A stretch of 42,458 bases of DNA from a virus: IMG/VR virus record IMGVR_UViG_3300025917_000330, positions 1-42,458 of that record. One strand, written 5' to 3'. The notes beneath the pieces were generated by a model. It was given only the letters and a program-made list of their open reading frames with translations, searched no databases and was not told the DNA's origin. This document shows, piece after piece, positions 1 through 42,458 of this stretch. Numbering within the stretch: position 1 is the first letter of the stretch; every line of letters begins with the position of its first letter. Made by a program: the position numbers and the translations under genes.

Positions 1-902
1 AAGAGATTGAAGGGCTCAACTTCACCGGCGCCATCCAAGCCAACTCCCTCTTTGACATCTTAGAGAAGCTGGAGGATCCAGAGCTGGAGGCGACCGAGAA
101 TGACCGAGGTGAACTCGAGTTCAGGGGCAAGCGCAAGAAGTTCGGCATCACCAAGGATGCCGAGATCTTCCTGCCCATCGACAAAGTTGAGATCCCAAGC
201 AAGTGGCACAAGCTACCTGAAGAGTTCACAGAGGCTATCAAAGTCGTCCAACACTGTGTCAGCACAGACGAGAGCAAGTTCCTGCTCACTTGCGTGCATC
301 TCCATCCGGACCACGTGGAAGCCTGCGATAACCTCCAGATCATGCGAGTCAGGTTCGAGACAGGACTGCCCAAGCCAATGCTGGCCCGTGGCACGTCCAT
401 TGCTCATGTTGCCGATCTTGAGATGAATCAGATTGCGATGACCAAAGCCTGGATCCACTTCAAGAACGAGAAGGGGTTGATGTATTCATGCCGTCGGCAC
501 AATGACGAGTATCCCATCCTCGACAAGCTCATCCAGTTTGAGGGTCATCCCATCAAGCTCACCAAAGGCCTTGCCGCAGCGAGCGACAGGGCAGCAATCT
601 TCGCAATGGACAAGTCAGGCGACCCTCTAGTTAAGGTCACGATCAAGCCCGGCATGGTGCGAGTGATGGGGCAGGGATTGACGGGCTGGTATAAGGAAGT
701 GAAGAAAGTAACCTACGAAGGGCCGGCGATGGAATTCGTGATCGCTCCTGACCTCCTGAAATACATCAGTGAAAAATACACTGACGCGCAAATCATCCAG
801 GGCAAGCAGAGCAAGCTGAAGGTCGTCGGAGGGAGCTGGGAATACGTCACCGTCTTAGGACGGCCAGAAGAGGACAAAAAAGATGACAACGAGAAAGATT
901 GA
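1..902 (+). CDS. Sliding clamp (DNA polymerase III beta-like), 5' partial
   Basis: The reading frame is open from base 3 to the TGA at 900-902 with no start needed inside the window, so the gene begins upstream; about 299 residues are visible. The middle and end read as a beta-clamp fold: a Met/acidic strand region followed by a KLTKGLAAASDRAAIF segment and alternating hydrophobic strands ending near a YVTVLG strand. Such clamps encircle DNA and hold the polymerase. The assignment fits the clamp loader at 7192 and the polymerase at 4644. The extreme C-terminus is Asp/Glu/Lys-rich, unlike a typical bacterial clamp end. Sequence similarity to beta clamps is modest, so the family call is from pattern and context. 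Confidence 0.72.
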   Translation, partial: EIEGLNFTGAIQANSLFDILEKLEDPELEATENDRGELEFRGKRKKFGITKDAEIFLPIDKVEIPSKWHKLPEEFTEAIKVVQHCVSTDESKFLLTCVHLHPDHVEACDNLQIMRVRFETGLPKPMLARGTSIAHVADLEMNQIAMTKAWIHFKNEKGLMYSCRRHNDEYPILDKLIQFEGHPIKLTKGLAAASDRAAIFAMDKSGDPLVKVTIKPGMVRVMGQGLTGWYKEVKKVTYEGPAMEFVIAPDLLKYISEKYTDAQIIQGKQSKLKVVGGSWEYVTVLGRPEEDKKDDNEKD

Positions 903-905
903 CCT

Positions 906-1601
906 ATGCCTAACTCGATGGACAGTGTGGAGAAGACTCTCACGCGTCATTTTGCAACTCTCACCAAAGAAGAGTTCGCCTATGACGGTAAGACTTACAC
1001 CCCAAAGATTCTAATTGTTTCACCTCTCCTTCTCAGGGGAGTCAGTTGTCCGCCCGGCTGCGGCGGGTGTTGCAGACGGTTCACCTTAGATTGGTTGCCT
1101 TCCGAGAGGGAGAAGCTGATCGAATATGGCTACCCAATGGAACGGGTGAAAGAGAGAATGATTGAATTCAATGGGAAGAGTATTCCAATCCTTTCCGATC
1201 TCCAAGAGGACCACCAAAGCTACTGGTGCCGGAACCTCAATCCGAAGGACGGTCGGTGTGGCGTGCATGAATTCTCTCCCTTTTCATGCGACTTTGAATT
1301 GATCAGGACCATCCAAACCAGAGAAGACCTCCCCAATCGACTCACGCAGAAGCTCTTCGGACGGGGCTGGGCGATGAAGCGGATCGTGGATGGGAAGAGA
1401 GGTTCCATGTGCTCTATGCTTCCGGTGACAAAGGAGTCTATCCAAAGCGTGATCAGAAGATTGGGTAGATTCATAGACTGGGCAAATCACTTCGGCATCA
1501 AAACCTGGGCTCCAGAAATCATCAGGATTGTTCAATCGAAGAGGCTCAACTCCCAAATCGAATTGAATCCAAATCCACACAAACTTGGATTTGGATTATG
1601 A
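906..1601 (+). CDS. YkgJ-like cysteine-cluster protein (putative Zn/Fe-chelating)
   Basis: A 231-residue protein with a dense cysteine cluster, C48, C52, C55 and C56 (CPPGCGGCC), and later cysteines around YWC and FSCDF. This resembles the CxxCxxCC family (UPF0153/YkgJ, PF03692), thought to bind zinc or an iron cluster; function is unknown. It starts three bases after the clamp stop and ends in an ATGA overlap with the next gene, so it sits in the replication operon. An alternative start at Met5 (918) is possible. No enzymatic motif is visible. The family call is good; the role here is not known. Confidence 0.7.
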   Translation: MPNSMDSVEKTLTRHFATLTKEEFAYDGKTYTPKILIVSPLLLRGVSCPPGCGGCCRRFTLDWLPSEREKLIEYGYPMERVKERMIEFNGKSIPILSDLQEDHQSYWCRNLNPKDGRCGVHEFSPFSCDFELIRTIQTREDLPNRLTQKLFGRGWAMKRIVDGKRGSMCSMLPVTKESIQSVIRRLGRFIDWANHFGIKTWAPEIIRIVQSKRLNSQIELNPNPHKLGFGL

Positions 1602-1807
1602 AATATGCGGAATGCGATAACTGTGGAGCGAAGGACGATGCGAGCTATGGTAAGGGACCGATCCTTGTAGCTGGCCTAGTAATTCAGGTCAGGAAAGAAG
1701 ATGGCGACGGAATCTCGGTTGAACTTGAAGTCTGCGAGAAGTGCAGGGAAGCAATTCTCGAGGCGTTCCCAGATTTGTGGAAAGCCATCAACAAAACGAC
1801 AACATGA
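1598..1807 (+). CDS. Small zinc-ribbon-like protein
   Basis: A 69-residue protein with two CxxC pairs (CDNC near residue 6 and CEKC near residue 46), the spacing expected of a zinc ribbon. Between them is a hydrophobic strand region. It overlaps the upstream stop (ATGA) and its own stop overlaps the terminase start, so it is likely translationally coupled. No DNA-binding motif beyond the zinc knuckles is visible. The role is unknown. Confidence 0.65.
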   Translation: MKYAECDNCGAKDDASYGKGPILVAGLVIQVRKEDGDGISVELEVCEKCREAILEAFPDLWKAINKTTT

Positions 1808-3273
1808 ATCTCCAACTCAGCGAAGAGAATGTCATCGCCTCTGTCGTCAAAGAGTCATTCTTTGAATTCCTGAAAGAGTTCTGGGAGGTGATCGTCGAAG
1901 AGGAACCTGTGTTCAACTGGCACGTGAAGTTCCTTTGCGACGAGCTTCAGACGGTCGCAGAGAGAGTGTTTGCTGGCAAGTCCAAAGAATATGACCTCGT
2001 CATCAACGTGCCGCCCGGCAGCACAAAGTCAACCATCTGTTCGCAAGCCTTTCCGGCGTGGTGCTGGACGCGGATGCCCTCAGCTAAGTTCATCTGCGGG
2101 TGCTACGCTCACCCTGTCGCGCTAAAGGACTCACTAAAGACACGTGACATCGTCCAATCTGAAAAGTATAAGAGATGCTTTGACATCCAGCTTCGAGAGG
2201 ACGAGAACACCAAAGGTCTCTTCACCAACACTAGCATGGGCTTCAGGTTGTCCGTCGGAGTCGGTGGATTGGTGACGGGGTTTCACGGTCACTTCCTCAT
2301 CGTTGACGATCCAATCAACCCTGAAGAGTCCTTCAGCGAAGTTGAGCTGAAGGCTACTAACCGCTGGATGAGGACTACTCTGCTGTCAAGGAAAGTCGAC
2401 AAGAAGGTAACTCCCTTGATTCTCATTCAGCAGAGACTTCACCAGGCTGATCCTTCCGGAGAGGTGTTAGAGCGAGCGAAGACCAAAGGGAACGCGAAGA
2501 GTGTGAGGCACATCTGCCTGCCGGGTGAAATCACAAAGAATGTCTCTCCCCCAGAGGTTGTTGGTTTCTACAAGGAAGGGCTGCTCGACCCGATCAGATT
2601 GCCGAGGACTGTCCTGGAAGAATTGATGGAGGATCTAGGTGCTTACGGCTATGCCAGCCAAATCCTTCAGGAGCCCGTCCCATTGGGCGGTGGAATGTTT
2701 GAGGTCGACAAGATCCACATCATGGATGAGGCACCTCCACCCAAACACTTCGTGAAGATTGTCAGGTCATGGGACAAAGCAGGCACGCAAGACGCAGGGA
2801 TGTTCTCGGTGGGAGTGAAGATGGGTGTGGACAAAGACAAGCGATACTGGATTCTTGATGTCCGACGCGGGCAGTGGGGAAGTCACAAGCGCGAGGAGAT
2901 GATCAAATCTACTGCCCAGGACGACGGATACGATATTGAAGTCCTTGTTGAAATTGAAGGTGGCAGCGGTGGAAAAGAGTCAGGTGAAAACACAGTCATC
3001 AACCTCGCAGGTTCTCGCGTCCTTGCCTACCACCCTACGGGCGACAAGGAAGCTCGTGCCTACCCACTCTCATCTCAAGTCGGCGCTGGAAACGTCTATT
3101 GCCTCAACCGGCGCTGGACTGAAGCATTCATCGAAGAGCTCAAACACTTCCCTGCCTCGCGATACAAGGATCAGGTCGACGCGGTCGCAGCCGCTTTCAA
3201 CCGGATCGCCCGCAAGCGGAGAAGGGTAGGAGGGGCTTGGAGTGTGAACACGAGAGGGAATAAAGCGGCATGA
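1804..3273 (+). CDS. terL: Terminase large subunit (packaging ATPase/nuclease)
   Basis: A 489-residue two-domain terminase that pumps and cuts DNA into the prohead. The ATPase has a Walker A PPGSTKST at about residues 70-77 and a Walker B FLIVDD at about 164-169. The nuclease (RNase H fold) has the first Asp in RSWDKAG (about D324), a KESGENT segment, and the last acidic site in DQVDAVAAA near the end. I chose the ATG at 1804 because it forms an ATGA overlap with the preceding gene; an in-frame ATG at 1741 lies inside that gene. Unusually, it sits in the replication operon, far from and opposite in strand to the head genes. Confidence 0.93.
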   Translation: MNLQLSEENVIASVVKESFFEFLKEFWEVIVEEEPVFNWHVKFLCDELQTVAERVFAGKSKEYDLVINVPPGSTKSTICSQAFPAWCWTRMPSAKFICGCYAHPVALKDSLKTRDIVQSEKYKRCFDIQLREDENTKGLFTNTSMGFRLSVGVGGLVTGFHGHFLIVDDPINPEESFSEVELKATNRWMRTTLLSRKVDKKVTPLILIQQRLHQADPSGEVLERAKTKGNAKSVRHICLPGEITKNVSPPEVVGFYKEGLLDPIRLPRTVLEELMEDLGAYGYASQILQEPVPLGGGMFEVDKIHIMDEAPPPKHFVKIVRSWDKAGTQDAGMFSVGVKMGVDKDKRYWILDVRRGQWGSHKREEMIKSTAQDDGYDIEVLVEIEGGSGGKESGENTVINLAGSRVLAYHPTGDKEARAYPLSSQVGAGNVYCLNRRWTEAFIEELKHFPASRYKDQVDAVAAAFNRIARKRRRVGGAWSVNTRGNKAA

Positions 3274-3452
3274 AAACGATTCAAATCAGCGACGGTAGCT
3301 TCAAGATGCTAGAAGAGATGTGCAAGAGCTACTACGTGGTTAAAGGGGAGAAACCTGCGGACCCCAACAAGATCGTAGAGAGGATGATCAATGACGAGTG
3401 GAATAACTACTCTCCACCGGAGTATCAAACCCCAGGATTTGATCGCCAATGA
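3270..3452 (+). CDS. Hypothetical 60-aa protein
   Basis: A small protein of 60 residues, overlapped at both ends by ATGA junctions with terL and the UDG-exonuclease gene. The N-terminal half looks helical and resembles a short ribbon-helix-helix-like or dimerisation segment (pattern of Met/Leu heptads around residues 8-20, then VERMINDEW). The C-terminus is Pro-rich. I do not recognise a family. The coupling to terminase suggests a packaging or replication accessory, but nothing in the sequence proves it. Confidence 0.6.
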   Translation: MKTIQISDGSFKMLEEMCKSYYVVKGEKPADPNKIVERMINDEWNNYSPPEYQTPGFDRQ

Positions 3453-4654
3453 GAGGATTCTTCTCATCCTCTACCGTTCAACGCGACAGCCCTGGGACTC
3501 TAATACCGCGTTGCGGGGCTTGCGGACTCTTCAAGACTTGCGAGTCTCCCAAGATGAAGCCCTACGGGAAAGGGAAGATGGGAATTCTCGTCGTAGGCGA
3601 AGCACCTGGGCAAACAGAGGATGAAGAGGGCCGACCATTCGTCGGCAAGGCTGGACAGCATCTGCGGCAAGTCTTGGGTGAGATCGGCATAGACCTGGAC
3701 CGAGATGCGTGGACAACTAATGCCCTTATATGTCGCCCACCCAAAAACAAAACGCCTGACTCAAACCAGATCTCGCATTGTCGGCCCAACCTCCTCAACA
3801 CGATCAGGGAATACCAACCGCAGGTTGTCATCACGCTCGGCCGGTCGGCGCTGGACAGCATTCTCCCTCAGTATTGGAAAGGCGACATTGGGCCGATGGA
3901 ACGATGGGCAGGTTGGCGAATCCCACTCCCGGACTTCTGGCTCTGCCCAACTTTCCATCCCTCTTACCTGCTACGGATGAAGAATTCGCTCATGGATCGT
4001 CTCTTCGACAATCACCTCACCATGGCATTCGGAATCTCGATCGCTCCACCTGAGCAGACCAATTGGAGTGAGAAAGTTCAAGTCCTTTACGACGAGAAAG
4101 AGATTTGCAGAGAGATCCAGGGGGCTCACGATTCCGCCTTATCGAAGGACGGTTGCAACGGATGGCTCGCGGTAGATTATGAAACGAACTGTCTCAAACC
4201 GGAGTGGCCAGAAGCGAAGATATTCTCCTGCGCGATTTCCAACGCCCACCGGACCATCAGCTACCCCTGGGTTGGTGAGGCAATCGCTGCGACAGGGAAG
4301 CTCCTCAAGTCAAACCGGACGAGAAAGATCGCGTCAAACCTCAAAATGGAAGAGCGTTGGACGTTGATGGAATTCGGTCACGGGGTCAGCAATTGGAATT
4401 GGGATACGATGATCGCTGCTCATTGCCTCGACAACCGGCCCGGCATCTGCGGGCTGAAGTTCCAAATGTTCGTGAAGATGGGAGTCTGCTCCTACAATGA
4501 ATCTGTCGAACCCTACCTGGAGAACAGGAACGGACCCTACAATCGAATTGGTGAGATTTCATGGAAGGACCTGCTGCTCTACGGTGGTATAGACGCCCTT
4601 GGAGAATATAAGCTCGCAATGATCCAGCGAAAAGAGATGGGCTATGAAGATTGA
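3449..4654 (+). CDS. Family 4 uracil-DNA glycosylase fused to PolA-type 3'-5' exonuclease
   Basis: A 401-residue two-domain protein. Residues 20-205 are a family 4 uracil-DNA glycosylase: 4Fe-4S cysteines C22, C25, C95, C111 (the 16-residue spacing of the last pair is typical), catalytic GEAPGQTED at 50-58, RPFVGKAG at 62-69, and HPSYLLR. Residues from about 240 are a DnaQ/PolA-like exonuclease: DYE (Exo I), SNLKMEERW (Exo II, with Glu where Asp is common) and YGGIDAL (Exo III). The next gene is a polymerase lacking this exonuclease, so proofreading appears to be supplied in trans. It overlaps the polymerase start by 11 bases. UDG domains fused to PolA polymerases are known in some phages; this split layout is less usual. 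Confidence 0.88.
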   Translation: MRGFFSSSTVQRDSPGTLIPRCGACGLFKTCESPKMKPYGKGKMGILVVGEAPGQTEDEEGRPFVGKAGQHLRQVLGEIGIDLDRDAWTTNALICRPPKNKTPDSNQISHCRPNLLNTIREYQPQVVITLGRSALDSILPQYWKGDIGPMERWAGWRIPLPDFWLCPTFHPSYLLRMKNSLMDRLFDNHLTMAFGISIAPPEQTNWSEKVQVLYDEKEICREIQGAHDSALSKDGCNGWLAVDYETNCLKPEWPEAKIFSCAISNAHRTISYPWVGEAIAATGKLLKSNRTRKIASNLKMEERWTLMEFGHGVSNWNWDTMIAAHCLDNRPGICGLKFQMFVKMGVCSYNESVEPYLENRNGPYNRIGEISWKDLLLYGGIDALGEYKLAMIQRKEMGYED

Positions 4655-6845
4655 CGCGCTTCGCCAAGAAGGGTATCAACTCCTTCACGATGGGATAGTC
4701 GAGCTCTCCAGGGTAGAGGCGAATGGCATCCGCGTGGACGTTCCACGATTGGTCAAGACAAAAGAGACCCTGAAAGTCATGATGAGGGATCTCAGGAATT
4801 CGATTGAAGCCGATGATATTTGGAAGGTGTGGCGCAAGCGATACGGTGAAAAGTCTAACCTTACCTCCAGAGATCAACTAGGAACCATCCTCCACAAGGA
4901 ACTAGGATATGAGGTGACCGATGAAACTGAGACCGGACGACCTGCCACCGATGAGGAAGCCCTCCAGAAGATCGATAATCCATTCGTCACGAAGCTCATT
5001 CGGTTTCTTAAATACGATAAGACTCTTGGTACGTTCGTTAAAGGAATCGAGAAAGAGACGATTGATGGTCGTCTTCATCCTGTTTTCAATCTTCACTTTG
5101 CTAGGACATATCGTTCTTGTGTTGCTAAGGGGACGATGGTGGAGATCATTCGCGACGTTTCTAGAGAACCTAAGGGCGTTCCTATTGAGGAGGTGAAGGC
5201 AGGAGATTATGCCTATTGCTATGATAACAATTTGAATCTCTGTCTCAGGAAGGTGGTGTGGGCAGGGAAGACTGGCCATCGAAAGGTTGTCAGGGTCCAT
5301 TGGAATGCACGAGGGAAGAGGGGATTCATTGACCTCACTCCAGAACATCTTGTCAGACTAGCTGACGGGAGATACACCCCTGCCCATTTCCTAAACAGAG
5401 ACTTTCGAAAGTTGACGGACCACCTTCGATCCCCTCGAGCCAGAGTCCTTGCAATGGGAAGAGATGGGGAATATATCTACCAAACAGGATGTCCACTGAA
5501 GATACTCGATCACAGATTCATCTATTCCCAACTCAAAGGGAATGTCTCAAAGAAAGAGGTTGTCCACCACAAAGATGGAAACCACTTGAATAATGGGAAC
5601 CTGAAAAATCTACAGAAGAAAACGAGGTCAAAGCACTCAAAGGATCATGCTTTGAATGGAGACTATTGGACTCTCGAGGATAGACAAAGAGGTGGGAGGA
5701 TTGGGAATTACAAAAGGTGGGGGAGGAAATGGATTCACAATCACAGGATCACCAAGGTAGAGGAAGTTGATGAGGAAGTTGATGTCTACGACATAGAAGT
5801 CGAAGAGTTCCACAATTTCATCGCCAATGAAATCTGTGTGCATAATTCAAGTGACTCACCTAATTTCCAAAACTTTCCGGTTCGTGACAAAGAGATGTCG
5901 GAGATAGTCCGCAGCCTGTTCATCGCATCCAAAGGTCACGTCCTAGTCGAGAATGACTTCAAAGGAGCCGAGGTTGTAGTGTCTGCGTGCTACCACAAAG
6001 ATCCGAATTTCATCTCCTACATCACCACCCCTGGGAAAGACATGCACAAGGACATGGCAGCCCAGATCTACATGCTCAAGCCTGAACAGGTTGACAAGGA
6101 TACTAGATACGGTGCTAAGAACAGATTCGTCTTCCCTCAGTTCTATGGGGACTTCTACGTAGCCTGCGCTCGCAATCTGTGGGAGTGGGTTCAGAAGAGC
6201 AAGCTAAAAGGACCGGACGGGAAGTCCCTCTACAAACATCTCCAGCGAAAAGGGATCAATGAGCTGGGTGACTGCAATCCTGAAGAGGAACCTCGCGACG
6301 GCACGTTTGAGAAACACCTGAAAGAAGTTGAGGATGACTTCTGGAATAATCGCTTTATGGCCTACGGCAAGTGGCGAAAGGATTGGTACCGCCGATATCT
6401 TGACAAGGGTTACTTCGACTTGCTGACAGGATTCAGAGTCCACGGGTCTTTCAATCGAAACTCGGCTGTGAACTATCCTGTCCAAGGAAGCGCCTTTCAC
6501 TGTCTTCTTTGGGCTCTGATACGTGTGAACAGGATGTTAGTAAGTCGCGGGATGAAGTCGATGGTGGTCGGTCAAATCCACGACAGTTTGATAGGCGACG
6601 TCGCTATCGACGAGCTCAAAGACTATCTCGAGATCGTGGAGAGAGTAGTCACCGTTGACTTGCCGAAAGCCTACCGGTGGCTCATCGTGCCGCTGGAGAT
6701 CGAATATGAAATCGCTCCAGAGAGAGGCAATTGGTTCCAGAAGAAAGAGACTAAGTTCAAGAAGGGAAAGTTTTTCCATCCAGACAACCCAAACCGGTTC
6801 ACGACTGATCCAGTCGCGTTCCTCAAAACACTAAACCACAAATGA
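4644..6845 (+). CDS. Family A DNA polymerase interrupted by an in-frame intein
   Basis: A 733-residue precursor. The exteins (1-158 and 402-733) form a 490-residue PolA palm/fingers/thumb without the N-terminal exonuclease, which is in the upstream gene. Motif A has D438 (NDFKGAE), motif B R488-K492-Y501-G502, and motif C H646-D647 (QIHDS). The conserved motif that usually reads as TGRLSS.DPNLQNIP is split: the N-extein ends ARTYRS and the C-extein resumes SSDSPNFQNFP. The intervening 243 residues have intein splicing motifs and an HNH nuclease (see separate entry). Motif A departs from the usual DYSQIE, which is common in divergent phage enzymes. It should replicate the phage genome with the clamp and clamp loader. 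Confidence 0.93.
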   Translation: MKIDALRQEGYQLLHDGIVELSRVEANGIRVDVPRLVKTKETLKVMMRDLRNSIEADDIWKVWRKRYGEKSNLTSRDQLGTILHKELGYEVTDETETGRPATDEEALQKIDNPFVTKLIRFLKYDKTLGTFVKGIEKETIDGRLHPVFNLHFARTYRSCVAKGTMVEIIRDVSREPKGVPIEEVKAGDYAYCYDNNLNLCLRKVVWAGKTGHRKVVRVHWNARGKRGFIDLTPEHLVRLADGRYTPAHFLNRDFRKLTDHLRSPRARVLAMGRDGEYIYQTGCPLKILDHRFIYSQLKGNVSKKEVVHHKDGNHLNNGNLKNLQKKTRSKHSKDHALNGDYWTLEDRQRGGRIGNYKRWGRKWIHNHRITKVEEVDEEVDVYDIEVEEFHNFIANEICVHNSSDSPNFQNFPVRDKEMSEIVRSLFIASKGHVLVENDFKGAEVVVSACYHKDPNFISYITTPGKDMHKDMAAQIYMLKPEQVDKDTRYGAKNRFVFPQFYGDFYVACARNLWEWVQKSKLKGPDGKSLYKHLQRKGINELGDCNPEEEPRDGTFEKHLKEVEDDFWNNRFMAYGKWRKDWYRRYLDKGYFDLLTGFRVHGSFNRNSAVNYPVQGSAFHCLLWALIRVNRMLVSRGMKSMVVGQIHDSLIGDVAIDELKDYLEIVERVVTVDLPKAYRWLIVPLEIEYEIAPERGNWFQKKETKFKKGKFFHPDNPNRFTTDPVAFLKTLNHK
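5118..5846 (+). mobile_element. HNH-containing intein in the DNA polymerase
   Basis: In-frame insertion of 243 codons (polymerase residues 159-401). It begins with Cys159 in block A (CVAKGTMVEI), has a block B TPEH at 232-235, a block F VYDIEVEEFHNF at 381-392, and ends with the penultimate His400 and terminal Asn401 (VHN), followed by Ser as the +1 nucleophile. A homing-endonuclease-like HNH motif (VHHKDGNHLNN) is at about 307-317. All residues needed for splicing are present, so it is probably active. It sits inside a conserved primer/template motif, typical of intein insertion sites. Confidence 0.93.
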
Positions 6846-7195
6846 TCACTCATCCTGAATTAGTAAAGGCCCTGGTGAAGCCAGGGGAAGAGATAATCAG
6901 AGAACTCACCGCGCACGAAGCAAACCTGCTTCACATGGCAGTGGGCATCGCTGGAGAGGCTTCAGGTGAACTGCTTGACGCAATCAAAGCCCGTGTCATC
7001 TACCGGAAGCCACTGGACCTTGATAACGTAGTCGAAGAGCTCGGCGACCTCGAGTTTTACATGGAAGGGTTGAGGCAAGAATTGAATGTCACTCGCCAGC
7101 AGTGCCTTGACGCAAACATCAAGAAGCTCAGCAAACGATACGAAGGACTGAAGTTTTCAAATCAAGCCGCAGTAGAGAGAGCAGACAAGCAATGA
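6842..7195 (+). CDS. MazG-like nucleotide pyrophosphohydrolase
   Basis: A 117-residue all-alpha protein with the metal-binding pattern of MazG/PRA-PH enzymes: E39 and E43 in GEASGELLDAIK, then E65/E66 and D69 in VVEELGDLEFY. These enzymes hydrolyse NTPs to NMP and pyrophosphate; phage members may clean non-canonical nucleotides or alter alarmone levels. It overlaps the polymerase and clamp-loader genes by ATGA junctions. The length suits a single-domain MazG-like protein. The substrate cannot be read from the sequence. Confidence 0.8.
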   Translation: MITHPELVKALVKPGEEIIRELTAHEANLLHMAVGIAGEASGELLDAIKARVIYRKPLDLDNVVEELGDLEFYMEGLRQELNVTRQQCLDANIKKLSKRYEGLKFSNQAAVERADKQ

Positions 7196-8118
7196 GTATC
7201 TACCGTAAGTATCGGCCGAAGACTCTCAAGGGGGTTGTAGGACAAGATGGCGCAATCCGGTCCATCCAGAAGTTGATGGATCGGAATGAACTCCCTCATG
7301 CGATTCTGCTGACCGGGCCTTCCGGCACGGGCAAGACGACCATCGCACGAATCATCAGAGATCACCTTCAGTGTGAAGAGGCCGACTACTCAGAGATCGA
7401 TTGTGCCGTTGCCGAGAGCCCAATTGATGTCGTCAGGAAGCTCTCCAGGGCTGCTCACTTGTCTCCTATGGTGAGTCCAGTCCGTGTGTTCTTCCTCGAA
7501 GAGGTTCAGTCGCTCAGCCGGGCTGGTTTCTCTCAGCAAGCCTTCCTGAAGATGCTTGAGGAGATTCCAGCCCACGCCTACTTCATCTTAGCCACAACGG
7601 ATGCAGGCAAACTCCACAAAGCAATCATCACTCGATGCACAGAGGTGAAACTCTTCCCGCTCGATGCCTCCTCGTTGCAACGAGTCATCCGCCGGGTCAT
7701 TGACAAGGAAGGGATGAAGGTAGAGGACGAGATCGTTTCTGAAATCATCGATGCATCAGATGGTTCAGCCCGCAAAGCACTCGTCATCCTTGAACAAGTT
7801 GGGTGGTTGGAGACGAAAGAGGAGCAATTCAAAGCCGTTCAGTCCTCTTCAATCGACAAGGACCAAGCTATCATGATCGCTCGGGCCCTCTTCAAACCTG
7901 GCGTTGGGTGGCCCGAGGTCGCTAAGATCCTGCGCGACTGCAAAGATGATCCGGAAGGGGTGAGACACTTGATCTTGAGCTATGCGAGGACCATCTTGTT
8001 GTCAGGGAGTAAACTCTCTCCGAGAGCATTCAGAATCATTGACGTGTTCAGCGATAACTTCTACGACTCAAAACAAGCAGGGTTGGCCGCAGCCTGTTAT
8101 GAATGCGTTGAATCCTAG
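7192..8118 (+). CDS. Clamp-loader AAA+ ATPase (DnaX gamma/tau-like)
   Basis: A 308-residue AAA+ protein starting with the SIYRKYRPK and VVGQ segments typical of DnaX/RFC clamp loaders. Walker A is GPSGTGKT at 42-49; Walker B is VFFLEEVQ (DEAD-like box degenerated to LEEV); sensor 1 is in LATTD; the TRC segment (TRCTE) is the SRC-like trans-acting arginine; sensor 2 is GSARKAL. The four zinc-binding cysteines of bacterial DnaX are absent, as in many phage versions. It should load the clamp encoded at the window start onto DNA for the family A polymerase. Confidence 0.88.
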   Translation: MSIYRKYRPKTLKGVVGQDGAIRSIQKLMDRNELPHAILLTGPSGTGKTTIARIIRDHLQCEEADYSEIDCAVAESPIDVVRKLSRAAHLSPMVSPVRVFFLEEVQSLSRAGFSQQAFLKMLEEIPAHAYFILATTDAGKLHKAIITRCTEVKLFPLDASSLQRVIRRVIDKEGMKVEDEIVSEIIDASDGSARKALVILEQVGWLETKEEQFKAVQSSSIDKDQAIMIARALFKPGVGWPEVAKILRDCKDDPEGVRHLILSYARTILLSGSKLSPRAFRIIDVFSDNFYDSKQAGLAAACYECVES

Positions 8119-8130
8119 ATAATAAAGTGC

Positions 8131-8610
8131 ATGAGTGATGAGGAACAATCTATTAGCGTCGAGATCGACAAGAATAATCTCGATAAAGAATGTATTCACC
8201 TGCCGAACGACTACATGGTGGCGGCACGCCATGCCGCAGACGTTAGGATGGAAATGGATGAGCGGAAAGCCGCGCTGGACGTGATCGAAGCTGAACTGGC
8301 AAAGGCGATCCGGGCAGACCCTGAATCATTCGAAATTGAAAAGCTCACCGAAGCGACACTCTCCTCAACAATTTTACTTCAGCCCCGCTACCAAAAGGCC
8401 CGGGGTATCTACCAAAAGGCAAAGCACGAATCTGATTTAGCTCAGGCCCTTGTCTGGGCGCTGGAGCACAAGAAACGCTCACTGACTCTCCTAGTAGAAC
8501 TCCACGGTTTGGGATACTTTTCAGATGTGAAGGTATCCGATAAAGGCCGTGAAGCAGTGAACGAAATGCTTCGAAAGAAGGTCCACCGGAAGTTCAGAGA
8601 TGATGACTAA
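8131..8610 (+). CDS. Conserved phage protein, possible recombination mediator
   Basis: A 159-residue, mostly helical, charged protein. Its pattern (an LP start, an IRADPESFEIEKLTE segment, then a long helix with AxxALVWALEHKKRSL and a VELHGLGYFSD end) matches a phage family I remember next to RecA/UvsX-like genes and sometimes suggested to be UvsY-like. Here the recombinase at 10047 and the ssDNA-binding protein at 8761 are close by, which fits a mediator that loads recombinase on covered ssDNA. No catalytic motif is visible. The functional idea is inference from context. Confidence 0.55.
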   Translation: MSDEEQSISVEIDKNNLDKECIHLPNDYMVAARHAADVRMEMDERKAALDVIEAELAKAIRADPESFEIEKLTEATLSSTILLQPRYQKARGIYQKAKHESDLAQALVWALEHKKRSLTLLVELHGLGYFSDVKVSDKGREAVNEMLRKKVHRKFRDDD

Positions 8611-8780
8611 TGAATGCTTTCACTATTTTGGCCCTTTTATTCGCAGGATTGATAATACTACCTATCACTGCCTACATGGTAGTGAAATTTGGTGCGGCCG
8701 GCTATTTTAGGGCGCGCCGCAGAGAACAGAACAGACAAAACACCGAGAAAGGAAACCTAAATGAGTCGTGCCAAAAGTGA
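8610..8780 (+). CDS. Small single-pass membrane protein (56 aa)
   Basis: The ATG at 8610 overlaps the previous stop (TAATG). The frame encodes 56 residues and ends at 8780, inside the next gene. Residues 4-25 form one clear hydrophobic segment (AFTILALLFAGLIILPITA), followed by a basic tail (RARRR near 34-38). The protein would insert in the inner membrane with the tail in the cytoplasm. It sits between recombination genes, so a membrane anchor for replication complexes or an unrelated small protein are both possible. Tight coupling and the strong hydrophobic segment argue that it is real. Confidence 0.62.
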   Translation: MNAFTILALLFAGLIILPITAYMVVKFGAAGYFRARRREQNRQNTEKGNLNESCQK

Positions 8781-10047
8781 AAAACGGCGATACACCAACG
8801 CCCGTGAGCAGGCGAATAAACAGTCGCTGGGCTTCGTGCCTGCTTACCTGAAACTGCCAAAGGGTGCCAGCCTATTCAAACCCAAAACAGGAGTCATGCT
8901 TCTGGACATCTTGCCCTTCGAAGCGGGCAAGGGCAATCCAAACGCAGATGAAGGGATGCTCCACTGGGAGAGAACTTTCAGTGCCCATCGCGGAATCGGA
9001 GCCAACAGTGACAGTTTCCTCTGCCCGCGGCTGCTAAACAAGAAGCCTTGCCCCGTCTGCGAGCACCGGCTCCACTTGGTGAAAGCAGGGGACGAGGATG
9101 ACGAGGATCTCATCAAGGATCTCGCGCCGAAGACGCGTCAGCTGTTCAACGTCCTCAACTTGAAGGACCCAGACAAGGGAGTGCAGATTTGGGATATGTC
9201 CTACTTCCTGTTCGGCGAGTCGCTTTACAAGCGGCTGCGAGATGCCGACGAAGGGGACGAGTGGGAGAACTTCTTCTTCCTGGAGGGCGGGTTGACATTG
9301 AAGATCGGATTCAGTGAACGGTCTTTCGGTGGCGCATCCTTCCACGAGGTAGACACCATCGACTTCAAACCCCGCAAGCGGGATTACGATGACGACATCC
9401 TGGAACAGGTTCACGTCCTGGACGACCTCCTTGTCATTCCTGATTACGATGAGCTCAAGGAGACCTTCCTCGAGACCACCGGCGATGACGATGACGATGA
9501 TGAACCCAAGGCTAAAAAGCGTCACAGCGACGACGATGATGATGACGATGACGAACCAAAAGCCAAGCGCCGCAGTCTACCTGCTGATGACGATGATGAT
9601 GATGACGATGACGACGATGAGCCCAAGGCGAAAAAGCGCCATGTCGAGGAAGACGATGATGACGAACCGCCGAAGAAAAAAGCAGCCAGGAACGGCGACG
9701 ATGACGACGATGACGAGCCGCCCAAGGCCAAGAAAAAGACCCCAACCGACGATGACGACGATTGGGATGACGTAGACGGCGATGATGATGACGAGCCCAA
9801 GGCTAAAAAGAAAGCCAAGGACGACGATGACGACGATTCGGACGATGACGATGACGAACCGAAAGGTAAGAAGTCCAAATCGGACGATGACGACGATGAC
9901 GATGACGATGATGAGCCGCCCAAGAAAAAGAAGAACATGTTCGCCAAGCAGAAGGGCGACAAGGGCTGGGAAAAGGACGATGACGATGATGAACCCAAAG
10001 CAAAGAAAAAGGTCGCCGCGTCGGACGATGATGATGACGATGACTGA
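8761..10047 (+). CDS. gp32-like ssDNA-binding protein with giant Asp/Lys repeat tail
   Basis: A 428-residue protein. Residues 1-240 look like a divergent T4 gp32-type ssDNA-binding domain: basic N-terminus, a zinc-knuckle-like CPRLLNKKPCPVCEH, and a fold rich in aromatics (WDMSYFLFG, ENFFFLEGG). From about residue 241 to the end the protein is a low-complexity tail of roughly nine units of 4-11 Asp followed by EP(K/P)xKK. SSBs normally end in one short acidic tail that recruits partners. A ribosome-binding site (AAAGGAAA) precedes the ATG at 8761. Its stop overlaps the recombinase start (TGATG). The family call rests on the zinc motif, acidic tail and position. Confidence 0.75.
   Translation: MSRAKSEKRRYTNAREQANKQSLGFVPAYLKLPKGASLFKPKTGVMLLDILPFEAGKGNPNADEGMLHWERTFSAHRGIGANSDSFLCPRLLNKKPCPVCEHRLHLVKAGDEDDEDLIKDLAPKTRQLFNVLNLKDPDKGVQIWDMSYFLFGESLYKRLRDADEGDEWENFFFLEGGLTLKIGFSERSFGGASFHEVDTIDFKPRKRDYDDDILEQVHVLDDLLVIPDYDELKETFLETTGDDDDDDEPKAKKRHSDDDDDDDDEPKAKRRSLPADDDDDDDDDDDEPKAKKRHVEEDDDDEPPKKKAARNGDDDDDDEPPKAKKKTPTDDDDDWDDVDGDDDDEPKAKKKAKDDDDDDSDDDDDEPKGKKSKSDDDDDDDDDDEPPKKKKNMFAKQKGDKGWEKDDDDDEPKAKKKVAASDDDDDDD
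9480..10045 (+). repeat. GAY-rich coding microsatellite (Asp-run/EPKAKK repeats)
   Basis: About 560 bases made of GAC/GAT codon runs broken by GAACC(C/A)AAGGC(T/C)AA(A/G)AA-like units, encoding D(4-11)-EP(K/P)xKK repeated about nine times. GAC and GAT codons alternate irregularly, so the DNA is not a perfect repeat. The antisense strand of the same region gives long Ser/Ile/Val or Arg/His frames that are artefacts of composition. Confidence 0.9.
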
Positions 10048-11150
10048 TGAGTCCGAAGGCAATACTCACCAAGCGGCGCGAAAAGGTGCTGCTTAACGGG
10101 GAGAGTGCTCTCAGCACAGGGAGCACTCTCCTCAATCTCGCTTGCACAGGCCATCCTGATCTTGGATTTCTCAAAGGGGGCTACTACTACCTAGTTGGAG
10201 ACAGCACCAGCGGCAAAACGTGGCTCTCTCTTACCTGCTTCGCAGAGGCCTGCCAAAGCAAGTCCTTCCGCAATTACCGGCTCATCTTCGACGACGTGGA
10301 GAACGGTGCGCTGATGGACATTGAGCACTACTTCGGCAAAGCAGTGGCACAGCGAATGGAACCACCCGCTACCAAGAAGGGGTTGGCTGCTTATAGCGAC
10401 ACGGTTGAATCTTTCTACTACAACATCACCGACCGGCTGAAGGAGGGAGAACCTCTCATCTACGTGCTCGACTCTCAGGATGCTCTCACCTCCACCGCAG
10501 CCGCTAAGAAATTTCAACAGCAGAAGAAAGCATCTGAAGAAGATGAAGATACCAAAGGGTCCTATGGTGACGGAAAAGCAAAGTATCACAGTGAGAACAT
10601 CCGCCATGTCATCGCCGGACTGAGGAAGACGCGAAGCATTCTCATCATCATTGGGCAGACGCGTGACAATCTCGGCTTTGGATTTGATCCCAAGACCCGT
10701 TCAGGCGGTCGTGCTTTGCGCTTCTACGCCAACCTCGAGATTTGGACTTCGGTCAAAGAGAAGATCCGCAAGCTAGTCCGCGCACGAGAACGCACGATCG
10801 GCGTGCGATGTTTAGCCGAGATACGCAAGAACCGTGTGACCGGCAAGATTGGTAAGGACCGGTCGGTTGAGTTGCCGATCTACTACGATCTCGGCATTGA
10901 CGATTTAGGCTCGTGCGTAGACTTCCTCATCGCCGAGAAGCATTGGGCCAGGGTGAAGCAGGAAGGTGAAGAACCCAAGAAGAAAAAGATTTACGATGCC
11001 CACGACTTGCTGTTCACTGGCTCACGGGACAAAATCATAAGACATGCCGAAGCTGAAGATCTCGAGCAGAAGGTGAGAGAGGTCACAGCCCAAGTTTGGA
11101 GAGAGATTGAGGAGGAGAGTAAGCCTCACCGAAAGAGACGATACGAATGA
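10047..11150 (+). CDS. RecA/UvsX-like recombinase
   Basis: A 367-residue RecA-fold ATPase. Walker A is GDSTSGKT at 51-58, Walker B is LIYVLDSQDAL, and the III-GQTRDN strand and the GGRALRFYA segment correspond to the L2-end and the RecA signature around the ALKFYA strand. Such proteins form filaments on ssDNA and pair homologous strands for recombination-dependent replication. It starts in a TGATG overlap with the ssDNA-binding protein, so the two are coupled. The C-terminus is basic and helical. A DnaB/RadA-like ATPase is a less likely alternative because no helicase or zinc-finger motifs are seen. Confidence 0.83.
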   Translation: MSPKAILTKRREKVLLNGESALSTGSTLLNLACTGHPDLGFLKGGYYYLVGDSTSGKTWLSLTCFAEACQSKSFRNYRLIFDDVENGALMDIEHYFGKAVAQRMEPPATKKGLAAYSDTVESFYYNITDRLKEGEPLIYVLDSQDALTSTAAAKKFQQQKKASEEDEDTKGSYGDGKAKYHSENIRHVIAGLRKTRSILIIIGQTRDNLGFGFDPKTRSGGRALRFYANLEIWTSVKEKIRKLVRARERTIGVRCLAEIRKNRVTGKIGKDRSVELPIYYDLGIDDLGSCVDFLIAEKHWARVKQEGEEPKKKKIYDAHDLLFTGSRDKIIRHAEAEDLEQKVREVTAQVWREIEEESKPHRKRRYE

Positions 11151-11410
11151 GCCCAGTTAATTTCCCAAAGTCGAATTCGACATTTGGTCCACCTCCTGAT
11201 CTGACCGAACAGCAAGTGAACACAGTCCATGCCTTCACCGGAGTGGTTGATGGAGGGAGCCTAGATGGGATGCCCATGGTAGTGGTAGCTTGGAAACCTG
11301 ACGAGCAGGATCTTGAAATCCTCAAGAGAGGTGGAGCCATCTACCTCGCTGTCATGGGAGGACTACCACCTCACGTGCTCACAACTGAATTCCCAACAAG
11401 GATAGGATGA
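11147..11410 (+). CDS. Hypothetical 87-aa protein
   Basis: An 87-residue protein with a VVAWKPDEQDLEILKRGGAI core and a GGLPPHVLT end, a pattern I remember from small uncharacterised phage proteins. It is flanked by ATGA overlaps with the recombinase and the next gene. No catalytic or binding motif is visible. Function unknown; expression is expected with the replication genes. Confidence 0.6.
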   Translation: MSPVNFPKSNSTFGPPPDLTEQQVNTVHAFTGVVDGGSLDGMPMVVVAWKPDEQDLEILKRGGAIYLAVMGGLPPHVLTTEFPTRIG

Positions 11411-12090
11411 AGAAGCACCACGCCGATCAGTTTGAATTAGGTCTCCTTCCTGCGGATCAGATCAAGAATCCTGGTGCTGGTGAAGTTTGGAAGAAGGGTG
11501 AACGGGACAAGGCGCTAGATGAATACTTTGCCGGTGCTCACCCGAAGCAGATTGGGATCAAGTTCAAAGGAGCTCCTAAGGCTTTCATGAATTCGATCCT
11601 GAACAAGCTCAAATACAATTACAAGAAGAAGGGGAAAGAGGATCAGCCCGGCCGAGCCGAACGATACGAACCTGTTCGTCGCGTCAGCCGGAAAGGAAAG
11701 AAGCTCACCCCTAACGAGGTAGACTTCCTCAGGGCTCATCAAGAGCTAGGACTTGACCCCAAGATCACCTGCAAGATTATTTGCCGTCCCGTCCTTGAGC
11801 TCTTCCCAGATCTCAAGAGCGAGAAACGCGTCAACGATCTGAAAGAGATCGTCCCATCATTGGAGGTGGTGCTCGCTTACCGCTACGTCTTTCACGTTTA
11901 CGAGAAACAAATCATCTCAGACAAAAAGTATGACGACCTGAAGTTTGCTGAGATCGAGTATGGCACAGGCTACGCAGAGCTGAAGAAAGCCCCCAAGGAC
12001 TGCCCGCACTACATCAAGACGCTTGCGCTCTACTTGGTCGAGAAGTATGATGCGACGAATGGTAAGGAATCAAAGAAGGATGAGTCGTGA
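11407..12090 (+). CDS. Hypothetical basic protein with ligase-N-terminus-like segment
   Basis: A 227-residue basic protein of unknown family. The first 100 residues are Lys/Arg-rich and include a helical AFMNSILNKLKYNYKKKG stretch. Near residues 155-180 the segment YEKQIISDKKYDDLKF recalls the ISDxxYDxL motif in the N-terminal Ia domain of NAD-dependent DNA ligase, but no adenylation motif (KxDG) follows, so it is not a ligase. It lies between the recombinase and the 5'-3' exonuclease with ATGA and GTGA junctions. A DNA-binding replication accessory is possible but unproven. Confidence 0.5.
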   Translation: MKKHHADQFELGLLPADQIKNPGAGEVWKKGERDKALDEYFAGAHPKQIGIKFKGAPKAFMNSILNKLKYNYKKKGKEDQPGRAERYEPVRRVSRKGKKLTPNEVDFLRAHQELGLDPKITCKIICRPVLELFPDLKSEKRVNDLKEIVPSLEVVLAYRYVFHVYEKQIISDKKYDDLKFAEIEYGTGYAELKKAPKDCPHYIKTLALYLVEKYDATNGKESKKDES

Positions 12091-12914
12091 GTGAGTCTCT
12101 TTTAGTCCTCGACGTTCACCTCCTGTGTCACCGAGCGTTCCATACCATGAAGAATCTCTCATGGGAGGGGAAGTCAACCGGTGTTATTTTCGGATTCCTC
12201 AAAACTCTCAACTTCCTCAGAGACGAGCTCCAAACCGATCGCGTTGCATTCTGCTTTGAGCATCCTCACCTTTTCAGGAAGGATATCTACCCGGCCTACA
12301 AAGAGAGACGAGCTTCGCAGAGATCACCTGAAGAGAAGATGGCTCGCAAGCAACTATCTCGTCAGATCAGTCGTCTTAGGGATCAGTATCTTCCGATGAT
12401 AGGATTCAAAAACATCTTCTGCTTTCACGGGTATGAATCAGATGACTTGATGGCACGGATTGCCCTCAATGAACCGGATGTCATCCTCGTGACGTCTGAC
12501 TCAGATCTCTTTCAGTGCCTTAGATCTGACGTGATGATATATTCACCATCAGCTGGGCGAATCCTCAACGAAGCGTGGTTTAGAAAGAAGTATGGTCTTC
12601 ATCCTCACTACTGGGCAAGAGTGAAAGCCATTGCAGGTTGTGCCACCGATGAGGTGAAAGGGATTCCTAGGATCGGCGAGCTGACAGCTCTCAAGTTCCT
12701 GCGTGGCGAGCTCAAAGAGTCTAGTGCAGCCTATAAAGCTATAGATTCCGCACGAGGCCAGGCTATCGCGCTTAGAAACATGCGTCTAGTAAGATTGCCC
12801 TACGAGGATTGCCCGGTGCCGATCATACAAAGAGACAAGCTGAGCAGGAAGGGATGGGAAAAGGTTTGCGATATGCTAGGAATGAAATCATTGGCAGGAG
12901 GCTTTCGTGGGTAA
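12087..12914 (+). CDS. 5'-3' exonuclease (FEN/PolA N-domain type)
   Basis: A 275-residue flap-endonuclease/5' nuclease. It has the N-terminal Asp (D9 in LLVLD), the YKERR arch motif near 71-75, the acidic ESDDLMAR at 117-124, DSDLF at 138-142 and a helix-three-turn-helix with D188 and GIPRIGELTA at 192-201. These residues hold the two metal ions and bind duplex DNA. The start is GTG at 12087, overlapping the upstream TGA (GTGA). The enzyme likely removes RNA primers, complementing the polymerase that lacks this domain. Confidence 0.88.
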   Translation: MSESLLVLDVHLLCHRAFHTMKNLSWEGKSTGVIFGFLKTLNFLRDELQTDRVAFCFEHPHLFRKDIYPAYKERRASQRSPEEKMARKQLSRQISRLRDQYLPMIGFKNIFCFHGYESDDLMARIALNEPDVILVTSDSDLFQCLRSDVMIYSPSAGRILNEAWFRKKYGLHPHYWARVKAIAGCATDEVKGIPRIGELTALKFLRGELKESSAAYKAIDSARGQAIALRNMRLVRLPYEDCPVPIIQRDKLSRKGWEKVCDMLGMKSLAGGFRG

Positions 12915-13503
12915 GGCTGCGAAGGGATCAGACTTTGAGCGTGAGCTTTGTCGCCGTCTCTCTCGGTGGTGGACGGATGGTGAACGCGACGATATCTTCT
13001 GGCGCACCTCTCAGTCAGGCGGACGTGCTACCCAAAGGTCAAAGAAGGACTTGAAGACATTCGGCTCGTATGGCGACATCGCGGCGGTAGATCCTATCGG
13101 CCAGCCGCTGATGAAGATGTTTACGATCGAGCTGAAGCGAGGGTCCTCATATAGCACCCCAGGTGATCTGCTCGACTTCAAACCAATCAATTCAAAGCAC
13201 CCTTGGGTCGTGTGTCTTGAGCAAGCAATCCGCAGTCACGAGCAGGCTGGTAGTCTTGCATGGATGATGATATGTCGCAGAGACCATCGCATCCCTATCG
13301 TATTCCTAGAAGCACGAATACTCAAATTGATAAGAGATGGAAATCCAATAGCCACCGATTCTAATTTTATGAGATTCAATCTCAATGTCCAACAAGAAAA
13401 AGGACCTATGCTACGCATCTCCTTCGCGGGCCTCCCACTGGAAACCTTCTTGGAGTCCATTAGCCCCAAGCAGATAATACAAGCGGTCAAAAATCACAAA
13501 TGA
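12907..13503 (+). CDS. PD-(D/E)XK nuclease, Holliday-junction-resolvase-like
   Basis: A 198-residue protein with a restriction-endonuclease-like core: E11/E13 in the first helix, D57 in YGDIAAVDP, and E75-L-K77 in TIELKRG. The early KGSDFERELC helix and the GGRAT loop resemble phage resolvase-type nucleases. It would cut branched recombination or replication intermediates before packaging. The start is GTG at 12907, overlapping the exonuclease end by 8 bases. The C-terminal half is not recognised. A general DNA nuclease of another specificity is possible. Confidence 0.72.
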   Translation: MGKAAKGSDFERELCRRLSRWWTDGERDDIFWRTSQSGGRATQRSKKDLKTFGSYGDIAAVDPIGQPLMKMFTIELKRGSSYSTPGDLLDFKPINSKHPWVVCLEQAIRSHEQAGSLAWMMICRRDHRIPIVFLEARILKLIRDGNPIATDSNFMRFNLNVQQEKGPMLRISFAGLPLETFLESISPKQIIQAVKNHK

Positions 13504-13862
13504 AAATGAAATCCCTAGGGAAGAAGGTCACCAAATTTCAAGGATTCGATACCTTCCCAACTCCTCTTGGAGTCAATAAAGTCACTTGCATCTCCGATGA
13601 GGTGACAGCCGTCTGCCCGGTGACAGGACAGCCAGACTGGTATGTAGTCAAGATCGAATACCTTCCTCAAAAACTCTGCGTTGAATCCAAATCACTGAAA
13701 TTGTTCTTGCAGAGCTTTCGCAACGATGGTCATTTCTGCGAAGCTTTCGCCAGCATCATTGCCCACAAACTCGAGAAGGCCCTCACACCATTCAACGTCA
13801 AAGTCACCGTCGAACAAAAACCCCGTGGCGGCGTCGCCATCGAAGCTATCTGCGCTCTATGA
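13500..13862 (+). CDS. queF: QueF-like 7-cyano-7-deazaguanine reductase with altered active site
   Basis: A 120-residue unimodular QueF. It carries the nucleophile C39 in VCPVTGQPD, D46, and the NADPH motif ESKSLKLF at 62-69, all at spacing matching the Bacillus enzyme (C55, D62). QueF reduces preQ0 to preQ1. At the place of the catalytic His-Glu pair (41 residues after the Cys) this protein has C80-E81 instead of H-E. It overlaps the nuclease and queC genes by ATGA, so it is part of the operon. The product probably feeds a 7-deazaguanine DNA modification rather than host tRNA, but no transglycosylase is visible here. Confidence 0.87.
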   Translation: MKMKSLGKKVTKFQGFDTFPTPLGVNKVTCISDEVTAVCPVTGQPDWYVVKIEYLPQKLCVESKSLKLFLQSFRNDGHFCEAFASIIAHKLEKALTPFNVKVTVEQKPRGGVAIEAICAL

Positions 13863-14545
13863 AAAACGTCTTAGTCCTCACCTCGGGTGGAATTGATTCC
13901 ACTACCCTCCTCTACTACCACGCCAAAAGGAAACAACTCGCCGGCGCCATTGCATTCAACTATGGGCAGCGACATCTGAAAGAATTGGAGTTTGCAGGGT
14001 TGAACGCTCAGGCTCTCGGCGTCCCAATCACCACTGTGAATATTTCATCCTTGGGACCAATCCTGTCTGGCAGCTCGCAAACAGATGCCAGTGTGCCCGT
14101 GCCGGAGGGTCACTATTCTGAAGAGTCGATGAAGGCCACGGTGGTGCCCAACCGAAACATGATCCTGCTGTCCATCGCGATTGGCGCGGCGATCGCGAAG
14201 AAGATAGACTTCGTCGCCTACGCTGCCCACGCAGGAGATCACGCCATCTACCCTGACTGCCGACCCGAGTTCACCAAAGCGATGGGATCCGCTGCTCGAC
14301 TTTGTGATTGGAGAAAGATCACTTTGTTAAGACCATTCATCAAGATGACCAAAGGATGGATCGTCGCCGAAGGGGAAGAACTGGGAGTTGACTTTACGAA
14401 GACATGGTCGTGCTACCAAGGTGGGGCACTGCACTGTGGCCGCTGCGGCACTTGCGTTGAGCGCCGACTTGCGTTCATCGAAGCGAAGGTAGTTGACCCT
14501 ACCACCTACCAGGATCCAGACTTCGCTCTGCAATACCAGAAGTGA
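13859..14545 (+). CDS. queC: QueC 7-cyano-7-deazaguanine synthase
   Basis: A 228-residue PP-loop ATPase of full length. The ATP loop is SGGIDST at 9-15, and the zinc site is C185, C193, C196, C199. It converts carboxy-deazaguanine to preQ0 with ATP and ammonia. QueC and QueF adjacent in a phage operon indicate 7-deazaguanine synthesis for genome modification, which is known to protect phage DNA from restriction. QueD, QueE, FolE and DpdA are not in the window; they may lie outside it or come from the host. Confidence 0.94.
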   Translation: MKNVLVLTSGGIDSTTLLYYHAKRKQLAGAIAFNYGQRHLKELEFAGLNAQALGVPITTVNISSLGPILSGSSQTDASVPVPEGHYSEESMKATVVPNRNMILLSIAIGAAIAKKIDFVAYAAHAGDHAIYPDCRPEFTKAMGSAARLCDWRKITLLRPFIKMTKGWIVAEGEELGVDFTKTWSCYQGGALHCGRCGTCVERRLAFIEAKVVDPTTYQDPDFALQYQK

Positions 14546-14688
14546 TCACCAAATCCCAATCCAACATCGCGAACATGCTTCGCAAGGCCGGTCGGAAGGT
14601 GACCGTCATTGACGCGACGAATCCTCGTGAAGTCAAGGTAAAAGAATTCAAGCCAAAGAAGCAACCACCCAGACCCCGTGGACATTGA
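14542..14688 (+). CDS. Small basic protein (48 aa)
   Basis: GTG at 14542 overlaps the queC stop (GTGA). The frame encodes 48 residues, Lys/Arg/Pro-rich at the C-terminus (KKQPPRPRGH), and ends inside the next gene's start. The N-terminus has an amphipathic helix (SNIANMLRKAGRKVTV). No known family. It fills the otherwise empty gap between queC and the ATPase, and the coupling style matches the rest of the operon, which supports it. Confidence 0.5.
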   Translation: MITKSQSNIANMLRKAGRKVTVIDATNPREVKVKEFKPKKQPPRPRGH

Positions 14689-15244
14689 ACAAGAGCAACA
14701 GGAGATAGATCATCTTCAGTCTCGCCTCACTCTGTCGAAGCAGACAGTCGAGAAGGAAGAGAAGGAACTGAAGATTGCCGAGCAGAAGTTGAAAGACTCT
14801 CAGACGGCCCAAGAGGTCCTTCAGTACCTCGCGCAAGCTGTCCAGCAGAAGGCTCACCAACGCATCAGCGAGGTGGTCAGTTCTTGTCTCTCGACGGTCT
14901 TCGAAGACCCTTATCAATTCAAAATCGAGTTTGAGCGCAAGCGTGGGCGCACAGAAGCGAGCTTGCGCTTCGTGCGTCGAGGATTGGATATCGACCCGAT
15001 GACCGCTTCGGGCGGTGGTGCTGTTGATATTGCCGCATTCGCGCTGAGAGTAGCCTGTCTCGTAATGCATCGACCCAGACTCAGCCGCGTGCTAGTGATC
15101 GACGAAGGGTTCAAGTTCGTTTCAGAGCAGTATAGGGAGAACGTTCGGGTGATGCTGGAGGAGCTCGCCAAAGAGATGGACGTTCAAATTATCCAGGTTT
15201 CTCATATTGAAGAGCTCTCAACTGGAAAGGTAGTTGAGTTGTAA
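14678..15244 (+). CDS. SMC/Rad50-like half ATPase without Walker A
   Basis: A 188-residue protein with a coiled coil (residues 2-60, Glu/Lys/Gln heptads) then an ABC-type C-lobe: signature ASGGGAVDIAAFALR at about 108-122, Walker B RVLVIDEGFKF, and an H-loop VSH near the end. The Walker A half is missing, so it cannot bind ATP alone in the usual way; it resembles the C-terminal part of Rad50/SbcC/RecF-like proteins. It starts at GTG 14678, overlapping the small basic ORF. It may pair with a host or phage partner, or act through dimerisation. Confidence 0.75.
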   Translation: MDIEQEQQEIDHLQSRLTLSKQTVEKEEKELKIAEQKLKDSQTAQEVLQYLAQAVQQKAHQRISEVVSSCLSTVFEDPYQFKIEFERKRGRTEASLRFVRRGLDIDPMTASGGGAVDIAAFALRVACLVMHRPRLSRVLVIDEGFKFVSEQYRENVRVMLEELAKEMDVQIIQVSHIEELSTGKVVEL

Positions 15245-15423
15245 TGGACCTCAAAGAATATCAGAGAATCCAAGATCAAATGACAAAGGATCTATCAAAA
15301 GATCCCATGGGCAAAGGCCATGTCTATGAAATCGATCTAGAGTGCATGGATAGAGTATGCTCTTGTGGTGCCGTCTTTGGTAGGGGACAGAGATGGAAAC
15401 AACCATGCCCAAATAAGAAATGA
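15244..15423 (+). CDS. Small Cys-containing protein (59 aa)
   Basis: The ATG at 15244 overlaps the TAA of the ATPase gene (TAATG), and its TGA overlaps the next start (ATGA). The 59 residues have a CxC (VCSCGAVFG) and a later CP (QPCPNKK), suggesting a small treble-clef or rubredoxin-like metal site. It is charged and soluble. Function unknown. Confidence 0.6.
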   Translation: MDLKEYQRIQDQMTKDLSKDPMGKGHVYEIDLECMDRVCSCGAVFGRGQRWKQPCPNKK

Positions 15424-15635
15424 AGATTCTCCAAGACACCGATCCCATGCCGTTCGGAAAGCACGGGCCCAAAGGTGAAGAGCCCTGCATGATGCAAGAC
15501 GTCCCTGCGAGCTATCTTCACTACCTCTGGCACAGCGGACTCAAGAACGAAACGAAGACCTCAAACGTCGCCGACTACATCAAGAGGAACATTGAAGCCC
15601 TCAAGAAGGAACATACTGACTTGATCTGGGACTAG
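15420..15635 (+). CDS. DUF3820 family protein
   Basis: A 71-residue protein with the DUF3820 signature: MPFGKHGPKGE, then DVPASYLHYLWHSGL and a VADYIKRNIEALKKE helix. The family is common in phages and has been named a putative quorum-sensing-regulated virulence factor from one homologue; in other proteins it is appended to nucleases, so a DNA-processing role is likely. It is the last gene of the + operon, and its TAG stop shares a CTAG with the opposing gene. Confidence 0.82.
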   Translation: MKILQDTDPMPFGKHGPKGEEPCMMQDVPASYLHYLWHSGLKNETKTSNVADYIKRNIEALKKEHTDLIWD

Positions 15636-16171
15636 GCGATAGATACCTGAACGATGCTCACACGAGCAGCCCACTCAAAAGCGGTGCTGACATAGCCGGT
15701 GGCTGTGACCCGGATCCGCAGCGATGAATTCCCAACGTCAGCGTCTACCTGGGGATCTCCGAAAGTATTCGACGTGTCGCCCACTATAACCGTCACCGTC
15801 AAATGATCACCTTGATCCTTCGCGGGATCATAAAGTCCGCCCGTGCTATAGGTGGGGTTGGAGGAATCCCACTTCTGGCCAAGACTCACCGTTCCTGCAT
15901 CATTGAAGATGGCTCCTTCGACCTTCCACACACCAACGAACAACCCAGAAGGAACCTGGAAGCAGAGAATGTCAATCTCAAAAGCCCAAGCCGTGTCCAC
16001 AGGAACGACCAACCGCGGCTCTGTCTCATCTGGAATGAGCATCTCGGTTTGGGTGTCATCAATGGTAGACGCTGTGAGGAAGCTCTCCACAGTCATCGCC
16101 GTAATCAACCGATTCAGCTTCGCACGGACCGAACTCCCTGCCTCGTTATTTTCAATTGGTTCAATATTCAT
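15632..16171 (-). CDS. Distal tail-associated beta-rich protein
   Basis: A 179-residue protein from the ATG at 16171, one base after the stop of the upstream lipoprotein. A 16216 start would overlap that gene by 44 bases, and a GGTGGA/GGAAAG site favours 16171. The sequence is rich in beta-strand residues (repeated VTV, IRVTA, VSI) and Thr/Ser, like a fibre or decoration domain. It is the last gene of the tail operon, after tip protein J. No family recognised; a host-contacting accessory is likely from position. Confidence 0.58.
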   Translation of the reverse strand: MNIEPIENNEAGSSVRAKLNRLITAMTVESFLTASTIDDTQTEMLIPDETEPRLVVPVDTAWAFEIDILCFQVPSGLFVGVWKVEGAIFNDAGTVSLGQKWDSSNPTYSTGGLYDPAKDQGDHLTVTVIVGDTSNTFGDPQVDADVGNSSLRIRVTATGYVSTAFEWAARVSIVQVSIA

Positions 16172-16172
16172 A

Positions 16173-16316
16173 TCAATCTTTCCACCGAGATTTGTCCACC
16201 CACCGGCCCCTGTCATTCCACGCTCTGGATGAGAGAATCCAAGGATCTGCGACAGTCAATGTGCTGCACCCCGCCAGCAGCATCAAAGCAGTGATGAATT
16301 GTCGTCTAGTCATCAT
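16173..16316 (-). CDS. 47-aa lipoprotein sharing a Trp motif with tip protein J
   Basis: The tandem ATGATG at 16311-16316 lies just before the TAG of tip protein J. The 47-aa product starts MMTRRQFITALMLLAGC: a twin-Arg-like TRRQF and a lipobox L-A-G-C with C17. The C-terminal 23 residues repeat the C-terminal pattern of tip J: W-I-L, then W-x-D-x-G-x-W-V-D-x3-W-x-D. The lipoprotein probably localises to the periplasmic face of the envelope. Small phage lipoproteins such as T5 Llp block receptors for superinfection; here the motif suggests interaction with the same partner as tip J. Confidence 0.72.
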   Translation of the reverse strand: MMTRRQFITALMLLAGCSTLTVADPWILSSRAWNDRGRWVDKSRWKD

Positions 16317-19128
16317 ACCAGAAATCACCATCAACCCAAATGCCGTCATCATCCCAATTCCCATCTTCAAGAATCCAGAAGGTGGTGGTTCCCACTTTCC
16401 ATGGTCCCTGCCCGTTGTTGATTCCTGCCACCCTGACGTAAAGGAAGCCGGGCGAGATAGACATCGTGAGACTCGGCCGGACTGGAGTCCCTCGATTCTC
16501 CCAATTCTCTCCATCCACCGAAGTTTGGACGACGTAGCTTTGAGCCCCTAGTGCTGCCGGCCAATTCACTGTGAGCATTAGAGAAGGGATTCTCGTGCGT
16601 GTCATGAAGAGCGCCGAGATGATGGGAAGGTCAGGAATGGTAGGTGGAATGGAAGGAGCAGAGAGGGCAGGAGCCTCTATTTCATCAAAGGAGTGAATGA
16701 CAGGGGATTCATTCACCACTGTAATACGAACCCTCTCACCTCCTTGGGGTTCGATCTTCACCACCCTACCGTATTTGGTGATGTTTCCTGTCTTGCCGAA
16801 GAGGAACAGCATCGGCTCATTCTGTCCGCCGAGCAAGAAGTCTGGGGGTTCTTCGAGTGTGACAAGGACCTGTTTGGAGTCACCTGTCTTCGTCACTGGA
16901 ACAGGTCCTTCAACTTCACCTAGCTTATTCCTCAGAAGAATGTCATAATCGTAACCATCCTCAAACACAACGGGCTCGGACAAATAGAGGAGAAAGTTAT
17001 CACCTACCTGATCCAATGAGACGATATAGCCGGACTGACCCCATTGAGGAAGATCGTGAGAGATAGCAACCAAATCACCAAAGCTCGGCAGGAAGCCTTC
17101 CATGCCTGTCTCGAAGGTGATGTTCTCTCTTAGATAACGTCTCGTTGCGAGCATGTAGAGACCTTCACGGTAGGCGTGTTGGCGGTCTTGTATCCCAGGA
17201 AAGCGAATCTCTTCAGGATGATCAGAGGTGGCATCTGAATCCGGCAGAGTAGCTATAACCTGCTCTTGCTTGTAGCCTGTAGAGACCTCAGTGTATTCGA
17301 TGGAGACACTGTCAAAGTCTTCAGGTTCCCATAACTTGATGGACCACTCAAACGAACCCTTGACGATATTGTCAGGAGTGAACATCGTCACTGGGAGATC
17401 TAGAGGACCATCTCGCTTCATGGTGACGAGCGATCCTACTAGCATCGGCAGCGACCGACCGACCCGAGCTACCATCCTAGCAGCCTCCCAAACTGTCTGT
17501 GGGTCTCTGAACGTCCAATCAAAATGGTCACCTCGACTCTCAAAGAGGGCGTCGAGCGCCATAAGAGCATCCCAGTCATAGAAGTTTTCATCTGTCAGCC
17601 GACCACCGTAGTGATCGTTTCTGAAGATGTCCACAAAAGCCCAGACGACAGACCGGGTAACAACTGGATCACTGAAACCCCCAGACTCATAGATAGGGAG
17701 TTTCCGCGTTGCAATGACATTGAACTTCCTCTGGGTGTTGGCGTTGAGATTGCTCGTAGCTCTAATCTTCACCGCCAGCATCGTGACGTCTCCATAATCG
17801 GGTTCATCACCTGCAACGAACCCCCGAAGGCCTTCCCATATCGTTTCGCTGTTCGTCCTCGCGTCAATTGTAGCGGTGCTCGTCCTTCGGGCCCTCACCT
17901 CATATCGACCCAACGGCAATTCGGCTTCTGGCCCCGCTGGTAGGATCTGAACTTTACCACCGCCATCGGGAGTGAAAAGCACATCAGGCCCTGCGTTGGG
18001 GTAGGTAAATTCTCCTGGACCAACCTCAGTCAAAGTGATTACGGCATCATCATCGTCGAAGCTTGAATCTCCCATGCCCGTGATCTTGACATGCTGCCCA
18101 GTGACGAATAGATCTTGATCAAACCCCGGCCCTATGTAAGCTGTGCCGCCGTCGCGAGATCGGTAGAGGGTAGCGACTGGAACGTAGTTCGCAAATTCAC
18201 CTTCGCTTGAATATGTCCTCCGAATAGGTGTCGTGGTGCCAGCTGTGACAGTCGGGTTGAATAAGGTGAACCAATCCCCTAAAGGACTCCCGGCATCATC
18301 GATCAGCCGGGCTTGGAACTCAACGGTGACTGAGATATTTTCAATTCTCCCCTTGCTGTTCTGGGTGTAAACCCCTCTGGGGAACGTCACGTCCACTTCA
18401 ATGCGAAAGATTTCAGTTCCTGATGGATTAGCAGGAAACGGTCCCACCCAACCATCGGGCAAGGGATAGTTGTCTTCTCCAGGTTGGTAAAGTATCTGTG
18501 AAGCAACCTCAATAGAAGTCTGCACGTTGGCGTGAAACAGAGTGGTGTTCTCTCCCGGAGGGAGGAGTTCCCACTGGACTTCTTCGAAATCTGTGATTGC
18601 AGTGTCACCTATCTGGATCGCATGAATGTCGTAGATCCCTTGCCCGATGCAGAGCAGCGAATACTGAAACTGATCATTGCCCTGATACCGATAGAAGGGA
18701 CGGGCAGCAAAGGAGGGGTAGATCCGATTGCGACCGTAGTTCACCTCAATCGGTTCTCCCAGACGAATCTCATTCTGTTGGCCCTTGATGGAGAACACTG
18801 GATCAGAAGCAGGAAGCGTCCCAGGTATCGGAGGACTCAAAATAAGCGCGAGCACAATCGCGACGATGATGACAATGATGACGACGACCCACGCCCAGCC
18901 CGCCACAGCCACAAAATTCACGATGTCGTCTGAGCCGATCTCTCTATCCCAATCCCTCCTCATGACTGGCTTCCCATTCAACAAGCAGATGGTGGGGTCA
19001 GCAAATTCAATGAAACCTGGGTAGGTCATTTGAAGCCAACCCCTGATTGAAATCCCTCCAGGATGGCGATGCTTCTTCAGCCCCTCAAACGGCTGGAAAG
19101 GATTCTTGGTTTCAATGATGAAGGCCAT
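16306..19128 (-). CDS. Tail tip protein J (host-specificity/attachment)
   Basis: A 940-residue protein. The N-terminus has an LLNGKPV-type motif then a hydrophobic segment (about 76-95, WAWVVVIIVIIVAIVLALIL) seen in many siphophage J proteins. Then come beta-rich central domains with RLGEPIEVNYGRNR near 119-132, a GPGFDQDLFVTGQ region, and a central YTEV/DLVAISHD region typical of J. The C-terminus has a fibronectin-III-like domain (about 830-920) followed by a Trp/Asp-rich end that is copied in the next gene. It sits downstream of NlpC/P60, as in lambda. It likely contacts the receptor. Confidence 0.87.
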   Translation of the reverse strand: MAFIIETKNPFQPFEGLKKHRHPGGISIRGWLQMTYPGFIEFADPTICLLNGKPVMRRDWDREIGSDDIVNFVAVAGWAWVVVIIVIIVAIVLALILSPPIPGTLPASDPVFSIKGQQNEIRLGEPIEVNYGRNRIYPSFAARPFYRYQGNDQFQYSLLCIGQGIYDIHAIQIGDTAITDFEEVQWELLPPGENTTLFHANVQTSIEVASQILYQPGEDNYPLPDGWVGPFPANPSGTEIFRIEVDVTFPRGVYTQNSKGRIENISVTVEFQARLIDDAGSPLGDWFTLFNPTVTAGTTTPIRRTYSSEGEFANYVPVATLYRSRDGGTAYIGPGFDQDLFVTGQHVKITGMGDSSFDDDDAVITLTEVGPGEFTYPNAGPDVLFTPDGGGKVQILPAGPEAELPLGRYEVRARRTSTATIDARTNSETIWEGLRGFVAGDEPDYGDVTMLAVKIRATSNLNANTQRKFNVIATRKLPIYESGGFSDPVVTRSVVWAFVDIFRNDHYGGRLTDENFYDWDALMALDALFESRGDHFDWTFRDPQTVWEAARMVARVGRSLPMLVGSLVTMKRDGPLDLPVTMFTPDNIVKGSFEWSIKLWEPEDFDSVSIEYTEVSTGYKQEQVIATLPDSDATSDHPEEIRFPGIQDRQHAYREGLYMLATRRYLRENITFETGMEGFLPSFGDLVAISHDLPQWGQSGYIVSLDQVGDNFLLYLSEPVVFEDGYDYDILLRNKLGEVEGPVPVTKTGDSKQVLVTLEEPPDFLLGGQNEPMLFLFGKTGNITKYGRVVKIEPQGGERVRITVVNESPVIHSFDEIEAPALSAPSIPPTIPDLPIISALFMTRTRIPSLMLTVNWPAALGAQSYVVQTSVDGENWENRGTPVRPSLTMSISPGFLYVRVAGINNGQGPWKVGTTTFWILEDGNWDDDGIWVDGDFWYDD

Positions 19129-19525
19129 ACGTTAGGAACTTGATAGTCCTAAATCCCTTCAAACGCAAGAACAGAATTGTCTCGGCGATGACATAGCCAA
19201 CGTGTTCGTAGGCATGAACGACCTTGCCTCCGTCCGCATCCGCCCAAACCCCTGCGTGATGTAGTGCGTCGCTCTGGCTCATTGCTACTAGACAACCATC
19301 GACGGGCTTTGCTACCTCCGTCCAGCTCTCCTGCGTCTGAGCTAAGATCTCGCGGCAGACCTCCATAATAGGCTTCTCGGCTATCCCTGGGAGATCTGGA
19401 AGAGAGATCCTCCTCTGCTCCAAGTAAACGAGCTTGACCAGCCCATAGCAGTCAAGCCCTCCAGAATCTCTCCCTCCCAGACGGTAGGGTATCCCAATAT
19501 ATTTAGCAGCCCAGTGATAACTCAT
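19112..19525 (-). CDS. NlpC/P60 tail assembly protein (gpK-like)
   Basis: A 137-residue NlpC/P60 domain: catalytic C26 in GGLDCYGLV, His in ALHHAGVW (H90) and a third polar site at GGKVVHA (H104). In lambda-like tails this protein (gpK) cleaves peptidoglycan during entry or assists tip assembly. It overlaps tip protein J by 17 bases and the upstream DUF1833 gene by 4. The order DUF1833, NlpC, J matches other siphophages. It could double as a lytic hydrolase, since no other endolysin is visible. Confidence 0.88.
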   Translation of the reverse strand: MSYHWAAKYIGIPYRLGGRDSGGLDCYGLVKLVYLEQRRISLPDLPGIAEKPIMEVCREILAQTQESWTEVAKPVDGCLVAMSQSDALHHAGVWADADGGKVVHAYEHVGYVIAETILFLRLKGFRTIKFLTYGLHH

Positions 19526-20025
19526 CCCAGTGCAGGGAATCTCTTTCGTGTATAGAGCTCAGTTGGAAATTTGCGATTGACGAGATCAATGAAAGTTGCC
19601 CTACCTGTCACCTGATAGGATGTTATTTGAATGTCTTTCAAATAAAGCACCAGCGGTGGATTCATCTGAGGAACTTCAAGATTGTCACTGACGTAGGGAC
19701 GAAAGACGACCTCCACCGGCACCTCTTCAGCCATGGCTGCTTCTGCAAATCGGCTGGCAACGCGGTCAATGTTATCAACCGCAATGTTCAGGCTTCTGAA
19801 TCCTTCCTCGTTCTCTGGTGGAAGCGTGAACTGAAACCCAGAAGGTAGGAAGGTCCTGGTGACATTATTCTCGTCCTTTGCCACGATCCCTTTCGGAGAC
19901 CTGACGATGAATATAGGATCCTGGACTCCTGTTTGACGAATCTCCAGTGTCTCGTAGATGACCTTGTTCGCGGGCGCCACAGCATAGGCCTCCTTAATCG
20001 CATCTTCAAGTGAAGGGTTTGGCAT
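19522..20025 (-). CDS. DUF1833 minor tail protein
   Basis: A 167-residue protein with the DUF1833 pattern: an NPSLEDAIKEAYA start, an ETLEIRQ strand, FTLPPENEEGF near the middle and a final helix with LVNRKFPTELY. Members are siphophage tail proteins located just before NlpC/P60. Start ATG at 20025 follows a short membrane ORF by one base. It probably forms part of the tail tip complex, like lambda gpL. Confidence 0.85.
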   Translation of the reverse strand: MPNPSLEDAIKEAYAVAPANKVIYETLEIRQTGVQDPIFIVRSPKGIVAKDENNVTRTFLPSGFQFTLPPENEEGFRSLNIAVDNIDRVASRFAEAAMAEEVPVEVVFRPYVSDNLEVPQMNPPLVLYLKDIQITSYQVTGRATFIDLVNRKFPTELYTRKRFPALG

Positions 20026-20026
20026 G

Positions 20027-20110
20027 TCAAATCTGCGCCAGCAATGAGAACAGGACCACCCCTATTCCTACCTGAAGCAGGAGGACGGCGTAGTCTGCTC
20101 GTGCCTTCAT
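20027..20110 (-). CDS. Tiny membrane protein (27 aa)
   Basis: The ATG at 20110 overlaps the TGA of the upstream membrane protein (ATGA). The 27 residues are MKARADY followed by a single hydrophobic helix (AVLLLQVGIGVVLFSLLA). An in-frame ATG at 20140 would give 37 aa but overlaps the upstream gene by 34 bases. Paired with the 61-aa two-helix protein. It may be a lysis accessory or a stability partner. Very small, so confidence is limited, but the placement is exact. Confidence 0.5.
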   Translation of the reverse strand: MKARADYAVLLLQVGIGVVLFSLLAQI

Positions 20111-20292
20111 CTGTGCAGCGGAGGACCGAACACCTGCCATGCAAGGAGGAGGAGCAACACCAGAAGAACGATGCCCGCGCCCACGAAGCCTGCTCCATGA
20201 TCCCTCAGCTTCGCCCTCTGTTGCCACGAGCCGAACAAGCCGAAAACAATCCAGATCAGAAACACTATCCAAAATGCGGTTCCAAGAGACAT
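20107..20292 (-). CDS. Small two-helix membrane protein (61 aa)
   Basis: From the ATG at 20292 the 61 residues contain two hydrophobic helices, about 3-21 (LGTAFWIVFLIWIVFGLFG) and 35-54 (FVGAGIVLLVLLLLLAWQVF), joined by a charged WQQRAKLRD loop. An AAAGGA site lies upstream. Earlier in-frame ATGs up to 20397 overlap the pilin gene and are unlikely. The two-helix size fits a small holin or antiholin as well as an accessory membrane protein. Its partner is the 27-aa ORF downstream. Confidence 0.58.
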   Translation of the reverse strand: MSLGTAFWIVFLIWIVFGLFGSWQQRAKLRDHGAGFVGAGIVLLVLLLLLAWQVFGPPLHR

Positions 20293-20302
20293 ATGATCCT
20301 TT

Positions 20303-20671
20303 CTATGACGAGATGACACTTCCAGCGGCATACGTGCCGAGCTTGACTCCAATCGGGAGGGTCGCTGTGCTCGGTGACCCAACGGCGGTCGCATCATACA
20401 CTTCTCCTATCACGGGCTTCACCGTCCCTCCCTTGAGGTAATCTGAGACAGTCGTGATTGTGACGACTTGTCCAGTGCCTTGTTTGTTCTCCAGTGCCCA
20501 CTGATCCTTCGCACCCTCGATGATCCGAAGGTTGTTGAAGATTGAGTTGAGCTGAGCATTTTCACGAGCCTTCACGAAGTTTGGAATTGCTATCGCGGCG
20601 AGCAGGCCGATGATGGCGACAACGATCATGATTTCTACGAGGGTGAATCCGGCAGTGTGTTTTGTTTTCAT
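20303..20671 (-). CDS. Type IV prepilin / pseudopilin-like protein
   Basis: A 122-residue protein with a perfect class III signal: a short basic leader MKTKHTAG, cleavage before F9, E13 as the mature +5 Glu, and the hydrophobic helix TLVEIMIVVAIIGLLAAIAIP. The following NFVKARENAQ and KDQWALENKQ segments match pseudopilins I remember from Verrucomicrobiota and Lentisphaerota. It lies six bases after the Tat lectin gene, inside the tail operon. It needs host prepilin peptidase. Possible roles are joining host pili, blocking them or mimicking a receptor. Highly unusual for a phage tail cluster. Confidence 0.93.
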   Translation of the reverse strand: MKTKHTAGFTLVEIMIVVAIIGLLAAIAIPNFVKARENAQLNSIFNNLRIIEGAKDQWALENKQGTGQVVTITTVSDYLKGGTVKPVIGEVYDATAVGSPSTATLPIGVKLGTYAAGSVISS

Positions 20672-20676
20672 AGGTT

Positions 20677-21498
20677 TTAATAGACAGCATATTTCGTGTT
20701 CAGGTAGTTCTCAATAGAAGTTCTTTCAGTATCATCAACGGCCCGGTTGTAAACGAGGCAAGCGCCAAAGTCGATATTCAACGGAGTGTAGGCGTTGCCG
20801 AGATTAGTAGCAACCGGCCAGCCACTCGCATAACCCGTGTTGGATAAGGATGGAGAAGTCCCATTCTGCCGGAAGGTCGTGGTGCTATACGTCATGTCAC
20901 TGGATCGAATAATGGTCACAAGTTTGGTGCCTATCGTGATCGTTGTATTCGTATCACGAGCCTGACCCACTCCCACATATTGCATGTGAGTCCAATACTT
21001 TCCAGAGCTGACATTATTATCAATCTCCCCATAGATGAAAGGGGTTCCCGATCCAGGCTGCCAAGTGATAGGACCTGAGTAAGCGTCACCCCCCGGCCAC
21101 GTGATCGCATTCCACACCATCGCTAGTGTGAGAGCCGAGATTCCTGTCCCGGTGAAATCCAACTGGTCATTGCTTCCGTCGAATCGCACGGATGCCTGTG
21201 ATCCGAAAATCCCGGTCTTGAACAAGGGTCTCTTCGATGAATCAGATTGAGTTGCATCCCGTGAACTTCCGCTCGTGTCCGGCCATGTAGCGACTGCATC
21301 ACCGTCGTTCAGACCTACAATGTTGTCGCTCTCCCACCGAGCAATAAGACCTGAAGTGACAGTAAGGGCGTCGCCAGAAGCGACGACTGTGTGCCGAGCG
21401 AGCGGACCTGGGATGATTGTCGTCGCAGCATGAACGAGCGCGGCAGATGGGACGTAAATCAGCCCAGTCTTGATGAACTTGCGCCTAGATAGTTTCAT
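20677..21498 (-). CDS. Tat-signal lectin-like (LamG/ConA) protein
   Basis: A 273-residue protein. The first 25 residues are a complete twin-arginine signal, SRRKFIKTG with a hydrophobic stretch ending in a VHA-A cleavage site. Residues about 45-273 form a concanavalin/LamG-like domain, starting LIARWESD and ending YLNTKYAVY. The same domain is fused to a tail adaptor at 25673 (RRPLFK.GIFG, FDG.DDxxDFT are shared). Tat export of a folded lectin suggests a periplasmic or surface protein binding glycans, not a virion part. It overlaps the upstream gene by ATGA. Confidence 0.84.
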   Translation of the reverse strand: MKLSRRKFIKTGLIYVPSAALVHAATTIIPGPLARHTVVASGDALTVTSGLIARWESDNIVGLNDGDAVATWPDTSGSSRDATQSDSSKRPLFKTGIFGSQASVRFDGSNDQLDFTGTGISALTLAMVWNAITWPGGDAYSGPITWQPGSGTPFIYGEIDNNVSSGKYWTHMQYVGVGQARDTNTTITIGTKLVTIIRSSDMTYSTTTFRQNGTSPSLSNTGYASGWPVATNLGNAYTPLNIDFGACLVYNRAVDDTERTSIENYLNTKYAVY

Positions 21499-22532
21499 TG
21501 AGTGCTTCCATAACTGATGACGAGCGGGCCGGAATAAGCAGCGACAGTGGATGTGTCATTCGCTCCATCTCTATTGACACGAATCACCCAAAGCCGGCCC
21601 GCTGTGACATTTGACTTCCAATCGGTCAGTGTGACATTGCTCACCGTTTCAACGTCACCTGAAGCGCCGGAAGCATCAGCGCCGATGTCAATGGCTACCC
21701 ACTGACCCAATGTAGGTGAATCGTAACCTGCTGAATCGGCGACACTAGCCATCGCGATGTTGTATTTATGCGCCGAAGTATCAGTGTTGCTCAGCCTGAT
21801 CTTCCACCGCTCCACCTTCAGATCGACGGCTGTGTCAATGTCTTCAGGAACAGTGAGACGGTATTCAACGAAATTAGCATTCGTCGCTGCCGTGCCAGAA
21901 AACAAAGCCTGACCGAAAAACTTCTGAGTGTTGTCATTTGTGGCAATGATGGCCCCGGCTCCGTCACACAAATGAGGAAACGCGAGCACGATGTAGTTCT
22001 TCACCTTCAGCGAGTGACTGCCACCATCTGCTGTCGTCGTGATCGTCCCAAAACGAGCGGCCGCGAGTGTTCCACTCGACAGATCTCCGGCCGATCGTGT
22101 GTCGAGGTCTGCGAGAGAGCTGCCCGTCTTGCTGACCTTTGCCCACGGTAGCGTAGGAACATCATCTGCTACGATAGCACGCAACCCAACTATCCCAGTC
22201 GTTCCATCTGGAGTAGCGAGAAAGCGATTCGCCGTCTGTCCGGTTGTCGCTGAAATAGCGAGCGTCCCACTGGATGTGACTGGGCTCCCTGACACAGTCA
22301 GCCATGACGGGACGCTCGCGCCAACGCTGGTTACCGTTCCTACCCCTCCTGCTGTGGAGTCCACGTATCCCTTCGTGGCGTAGTCGGTTGACAAAGAAGG
22401 AGCCGCCCCGTTGGTAGCTCTGAGGCCGTTCAGGTTCAGATGACTCTGAAGCTTCCCATTGTTGATGAGTGTTGGAGTTTGCGCGGACACCAGCAACGGA
22501 AAAGCCAAAAGCAAAAGAATGAGATTTTTCAT
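21495..22532 (-). CDS. Tail-fibre-like protein with Sec signal peptide
   Basis: A 345-residue protein. Residues 1-18 are a Sec signal peptide (MKNLILLLLAFPLLVSAQ). Residues about 50-150 contain fibre-type segments familiar from phage tail fibres (YATKGYVDS, GTVTSVG, SSGTLA, TPDGTTGIVGLRAIVADDVP), with the C-terminal half beta-rich. Tail fibres are normally assembled in the cytoplasm, so a signal peptide is odd. The gene overlaps both neighbours by ATGA. An exported fibre-like adhesin or decoy is one reading; a misassigned start is another, but the hydrophobic leader follows directly from the overlap start. Confidence 0.8.
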   Translation of the reverse strand: MKNLILLLLAFPLLVSAQTPTLINNGKLQSHLNLNGLRATNGAAPSLSTDYATKGYVDSTAGGVGTVTSVGASVPSWLTVSGSPVTSSGTLAISATTGQTANRFLATPDGTTGIVGLRAIVADDVPTLPWAKVSKTGSSLADLDTRSAGDLSSGTLAAARFGTITTTADGGSHSLKVKNYIVLAFPHLCDGAGAIIATNDNTQKFFGQALFSGTAATNANFVEYRLTVPEDIDTAVDLKVERWKIRLSNTDTSAHKYNIAMASVADSAGYDSPTLGQWVAIDIGADASGASGDVETVSNVTLTDWKSNVTAGRLWVIRVNRDGANDTSTVAAYSGPLVISYGSTQ

Positions 22533-22909
22533 AGGAAGAATAGATGGTAGTGAAGGACGTAGGTGGTTGCATCTGTCATGCCGGTTAGAGCAAAGTCGAA
22601 ACCATCCGTGGTGGGAGCGCCGATGATTGCCGCTGCTATGACTCCCCCTCCCACTGGGCTCTGGACAGTCAGCAAGACAGAGGTGGGAGCATCGTCAAGG
22701 TCAAGTCCTTCAACAGATCCATCGCTCACTCCATTCCCAAGAGCGAGAGTCCCGTGAACCCCTGTCGCCGTGTCAATGAAAGTCGCTAAGTCCGCGAGCG
22801 ACATTCTGAAGTCGTCACCTATATCGTAAGGCGACCTTGTCAGATACAATTCGTCGGTGGCTAAGCCCGGCGCACCATTATCCATTTCATGAATGTTTTT
22901 ACCCGCCAT
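22529..22909 (-). CDS. Tail fibre/adaptor N-terminal-like protein
   Basis: A 126-residue protein. The N-terminus (HEMDNGAPGLATDELYLTRSP, then FRMSLADLATFID) resembles the start of many phage fibre or baseplate attachment proteins. The C-terminus is beta-rich (GGGVIAAAIIG, YVLHYHLFF). An AGGAG site precedes the ATG. It overlaps the upstream adaptor by 11 bases. It probably attaches a fibre to the tail. Function inferred from motif and position. Confidence 0.6.
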   Translation of the reverse strand: MAGKNIHEMDNGAPGLATDELYLTRSPYDIGDDFRMSLADLATFIDTATGVHGTLALGNGVSDGSVEGLDLDDAPTSVLLTVQSPVGGGVIAAAIIGAPTTDGFDFALTGMTDATTYVLHYHLFFL

Positions 22910-23339
22910 AGGTTACTCCTGATTGAAGGATGTTACCGTCATCCCCCGCCAATAGAATTGGCTCGTTAGATTCACCTGATAGAGCAAGGAAAGTATGAAG
23001 ATCTGTCACGATCTGAAGAGATCCTTTTACCGTCACAACCCCATCCAAATGGGCAGTGGAATACCTTGCTTCCATGAAGGCCACCACCTTGTCCTCTCCG
23101 TAGAGTGTGATGATAAAAGTCTCCGACCCGTTGCTAAGAGTGTCATCAAAGAACGATTTGAAAGTAACGAACTGATCAACCCTGAAGACCCATTCAACAT
23201 CACTCACCAAAAAAGGATTGGTGTAGAAACGGCGCTTGCGAATCCGCCCGCTTTCCATTTCTGTCTGCCCACCCCTTGGGGATGTTTCCACTTGAGAACT
23301 CATCATCGGCAGCGGCAAGGATGATGGCCAATTGTTCAT
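22899..23339 (-). CDS. Tail adaptor protein, paralogue of the 25673 gene N-domain
   Basis: A 146-residue protein. Its first 110 residues align with residues 5-125 of the gene at 25673: NNWPSSLPLP vs NTWPTSLPLP, a RIRKRRFYTN vs AIVRRSRFTR block, and SFFDDTLSNG vs DFFQDDLGNG. This is a minor tail protein family seen next to tape-measure genes. Here the C-terminus is short, ending LAGDDGNILQSG. The duplication flanks the kinase and lipoprotein genes. Likely a structural adaptor at the tail end. Confidence 0.7.
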   Translation of the reverse strand: MNNWPSSLPLPMMSSQVETSPRGGQTEMESGRIRKRRFYTNPFLVSDVEWVFRVDQFVTFKSFFDDTLSNGSETFIITLYGEDKVVAFMEARYSTAHLDGVVTVKGSLQIVTDLHTFLALSGESNEPILLAGDDGNILQSGVTYGG

Positions 23340-23380
23340 ATTGCCAGTTAAGACAGGTCAAGTAGACAGGGCAAGCAAAA

Positions 23381-24484
23381 TCATCTGATAGTAAAGTAAG
23401 CTGAAAAGATAGAACCTTTCACCTCGGCTGGGACCACATCTACAAAACCCCCAAAGTGATGAACTATATTCCGCACAGCCGCCAATCCCATTCCTGTCCC
23501 TTTGTCCGGAGACTTGGTGGTGAAGAAGGGTTGGAAGATGTTTTTCAAGACATCTGGATGGATGCCGCTTCCATCGTCCTCAACACTGATCCTGCAAAAT
23601 CTTCCTGATACGGGGCCTCCGTTCACCGTAGGTTTGTGGTTCGTGAGATTCACATCTTCCCCTTTTAGGATGATGGTCTTGGCTCCTGCATCCCTCGCGT
23701 TCACACAGAAGTTCAAGATCACCTGGCGAATCCCCACAGGGTCAATAGCGAAGACGGCTCCCGTTGTCACTTCAGATTTAATCATAACCCCTGGTATCAT
23801 CCTGGGCAAATCTTGAAGGAATTCTAGGATAACCACCTTCACCGAGACATCGTCCCGGAAGCCATTCCTTCCTGAGACGAAACGCATCATCCTGTTCACC
23901 ATCTCTACAATCCTATCGGCCGACCGCTGAGCCGACTTCAAAAGGGCCATCCTGTTTGCTGGAGTGTATTCCTCAGAAAGATGAAGAACTCCCATTATGG
24001 GAGTGAGCATGTTCCTCATGTCATGCGCGATTCCAGTGGCCACTTCACCTACCAGTTTCTGACGCTGAACCTCTAGCACCTTTCTCTGAGCCTCAAGAAT
24101 TGTTTCGTGGGCTTCAACGAGCTTCCTCTCCCGCTCCCTGTCCCTCAAGGCTTTGCGAATGGCCCACGCTAGACGATGAGGCCTGTCTTTGAGCAGAACG
24201 TCATCAACCTGCTCTAACTCCAAACTAGGGATCATCGAATCATCAATCGTCCCAGAAAGAATCAGGACGGGGATATTGGGCCACTGTTTTCGAACCATCG
24301 TGGTCGCATGAACCCCACCCCAGCCTGGAATGTTGTAATCTAGGATGACGAGGTCAAACCTTTCAACGATAGCCTTCTCAAACTCTGCCTTCGTCTTGAC
24401 GTCAATCAATTCGACATTCTCTGGAAGGTAATGCCGAGTCAGGATGATGTCATTCTCGGAGTCTTCCAGTATCAGAATTCTCAT
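23381..24484 (-). CDS. Receiver-histidine kinase hybrid (two-component)
   Basis: A 367-residue signalling protein. Residues 1-115 are a REC receiver domain with E7/D8, the phospho-acceptor D49 (VILDY), T79 and K99. A coiled segment (115-145) leads to a HisKA H-box with H154 (GIAHDMRNML). The HATPase_c domain has an N-box at N258/N262 (LNFCVNARDAG), G1 DDGSGI at 303-308 and FTTKSPDKGTGMGL. All catalytic residues are present, so it should autophosphorylate. It starts with an ATGA overlap to the holin-like gene and lies inside the tail operon. It has no transmembrane segment, so it is cytosolic. Confidence 0.92.
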   Translation of the reverse strand: MRILILEDSENDIILTRHYLPENVELIDVKTKAEFEKAIVERFDLVILDYNIPGWGGVHATTMVRKQWPNIPVLILSGTIDDSMIPSLELEQVDDVLLKDRPHRLAWAIRKALRDRERERKLVEAHETILEAQRKVLEVQRQKLVGEVATGIAHDMRNMLTPIMGVLHLSEEYTPANRMALLKSAQRSADRIVEMVNRMMRFVSGRNGFRDDVSVKVVILEFLQDLPRMIPGVMIKSEVTTGAVFAIDPVGIRQVILNFCVNARDAGAKTIILKGEDVNLTNHKPTVNGGPVSGRFCRISVEDDGSGIHPDVLKNIFQPFFTTKSPDKGTGMGLAAVRNIVHHFGGFVDVVPAEVKGSIFSAYFTIR

Positions 24485-24840
24485 GTCTCGTCAGTGGGTT
24501 TTGGTTTTTGGATGAACTGAAGAGGATCACCTGGAACATGGGGATGGATGTGGACATCATCGTCAGGAGTCAGTTCGCGCTTGATAGAAGGCAAGGGAGA
24601 TTGTTTCAGATAGAGAATAGCACCTCCCATTCCGCTCCCAAGGAACACAAGCCCCATCTGTTTGATATCTAGCAGCTCAGTTCCCATCCCCATCGCGTAA
24701 CCAAGCCCCAGTCCCCCCTGTGTCGTTCCTACCGTCATTCCACCTGAAATGAAGGCACCAACCAATCCATGAGCCCAGCGAGCTGTTCGGCGCTTCACCA
24801 CCTTGCGCCAAAACATCGTTGTCTCGCTGGGCTTGGCCAT
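24481..24840 (-). CDS. Holin-like membrane protein
   Basis: A 119-residue protein with two hydrophobic glycine-rich segments: about 24-50 (LVGAFISGGMTVGTTQ, GLGLGYAMG) and 62-79 (MGLVFLGSGMGGAILYL), the second ending in a KQSPLP motif I remember in siphophage holin-like proteins. The C-terminal tail is soluble and Pro/Asp-rich. Holins make pores at lysis. It precedes the kinase and follows a gap. Holin identity is inferred from topology, not proven. Confidence 0.6.
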   Translation of the reverse strand: MAKPSETTMFWRKVVKRRTARWAHGLVGAFISGGMTVGTTQGGLGLGYAMGMGTELLDIKQMGLVFLGSGMGGAILYLKQSPLPSIKRELTPDDDVHIHPHVPGDPLQFIQKPKPTDET

Positions 24841-24982
24841 AAGAGAATTCTACCACTGCCACCCCTACACGGGATGGAGCAAAGGGACAATCAGAGAACC
24901 CTGGGGTTTTCCTGAAACCATGACAGTTTGAAGGGCCAGGGCCTTTTAACCCTTTGCCGATCGATCCAGTGGTAGAAAGTTT
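24841..24982. other. Intergenic gap with an 11-bp inverted repeat
   Basis: A 142-base gap, the largest in the window. The 11-bp arms TTCTACCACTG (24848-24858) and CAGTGGTAGAA (24967-24977) are perfect inverted repeats about 108 bases apart. Inside are a short AACCC/GGGTT palindrome at 24897-24908 and an AAGGG/CCCTT pair. No gene or clear promoter is visible. It may hold an operator, terminator or processing structure. Confidence 0.5.
24848..24977. repeat. Perfect 11-bp inverted repeat, arms 108 bases apart
   Basis: Arm 1 is 24848-24858 (TTCTACCACTG) and arm 2 is 24967-24977 (CAGTGGTAGAA). They do not extend in either direction. The spacing is too wide for a simple terminator but could form a long stem or a pair of protein-binding sites upstream of the holin-like and kinase genes. 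Confidence 0.6.
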
Positions 24983-25180
24983 TCAACTTGGCTCGATCTT
25001 CCACTCCGGCCCGGCAAAAGCAGTTCCACCTGGTCGGAGGGAGGCGATGCGATCGTCCCTCGCTGCCTGTTCTTCAATGCTGATCTCCCCCGTCTTCACC
25101 ATCTCCTGAAGGAGAGGACCAAGACCCTCGAGTAGATCGAGAGCCCCATCAATTGCTGTCAATACGGTTTGAGCTTTCAT
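24983..25180 (-). CDS. Hypothetical 65-aa protein
   Basis: A 65-residue protein that overlaps the lipoprotein stop by ATGA. The N-terminal half is an amphipathic helix (TAIDGALDLLEGLGPLLQEMV); the C-terminal half is charged, ending GPEWKIEPS. No signal peptide and no known family. It sits between the lipoprotein and the holin-like gene, so a lysis or envelope role is possible but unsupported by motifs. Confidence 0.55.
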   Translation of the reverse strand: MKAQTVLTAIDGALDLLEGLGPLLQEMVKTGEISIEEQAARDDRIASLRPGGTAFAGPEWKIEPS

Positions 25181-25602
25181 GGTTTTGGAGTCACTGCGGG
25201 TGGTATGTTCATTTCTCGACTGGCTAAGTAACCAGTCGCCTCACGGACAGCCTGACGGATTGTATCGAGCGCCTTCTGAAAGGCCGTCCGATTTTCCTCA
25301 GTTGGATTTGCTTTGTAGGCATCCCTGAGTTTGATGGCGCTGGCGATCCATTCAGGGGCTCCTGCCCTAACCCTGTCAGCAGCCTTCTTGATCTCCGGTG
25401 TCTCCTTCAAGACCGCCCGGTTCTCGTATTCCCATTTGACGAACCGATGCATCACTTCATACCCCGTTGTGATGGCTAGATCAGCGTCATAGAGGAATTT
25501 GTCTCCTTGATAAACCCCTTGGGGGGCCAACGTGCCACAACCATTGGTGCATCCACCAATGAGAGCGACTGATAACATCAGCAATATGATTGACTTTTTC
25601 AT
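25177..25602 (-). CDS. Phage lipoprotein (141 aa)
   Basis: A 141-residue protein with a lipoprotein signal, MKKSIILLMLSVALIGGC, the lipobox Cys being C18. The mature part is mostly helical and charged (KAADRVRAGAPEWI, TAFQKALDTIRQAV) and contains no enzyme motif. It would be anchored in the envelope. It lies in the accessory stretch next to the holin-like gene; an outer-membrane spanin subunit or a superinfection-exclusion lipoprotein are possible. Neither can be confirmed. Confidence 0.72.
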   Translation of the reverse strand: MKKSIILLMLSVALIGGCTNGCGTLAPQGVYQGDKFLYDADLAITTGYEVMHRFVKWEYENRAVLKETPEIKKAADRVRAGAPEWIASAIKLRDAYKANPTEENRTAFQKALDTIRQAVREATGYLASREMNIPPAVTPKP

Positions 25603-25672
25603 GATTCAGACTTTCTAGTTTCCAACCATCCACCATACCCTAACAACACCTCCCAAAGATTACTAGAAGAAA

Positions 25673-26740
25673 TTAGTAAATTGAATATCTTGAATTCAAT
25701 TGATTCGTCACAACCTCCACCTCATCGTCCGTGAGTGCGTAGTCATAAACCTTGATGTCCGCGATGTAGCAATGAATGTAATCTTGACCACGACCGATAC
25801 GAGCTACGGATGGAAAACCTGTAAAACCATTCAACGTGTAGATAGCAGGAGCGGTTCCATTCATCGCCCACGCATGAGCACTGGTAAGGTTGTTCCAACG
25901 GTGCATGTGAATGGCCTTCTCAGAAGGGAAGGGAGTGCTGTAAAGTCCATGACTATACTTAGAAACGATCTCAGCATCGGAGGCATTAGTCACAATAAGG
26001 TCGGCGCTCCAAGCAGAAGGGTTTCCCACTCCATCCATGAAGATGAACCCTGCACCATTCCCACGCCAGGAAAGAGGACAGCTGAATTCTTTGTAGGTCA
26101 GGATCTGCCAGACGATGAACATCGTCCAGCTAGGAATCGACGAAGCCGTGAAATCCATGAAGTCATCGACACCATCAAACATGACAGCAGGCTCGGTTCC
26201 GAAGATGCCCTCCTTGAAGAGAGGTCTCCTAGCAGACTCTATTTGAACAGCCGAGCGCGAGTATCCGCTAATGTCCGGCCAGACACTGAACTGAGCATTG
26301 TCTGCCACCCCTGTGATTGAACTAGCTTCCCAGCTCGCCACCAGCCCTGGAGTCACCGCCGAAGAGGGGACAGTCTCAATCAGTTCAAGACCAGCCTTTA
26401 CATGGAAGATGCCTTCATCATACTCCCGCTGATAGCCTCCCTCAAACCTGACAGTCCACTCTGACAATATCGAGGTCTCAGGGTATCTCAATTCGATCTT
26501 GAACTGGCCAGTCCCATTGCCGAGATCGTCTTGGAAGAAGTCTACGAAGGTCTGCATCTGAACAGCCGAGAAGCACCAGGCCACTGATAGTGTAGTATAG
26601 GACCGGGTAAAGCGAGATCGACGGACGATCGCAGCATTCTCAGTGGGACTCGTGAGGGTTGCATTCCTAGGCCTCCCTGAGAACTCTACTTTCGGCAACG
26701 GCAGGCTTGTCGGCCAGGTATTGTCAACTTGGAGGATCAT
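25673..26740 (-). CDS. Tail adaptor fused to a LamG/lectin domain
   Basis: A 355-residue two-domain protein. Residues 1-125 are the minor tail adaptor shared with the gene at 22899. Residues about 128-355 form a LamG/ConA-like domain shared with the Tat protein at 20677 (LVASWEASSITG start, RRPLFKEGIFG, MFDGVDDFMDFT, LNSRYSIY end). The fusion would place a glycan-binding domain on the tail tip. It follows the tape-measure gene with an ATGA overlap. The lectin call is from pattern; ligand unknown. Confidence 0.76.
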   Translation of the reverse strand: MILQVDNTWPTSLPLPKVEFSGRPRNATLTSPTENAAIVRRSRFTRSYTTLSVAWCFSAVQMQTFVDFFQDDLGNGTGQFKIELRYPETSILSEWTVRFEGGYQREYDEGIFHVKAGLELIETVPSSAVTPGLVASWEASSITGVADNAQFSVWPDISGYSRSAVQIESARRPLFKEGIFGTEPAVMFDGVDDFMDFTASSIPSWTMFIVWQILTYKEFSCPLSWRGNGAGFIFMDGVGNPSAWSADLIVTNASDAEIVSKYSHGLYSTPFPSEKAIHMHRWNNLTSAHAWAMNGTAPAIYTLNGFTGFPSVARIGRGQDYIHCYIADIKVYDYALTDDEVEVVTNQLNSRYSIY

Positions 26741-29571
26741 TTGCCTCTCCTCAACCCATAGCTAGATTCTACGGCGCGAGTCACATCACCTCTCCCATCT
26801 CGTATCTCAGAACTGATCTCACCTTTGACACGACGGAGGACGATTTCCACGACCCTTTCTTCACCGTCAGTTCTTTCCTTCACCTCTGGTCGGACGTCTG
26901 TGTAATTGTTGATGACGACTCGAGTCCCTCCACCCAGTTTGTCATTTGGGACGATCGTTCCATTGCTTGATGGAGAGAAGATCTCAGGACCTCTTTCACC
27001 CACCAGGTAATTCTGCCCACGAGAGACCATTCCACCTGTTGCTCGCTCACCACTAACCTCGAGATTGATTGACTGAATGGTCGACATGATACTCGCCGCC
27101 GCGGCGACGACCGAAGCTATCGCAGCCAAATTAGCGGGCCACGGAAGGGCGAGGGCCTCGGCGATACCCTGTTGGATCTTGATGGCTGACGTAGCAATAG
27201 CCATCGCTTTGGACGCGGCGAACATCGCTTTGTAGGCTGCCGTCTGCCTACCCCCAAACGATTCAATCGTTTTGGCCAGTTCGTCGAACATGTTCTGACC
27301 GGACTGAATAAGAATCTGGGCCTGGGCCATCTGAAGTTGCTGGAGGCGACGGTTGTAGGCTTCGACGGCTGCGAGCTTCTCCTTGTTCGCCTTGTCCCCT
27401 AAATCGATGCCCTTCTTTTCAATCTCCGCTAAGATCCTGAGTTTGTTCTGATTCATCTCGATCTCGCGGGCGATTGCAGATTCCTGAGCCACCAAACGAT
27501 CCGAAAACAAATCTTCAGTCACCCCACCTGCTCCTGCATTATGACCAATGATCCCATGAGCCCTGAGCAAATCTGCTGTCTTCTCAGAACTGAGTTCACC
27601 CTGCTGCCCAAGCTTCATCGAATCGATCAACTCGGAACCGCTGATGTTCCTCATCATCGCTGCCTCTCCTCTGGAGAAGAGTTGGGACTTAGGAGGCTGG
27701 CCGAGGAGTTTCAACAGTTCAGTCACCTGGAGATCGTTCAGCATCCGCCGGATCTTCTCGCCGCCTCCTTTAGCAGCATCACCCACCCTAGCCACTGCCT
27801 CCTCGAGTCCCTTGGTGCTCTTGGTCGCGTCGTCGATGCCCTTTGTCATGTCCTTCAGGTGAGGATCCAACTCAGGGAAAAGGGCGGTAGCAAACTTCAG
27901 AAAACCACTCCACTCCCCCAGCAACTCTTTCACCGCCTCCTTGCTACCGTCTGCAAATTTCTTATTGATGTCACTAGACTTCTGACTAGCTTCATCCAAA
28001 ACCTTGAGAGAATCTACCACACCATCCTTGATAGCCCTCCCGGCATTCCTGACCGAGTTCATCCTCTCCACTTGCATCTTGACGTAGGCCCCTGCGGCTC
28101 CTGCAAAATCCCGCTTGAACAGTGCCTCCATCACGTCCGCTGTTCCTGACGCGGCTCCACCCAGCGCAAACAAACCGTCAATGATAGCACCAATCGAATC
28201 CCACCAGATCTTGAAGAGTTTGATCTGGACGCTGACGGAAAGTTCTAAGCGAGCGAGATCCCTGGATATCAATACATCAAGAACGATGGTGAGGGACTTG
28301 ATGGCTGTCCAAGCCATTCCCACCCCCAGCGCAAAAAACTTGAAGATGTCAATCAACGTCATCAAGATTGCAGTCAACCAGCCACTCTCCTTCTGAGTTT
28401 CAACAAGCCACCTTATGACTTGCCTCATATTCGTGTTGAGTTCTTCCAGCGCAGGGACGAGACTCTCTCCGAGAGTGATCAAGAAATTCTTCAACTGATT
28501 GGATGTGATTGTCCACTGATTGGCAAAGGATTTCAATTGCCTTTCAGAGACATCCTCTACCGTCCCACCTGCCGCCCGCAGATCCTTCTCAAACCCCCGG
28601 ACTCTTTCAGAAAATCCAATCAAGGCAAGAAGAGCCGACAATGAACGATCATGGAAACCAAGCAATTGAAAAGCCGTCCTTCTCAACTCGACCGAAGCAC
28701 CAGACATGACGTCCTCAAGATCCTTCAGGATGTCAGCAGTGTTCCTCATGTTGCCCTGAGCATCGAACACACTGATACCCAGTTCCTTGAAAGCCTCTTT
28801 GTTGGTGATTGCTGTTCTCTGGAGATCACGAAGAACAATAGCAAGAGCTTCACCAGCCGCTTCACCACGCAGACCCTGCTCGGCGAAAGCGGCTAGGACA
28901 GCCACACCCTCTTCAACATCCTTGTTCGCCATCCTCAACGCGGCAGCGGCTTTGTTCGACAAGGCCTCAGCAAACTGTTCAACTGTGCCTTGCGCTAAGA
29001 TATCTGCCTTCACTAAGACATCGGCCACCCTAGCCATGTTCTTCATATACTGGGTGGTATCACCCACCTTCAATCCCAAAGCCGCCTGGGCGCTGGTAAG
29101 AAGTGAGGTGGCCTTCTCCATCTCAAAAGCACCTGCGGTGGCGAACTTCATCGCAACGGGCAAAGCCACCATCTGCTGCTCAACAGTCAAACCGGCCGAT
29201 GCGAGGAAGTAGTAAGAATGGGCAAGTTCCTCGGCTGATTTGATACCTTCACCTGAAAGAGACAGAGCCAACTCTTCCATCTTCTTCTTGGTCCTGTCAC
29301 TCAGGTTCCCCATGATGGCAGTGGACTCCGTCATGGCTTTGTTGAACCGAGCAAATTCAGCAACCGCCGCCGCTCCTATGACACTGAACGCCACTGTCAT
29401 CCCAGCCGACAGTCTCGTGGCTGTCCTCAGCATCATATCCGCCGTGGAAATCATTCCACGCTCGGCATCCATCAATCCGCTCAAGAGACTGGATGGATCA
29501 GCAGACAACCGAACGAAGAGGGTGCCTAGCGCAATCCCACCAACCCCTCCTCCAATTGATGAAGATATCAT
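26737..29571 (-). CDS. Tail tape measure protein
   Basis: A 944-residue protein, long, helical and with hydrophobic segments, starting GGVGGIALGTLFVRL then a phage tail tape-measure core (FNKAMTESTAIMGNLS, AEELAHSYYFLASAGLT, AATALGLKVGDT-like) as in TIGR01760/PF10145. The C-terminus has the typical GGMVSRGQNYLVGERGPEIF motif. It sets tail length (about 0.15 nm per residue, so roughly 140 nm by the general rule) and may help DNA entry. The tail chaperones lie directly upstream. Confidence 0.94.
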   Translation of the reverse strand: MISSSIGGGVGGIALGTLFVRLSADPSSLLSGLMDAERGMISTADMMLRTATRLSAGMTVAFSVIGAAAVAEFARFNKAMTESTAIMGNLSDRTKKKMEELALSLSGEGIKSAEELAHSYYFLASAGLTVEQQMVALPVAMKFATAGAFEMEKATSLLTSAQAALGLKVGDTTQYMKNMARVADVLVKADILAQGTVEQFAEALSNKAAAALRMANKDVEEGVAVLAAFAEQGLRGEAAGEALAIVLRDLQRTAITNKEAFKELGISVFDAQGNMRNTADILKDLEDVMSGASVELRRTAFQLLGFHDRSLSALLALIGFSERVRGFEKDLRAAGGTVEDVSERQLKSFANQWTITSNQLKNFLITLGESLVPALEELNTNMRQVIRWLVETQKESGWLTAILMTLIDIFKFFALGVGMAWTAIKSLTIVLDVLISRDLARLELSVSVQIKLFKIWWDSIGAIIDGLFALGGAASGTADVMEALFKRDFAGAAGAYVKMQVERMNSVRNAGRAIKDGVVDSLKVLDEASQKSSDINKKFADGSKEAVKELLGEWSGFLKFATALFPELDPHLKDMTKGIDDATKSTKGLEEAVARVGDAAKGGGEKIRRMLNDLQVTELLKLLGQPPKSQLFSRGEAAMMRNISGSELIDSMKLGQQGELSSEKTADLLRAHGIIGHNAGAGGVTEDLFSDRLVAQESAIAREIEMNQNKLRILAEIEKKGIDLGDKANKEKLAAVEAYNRRLQQLQMAQAQILIQSGQNMFDELAKTIESFGGRQTAAYKAMFAASKAMAIATSAIKIQQGIAEALALPWPANLAAIASVVAAAASIMSTIQSINLEVSGERATGGMVSRGQNYLVGERGPEIFSPSSNGTIVPNDKLGGGTRVVINNYTDVRPEVKERTDGEERVVEIVLRRVKGEISSEIRDGRGDVTRAVESSYGLRRGK

Positions 29572-29574
29572 AGG

Positions 29575-30251
29575 TTAATTGAGACTGATTCCCAAAGCAG
29601 CCGCCCAGGCCTGCTTAGACATTTTGGACTTCTCTTCTCCTTTATTTCTATCACCAAGGAGAAAATGATCCACTTTGACATTCCCTGGATGCTTCACGTA
29701 ACCCCGTCTCACCTCGGCAGCGATTTGGGCGAGATACATATCGCGTTTGGAATCCCTGCGGTGAACGAGTTTGATGTATTCGAGCCATTCAAGAAATTCA
29801 GTGAATGTCATCCGAGACATCAACTCCCGCACTGGAATCCCGAGGTGGGAGGCTACTTCAAACCAGCACAGCCTCTCACCTCTCAGTCTTTTTTTGCTTC
29901 GTCGACAGCCTTCTTCGCTTCGGGTTCGTTCAGGTAGTTGATTACCTGCGCCTGCTTGTAGAGCTCCGAAACCACCGAAGAAGGCCAGCCTTGGATTTCC
30001 TTCACCTCGACGAGCTTTCCATCGCGGTAAAGGCACCGGCTGAGAAGGTCAGACTGCAAACCTTCGAATTTGTTGAGTCCAACGGGACGCCCCTGGGCAT
30101 CCATCCGCGTCCTCGTTGCCAGTTTGTCCAAGAATTGATCTCGCATCAAACTGGTCATTTCACGAAGTTCATAAGCGACCTCGCCCTCCCCGTTCTTGAG
30201 GGTAACAGGGAGGACCTTCGTGGTGAGGTCAAGTGAGATGACGTTATCCAT
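29575..30251 (-). CDS. Tail assembly chaperone GT fusion (-1 frameshift product)
   Basis: The frame-0 protein G (30251 to 29883) ends at GCA AAA AAA GAC TGA. A -1 slip on A AAA AAA (29889-29895) continues as AGA CTG AGA GGT into the T frame ending at 29575, giving about 225 residues. The T part (VASHLGIPVRELMSRMTFTEFLEWLEYIKL) resembles lambda-type T domains. The fusion chaperones the tape measure during tail assembly. An independent start for the T frame at 30036 is not needed. Confidence 0.85.
29883..30251 (-). CDS. Tail assembly chaperone G
   Basis: A 122-residue protein between the major tail protein and the tape measure, as gpG is. It has an N-terminal beta region (ISLDLTTKVLPVTLKNGEGEV is too long to be a single motif; key part LPVTLKNG), then helices with DLLSRCLYRDGKLV. 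It ends at the slippery A7. Its 3' end is where the -1 frameshift occurs to make GT. Binds the tape measure. Confidence 0.82.
   Translation of the reverse strand: MDNVISLDLTTKVLPVTLKNGEGEVAYELREMTSLMRDQFLDKLATRTRMDAQGRPVGLNKFEGLQSDLLSRCLYRDGKLVEVKEIQGWPSSVVSELYKQAQVINYLNEPEAKKAVDEAKKD
29889..29895 (-). other. A7 programmed -1 frameshift site
   Basis: The minus strand reads GCA AAA AAA GAC TGA, so the heptamer A AAA AAA fits X XXY YYZ in frame 0, with a stop two codons later. A -1 shift joins G to the T frame. The position matches the conserved frameshift of siphophage tail chaperones. Confidence 0.85.
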
Positions 30252-30270
30252 ACGGCAAATGAATTAAGGA

Positions 30271-30717
30271 TTAGGTGTCAACGTTCGAGTGGTAAACCGG
30301 CGCCACCTCTGCTCCATCTCCGTCGACGTTGCCCGGCTGGATGGTGATAGTGGCAGTAGGCTGCTCACCTTCGGACATCGCGCCCGGAGTGAATGATTCG
30401 ATCCATCCCCAGAACACAATAAACGACCCGTCTGGGAAGGTGATGGTGCATATCTGATTGATCCCTACCTGACCCATGAGGTCTGGTATCGCTTCGGTCG
30501 CGTAGGCCACCGTTGCGGTGACAGGAGTGAGGGACTTCAGATTCCTGGGTGACATCGTCCGCCACGTCGTGTTTCGCATGGTGGTGGTATCGATGGCGCC
30601 GCCAGCGGTCATCCCAGGAGGGGTTATTTCCTTCTCAAAGAGTCTTACGTCTGGAAGGTTAGCGAACGAGATGATGGTTGCGAAGCCATCATCTAGTCTG
30701 ATTTGATTTGGATCCAT
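30271..30717 (-). CDS. Major tail protein
   Basis: A 148-residue protein that matches the major tail tube family of siphophages: start NQIRLDDGFATIISF, an ITPPGMTAGGAIDTTTMRN segment, a WRTMSPRNLKSL strand and a C-terminal FPDGSFIVFWGWIESF with EGEQPTATITI. It polymerises to the tail tube. An AAGGAAA ribosome-binding site precedes it. Position before the tail chaperones is standard. Confidence 0.88.
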   Translation of the reverse strand: MDPNQIRLDDGFATIISFANLPDVRLFEKEITPPGMTAGGAIDTTTMRNTTWRTMSPRNLKSLTPVTATVAYATEAIPDLMGQVGINQICTITFPDGSFIVFWGWIESFTPGAMSEGEQPTATITIQPGNVDGDGAEVAPVYHSNVDT

Positions 30718-30745
30718 GTTTCCTTTCTTCGGTTTAGGGGTTCAT

Positions 30746-31222
30746 TCATTGGCCAGACAAGAGGAGACCACCGCCCTCACCGCTCAACTCTACGTTGAAC
30801 GGTTCACCTCTTTCAAGAGTCAGTATCATGTTAATGGTGAAATGGTGGCGCCGCCCACGAGTGTTTTCTTCAATCCCCAATGGGATGATTGCCCCAGTTC
30901 GTGAAACATTATGGACAATGTATTCCTCCTCATCGGTGGTTACAACAGAATTCTGCACCGCGTCGAGCGTCAGGGCAATAGCTTGAGCTTTCAACCAAGT
31001 CTCTTCATAAGTGGGCCCGCGCACACGAATTTGGATACCAGGGTGCTCAATCTGTTCACCTGTCCTCATCATCCGTCCGTCAAGTTTGCCTGCCGTGTCA
31101 TAGATGCAGATCGCCTTGTCTGGAAGGTCGGGAAGAAAGGAGATGAAGATGCTCCAGTCTTCCCCCTCCCCTAAATCCAGGTCAAGCATGAGCTGATGAA
31201 TTGCAACAGAAGGGGCTTTCAT
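30746..31222 (-). CDS. Minor capsid / tail terminator protein
   Basis: A 158-residue protein with a central DLPDKAICIYDTAG and a GIQIRVRGPTYEETW segment, as in the PF12691-type bacteriophage minor capsid/tail terminator family. Such proteins cap the tail tube and join it to the head. It overlaps the gp10-like gene by ATGA and precedes the major tail protein, the expected place. Confidence 0.76.
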   Translation of the reverse strand: MKAPSVAIHQLMLDLDLGEGEDWSIFISFLPDLPDKAICIYDTAGKLDGRMMRTGEQIEHPGIQIRVRGPTYEETWLKAQAIALTLDAVQNSVVTTDEEEYIVHNVSRTGAIIPLGIEENTRGRRHHFTINMILTLERGEPFNVELSGEGGGLLLSGQ

Positions 31223-31659
31223 ACCTGGATGCGTGGAGTCCAGTTGAGGAGGGCTCGATCCCTGATGATCCTCAACATCTCCGGTCGGAGGCGACGGGAG
31301 GGTTCCTCAAGAAATTTAGCTTGGGCCGGAGGCTGAGGATCCCAATACTTCCCTATTCCGCTCGGCCGAGGCATTCCCTTGAGGACCATCCCAACTGATT
31401 CATGAACAGCCATCGCGTAGGGAGCTGAGAAGCCTACGCTCACCTTTGCTGCAAATCCCTTCCCATCTGTGCGGGTGTAAGCTGAGGCCTTCAATGCGCC
31501 GGTCTCGATGGGCACGAGACGCTGGCTCTCTCGCTGTAGAAGCAGACCCGCTTCTATTACACCCACTTCCACGTCTGCTGCGATCTTGTTACCGCAGAAG
31601 CGCAGAGACAATAAACACTCACGCAGGCCACCAACTTGGTTGAGCTTCTCTTGTATCAT
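31219..31659 (-). CDS. HK97 gp10-like head-tail joining protein
   Basis: A 146-residue protein whose centre reads VPIETGALKASAYTR, then KVSVGFSAPYAMAVHES, the hallmark of the HK97 gp10-like family. It likely completes the tail end or the head-tail joint. Its start overlaps the previous stop (CTATGA). The N-terminal 35 residues are a helical extension. Confidence 0.83.
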   Translation of the reverse strand: MIQEKLNQVGGLRECLLSLRFCGNKIAADVEVGVIEAGLLLQRESQRLVPIETGALKASAYTRTDGKGFAAKVSVGFSAPYAMAVHESVGMVLKGMPRPSGIGKYWDPQPPAQAKFLEEPSRRLRPEMLRIIRDRALLNWTPRIQV

Positions 31660-31982
31660 AGGTAGGCCGTCAGCAAGACTTCAGTGTTTCTCAGGTTTGG
31701 CAGGCGATCAAATTTCCTGATCTCAAAAGCATCTTTGATGTCGGTATTAGAATCCAGTTCACCAAGTAAAAGACGATCACCAGGAAACATCACCCGGTCC
31801 ACGTAGACAATCGAATTGGAGGTCCGGGTCTCTCCCTTTCCGTCAAGGTATTCTTGGGAGGTGTCTTCCCACCGGCAGTCGATCTCGACGGGGGACAGGA
31901 AAGCATATTCACCATGGACGTCTGGTGACCCTCTCGCAAAGTAGACGGCTGTCTGTCTCCGCATTCGTCTGATGAGGCTCAT
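31656..31982 (-). CDS. Head closure/head-tail connector protein
   Basis: A 108-residue protein from the ATG at 31982 (MSLIRRMRRQ), which overlaps the upstream stop by ATGA; an upstream in-frame ATG at 32015 is less likely. It is a small beta-rich protein with YFARGSPDVHGEYAF and VEIDCRWEDTSQEYLD, resembling head closure proteins (HK97 gp7/SPP1 gp16-like position). Name based on order and size. Confidence 0.62.
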   Translation of the reverse strand: MSLIRRMRRQTAVYFARGSPDVHGEYAFLSPVEIDCRWEDTSQEYLDGKGETRTSNSIVYVDRVMFPGDRLLLGELDSNTDIKDAFEIRKFDRLPNLRNTEVLLTAYL

Positions 31983-32632
31983 CGATGGAAGGCCATCCTT
32001 TCTTGGAGGATACACCTGAGATCCTCAAAAGAGGCCTTCACAAAACACTCTAGTCGAGAAGACCCATCGGTGACATTGAAAATCCTCACATCTTCAGGCA
32101 GATTCTTCTTCACCCTTTCAAACCCCCTGATGAACCCCTGGAATGAATCCTCCCTGATTACCTTCGTATTATAGGAATGCCAGTGGGACTCTTTTCCTTT
32201 GCTTGACAAATCGTAACCCAGCAGAAAGATTCGCTTCGCTCCAAAGCTGAGGGCGAGGTTAATAGCCGACGCACCTGTGGAGAAATTCCACCCCAGTGTA
32301 GATCCTGAATGAAGGCCGTCCCTTTCACGGCTCATCTTGAGGATCCTCGGAAAGTTATAGCGGAGAAGGAAAGGGCAATCAGTCACCACGCGGTTTGGGA
32401 AATCTTTGATCAGGTGCTTATTCCTCTCCCACCACATTCTATCTCCGAAGAGGAGGACCTCGACGATTTCAGGACCCAGGTGGATTGCATCGTTGCAACC
32501 AATCGTATGAAGGCCCTGAAGCTGGGTGAAGTCAAACCCTTTGAGCGAGGGACCACCTCCAATGAGGAAGGCGTCCTGTCCTTCCCATTCTCTTTCAGGT
32601 GCCCAGTATTCTATGGGGAGGTTCCTAACCAT
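31979..32632 (-). CDS. DUF115-like / sialyltransferase-like glycan protein
   Basis: A 217-residue protein with a nucleotide-binding-like LIGGGPSL at 23-30 and STGASAINLALSFGAKRIFLLGYDLS at about 117-142 in broken stretches, the pattern of DUF115/MAF-type glycosyltransferases that modify flagellin or surface glycans. It is inserted between the gp6-like connector and the head closure gene, overlapping both. It could glycosylate the capsid or alter host surface glycan. It is unusual within a head-joining cluster. Confidence 0.68.
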   Translation of the reverse strand: MVRNLPIEYWAPEREWEGQDAFLIGGGPSLKGFDFTQLQGLHTIGCNDAIHLGPEIVEVLLFGDRMWWERNKHLIKDFPNRVVTDCPFLLRYNFPRILKMSRERDGLHSGSTLGWNFSTGASAINLALSFGAKRIFLLGYDLSSKGKESHWHSYNTKVIREDSFQGFIRGFERVKKNLPEDVRIFNVTDGSSRLECFVKASFEDLRCILQERMAFHR

Positions 32633-32979
32633 ACGACTCTCGGTCTCCTTTTCCCATTTGAGATGGCTCTCAGCAGTCCACTGGTATCAAGAGTCATCGC
32701 CATCTGCCCATAATGAGAAGTATTCAGATTTAGATCTACTGCACTCTGATACCTCACCTCAATAGTAGAAGCTCTTTCGGAAGTCGGCCGGGGGTCGCGG
32801 ACGGTATAAAAGTGAGCAGCAAGCCAGGTTTCGATGAGCTCAAGACGATCTGAATCGTGACCAGACCCTGCTGCGATGTCATCCACTAGAGCACTAGCCG
32901 CAAGAATAAACGGGTCGAGAACTATCGACCCGTCCACCTCAATAATTCCGGCAACGAGCTCTGACGTGGTTCGAGGCAT
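32611..32979 (-). CDS. HK97 gp6-like head-tail connector
   Basis: A 122-residue helical protein with LDPFILAASALVDDIA, DSDRLELIETWLAAHFYTV and a SERASTIEVRYQ segment, matching gp6-like connectors that form the ring below the portal. It overlaps the upstream gene (TAATG). The next gene in the direction of transcription is the DUF115-like gene. Confidence 0.8.
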   Translation of the reverse strand: MPRTTSELVAGIIEVDGSIVLDPFILAASALVDDIAAGSGHDSDRLELIETWLAAHFYTVRDPRPTSERASTIEVRYQSAVDLNLNTSHYGQMAMTLDTSGLLRAISNGKRRPRVVWLGTSP

Positions 32980-33215
32980 TAGTCATTTTCGCCCCACTCG
33001 TCTGCTTTGGCAGCCCCCTTCTTCTTTTTCTTGGGCTTCGCCGCAGGAGGCGCAGGAGCGGCAGTGGAGGTGGGAGCAGGTTCAGGATCACTCACCTTCT
33101 CAAACTTCCCCTTGAATAACTCAGCCAGATCAACAGGAGAGTCAACGATTTGACCTTTGGTGTAGGTCCGACCCCCTTCGACGTGATTCCCTTCTTTGAC
33201 TCGATATTTCGGCAT
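32979..33215 (-). CDS. Small head-associated Lys/Ala-rich protein (78 aa)
   Basis: Start ATG at 33215 lies one base after the stop of the 55-aa lipoprotein. The 78 residues begin MPKYRVKEGNHVEGG and FKGKFEKV, a pattern seen in small phage head proteins (RVxxGxHxxGGxxYxxGxxV). The C-terminal half is Pro/Ala/Lys-rich (KPKKKKKGAAK). It follows the capsid gene; possibly a neck or decoration accessory. An upstream start at 33344 would overlap the lipoprotein in another frame. Confidence 0.62.
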   Translation of the reverse strand: MPKYRVKEGNHVEGGRTYTKGQIVDSPVDLAELFKGKFEKVSDPEPAPTSTAAPAPPAAKPKKKKKGAAKADEWGEND

Positions 33216-33216
33216 A

Positions 33217-33384
33217 TTACGGATGAACAGGGTGTGAAGGACCGGCATACTGATTTGGAAACCTTGGACTGCCGATGCCGTTGTTCGGTGAGTCTGGGTG
33301 TGAACCATGAAAACCGCCCGCCCACAATCCACAGGCTGCCACACCCAATAGCAGGCCGATGAATATAAGACGGGCGATTTTCAT
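33217..33384 (-). CDS. Small lipoprotein (55 aa)
   Basis: The frame from ATG 33384 to TAA 33217 gives 55 residues: MKIARLIFIGLLLGVAAC, a lipoprotein signal with lipobox V-A-A-C (C18), and a short Pro/Ser/Gly/His-rich mature part with no charged cluster. It ends one base before the start of the next gene. A lipoprotein between the capsid and connector genes is odd. It may act in superinfection exclusion or host-envelope modification. Confidence 0.62.
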   Translation of the reverse strand: MKIARLIFIGLLLGVAACGLWAGGFHGSHPDSPNNGIGSPRFPNQYAGPSHPVHP

Positions 33385-33403
33385 GTGCCGATGAGTCGAT
33401 TCT

Positions 33404-34462
33404 TTACGCCGCCGCGCCGTGAATGATTCCAGTGTTGCCGTTCTTGTCGGCCCTGAGCTGAGGAACCATGATGGCCATCACCTTGAAGTGGAGGCGCATC
33501 CCACCCATGGTTTCCCACTGGACGGTGGTAATGTCCATCCCTATGACTTCGCGGATGACATCGGTGGTCTGCTGGACGAGGATAAGCGTAAAGCCTGACC
33601 CCAAGTAGTCCGCCGTCCTCGCGCCCGAGATGCCCTGGATCGCGGCCAACCGCTGTCGCAGAGTGTTGTCCCCTTTCGCAGTCGAGTAGTCATCATCGAA
33701 ATACTCATCCCACGCGGGAGAGTTGTAGAGGACCCACGGACCGTAGTGGAAGTGGTTCTCGCTGGCCTGCCGCATCGACAGAACTTCTCTCACTGTCACT
33801 GCGGGGGTCCACCCCGTATCCTCAGGAGAGGTGAGAACCTGAGTCAACCGAGATGGGAAGTTGGTGAGACCATAAATGGTTCCACCGCCGTAGGTGTAAG
33901 ATGGTGACGTTCCCACCACCAGCTTCTCGGCTTCCTCAGCCACGCGTCTCGCAGCCAGCTGACCCATCGTAACATCAATGGGCGCACCGCGCTCGCGCGA
34001 CGTTGCAATCTGCCGGGCGTTGAAGAAGAAGTCCTTGTGAATGACTGGCAACGGAAGCGAAACCAAGTCATAGTCGGGACGATCGGCTTCAGACTGCCGG
34101 GCAGGATCCATACTGATGATCGCCGGAGTGATGTCGCTCACCGTCTCGGTTTCCAAGACTGTCTTCCCCATGCCGTTTGGAATGGTGAAGGTCAATCCCG
34201 CTCCGCGCAAGTCAGCCACGACACGCAAGCGGTCCTTCGCAGCGGCGACAATCGCGTCGTCGATGATCTTCCACTCGTCCTTCCGCAGCGTCGCGTTGGC
34301 AACCGGAGTCGCCCGGGCGATGAGTTTGCCGCCCTGGTTTTGGGCGATGTAGTGCCGTCCGTCCTTCCCGACCCATGGCCGAAGTGCAGCCACGTCGAAA
34401 CCGTTGTTGAGGAGCGTCGTAGCGACACTCCCTTGAGCCTGTCCGTTTAAGATGAAGTCCAT
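33404..34462 (-). CDS. Major capsid protein (HK97 fold, encapsulin-like pattern)
   Basis: A 352-residue major capsid protein. Key features: VSLPLPVIHKDFFFNARQIA, GAPIDVTMGQLAARRVAEE and KLVVGTS, a pattern shared by HK97-fold capsids and by encapsulin-related capsids. It follows the decoration protein and precedes the connectors. No large N-terminal scaffolding delta domain is evident; scaffolding is probably supplied by the 34960 gene. Alternative names within the HK97 superfamily are possible, but the role is clear from position and size. Confidence 0.85.
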   Translation of the reverse strand: MDFILNGQAQGSVATTLLNNGFDVAALRPWVGKDGRHYIAQNQGGKLIARATPVANATLRKDEWKIIDDAIVAAAKDRLRVVADLRGAGLTFTIPNGMGKTVLETETVSDITPAIISMDPARQSEADRPDYDLVSLPLPVIHKDFFFNARQIATSRERGAPIDVTMGQLAARRVAEEAEKLVVGTSPSYTYGGGTIYGLTNFPSRLTQVLTSPEDTGWTPAVTVREVLSMRQASENHFHYGPWVLYNSPAWDEYFDDDYSTAKGDNTLRQRLAAIQGISGARTADYLGSGFTLILVQQTTDVIREVIGMDITTVQWETMGGMRLHFKVMAIMVPQLRADKNGNTGIIHGAAA

Positions 34463-34493
34463 ATGAGTTTCTTTCAGGTATATTGCGTTTCTG

Positions 34494-34925
34494 TTACAGG
34501 AGCCTCACCTTCAGCCGTTCGTCGGCCGATTCGCTGTCGCTCAAGTCCAAACTCTCGAGGGCGACGGCAATAGGCTTGTCACTTCCGGTGGCGACCTTCA
34601 AGGCCCCATCCCCGTTGCTGGTGAGTAGTTCTCCCGTCTCAACGTCCTCACCCCATGACAGATAGGCGTAAATGACGTCACCAGGGGCACCATTGACGAT
34701 GCTCACCACGTCATCGGCCGCATAGCTCTGATCGATGTCTTTACCTTGGAGCGCGTCTTCCAAGGCGAAGTTGCGTTCGGCGTAGCCGCCTGCGCTTGAA
34801 TGCGCGACGACCTCCCCGTCTGAGTTGAGCAAGAGTAAGTCACCTGGACGGATGGTTCCGCCCGCGATGTGCTCCTCATGCCGGCCACTACCCAGGAGGT
34901 GGATTCTTTTTGGAACTTCAGGCAT
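34494..34925 (-). CDS. Head decoration/stabilisation protein
   Basis: A 143-residue protein: IAGGTIRPGDLLLLNSDGEVVAHS near residues 20-43 in segments, an ERNFALEDALQGK helix and a PGDVIYAYLSWGEDVETGELLTSN core. The pattern fits small capsid-stabilising proteins (DUF2190-like or gpD-like) located before the major capsid gene. It lies between protease/scaffold and capsid with 31-34 base gaps and its own ribosome-binding site AAGGAAA. Confidence 0.76.
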   Translation of the reverse strand: MPEVPKRIHLLGSGRHEEHIAGGTIRPGDLLLLNSDGEVVAHSSAGGYAERNFALEDALQGKDIDQSYAADDVVSIVNGAPGDVIYAYLSWGEDVETGELLTSNGDGALKVATGSDKPIAVALESLDLSDSESADERLKVRLL

Positions 34926-34959
34926 ATAGTTTCCTTCGTTGGTTGTTGATACGGTTTGT

Positions 34960-36567
34960 TCAGTTCTTGGCGAAGTTCAGGATCGGAATCTGCAAGGGTT
35001 CCTCGGCCTGATTGTCCGTCCTCACCGGTGCCTGACCCGAGTAATCAAGGACGCGGCCCGATCCGTCCGGATTGGGCTTGGCTGCGAGACGAGCCAGCAT
35101 CTTGATTTCGTTCAGGCCCTTGGCTTCCAGTTCCTGTTTCGAGAACCCGTTGTTCTCGTTCGCCAGAATCACCTCGATGAGCTTCGTCTTCTCCTCGTTG
35201 TAGACGGCGATTGAGTTGTTCAGGACCTCCTGCATCTGCGGAGGAGCCTGCTTGATGAAGTCCTGGACCGTGACGACGTTGGTCGCGGGAGGACTACCAG
35301 CAGCGGGAGGAGGTGCTGTTCCAGGGCTACCCGCTGCTGGCGCTGCCGCCGGGGGTGCCGTTCCGCCCGGAGATTTCACAAGGCTGATTCTGCCCAGCTG
35401 TTCCTCGGTAAAGCTATTCAGCTGTGGCCGGTCGGCCTCCGTCAGCCCGACGTTGGCGGCGATGAGGGAATCGATCTTCTCTTTCGCTTTGGCCGTCGGG
35501 GCAGGAGGGGTTGGAGGTTCCTTCACATTCTGAATCAGCTTGAGCTGATCCTCGTTCAAAGCCATCAGGGCATCCCGGTCGGTCTCTTTCCAACCGACAT
35601 TCGCTGCGATGATAGCATCCACTACCTTTTTCTTGTTCATAGGTGCATTGGGGTTGGTGTTGCCGACGAAGGCCCCCGTGGTTGTTCTATACTCGGTGAC
35701 CCTCATTACCTCGACGGGATCCTCGTCATCCAACGAGACTCCCGTATCTTTTGCCGTGTAGCCGAGGCGCCACAGTTTGCCATCCCTTTCGTAGATGACA
35801 AAATTGGAGAAAACATCTAGGACCCAAATCCAGGGCCCGTTGGGATCATTGGCATTGAATTTGTCTCGCAAAGCCGTTGACAATGCCGATGAAATGTTTG
35901 AGAAGGACATCTCGTTTTCCACGAGACCCATCTTCACCAGTGCCTGGCGAAGAGCCTTCAGAGACGGGTCCTTGCGTAGATTCTCCAGCAAGTCCCTGCC
36001 CGCTTGATTGCGAAGCAATCCGGCACCGTCGGCAATCGAACAAGCGCCGATCTGGTCAGGAAGCAGAGCGAGGTGGTCCGGACGGTAGTTTCGAGCGATT
36101 CCCGTGTAGTCCTCACTCTTCCAAGTTCCGCTGGTCTCCTCAATATCAATAAAGACCCCTGTGGAGAGTTCCATCATCTCCTTGGCGTCTACCGCGGTCA
36201 TGATTCGATCATCGACGGTATTGGCTCGATCTTTCTCAATCCAAGCTTCTGATTTGAGACGACCGCCCTTGTCCCACTTTGTGTTCATCATCACTCCAAC
36301 CTTGCGGTTGTTGATAATGACGGGATCGCAGGCAGAAATTCCTTCACCGTTGATAGACGGATGGTAAACCACGATGGGCTTGTGATTCCACGCTGCCGGA
36401 GTCTTCGACAGCTCGTCCTTGGGATAGTAGAGTGGACCTTGCGATCCTGAGTGAACTCCCTCAGTCAGGATGACCATTGGAACCACGACATGCTCCCGCC
36501 CTTCCAGATTATCCACTCGGCATCCTGCGGGCAGCAGATTGCATGTTAGTCTTGCGAACGTCTTCAT
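34960..36567 (-). CDS. DUF2213-type prohead protease with C-terminal scaffold
   Basis: A 535-residue protein. Residues 30-200 match the DUF2213 capsid protease family: EGVHSGSQGPLYYPKDEL, WNHKPIVVYHP, MMELSTGVF and ARNYRPDHLALLPDQIGACS segments. Residues 200-320 include a WIWVLDVF/FVIYERDGK domain; the region 325-410 holds two repeats of a short helical motif (IIAANVGWKETDRDAL and LIAANVGLTEADRPQL). It ends in a Pro/Ala-rich linker and a helical C-terminus, fitting a scaffold cleaved at maturation. AGGTG precedes the ATG. Confidence 0.84.
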   Translation of the reverse strand: MKTFARLTCNLLPAGCRVDNLEGREHVVVPMVILTEGVHSGSQGPLYYPKDELSKTPAAWNHKPIVVYHPSINGEGISACDPVIINNRKVGVMMNTKWDKGGRLKSEAWIEKDRANTVDDRIMTAVDAKEMMELSTGVFIDIEETSGTWKSEDYTGIARNYRPDHLALLPDQIGACSIADGAGLLRNQAGRDLLENLRKDPSLKALRQALVKMGLVENEMSFSNISSALSTALRDKFNANDPNGPWIWVLDVFSNFVIYERDGKLWRLGYTAKDTGVSLDDEDPVEVMRVTEYRTTTGAFVGNTNPNAPMNKKKVVDAIIAANVGWKETDRDALMALNEDQLKLIQNVKEPPTPPAPTAKAKEKIDSLIAANVGLTEADRPQLNSFTEEQLGRISLVKSPGGTAPPAAAPAAGSPGTAPPPAAGSPPATNVVTVQDFIKQAPPQMQEVLNNSIAVYNEEKTKLIEVILANENNGFSKQELEAKGLNEIKMLARLAAKPNPDGSGRVLDYSGQAPVRTDNQAEEPLQIPILNFAKN

Positions 36568-36674
36568 TTCACCTAGACCTAAATGGTGGACTCTATCGTT
36601 TCATAGGACATCTACTGCGAGAATGACTCTCCGTAAAGACTAATTTTAACGAATCTTTTCTCTAAGTGAATGGA
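36568..36674 (-). promoter_or_regulatory. Intergenic region upstream of the head operon, candidate promoter
   Basis: A 107-base AT-rich gap. On the minus strand a TTCACT (-35-like, 36665-36670), a 16-base spacer and TAAAAT (-10-like, 36643-36648) form a plausible sigma70-type promoter, about 76 bases before the start of the protease/scaffold gene. A Shine-Dalgarno AGGTGA lies just before the ATG at 36567. It would allow separate control of the head and tail genes from the glycan cluster. No terminator hairpin is obvious. Confidence 0.4.
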
Positions 36675-37079
36675 TCAATTCCCTTGTTGCATCTTCTGAG
36701 TAGATTCTTTCAGAGATGCATTCGGGTCAATTCCCTTGAAGGGCCTCAGAACAATAGCTGAAGAGATTAGTTTCAAAGCAACCTCACCTGGCTTCGCGGA
36801 GGCAATTATTTCATCTACCTCCGAAATCGTCATCCGCTCGCTTAGAGCACCAGAAATGATCTTGAGCGACTCACCAATGAGCTGGTATTGCTGACAGAGC
36901 AGGGTGTATTGGGCGACAAGATCGATGTAACCACAATCCATTTGCTTTGCGAGCTCCTCAATCTCGGCCCATCTCCTCTCCACCTCGCTGACAGAAATTC
37001 CCAGCTTGTGAGCGATATTGTGATTGGGCAGGCCTGCTGTCTTGTATTTCACCAAGAGCTTCTCATCGTCTATTTTCAT
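36675..37079 (-). CDS. HTH-containing protein, possible small terminase
   Basis: A 134-residue protein. I chose ATG 37079 because it overlaps the upstream stop by ATGA; an upstream start at 37193 would lie inside that gene. The N-terminus carries a helix-turn-helix (LLVKYKTAG, HNIAHKLGISVSEVERRW), followed by helices. The size and HTH fit a small terminase that recognises DNA ends, but terL is far away and no oligomerisation motif is clear, so a regulator is equally possible. Confidence 0.5.
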   Translation of the reverse strand: MKIDDEKLLVKYKTAGLPNHNIAHKLGISVSEVERRWAEIEELAKQMDCGYIDLVAQYTLLCQQYQLIGESLKIISGALSERMTISEVDEIIASAKPGEVALKLISSAIVLRPFKGIDPNASLKESTQKMQQGN

Positions 37080-37882
37080 TTTCTGTGATCCAAAATGTAA
37101 TTGAGTAGAACCTGCCGATTGTGATTCATCTGTGTCCCTTGGTTTACGGGATGCCAATGATGCAACAGACAGAGCCAGGAGGATCTCATCCACAGCTCTT
37201 TCGCTTTAGGACGACTTATTTCATCACGGCATCGACTCGTCACGTTCTTGAAAGTAATCTCACCTGGTAGGGGATCTGTCCTCCTCTGATTCTTCTCCAG
37301 CATATAAATCTGTTGATAGTCCTCCCACCCATAACCCCTGAATCTTTCATCACAGCCTCCCAGATCCAGATACTCCTGCCTCCTGCAAATGAAATTTGTC
37401 GCAGCGGGATTGATGTAGGGAATAGCAGAGTAGGTCTTTCGATTCTCCATGATCCAGGCATAGGCAGGCGCGTCCAGAGGGATCTTCAACAGTTTGGAAT
37501 AGATCCTATTCAGATAGATCATCCCTCCGTTATACCACACAGTGGGAACGGTATAGCGCAAATGATCGAGAAGCGTTTCAAAGTAATAGCAATTCGGAAA
37601 GCAGTCCACGTCCAGCTTCATGATCCATTCAGTCGTGGCATCACGAGCTCCTTGGTTGTGGTAGTAGCCGATGGAGTGTTCATTCTTCTTCCAAGCAACA
37701 GATGAGAAAGCTTCAACATTAGGTGGGGCTTCGTCCTTGAACCAAGGTGGAGGAAGTTCATCAATGAAGTAAATGAGATGTTGAACCTGAATGTCAGACA
37801 CTCCTCTGAGATTCTTCAACCACAGCCGAAGCATGTCAGGACGATCCCAATATGGAGTGATGGTGGTTAGGAGGGGTTCCAT
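37076..37882 (-). CDS. GT-A glycosyltransferase (GT2/GT7C-like)
   Basis: A 268-residue glycosyltransferase with a TTITPYWDRPDML start (GT2-like), a DVD metal site at 91-93, and GGCDERFRGYGWEDYQ at 175-190, the C-terminal acceptor/base motif of GT7C-type enzymes. It transfers a sugar from a nucleotide donor. It ends the glycan cluster next to the HTH gene, and overlaps the 2OG oxygenase by 16 bases. Confidence 0.82.
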   Translation of the reverse strand: MEPLLTTITPYWDRPDMLRLWLKNLRGVSDIQVQHLIYFIDELPPPWFKDEAPPNVEAFSSVAWKKNEHSIGYYHNQGARDATTEWIMKLDVDCFPNCYYFETLLDHLRYTVPTVWYNGGMIYLNRIYSKLLKIPLDAPAYAWIMENRKTYSAIPYINPAATNFICRRQEYLDLGGCDERFRGYGWEDYQQIYMLEKNQRRTDPLPGEITFKNVTSRCRDEISRPKAKELWMRSSWLCLLHHWHPVNQGTQMNHNRQVLLNYILDHRK

Positions 37883-38505
37883 CGGGAGTAGTATTCACCT
37901 TCTTTGAATTTCGTCTTGAGAGTCATCGAGACAGACTCATCTGGCCGATAGCACGCGGCTGGGAGAATCCTGAAATCCATACTCACTCTAGCCTTTCCCG
38001 TGGTATTGACCCTATTCCCATGAGTGAGCTTATTCCCATTGAATTCAACCAGTTGACCCACCCTCAGCGCCATCGGCTGAAAACCTCCCTTCCCTATGTC
38101 TGACTCCACCCACACACTGGCGTCTCCGTCTGAGTTGGTGAGAGGAATGATGTAATTCATCTCACCCTCTGGGTGGCCGAACTGGGCGTCATTGTGGAAG
38201 GCTCCTACAGCCAGGTTGTTTCTCAGGTGGACTCTGAAGGTTGGGAATTTCTGGTAGAGGAAAGAAGGACTCATCAGAGGGGCCATCACCCCACTAATGA
38301 ATCTTTCATAGAGAATCACCATCTCAGGCCACCCAGCATGGTATCTGTCGTAGAACTTTCGATGGAAAGAGGTCTTGGAGTCTGCACCCACCTTGAAGAG
38401 CTCCATGTGTTCTTCATGAAGATCCTCCAGGTAAATAACACCCATCAAATCTGCGATAGGGGTCACAAAGTCATAACGATTGATGTCGTATTTGATGTAT
38501 CTCAT
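37867..38505 (-). CDS. StrG-like 2-oxoglutarate/Fe(II) oxygenase
   Basis: About 212 residues from ATG 38505, which overlaps the FkbM stop by ATGA (38514 is an alternative). The core has H107-x-D109 (AFHNDAQFGH), a distal H165 (NKLTHGN) and R176 (counted from the 38514 start), the His-Asp-His-Arg set of Fe(II)/2OG dioxygenases. IIPLTNSDGDASVWVES and GGFQPM.L..GQL.EFNG match the streptomycin-cluster StrG family. It may hydroxylate or oxidise a sugar or a glycan precursor made by its neighbours. Confidence 0.83.
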   Translation of the reverse strand: MRYIKYDINRYDFVTPIADLMGVIYLEDLHEEHMELFKVGADSKTSFHRKFYDRYHAGWPEMVILYERFISGVMAPLMSPSFLYQKFPTFRVHLRNNLAVGAFHNDAQFGHPEGEMNYIIPLTNSDGDASVWVESDIGKGGFQPMALRVGQLVEFNGNKLTHGNRVNTTGKARVSMDFRILPAACYRPDESVSMTLKTKFKEGEYYSRWNPS

Positions 38506-39146
38506 AAAGGACATTTCTGGCGGCGGATGTAGAGTTTGTCACCCCACCCGTGCTTCGTCATCTTCGTTTCGGCTCCCAAGAAATCAAACCGTAGAAGGAA
38601 ATCATCAATGTCTCTCACAAACGGACACCCTTTGTAAAGTTCCTTCGTATTCACCTCAACGTAGGCGTAGTCAAAAAGCCATAGCCAGTCTCCCATGCCT
38701 CTCAAAGCGAGCAACTCAGCCCCTTGGAGATCTACATTCAGGAACCAACCTCCTCCAATCTCTATCCCGCGGTCAAACAGGAAGGTGTCCACCCGACTCG
38801 TCAACATCCTGATTTCTTCACAGAAGACTGTCCCTGGGTGCTCTTGAAGATGAGTCCCAAACTCGAGGAACGACGAACTCTGCGATTCGTTGTTGGCGCG
38901 CCTGAACACGACCACCTCTCCATCCCTATCGCTAAGACAGGCCTGGAACGCAAGGTGTCCTGGATATTTCGCAACGTTATTGTAGAGCTGAATATGAATG
39001 TCTGGCAACGCCTCAAACCAAATCACCTGCTTGATCCCTAGCTTGTCGTAGGTAGCAGCCTCCTGCCCCGTGTTAGCACCCAGGTGAAGAACCCCCTTGG
39101 CTTTGATCTTGTGCCGGGCGAAGAGTTGGTCAAATGGTATTAGCAT
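38502..39146 (-). CDS. FkbM-family SAM methyltransferase
   Basis: A 214-residue FkbM-type methyltransferase from ATG 39146 (MLIPFDQLFARH); an upstream in-frame ATG at 39206 would overlap the previous gene more. It has the SAM-binding GVLHLGANTGQE, IWFEALPDIH (acid after beta-2), and FLNVDLQGAELLALRGM, the FkbM hallmark. It O-methylates sugars or polyketides. It overlaps the sugar methyltransferase by 17 bases. Confidence 0.87.
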   Translation of the reverse strand: MLIPFDQLFARHKIKAKGVLHLGANTGQEAATYDKLGIKQVIWFEALPDIHIQLYNNVAKYPGHLAFQACLSDRDGEVVVFRRANNESQSSSFLEFGTHLQEHPGTVFCEEIRMLTSRVDTFLFDRGIEIGGGWFLNVDLQGAELLALRGMGDWLWLFDYAYVEVNTKELYKGCPFVRDIDDFLLRFDFLGAETKMTKHGWGDKLYIRRQKCPL

Positions 39147-39870
39147 AGCCGTGCATGTAGCAATTATCCCACGTTCCTGGGAGATCGTTTGGAAAGACTT
39201 CCTCACATCTGATCATTCCCAACGTGGGTCCTTTGAAATTCCAAACATGGAACCCATAGATGCTCTTCTGCAATACCCGCGCAGAGTAATGAGCTTTGCC
39301 TTCATCATTCAATTCAGAAAGGCTGCTATGGCTGAGGGAGAGATCATAACTGTCTGGTTCATAGTCACCAAGAGTAGGCCAAATGCCATCCCATCCCATC
39401 AGCCGGATGTATCGCCGTTGTAGCATTGAAGGTTCCAATAGATCGAAAAAGGTATAGTTCGTTACAAGACCGAATAGTTTCAGGCAATGAGCAAGATTCC
39501 CATACCCAGGTCCAATCTCAGCAATTCTGAAAGGACCAATCCCAAAAAGACGGATGATCTGGGAGCAGACCAAAACTGAGGACGCCGTTGTCCCAGATAG
39601 CTTGTGACCATGAATATTAGCCACATCAACGTCCCACGGACCTCCAACGCGATCTGCCTCTGCTAATGCGGGAAGAAGATCGAGGCACCTTGGATAAAGA
39701 CGCATCGCCATTGACCAGTAACGAGGAACATGATCTGCATGTCTATTCTCGGTGACGTATCCCAACGTCCTCATCTGTTTGAATTTGTAAAACAATTCAT
39801 CTGACGTGGCTGCTTTCAGACAGTCAAAAAGCCAGTCACGTTTGATGTCTTCTGGAATCATCCAGTTCAT
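39130..39870 (-). CDS. Putative sugar O-methyltransferase
   Basis: A 246-residue protein with a SAM loop IAEIGPGYGNLAHCL at about 115-129, then a FFDLLEPSMLQ strand, and an N-terminal helical domain with HVPRYWSM. This fits the putative sugar O-methyltransferase family (TIGR04371-like). It overlaps the next glycosyltransferase by ATGA. It likely modifies the glycan built by the adjacent transferases. Confidence 0.76.
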   Translation of the reverse strand: MNWMIPEDIKRDWLFDCLKAATSDELFYKFKQMRTLGYVTENRHADHVPRYWSMAMRLYPRCLDLLPALAEADRVGGPWDVDVANIHGHKLSGTTASSVLVCSQIIRLFGIGPFRIAEIGPGYGNLAHCLKLFGLVTNYTFFDLLEPSMLQRRYIRLMGWDGIWPTLGDYEPDSYDLSLSHSSLSELNDEGKAHYSARVLQKSIYGFHVWNFKGPTLGMIRCEEVFPNDLPGTWDNCYMHGYANTI

Positions 39871-40535
39871 TTCACAACCTGGTCAACGTAGAGTGGGAGG
39901 AAATAAGCCCGCTGCTCCCAGGTTGCCGGGCCGGCCATGTGGAGTGTGGGCATACCTGGAACCCACTGAGTTCCATCTGTCCAAATCTCAGGACAAAAAC
40001 AACCAATCTCATCTGCCTTGCAACCGCGGACGCCAGCGTAGGAAGTCTCTCTGATGATCTCATCAAAATACCACTGCTCCCATGGATGGTGAGTGATTAT
40101 GACACGCTGGTTGGGACGGACACAAGGAGAACCTATCTCACACCTTTCCCTCCATTCGGTGACGAACTTCCTCGCTGCTTTGGTATTCCGCCAGACCGTC
40201 AGTCCGGCGCAGAGATACTTCCAGGCATGCCAGTTCCCTTGCTGATATGCGGCCATGAAAATGCCAGGGAGGTCTGCAAGATCTCCGATGTCTACCTTAT
40301 GATTCATGAACAAGACATCAGCATCGGCCCAGATGATCCGATCCCACCCCTCATTCATCAAACGGTCAATCTCGTAGACCTTCGAGAAGCTGGGGTGGAG
40401 ATCTTTCCAGTGCCTCTCGGTGATGACTTCGTGGGCGTAGTCTTTCGCTGCGGCAAAGTTCTTTTGGTTCTGAATGAAACCGCCACAGTAAGGAGCAATC
40501 TCCGGCGTAGCAATGGTTATGATTTTTCTCCTCAT
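39867..40535 (-). CDS. Glycosyltransferase with DAD site (GT8/GT34-like)
   Basis: A 222-residue protein from ATG 40535 (MRRKIITIATPE), overlapping the upstream stop by ATGA. The DAD metal-binding motif is at 71-73 (IIWADADVLF), after a SKVYEIDRLM helix, as in nucleotide-sugar GT-A enzymes of the GT8 or GMA12/MNN10 type. A second region PWEQWYFDEII and a Cys-rich GCKADEIGCFCP segment follow. The sugar is unknown. Confidence 0.74.
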   Translation of the reverse strand: MRRKIITIATPEIAPYCGGFIQNQKNFAAAKDYAHEVITERHWKDLHPSFSKVYEIDRLMNEGWDRIIWADADVLFMNHKVDIGDLADLPGIFMAAYQQGNWHAWKYLCAGLTVWRNTKAARKFVTEWRERCEIGSPCVRPNQRVIITHHPWEQWYFDEIIRETSYAGVRGCKADEIGCFCPEIWTDGTQWVPGMPTLHMAGPATWEQRAYFLPLYVDQVVK

Positions 40536-41080
40536 GGCTTCATAACCCACCAGCTGGGCCAGTCCTTCTCTCCTGTTGTCCTGAGCATAAATCTATTCAA
40601 AGAAACAAATTCATCCACTGCGGTTTTCACTCCGTAATTCACCCCGGCATATTCACCAGCCAAGTAATCATGACCGGCAAGAATCCCACCCGGCTTGACC
40701 TTGGGCCACCACAGTCGGATATCTTCGCGGGTGGACTCCAGTGTGTGATTAGCGTCGATGTAAACGAAATCAAGATCTTGGTCTCGAAAATGAAGGACCG
40801 CATCCGATGAGATCTTCCTTATCAACTGGGCGCGACCTTGATACCTCTCAGAAACCTTCAGGACCCTTTGGTATCGAGCCTCCTGATCATGGTCACCATG
40901 CACGCTATAACCTGGGGCATCTTGCACCGCCCAAGGATCAATCAAGTAACACGTCCCAGGCCAGTGGTCGAGAAGGTAGAAGCTGAAATAGCCTTCAGCC
41001 ACGCCCACCTCCGCAGCATACCCCGTCAGCCCCAGTTTGCAGAGCAGTGATGCAAATTCAGTCCTCGTATTGACTTTCAT
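40532..41080 (-). CDS. Class I SAM-dependent methyltransferase
   Basis: A 182-residue methyltransferase of the Methyltransf_24 type. The SAM loop is AAEVGVAEGYFSFYLLD at 22-38, the adenine acid is in YLIDPWAV, and LDFVYIDANHTLE matches the family motif before PGGILAGHDY. It acts on small molecules or sugars. It starts three bases after the neighbouring gene. Confidence 0.85.
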   Translation of the reverse strand: MKVNTRTEFASLLCKLGLTGYAAEVGVAEGYFSFYLLDHWPGTCYLIDPWAVQDAPGYSVHGDHDQEARYQRVLKVSERYQGRAQLIRKISSDAVLHFRDQDLDFVYIDANHTLESTREDIRLWWPKVKPGGILAGHDYLAGEYAGVNYGVKTAVDEFVSLNRFMLRTTGEKDWPSWWVMKP

Positions 41081-41083
41081 AGG

Positions 41084-41812
41084 TTACCATCCTCTCTCAA
41101 CCAACTTAGTGGGAATCTCTCTTTCCCAAGCCTTTTCACCTGTCCATTCTGGAATCGTCCCTACCCAGGGCACAGTATGGCCCGTCTCTATGTAGGCCTG
41201 CTTGGAACCGCCGCGCAAGCTGATCCGGCCCGGCAACGGGCGGTTATACCAATAGAACGGTTTGAATCTTTTCTCGTCAATCCCAACTGAACGGATTCCT
41301 AAACTTCGCATTCGCCTATCAAACTCCTGGTCATCCCCGGCATACTCCGGCCGGTAACCTCCTACCTTCTCAATCAGACTCCGGCGGTAGGCCCAACACC
41401 CATGATAAGCGAAACGGCCGCTCTTGCGGTTGAACGTCTCACTTTGGACCCATGCACCCTTCACGAAGTCAATGGCTATCCTAGGCTGAACAAACTCATT
41501 GCGACTGAGAGCATCGGCAAGAGACTCTAACCACCACGGCATGTAGATATCATCGTCATCGGCTTTCGCAATGGCATCGCTATCAAAAGAGGCGAGGGCC
41601 ATCACCGCATTGTTCTTCTCACCCAGCGAGCGAAACCGGCGTGGAACTGAGATGAGCTCCCAGCGATCACCCTTCTGGTTTGAATACTGTCCACCATCAT
41701 CAAGGATTATCAGTTCCCTGTTCTGATAGGTCTGGTGCTCAAAACACTTGATCAGCCTCGGAAGAAGGTCCGGCCGATTGAGGGTAGGGCAGAAGGCGGT
41801 GATTTTCATCAT
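41084..41812 (-). CDS. GT2 family glycosyltransferase
   Basis: A 242-residue GT2 enzyme from ATG 41812 (MMKITAF), overlapping the upstream stop by ATGA. Motifs: TAFCPTLNRPDLL start, ELIILDDGG, an acidic DDDD at 85-88 (IAKADDDD), and an acceptor region YAGDDQEFDRRMRSLG. It is a GT-A inverting transferase. It adds a sugar to the glycan or a lipid carrier. Confidence 0.86.
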   Translation of the reverse strand: MMKITAFCPTLNRPDLLPRLIKCFEHQTYQNRELIILDDGGQYSNQKGDRWELISVPRRFRSLGEKNNAVMALASFDSDAIAKADDDDIYMPWWLESLADALSRNEFVQPRIAIDFVKGAWVQSETFNRKSGRFAYHGCWAYRRSLIEKVGGYRPEYAGDDQEFDRRMRSLGIRSVGIDEKRFKPFYWYNRPLPGRISLRGGSKQAYIETGHTVPWVGTIPEWTGEKAWEREIPTKLVERGW

Positions 41813-42458
41813 AATCTCTCCCATTGTGGTGGAACGATGTCCTTCGTATCATGCCCACCCCAGCCCGGCACAAACCAAAGCTTCGGCATGATGACCCTCT
41901 TGGTGGGGTTTCTATTCAACCAAGCCGCCCACCACGAGAAGGTGCTGGCAGAGCAGATGTGGTGCTCGCATGAGCTCATCTCCTCAAGATCCTCAACCTC
42001 GTTCTGTCCGACCGAGAACGAACAGTCCTTCCTCTTTTCAAAATGCTTCATGCACCATTCAATGTCGTCGGAGAAGAAGAGAAAGTGGTGATCTGGGAAC
42101 AGACTCATCGCCTTCTTAATCCACTCTACGGGGACCTTGGGGTGTTTCTTCACCCACTTCAGGTAGTCTGTGCGCCGGACATGAACCGAGACGAATTGGG
42201 GCTTGAGATCCCAGTCGAAATCAAACAAGTCGAGGATCTCTGTGCGGAACTCTTTGAAGTATCTTTCGCTTTGCCAATAGCCATCTAGGATGATGTTGTT
42301 CTTTTCAATCCACCTCTCTTCAAAGGGAATCTCGTGATAATGAAAGACCTTCTCTTTGACGTTGACGAAAGGCAGCGACGGCTCAAAATCCTTATTGACG
42401 AGATGAGAGAGATAAACGGGATCACGACGAGGAGACCATGGAACTAAGGGCATCGTGA
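41809..42458 (-). CDS. GT11 fucosyltransferase-like protein, 5' partial
   Basis: At least 214 residues from ATG 42453; the frame stays open to the window edge. Family members are about 290 residues and begin with a GGLGNQ loop that is not seen here, so the gene probably starts outside. The catalytic VSVHVRRTDYL is at about 88-98, and CEHHICSASTFSWWAAWL near 160-178 is the GT11 acceptor motif (alpha-1,2-fucosyltransferase). It would use GDP-fucose. Confidence 0.85.
   Translation of the reverse strand, partial: TMPLVPWSPRRDPVYLSHLVNKDFEPSLPFVNVKEKVFHYHEIPFEERWIEKNNIILDGYWQSERYFKEFRTEILDLFDFDWDLKPQFVSVHVRRTDYLKWVKKHPKVPVEWIKKAMSLFPDHHFLFFSDDIEWCMKHFEKRKDCSFSVGQNEVEDLEEMSSCEHHICSASTFSWWAAWLNRNPTKRVIMPKLWFVPGWGGHDTKDIVPPQWERL

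Follow-up and report, generated by a model that had tools for sequence, protein, structure and literature searches.

Why should a tailed phage carry a complete histidine kinase among its tail genes, and with which partners could such a protein communicate? The question is raised by a minus-strand gene of the window, by which we mean the whole analysed stretch of 42,458 nucleotides (IMG/VR virus record IMGVR_UViG_3300025917_000330). The window is thus an entire 42-kb IMG/VR record, and it is assigned to the linear class. Its tailed-phage content is evident from PHROG matches to terminase, tape measure and central tail protein J; Pfam matches comprise DNA polymerase A, UDG and a 5'-3' exonuclease. 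The kinase gene belongs to a co-directional gene run that extends from 42453 down to 15632 and includes the tail genes. The original prediction placed it in a late operon. The tail genes and the common direction are indeed there, and it is from this gene content that we infer the late status itself.

Domains and catalytic residues

The gene and the domains of its product are arranged as follows.

23381..24484, minus strand: REC-histidine kinase of 367 aa, ATG start; homologues in related phage records L105 (57% identity), L106, L107/L108/L111 and L231
24173..24478, minus strand: N-terminal receiver domain (REC), residues 3-104, phospho-acceptor D49 (Pfam PF00072, 5.6e-10)
24050..24172, minus strand: signalling helix, residues 105-145 (helix in the AlphaFold2 model; D49-to-H154 spacing as in LvrB)
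23864..24049, minus strand: HisKA/DHp domain, residues 146-207, phospho-acceptor H154 in HDMRN (Pfam PF00512, 4.5e-9)
23393..23743, minus strand: HATPase_c domain, residues 248-364, with N, G1 and G2 boxes (Pfam PF02518, 1.7e-17)

The matches to Response_reg, HisKA and HATPase_c all lie above the Pfam gathering cut-offs. The receiver possesses the acidic pocket (E7/D8), D49, S77 and K99 of a canonical receiver, and the HisKA domain has the H154-D155-M-R-N158 box, in which H154, D155 and N158 are invariant in 20 sequences. The HATPase_c boxes are present as N258 and N262, DDGSGI (D303, G305, G307) and GTGMGL (G329-L334). Across the phage homologues N258, N262, D303, G329, G331 and G333 are invariant; substitutions in the glycine boxes are conservative and leave the catalytic positions unchanged. 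The claim that the gene encodes a full receiver-kinase with all its catalytic residues (D49, H154, N258/N262, DDGSGI and GTGMGL) is therefore borne out by both the Pfam matches and the residue check.

The original prediction also regarded the domain order as inverted, with the receiver first and no sensor. The receiver is N-terminal and a sensor domain is lacking: the architecture is REC-DHp-CA, with REC as the sole input domain. The order is nevertheless not exotic, because Rec-controlled kinases of the LvrB type have been described as frequent in bacteria (PMC13269768).

Resemblance to LvrB and the signalling helix

LvrB of Leptospira (PDB 8vc9, 9qqw, 9qr2) is the best solved relative of the window protein both by sequence (E 1.6e-27 over residues 3-349) and by fold (6.6e-26). 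It has been described as the prototype of Rec-controlled histidine kinases (PMC13269768). Phosphorylation of its receiver brings the alphaS helices together in a coiled coil and sets the catalytic domain free; the phosphate then passes to a downstream receiver protein (PMC13269768). The alphaS lengths of Rec-controlled kinases are reported to be multiples of seven (PMC13269768).

The window protein shares with LvrB the full-length REC-alphaS-DHp-CA order, the catalytic motifs, the absence of any other sensor and the spacing of the phospho-acceptors, the Asp and the His being 105 residues apart in the window protein, its L105 homologue and LvrB alike. The spacing drops to 91 in the REC-HK-REC phages, among them L107, and in L231; this difference of exactly two heptads agrees with the heptad rule described for the class. 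The AlphaFold2 model of the window protein (mean pLDDT 86.5) contains one unbroken helix, residues 102-173, which joins REC alpha5 to DHp helix 1 with block pLDDT of 67-91; at a pTM of 0.48, the relative placement of domains is not fixed by the model. This helix and the spacings of 105, 105, 91 and 91 agree with an alphaS element, for which coiled-coil propensity was checked crudely.

The two kinases also differ. They are about 24% identical, and the window kinase is phage-encoded, with neither an upstream nor a downstream partner gene in the record. The inverse Y-T switch and the knee of LvrB are absent: in their alignment, compared by eye, Y87, Y103 and E150 of LvrB are replaced by I80, V96 and K143, and the switch residues S84 and T86 are retained as S77 and T79. 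Switch and knee are details of LvrB and not an established requirement for every family member. Because Y87, Y103 and E150 are not kept, regulation of the window kinase may differ in detail from that of LvrB, the switch perhaps being tuned otherwise.

We assign a probability of roughly 0.6 to the reading that the window protein is a catalytically complete, soluble, Rec-controlled histidine kinase of the LvrB type with predicted enzyme activity, this value applying jointly with the origin and the mechanism proposed below.

A fixed slot for receiver-based proteins

The window protein, used as a single sequence in a pattern scan of viral_contigs, retrieved no relatives, and a first protein search among terminase relatives was empty; both missed the relatives either because of low identity or because these were absent from the records then searched. 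The phage lineage was gathered by means of conserved tail and capsid genes and then searched with Pfam models. The homologous REC-HK proteins in phages that the original prediction recommended to look for were found in this way, and they share a common genomic surrounding. In the window it consists of the following genes.

25673..26740, minus strand: tail-operon gene, upstream boundary of the slot, beside the tape-measure gene in nearly all slot-spanning records
25177..25602, minus strand: putative lipoprotein of 141 aa, conserved cassette partner (71% identity in L107)
24983..25180, minus strand: protein of 65 aa, conserved cassette partner (65% identical homologue in L107)
24481..24840, minus strand: glycine-rich putative membrane protein of 119 aa ("holin-like"), overlapping the kinase gene by ATGA
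22899..23339, minus strand: tail-operon gene, downstream boundary of the slot, conserved in place (PHROG 384 virion structural protein, 2.3e-12)

The lipoprotein is about 25-31% identical in L105, L111, L113, G003, G007 and G013, and genes of 60-70 aa similar to the small partner adjoin the lipoprotein gene in other relatives of the window.

The 57% identical REC-HK of L105 has the conserved lipoprotein and small-protein genes on one side and the 22899-23339 homologue on the other; L106, from another sample, harbors an identical partial copy. L107, L108 and L111 encode a 496-aa REC-HK-REC protein (27-30% identity to the window protein by BLAST) between homologues of the 25673 and 22899 genes. 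Three further lineages (G003, G007, G008, L155) have a stand-alone receiver in the slot. Exactly one REC gene is present in each of G003, G007 and G008; L241, more than 99% identical to G003 at nucleotide level, goes with the G003 and G007 receivers. The receiver of L155 (18856-19284, plus strand) has a degenerate acidic pocket (PF00072 27 bits, VpsR 24 bits) and is possibly a pseudo-receiver. L110 and L113 possess a receiver-less cassette, and the slot is without any insert in L112, L129, L138 and L164. An alpha/beta-hydrolase-like gene occupies the slot instead at L127:3052-3738, L195:7781-8482 and L120:6988-7716 (Hydrolase_4 5.5e-4 in L127).

Every receiver match in 124 related records (2.89 Mb) falls in the slot, where about seven distinct lineages have a receiver protein. 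We calculated the probability of such an outcome under uniform placement but do not treat it as a p-value, since the records were selected by genes near the slot. L231 is a phage with mostly different tail proteins; it encodes a REC-HK-REC protein (35% identity) between the tape-measure gene and NlpC/J-like genes.

The kinase genes evolve under purifying selection: dN/dS between L107 and L111 is 0.09 at a dS of 1.6, and for the window and L105 pN is 0.27 against a saturated pS of 0.75. As judged from sequence, this selection and the other contigs with the gene at the same junctions rule out a chance open reading frame. With its cellular homologues, its position outside the phage core and its occurrence in several phage genomes, the gene has the properties of an auxiliary (host-derived) phage gene.

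Other signalling proteins of phages

Histidine kinases were said to be very rare in phages, and this holds: no tblastn match in 50,697 phage records covered 80% of the query, and BFVD contains only a handful of phage kinases. Matches from the INPHARED protein search were rejected as phage kinases, for they mainly look like bacterial contigs filed as phages.

Several phage systems invite comparison. Pelagiphages of the HTVC023P type likewise carry a histidine kinase at a conserved position in the phage lineage; theirs lies within a curli (type VIII) secretion cluster, whereas no such genes are seen here (PMC9599517). In Alteromonas phage V22, CDS-30 is a histidine kinase/response regulator listed as an auxiliary gene (PMC7289586), but the V22 protein in BFVD has 149 aa and is not a full REC-HK. 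The single-domain response regulator of Microcoleus phage My-WqHQDG (WOL31351.1) shares 35% identity with the G003 slot receiver, yet it is found among replication genes rather than tail genes. The cREC proteins of jumbo phages also have a receiver-like fold; they have been described as never occurring with histidine kinases (PMC7824862), while the window domain is a canonical receiver fused to one. Host two-component systems are inhibited or tuned by small early phage proteins such as PIT4 (PMC10714779).

An exact-phrase literature search for phage-encoded kinases or regulators found no paper. Already known are Rec-controlled kinases as such and phage kinases in pelagiphages, in Alteromonas phage V22 and in a few metagenomic phages of BFVD. 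What is new is one fixed phage locus that repeatedly houses receiver-based proteins of varied architecture, including a complete kinase of the LvrB type.

Origin and host

Two clades, each with 100% bootstrap, are formed by the kinases of the window and L105 and by those of L107 and L111. A single origin of the phage kinases is neither shown nor rejected (support of 45/60 for four of them, p-AU 0.44 for five). In the kinase-core tree the nearest bacterial cores are mostly from Verrucomicrobiota, and the N-terminal receivers cluster with receivers of Opitutaceae hybrid kinases. The latter (L047, L060), whose kinase cores are among the nearest as well, are 886-893 aa in length; they have an extended middle region and a receiver at the C terminus, both of which the window protein lacks. 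Among the C-terminal receivers of the phage proteins, the pair from L107 and L111 falls in another part of the tree, and the one from L231 is next to a receiver of Opitutus; the stand-alone receivers form no firm grouping with the kinase receivers.

The tail operon also encodes a type IV pilin-like protein with an N_methyl motif (20303-20671, minus strand). It is about 50% identical to Verrucomicrobiota pilins and 73% identical to its copy at L107:16159-16536, and it matches 186 of the 195 Verrucomicrobiota genomes (best 2.6e-28). In a control of 50 genomes, the best matches outside Verrucomicrobiota were in Lentisphaerae (3e-16) and Omnitrophota (3e-12), the rest being 3.5e-9 or weaker. Such a phage-borne pilin is unusual, and it may act at the cell surface.

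Because the pilin matches are far stronger there than in the control genomes, the host of the window phage is probably a member of Verrucomicrobiota. The evidence is indirect, as no prophage was found when 388 Verrucomicrobiota genomes were searched by way of the capsid. The connection to Verrucomicrobiota made in the original prediction thus gains independent, though indirect, support from the kinase-core and receiver trees, the pilin matches and the 50-genome control. The kinase was probably acquired from a Verrucomicrobiota-like host.

Possible mechanism and its alternatives

The 42-kb record contains no receiver domain besides the kinase's own, and there is no partner with an output domain. 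Because the phage record has no output protein, host proteins are the most likely partners of the kinase, in agreement with the earlier proposal that it could feed a host regulator. That these soil-type phages retain bacterial two-component proteins at one fixed place in a signalling/lysis-like cassette of the tail operon suggests that they tap the phosphate-signalling network of the host during infection.

In the model that we favor, the kinase would be produced together with the tail proteins, presumably late. D49 in its receiver would be phosphorylated by a host kinase. The receiver dimer would then rearrange, and the alphaS helix, continuous with DHp helix 1, would make or break a coiled coil. 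The catalytic domain released in this way would phosphorylate H154, and the phosphate would pass to a host response regulator or phosphorelay, shifting host physiology in the late phase of infection. In the other state, the HDxxN motif might dephosphorylate the host regulator. If the model is true, phages can join a bacterial phosphorelay as nodes in the late stage of infection. The series of REC, REC-HK and REC-HK-REC proteins at one locus, with its heptad spacers, is a ready set to test the LvrB switch model, and it is equally suited to ask what a phage gains from a signalling protein. A more daring version, in which a dedicated locus reads the state of the host phosphorelay and sets lysis or the end of the cycle, with REC, REC-HK and REC-HK-REC interchangeable at one site, is conceivable but rather unlikely.

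The receiver-only relatives imply that kinase activity is dispensable in some members of the phage group. Among the slot variants, be they REC-HK, REC-HK-REC or REC alone, no domain other than the receiver is shared by all, and this common denominator keeps alive the idea that the receiver itself is the active part, a decoy or phosphate sink that drains a host kinase, the kinase half only setting or resetting it. However, the kinase half retains all catalytic residues under purifying selection, which a pure sink would not need; moreover, the grouping of stand-alone receivers with those of the kinases is not firm, and in L155 the acidic pocket is partly lost. We consider a sink unlikely.

The original prediction suggested that the protein could time lysis or host physiology through a host response regulator. 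The kinase and the small membrane protein might then constitute a phosphorylation-controlled holin or antiholin switch. The predicted ATGA overlap is real (4 bases, 24481-24484) and recurs in L105, again with an upstream membrane gene; the receiver genes of G003, G008 and L155 directly adjoin membrane genes, and a membrane protein of G008 shows a very weak holin match (0.014). The label "holin-like" is a weak one, though: the 24481-24840 protein has no Pfam match above cut-off (a sub-threshold one to Imm17 alone), no PHROG match and no 19-residue window with mean hydropathy above 1.3, so the label came from appearance alone. Nor is this neighbour conserved. L105 has a different TM protein at its position, with no detectable homology between the two, and in L107 and L111 the kinase is preceded by a conserved, soluble-looking protein of 62-63 aa, the REC-HK-REC phages having no membrane gene there. 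A family search of the slot recognised neither holin nor endolysin, and its membrane and lipoprotein neighbours are putative. A direct role of the kinase in lysis timing is thus not supported beyond gene adjacency, and we regard such a switch as quite unlikely.

The slot could also be a general cargo site and the kinase a swappable passenger, whose effect on host fitness is unlinked to tail or lysis genes. In favor of such a site, L127 and L120 have the hydrolase-like gene there and G003 has a beta-helix protein. Against this, receivers occur in the slot in about seven lineages and at no other place in the 2.9 Mb, a concentration beyond that expected of random cargo, and even in the rather different phage L231 the kinase lies at the equivalent point of the tail operon; we find the cargo reading improbable.

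Host contamination or a misassembled junction, the latter named by the original prediction as its possible undoing, to which the bacterial origin of the kinase fold might point, is rejected with near certainty, given the same gene and junctions in contigs of other samples (L105, L106; L107, L108; L111), the 4-base overlap with the upstream gene and a GC content of 0.495 at the level of the adjoining genes.

Further features of the record

The DNA polymerase A gene (4644-6845, plus strand) contains an in-frame intein with an HNH endonuclease at roughly residues 159-400 (Intein_splicing 2.4e-10, HNH_3 7e-6). The intein looks recently gained, because the related phages tested are all without it, including G001 with its 92% identical C-terminal part of the polymerase. 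QueC of the 7-deazaguanine pathway (13859-14545, plus strand, 4e-55) lies among replication-type genes and makes DNA modification possible. The protein encoded at 8761-10047 (plus strand) has an extremely Asp-rich, repetitive C-terminal half, in which D runs alternate with PKAKK spacers; it may be a single-strand-binding protein whose acidic tail has expanded.

In the tail operon, the protein encoded at 20677-21498 (minus strand) is variable among relatives and carries a Tat-like signal (SRRKFIK) and a LamG-like part; it has no Pfam match, and the LamG-like part resembles the C-terminal half of the 25673-26740 product. Adjoining the head genes, a block at 37076-42453 (minus strand) comprises glycosyltransferase-like, FkbM methyltransferase (3e-11) and other sugar-modifying-type genes, and it is largely syntenic in G008.
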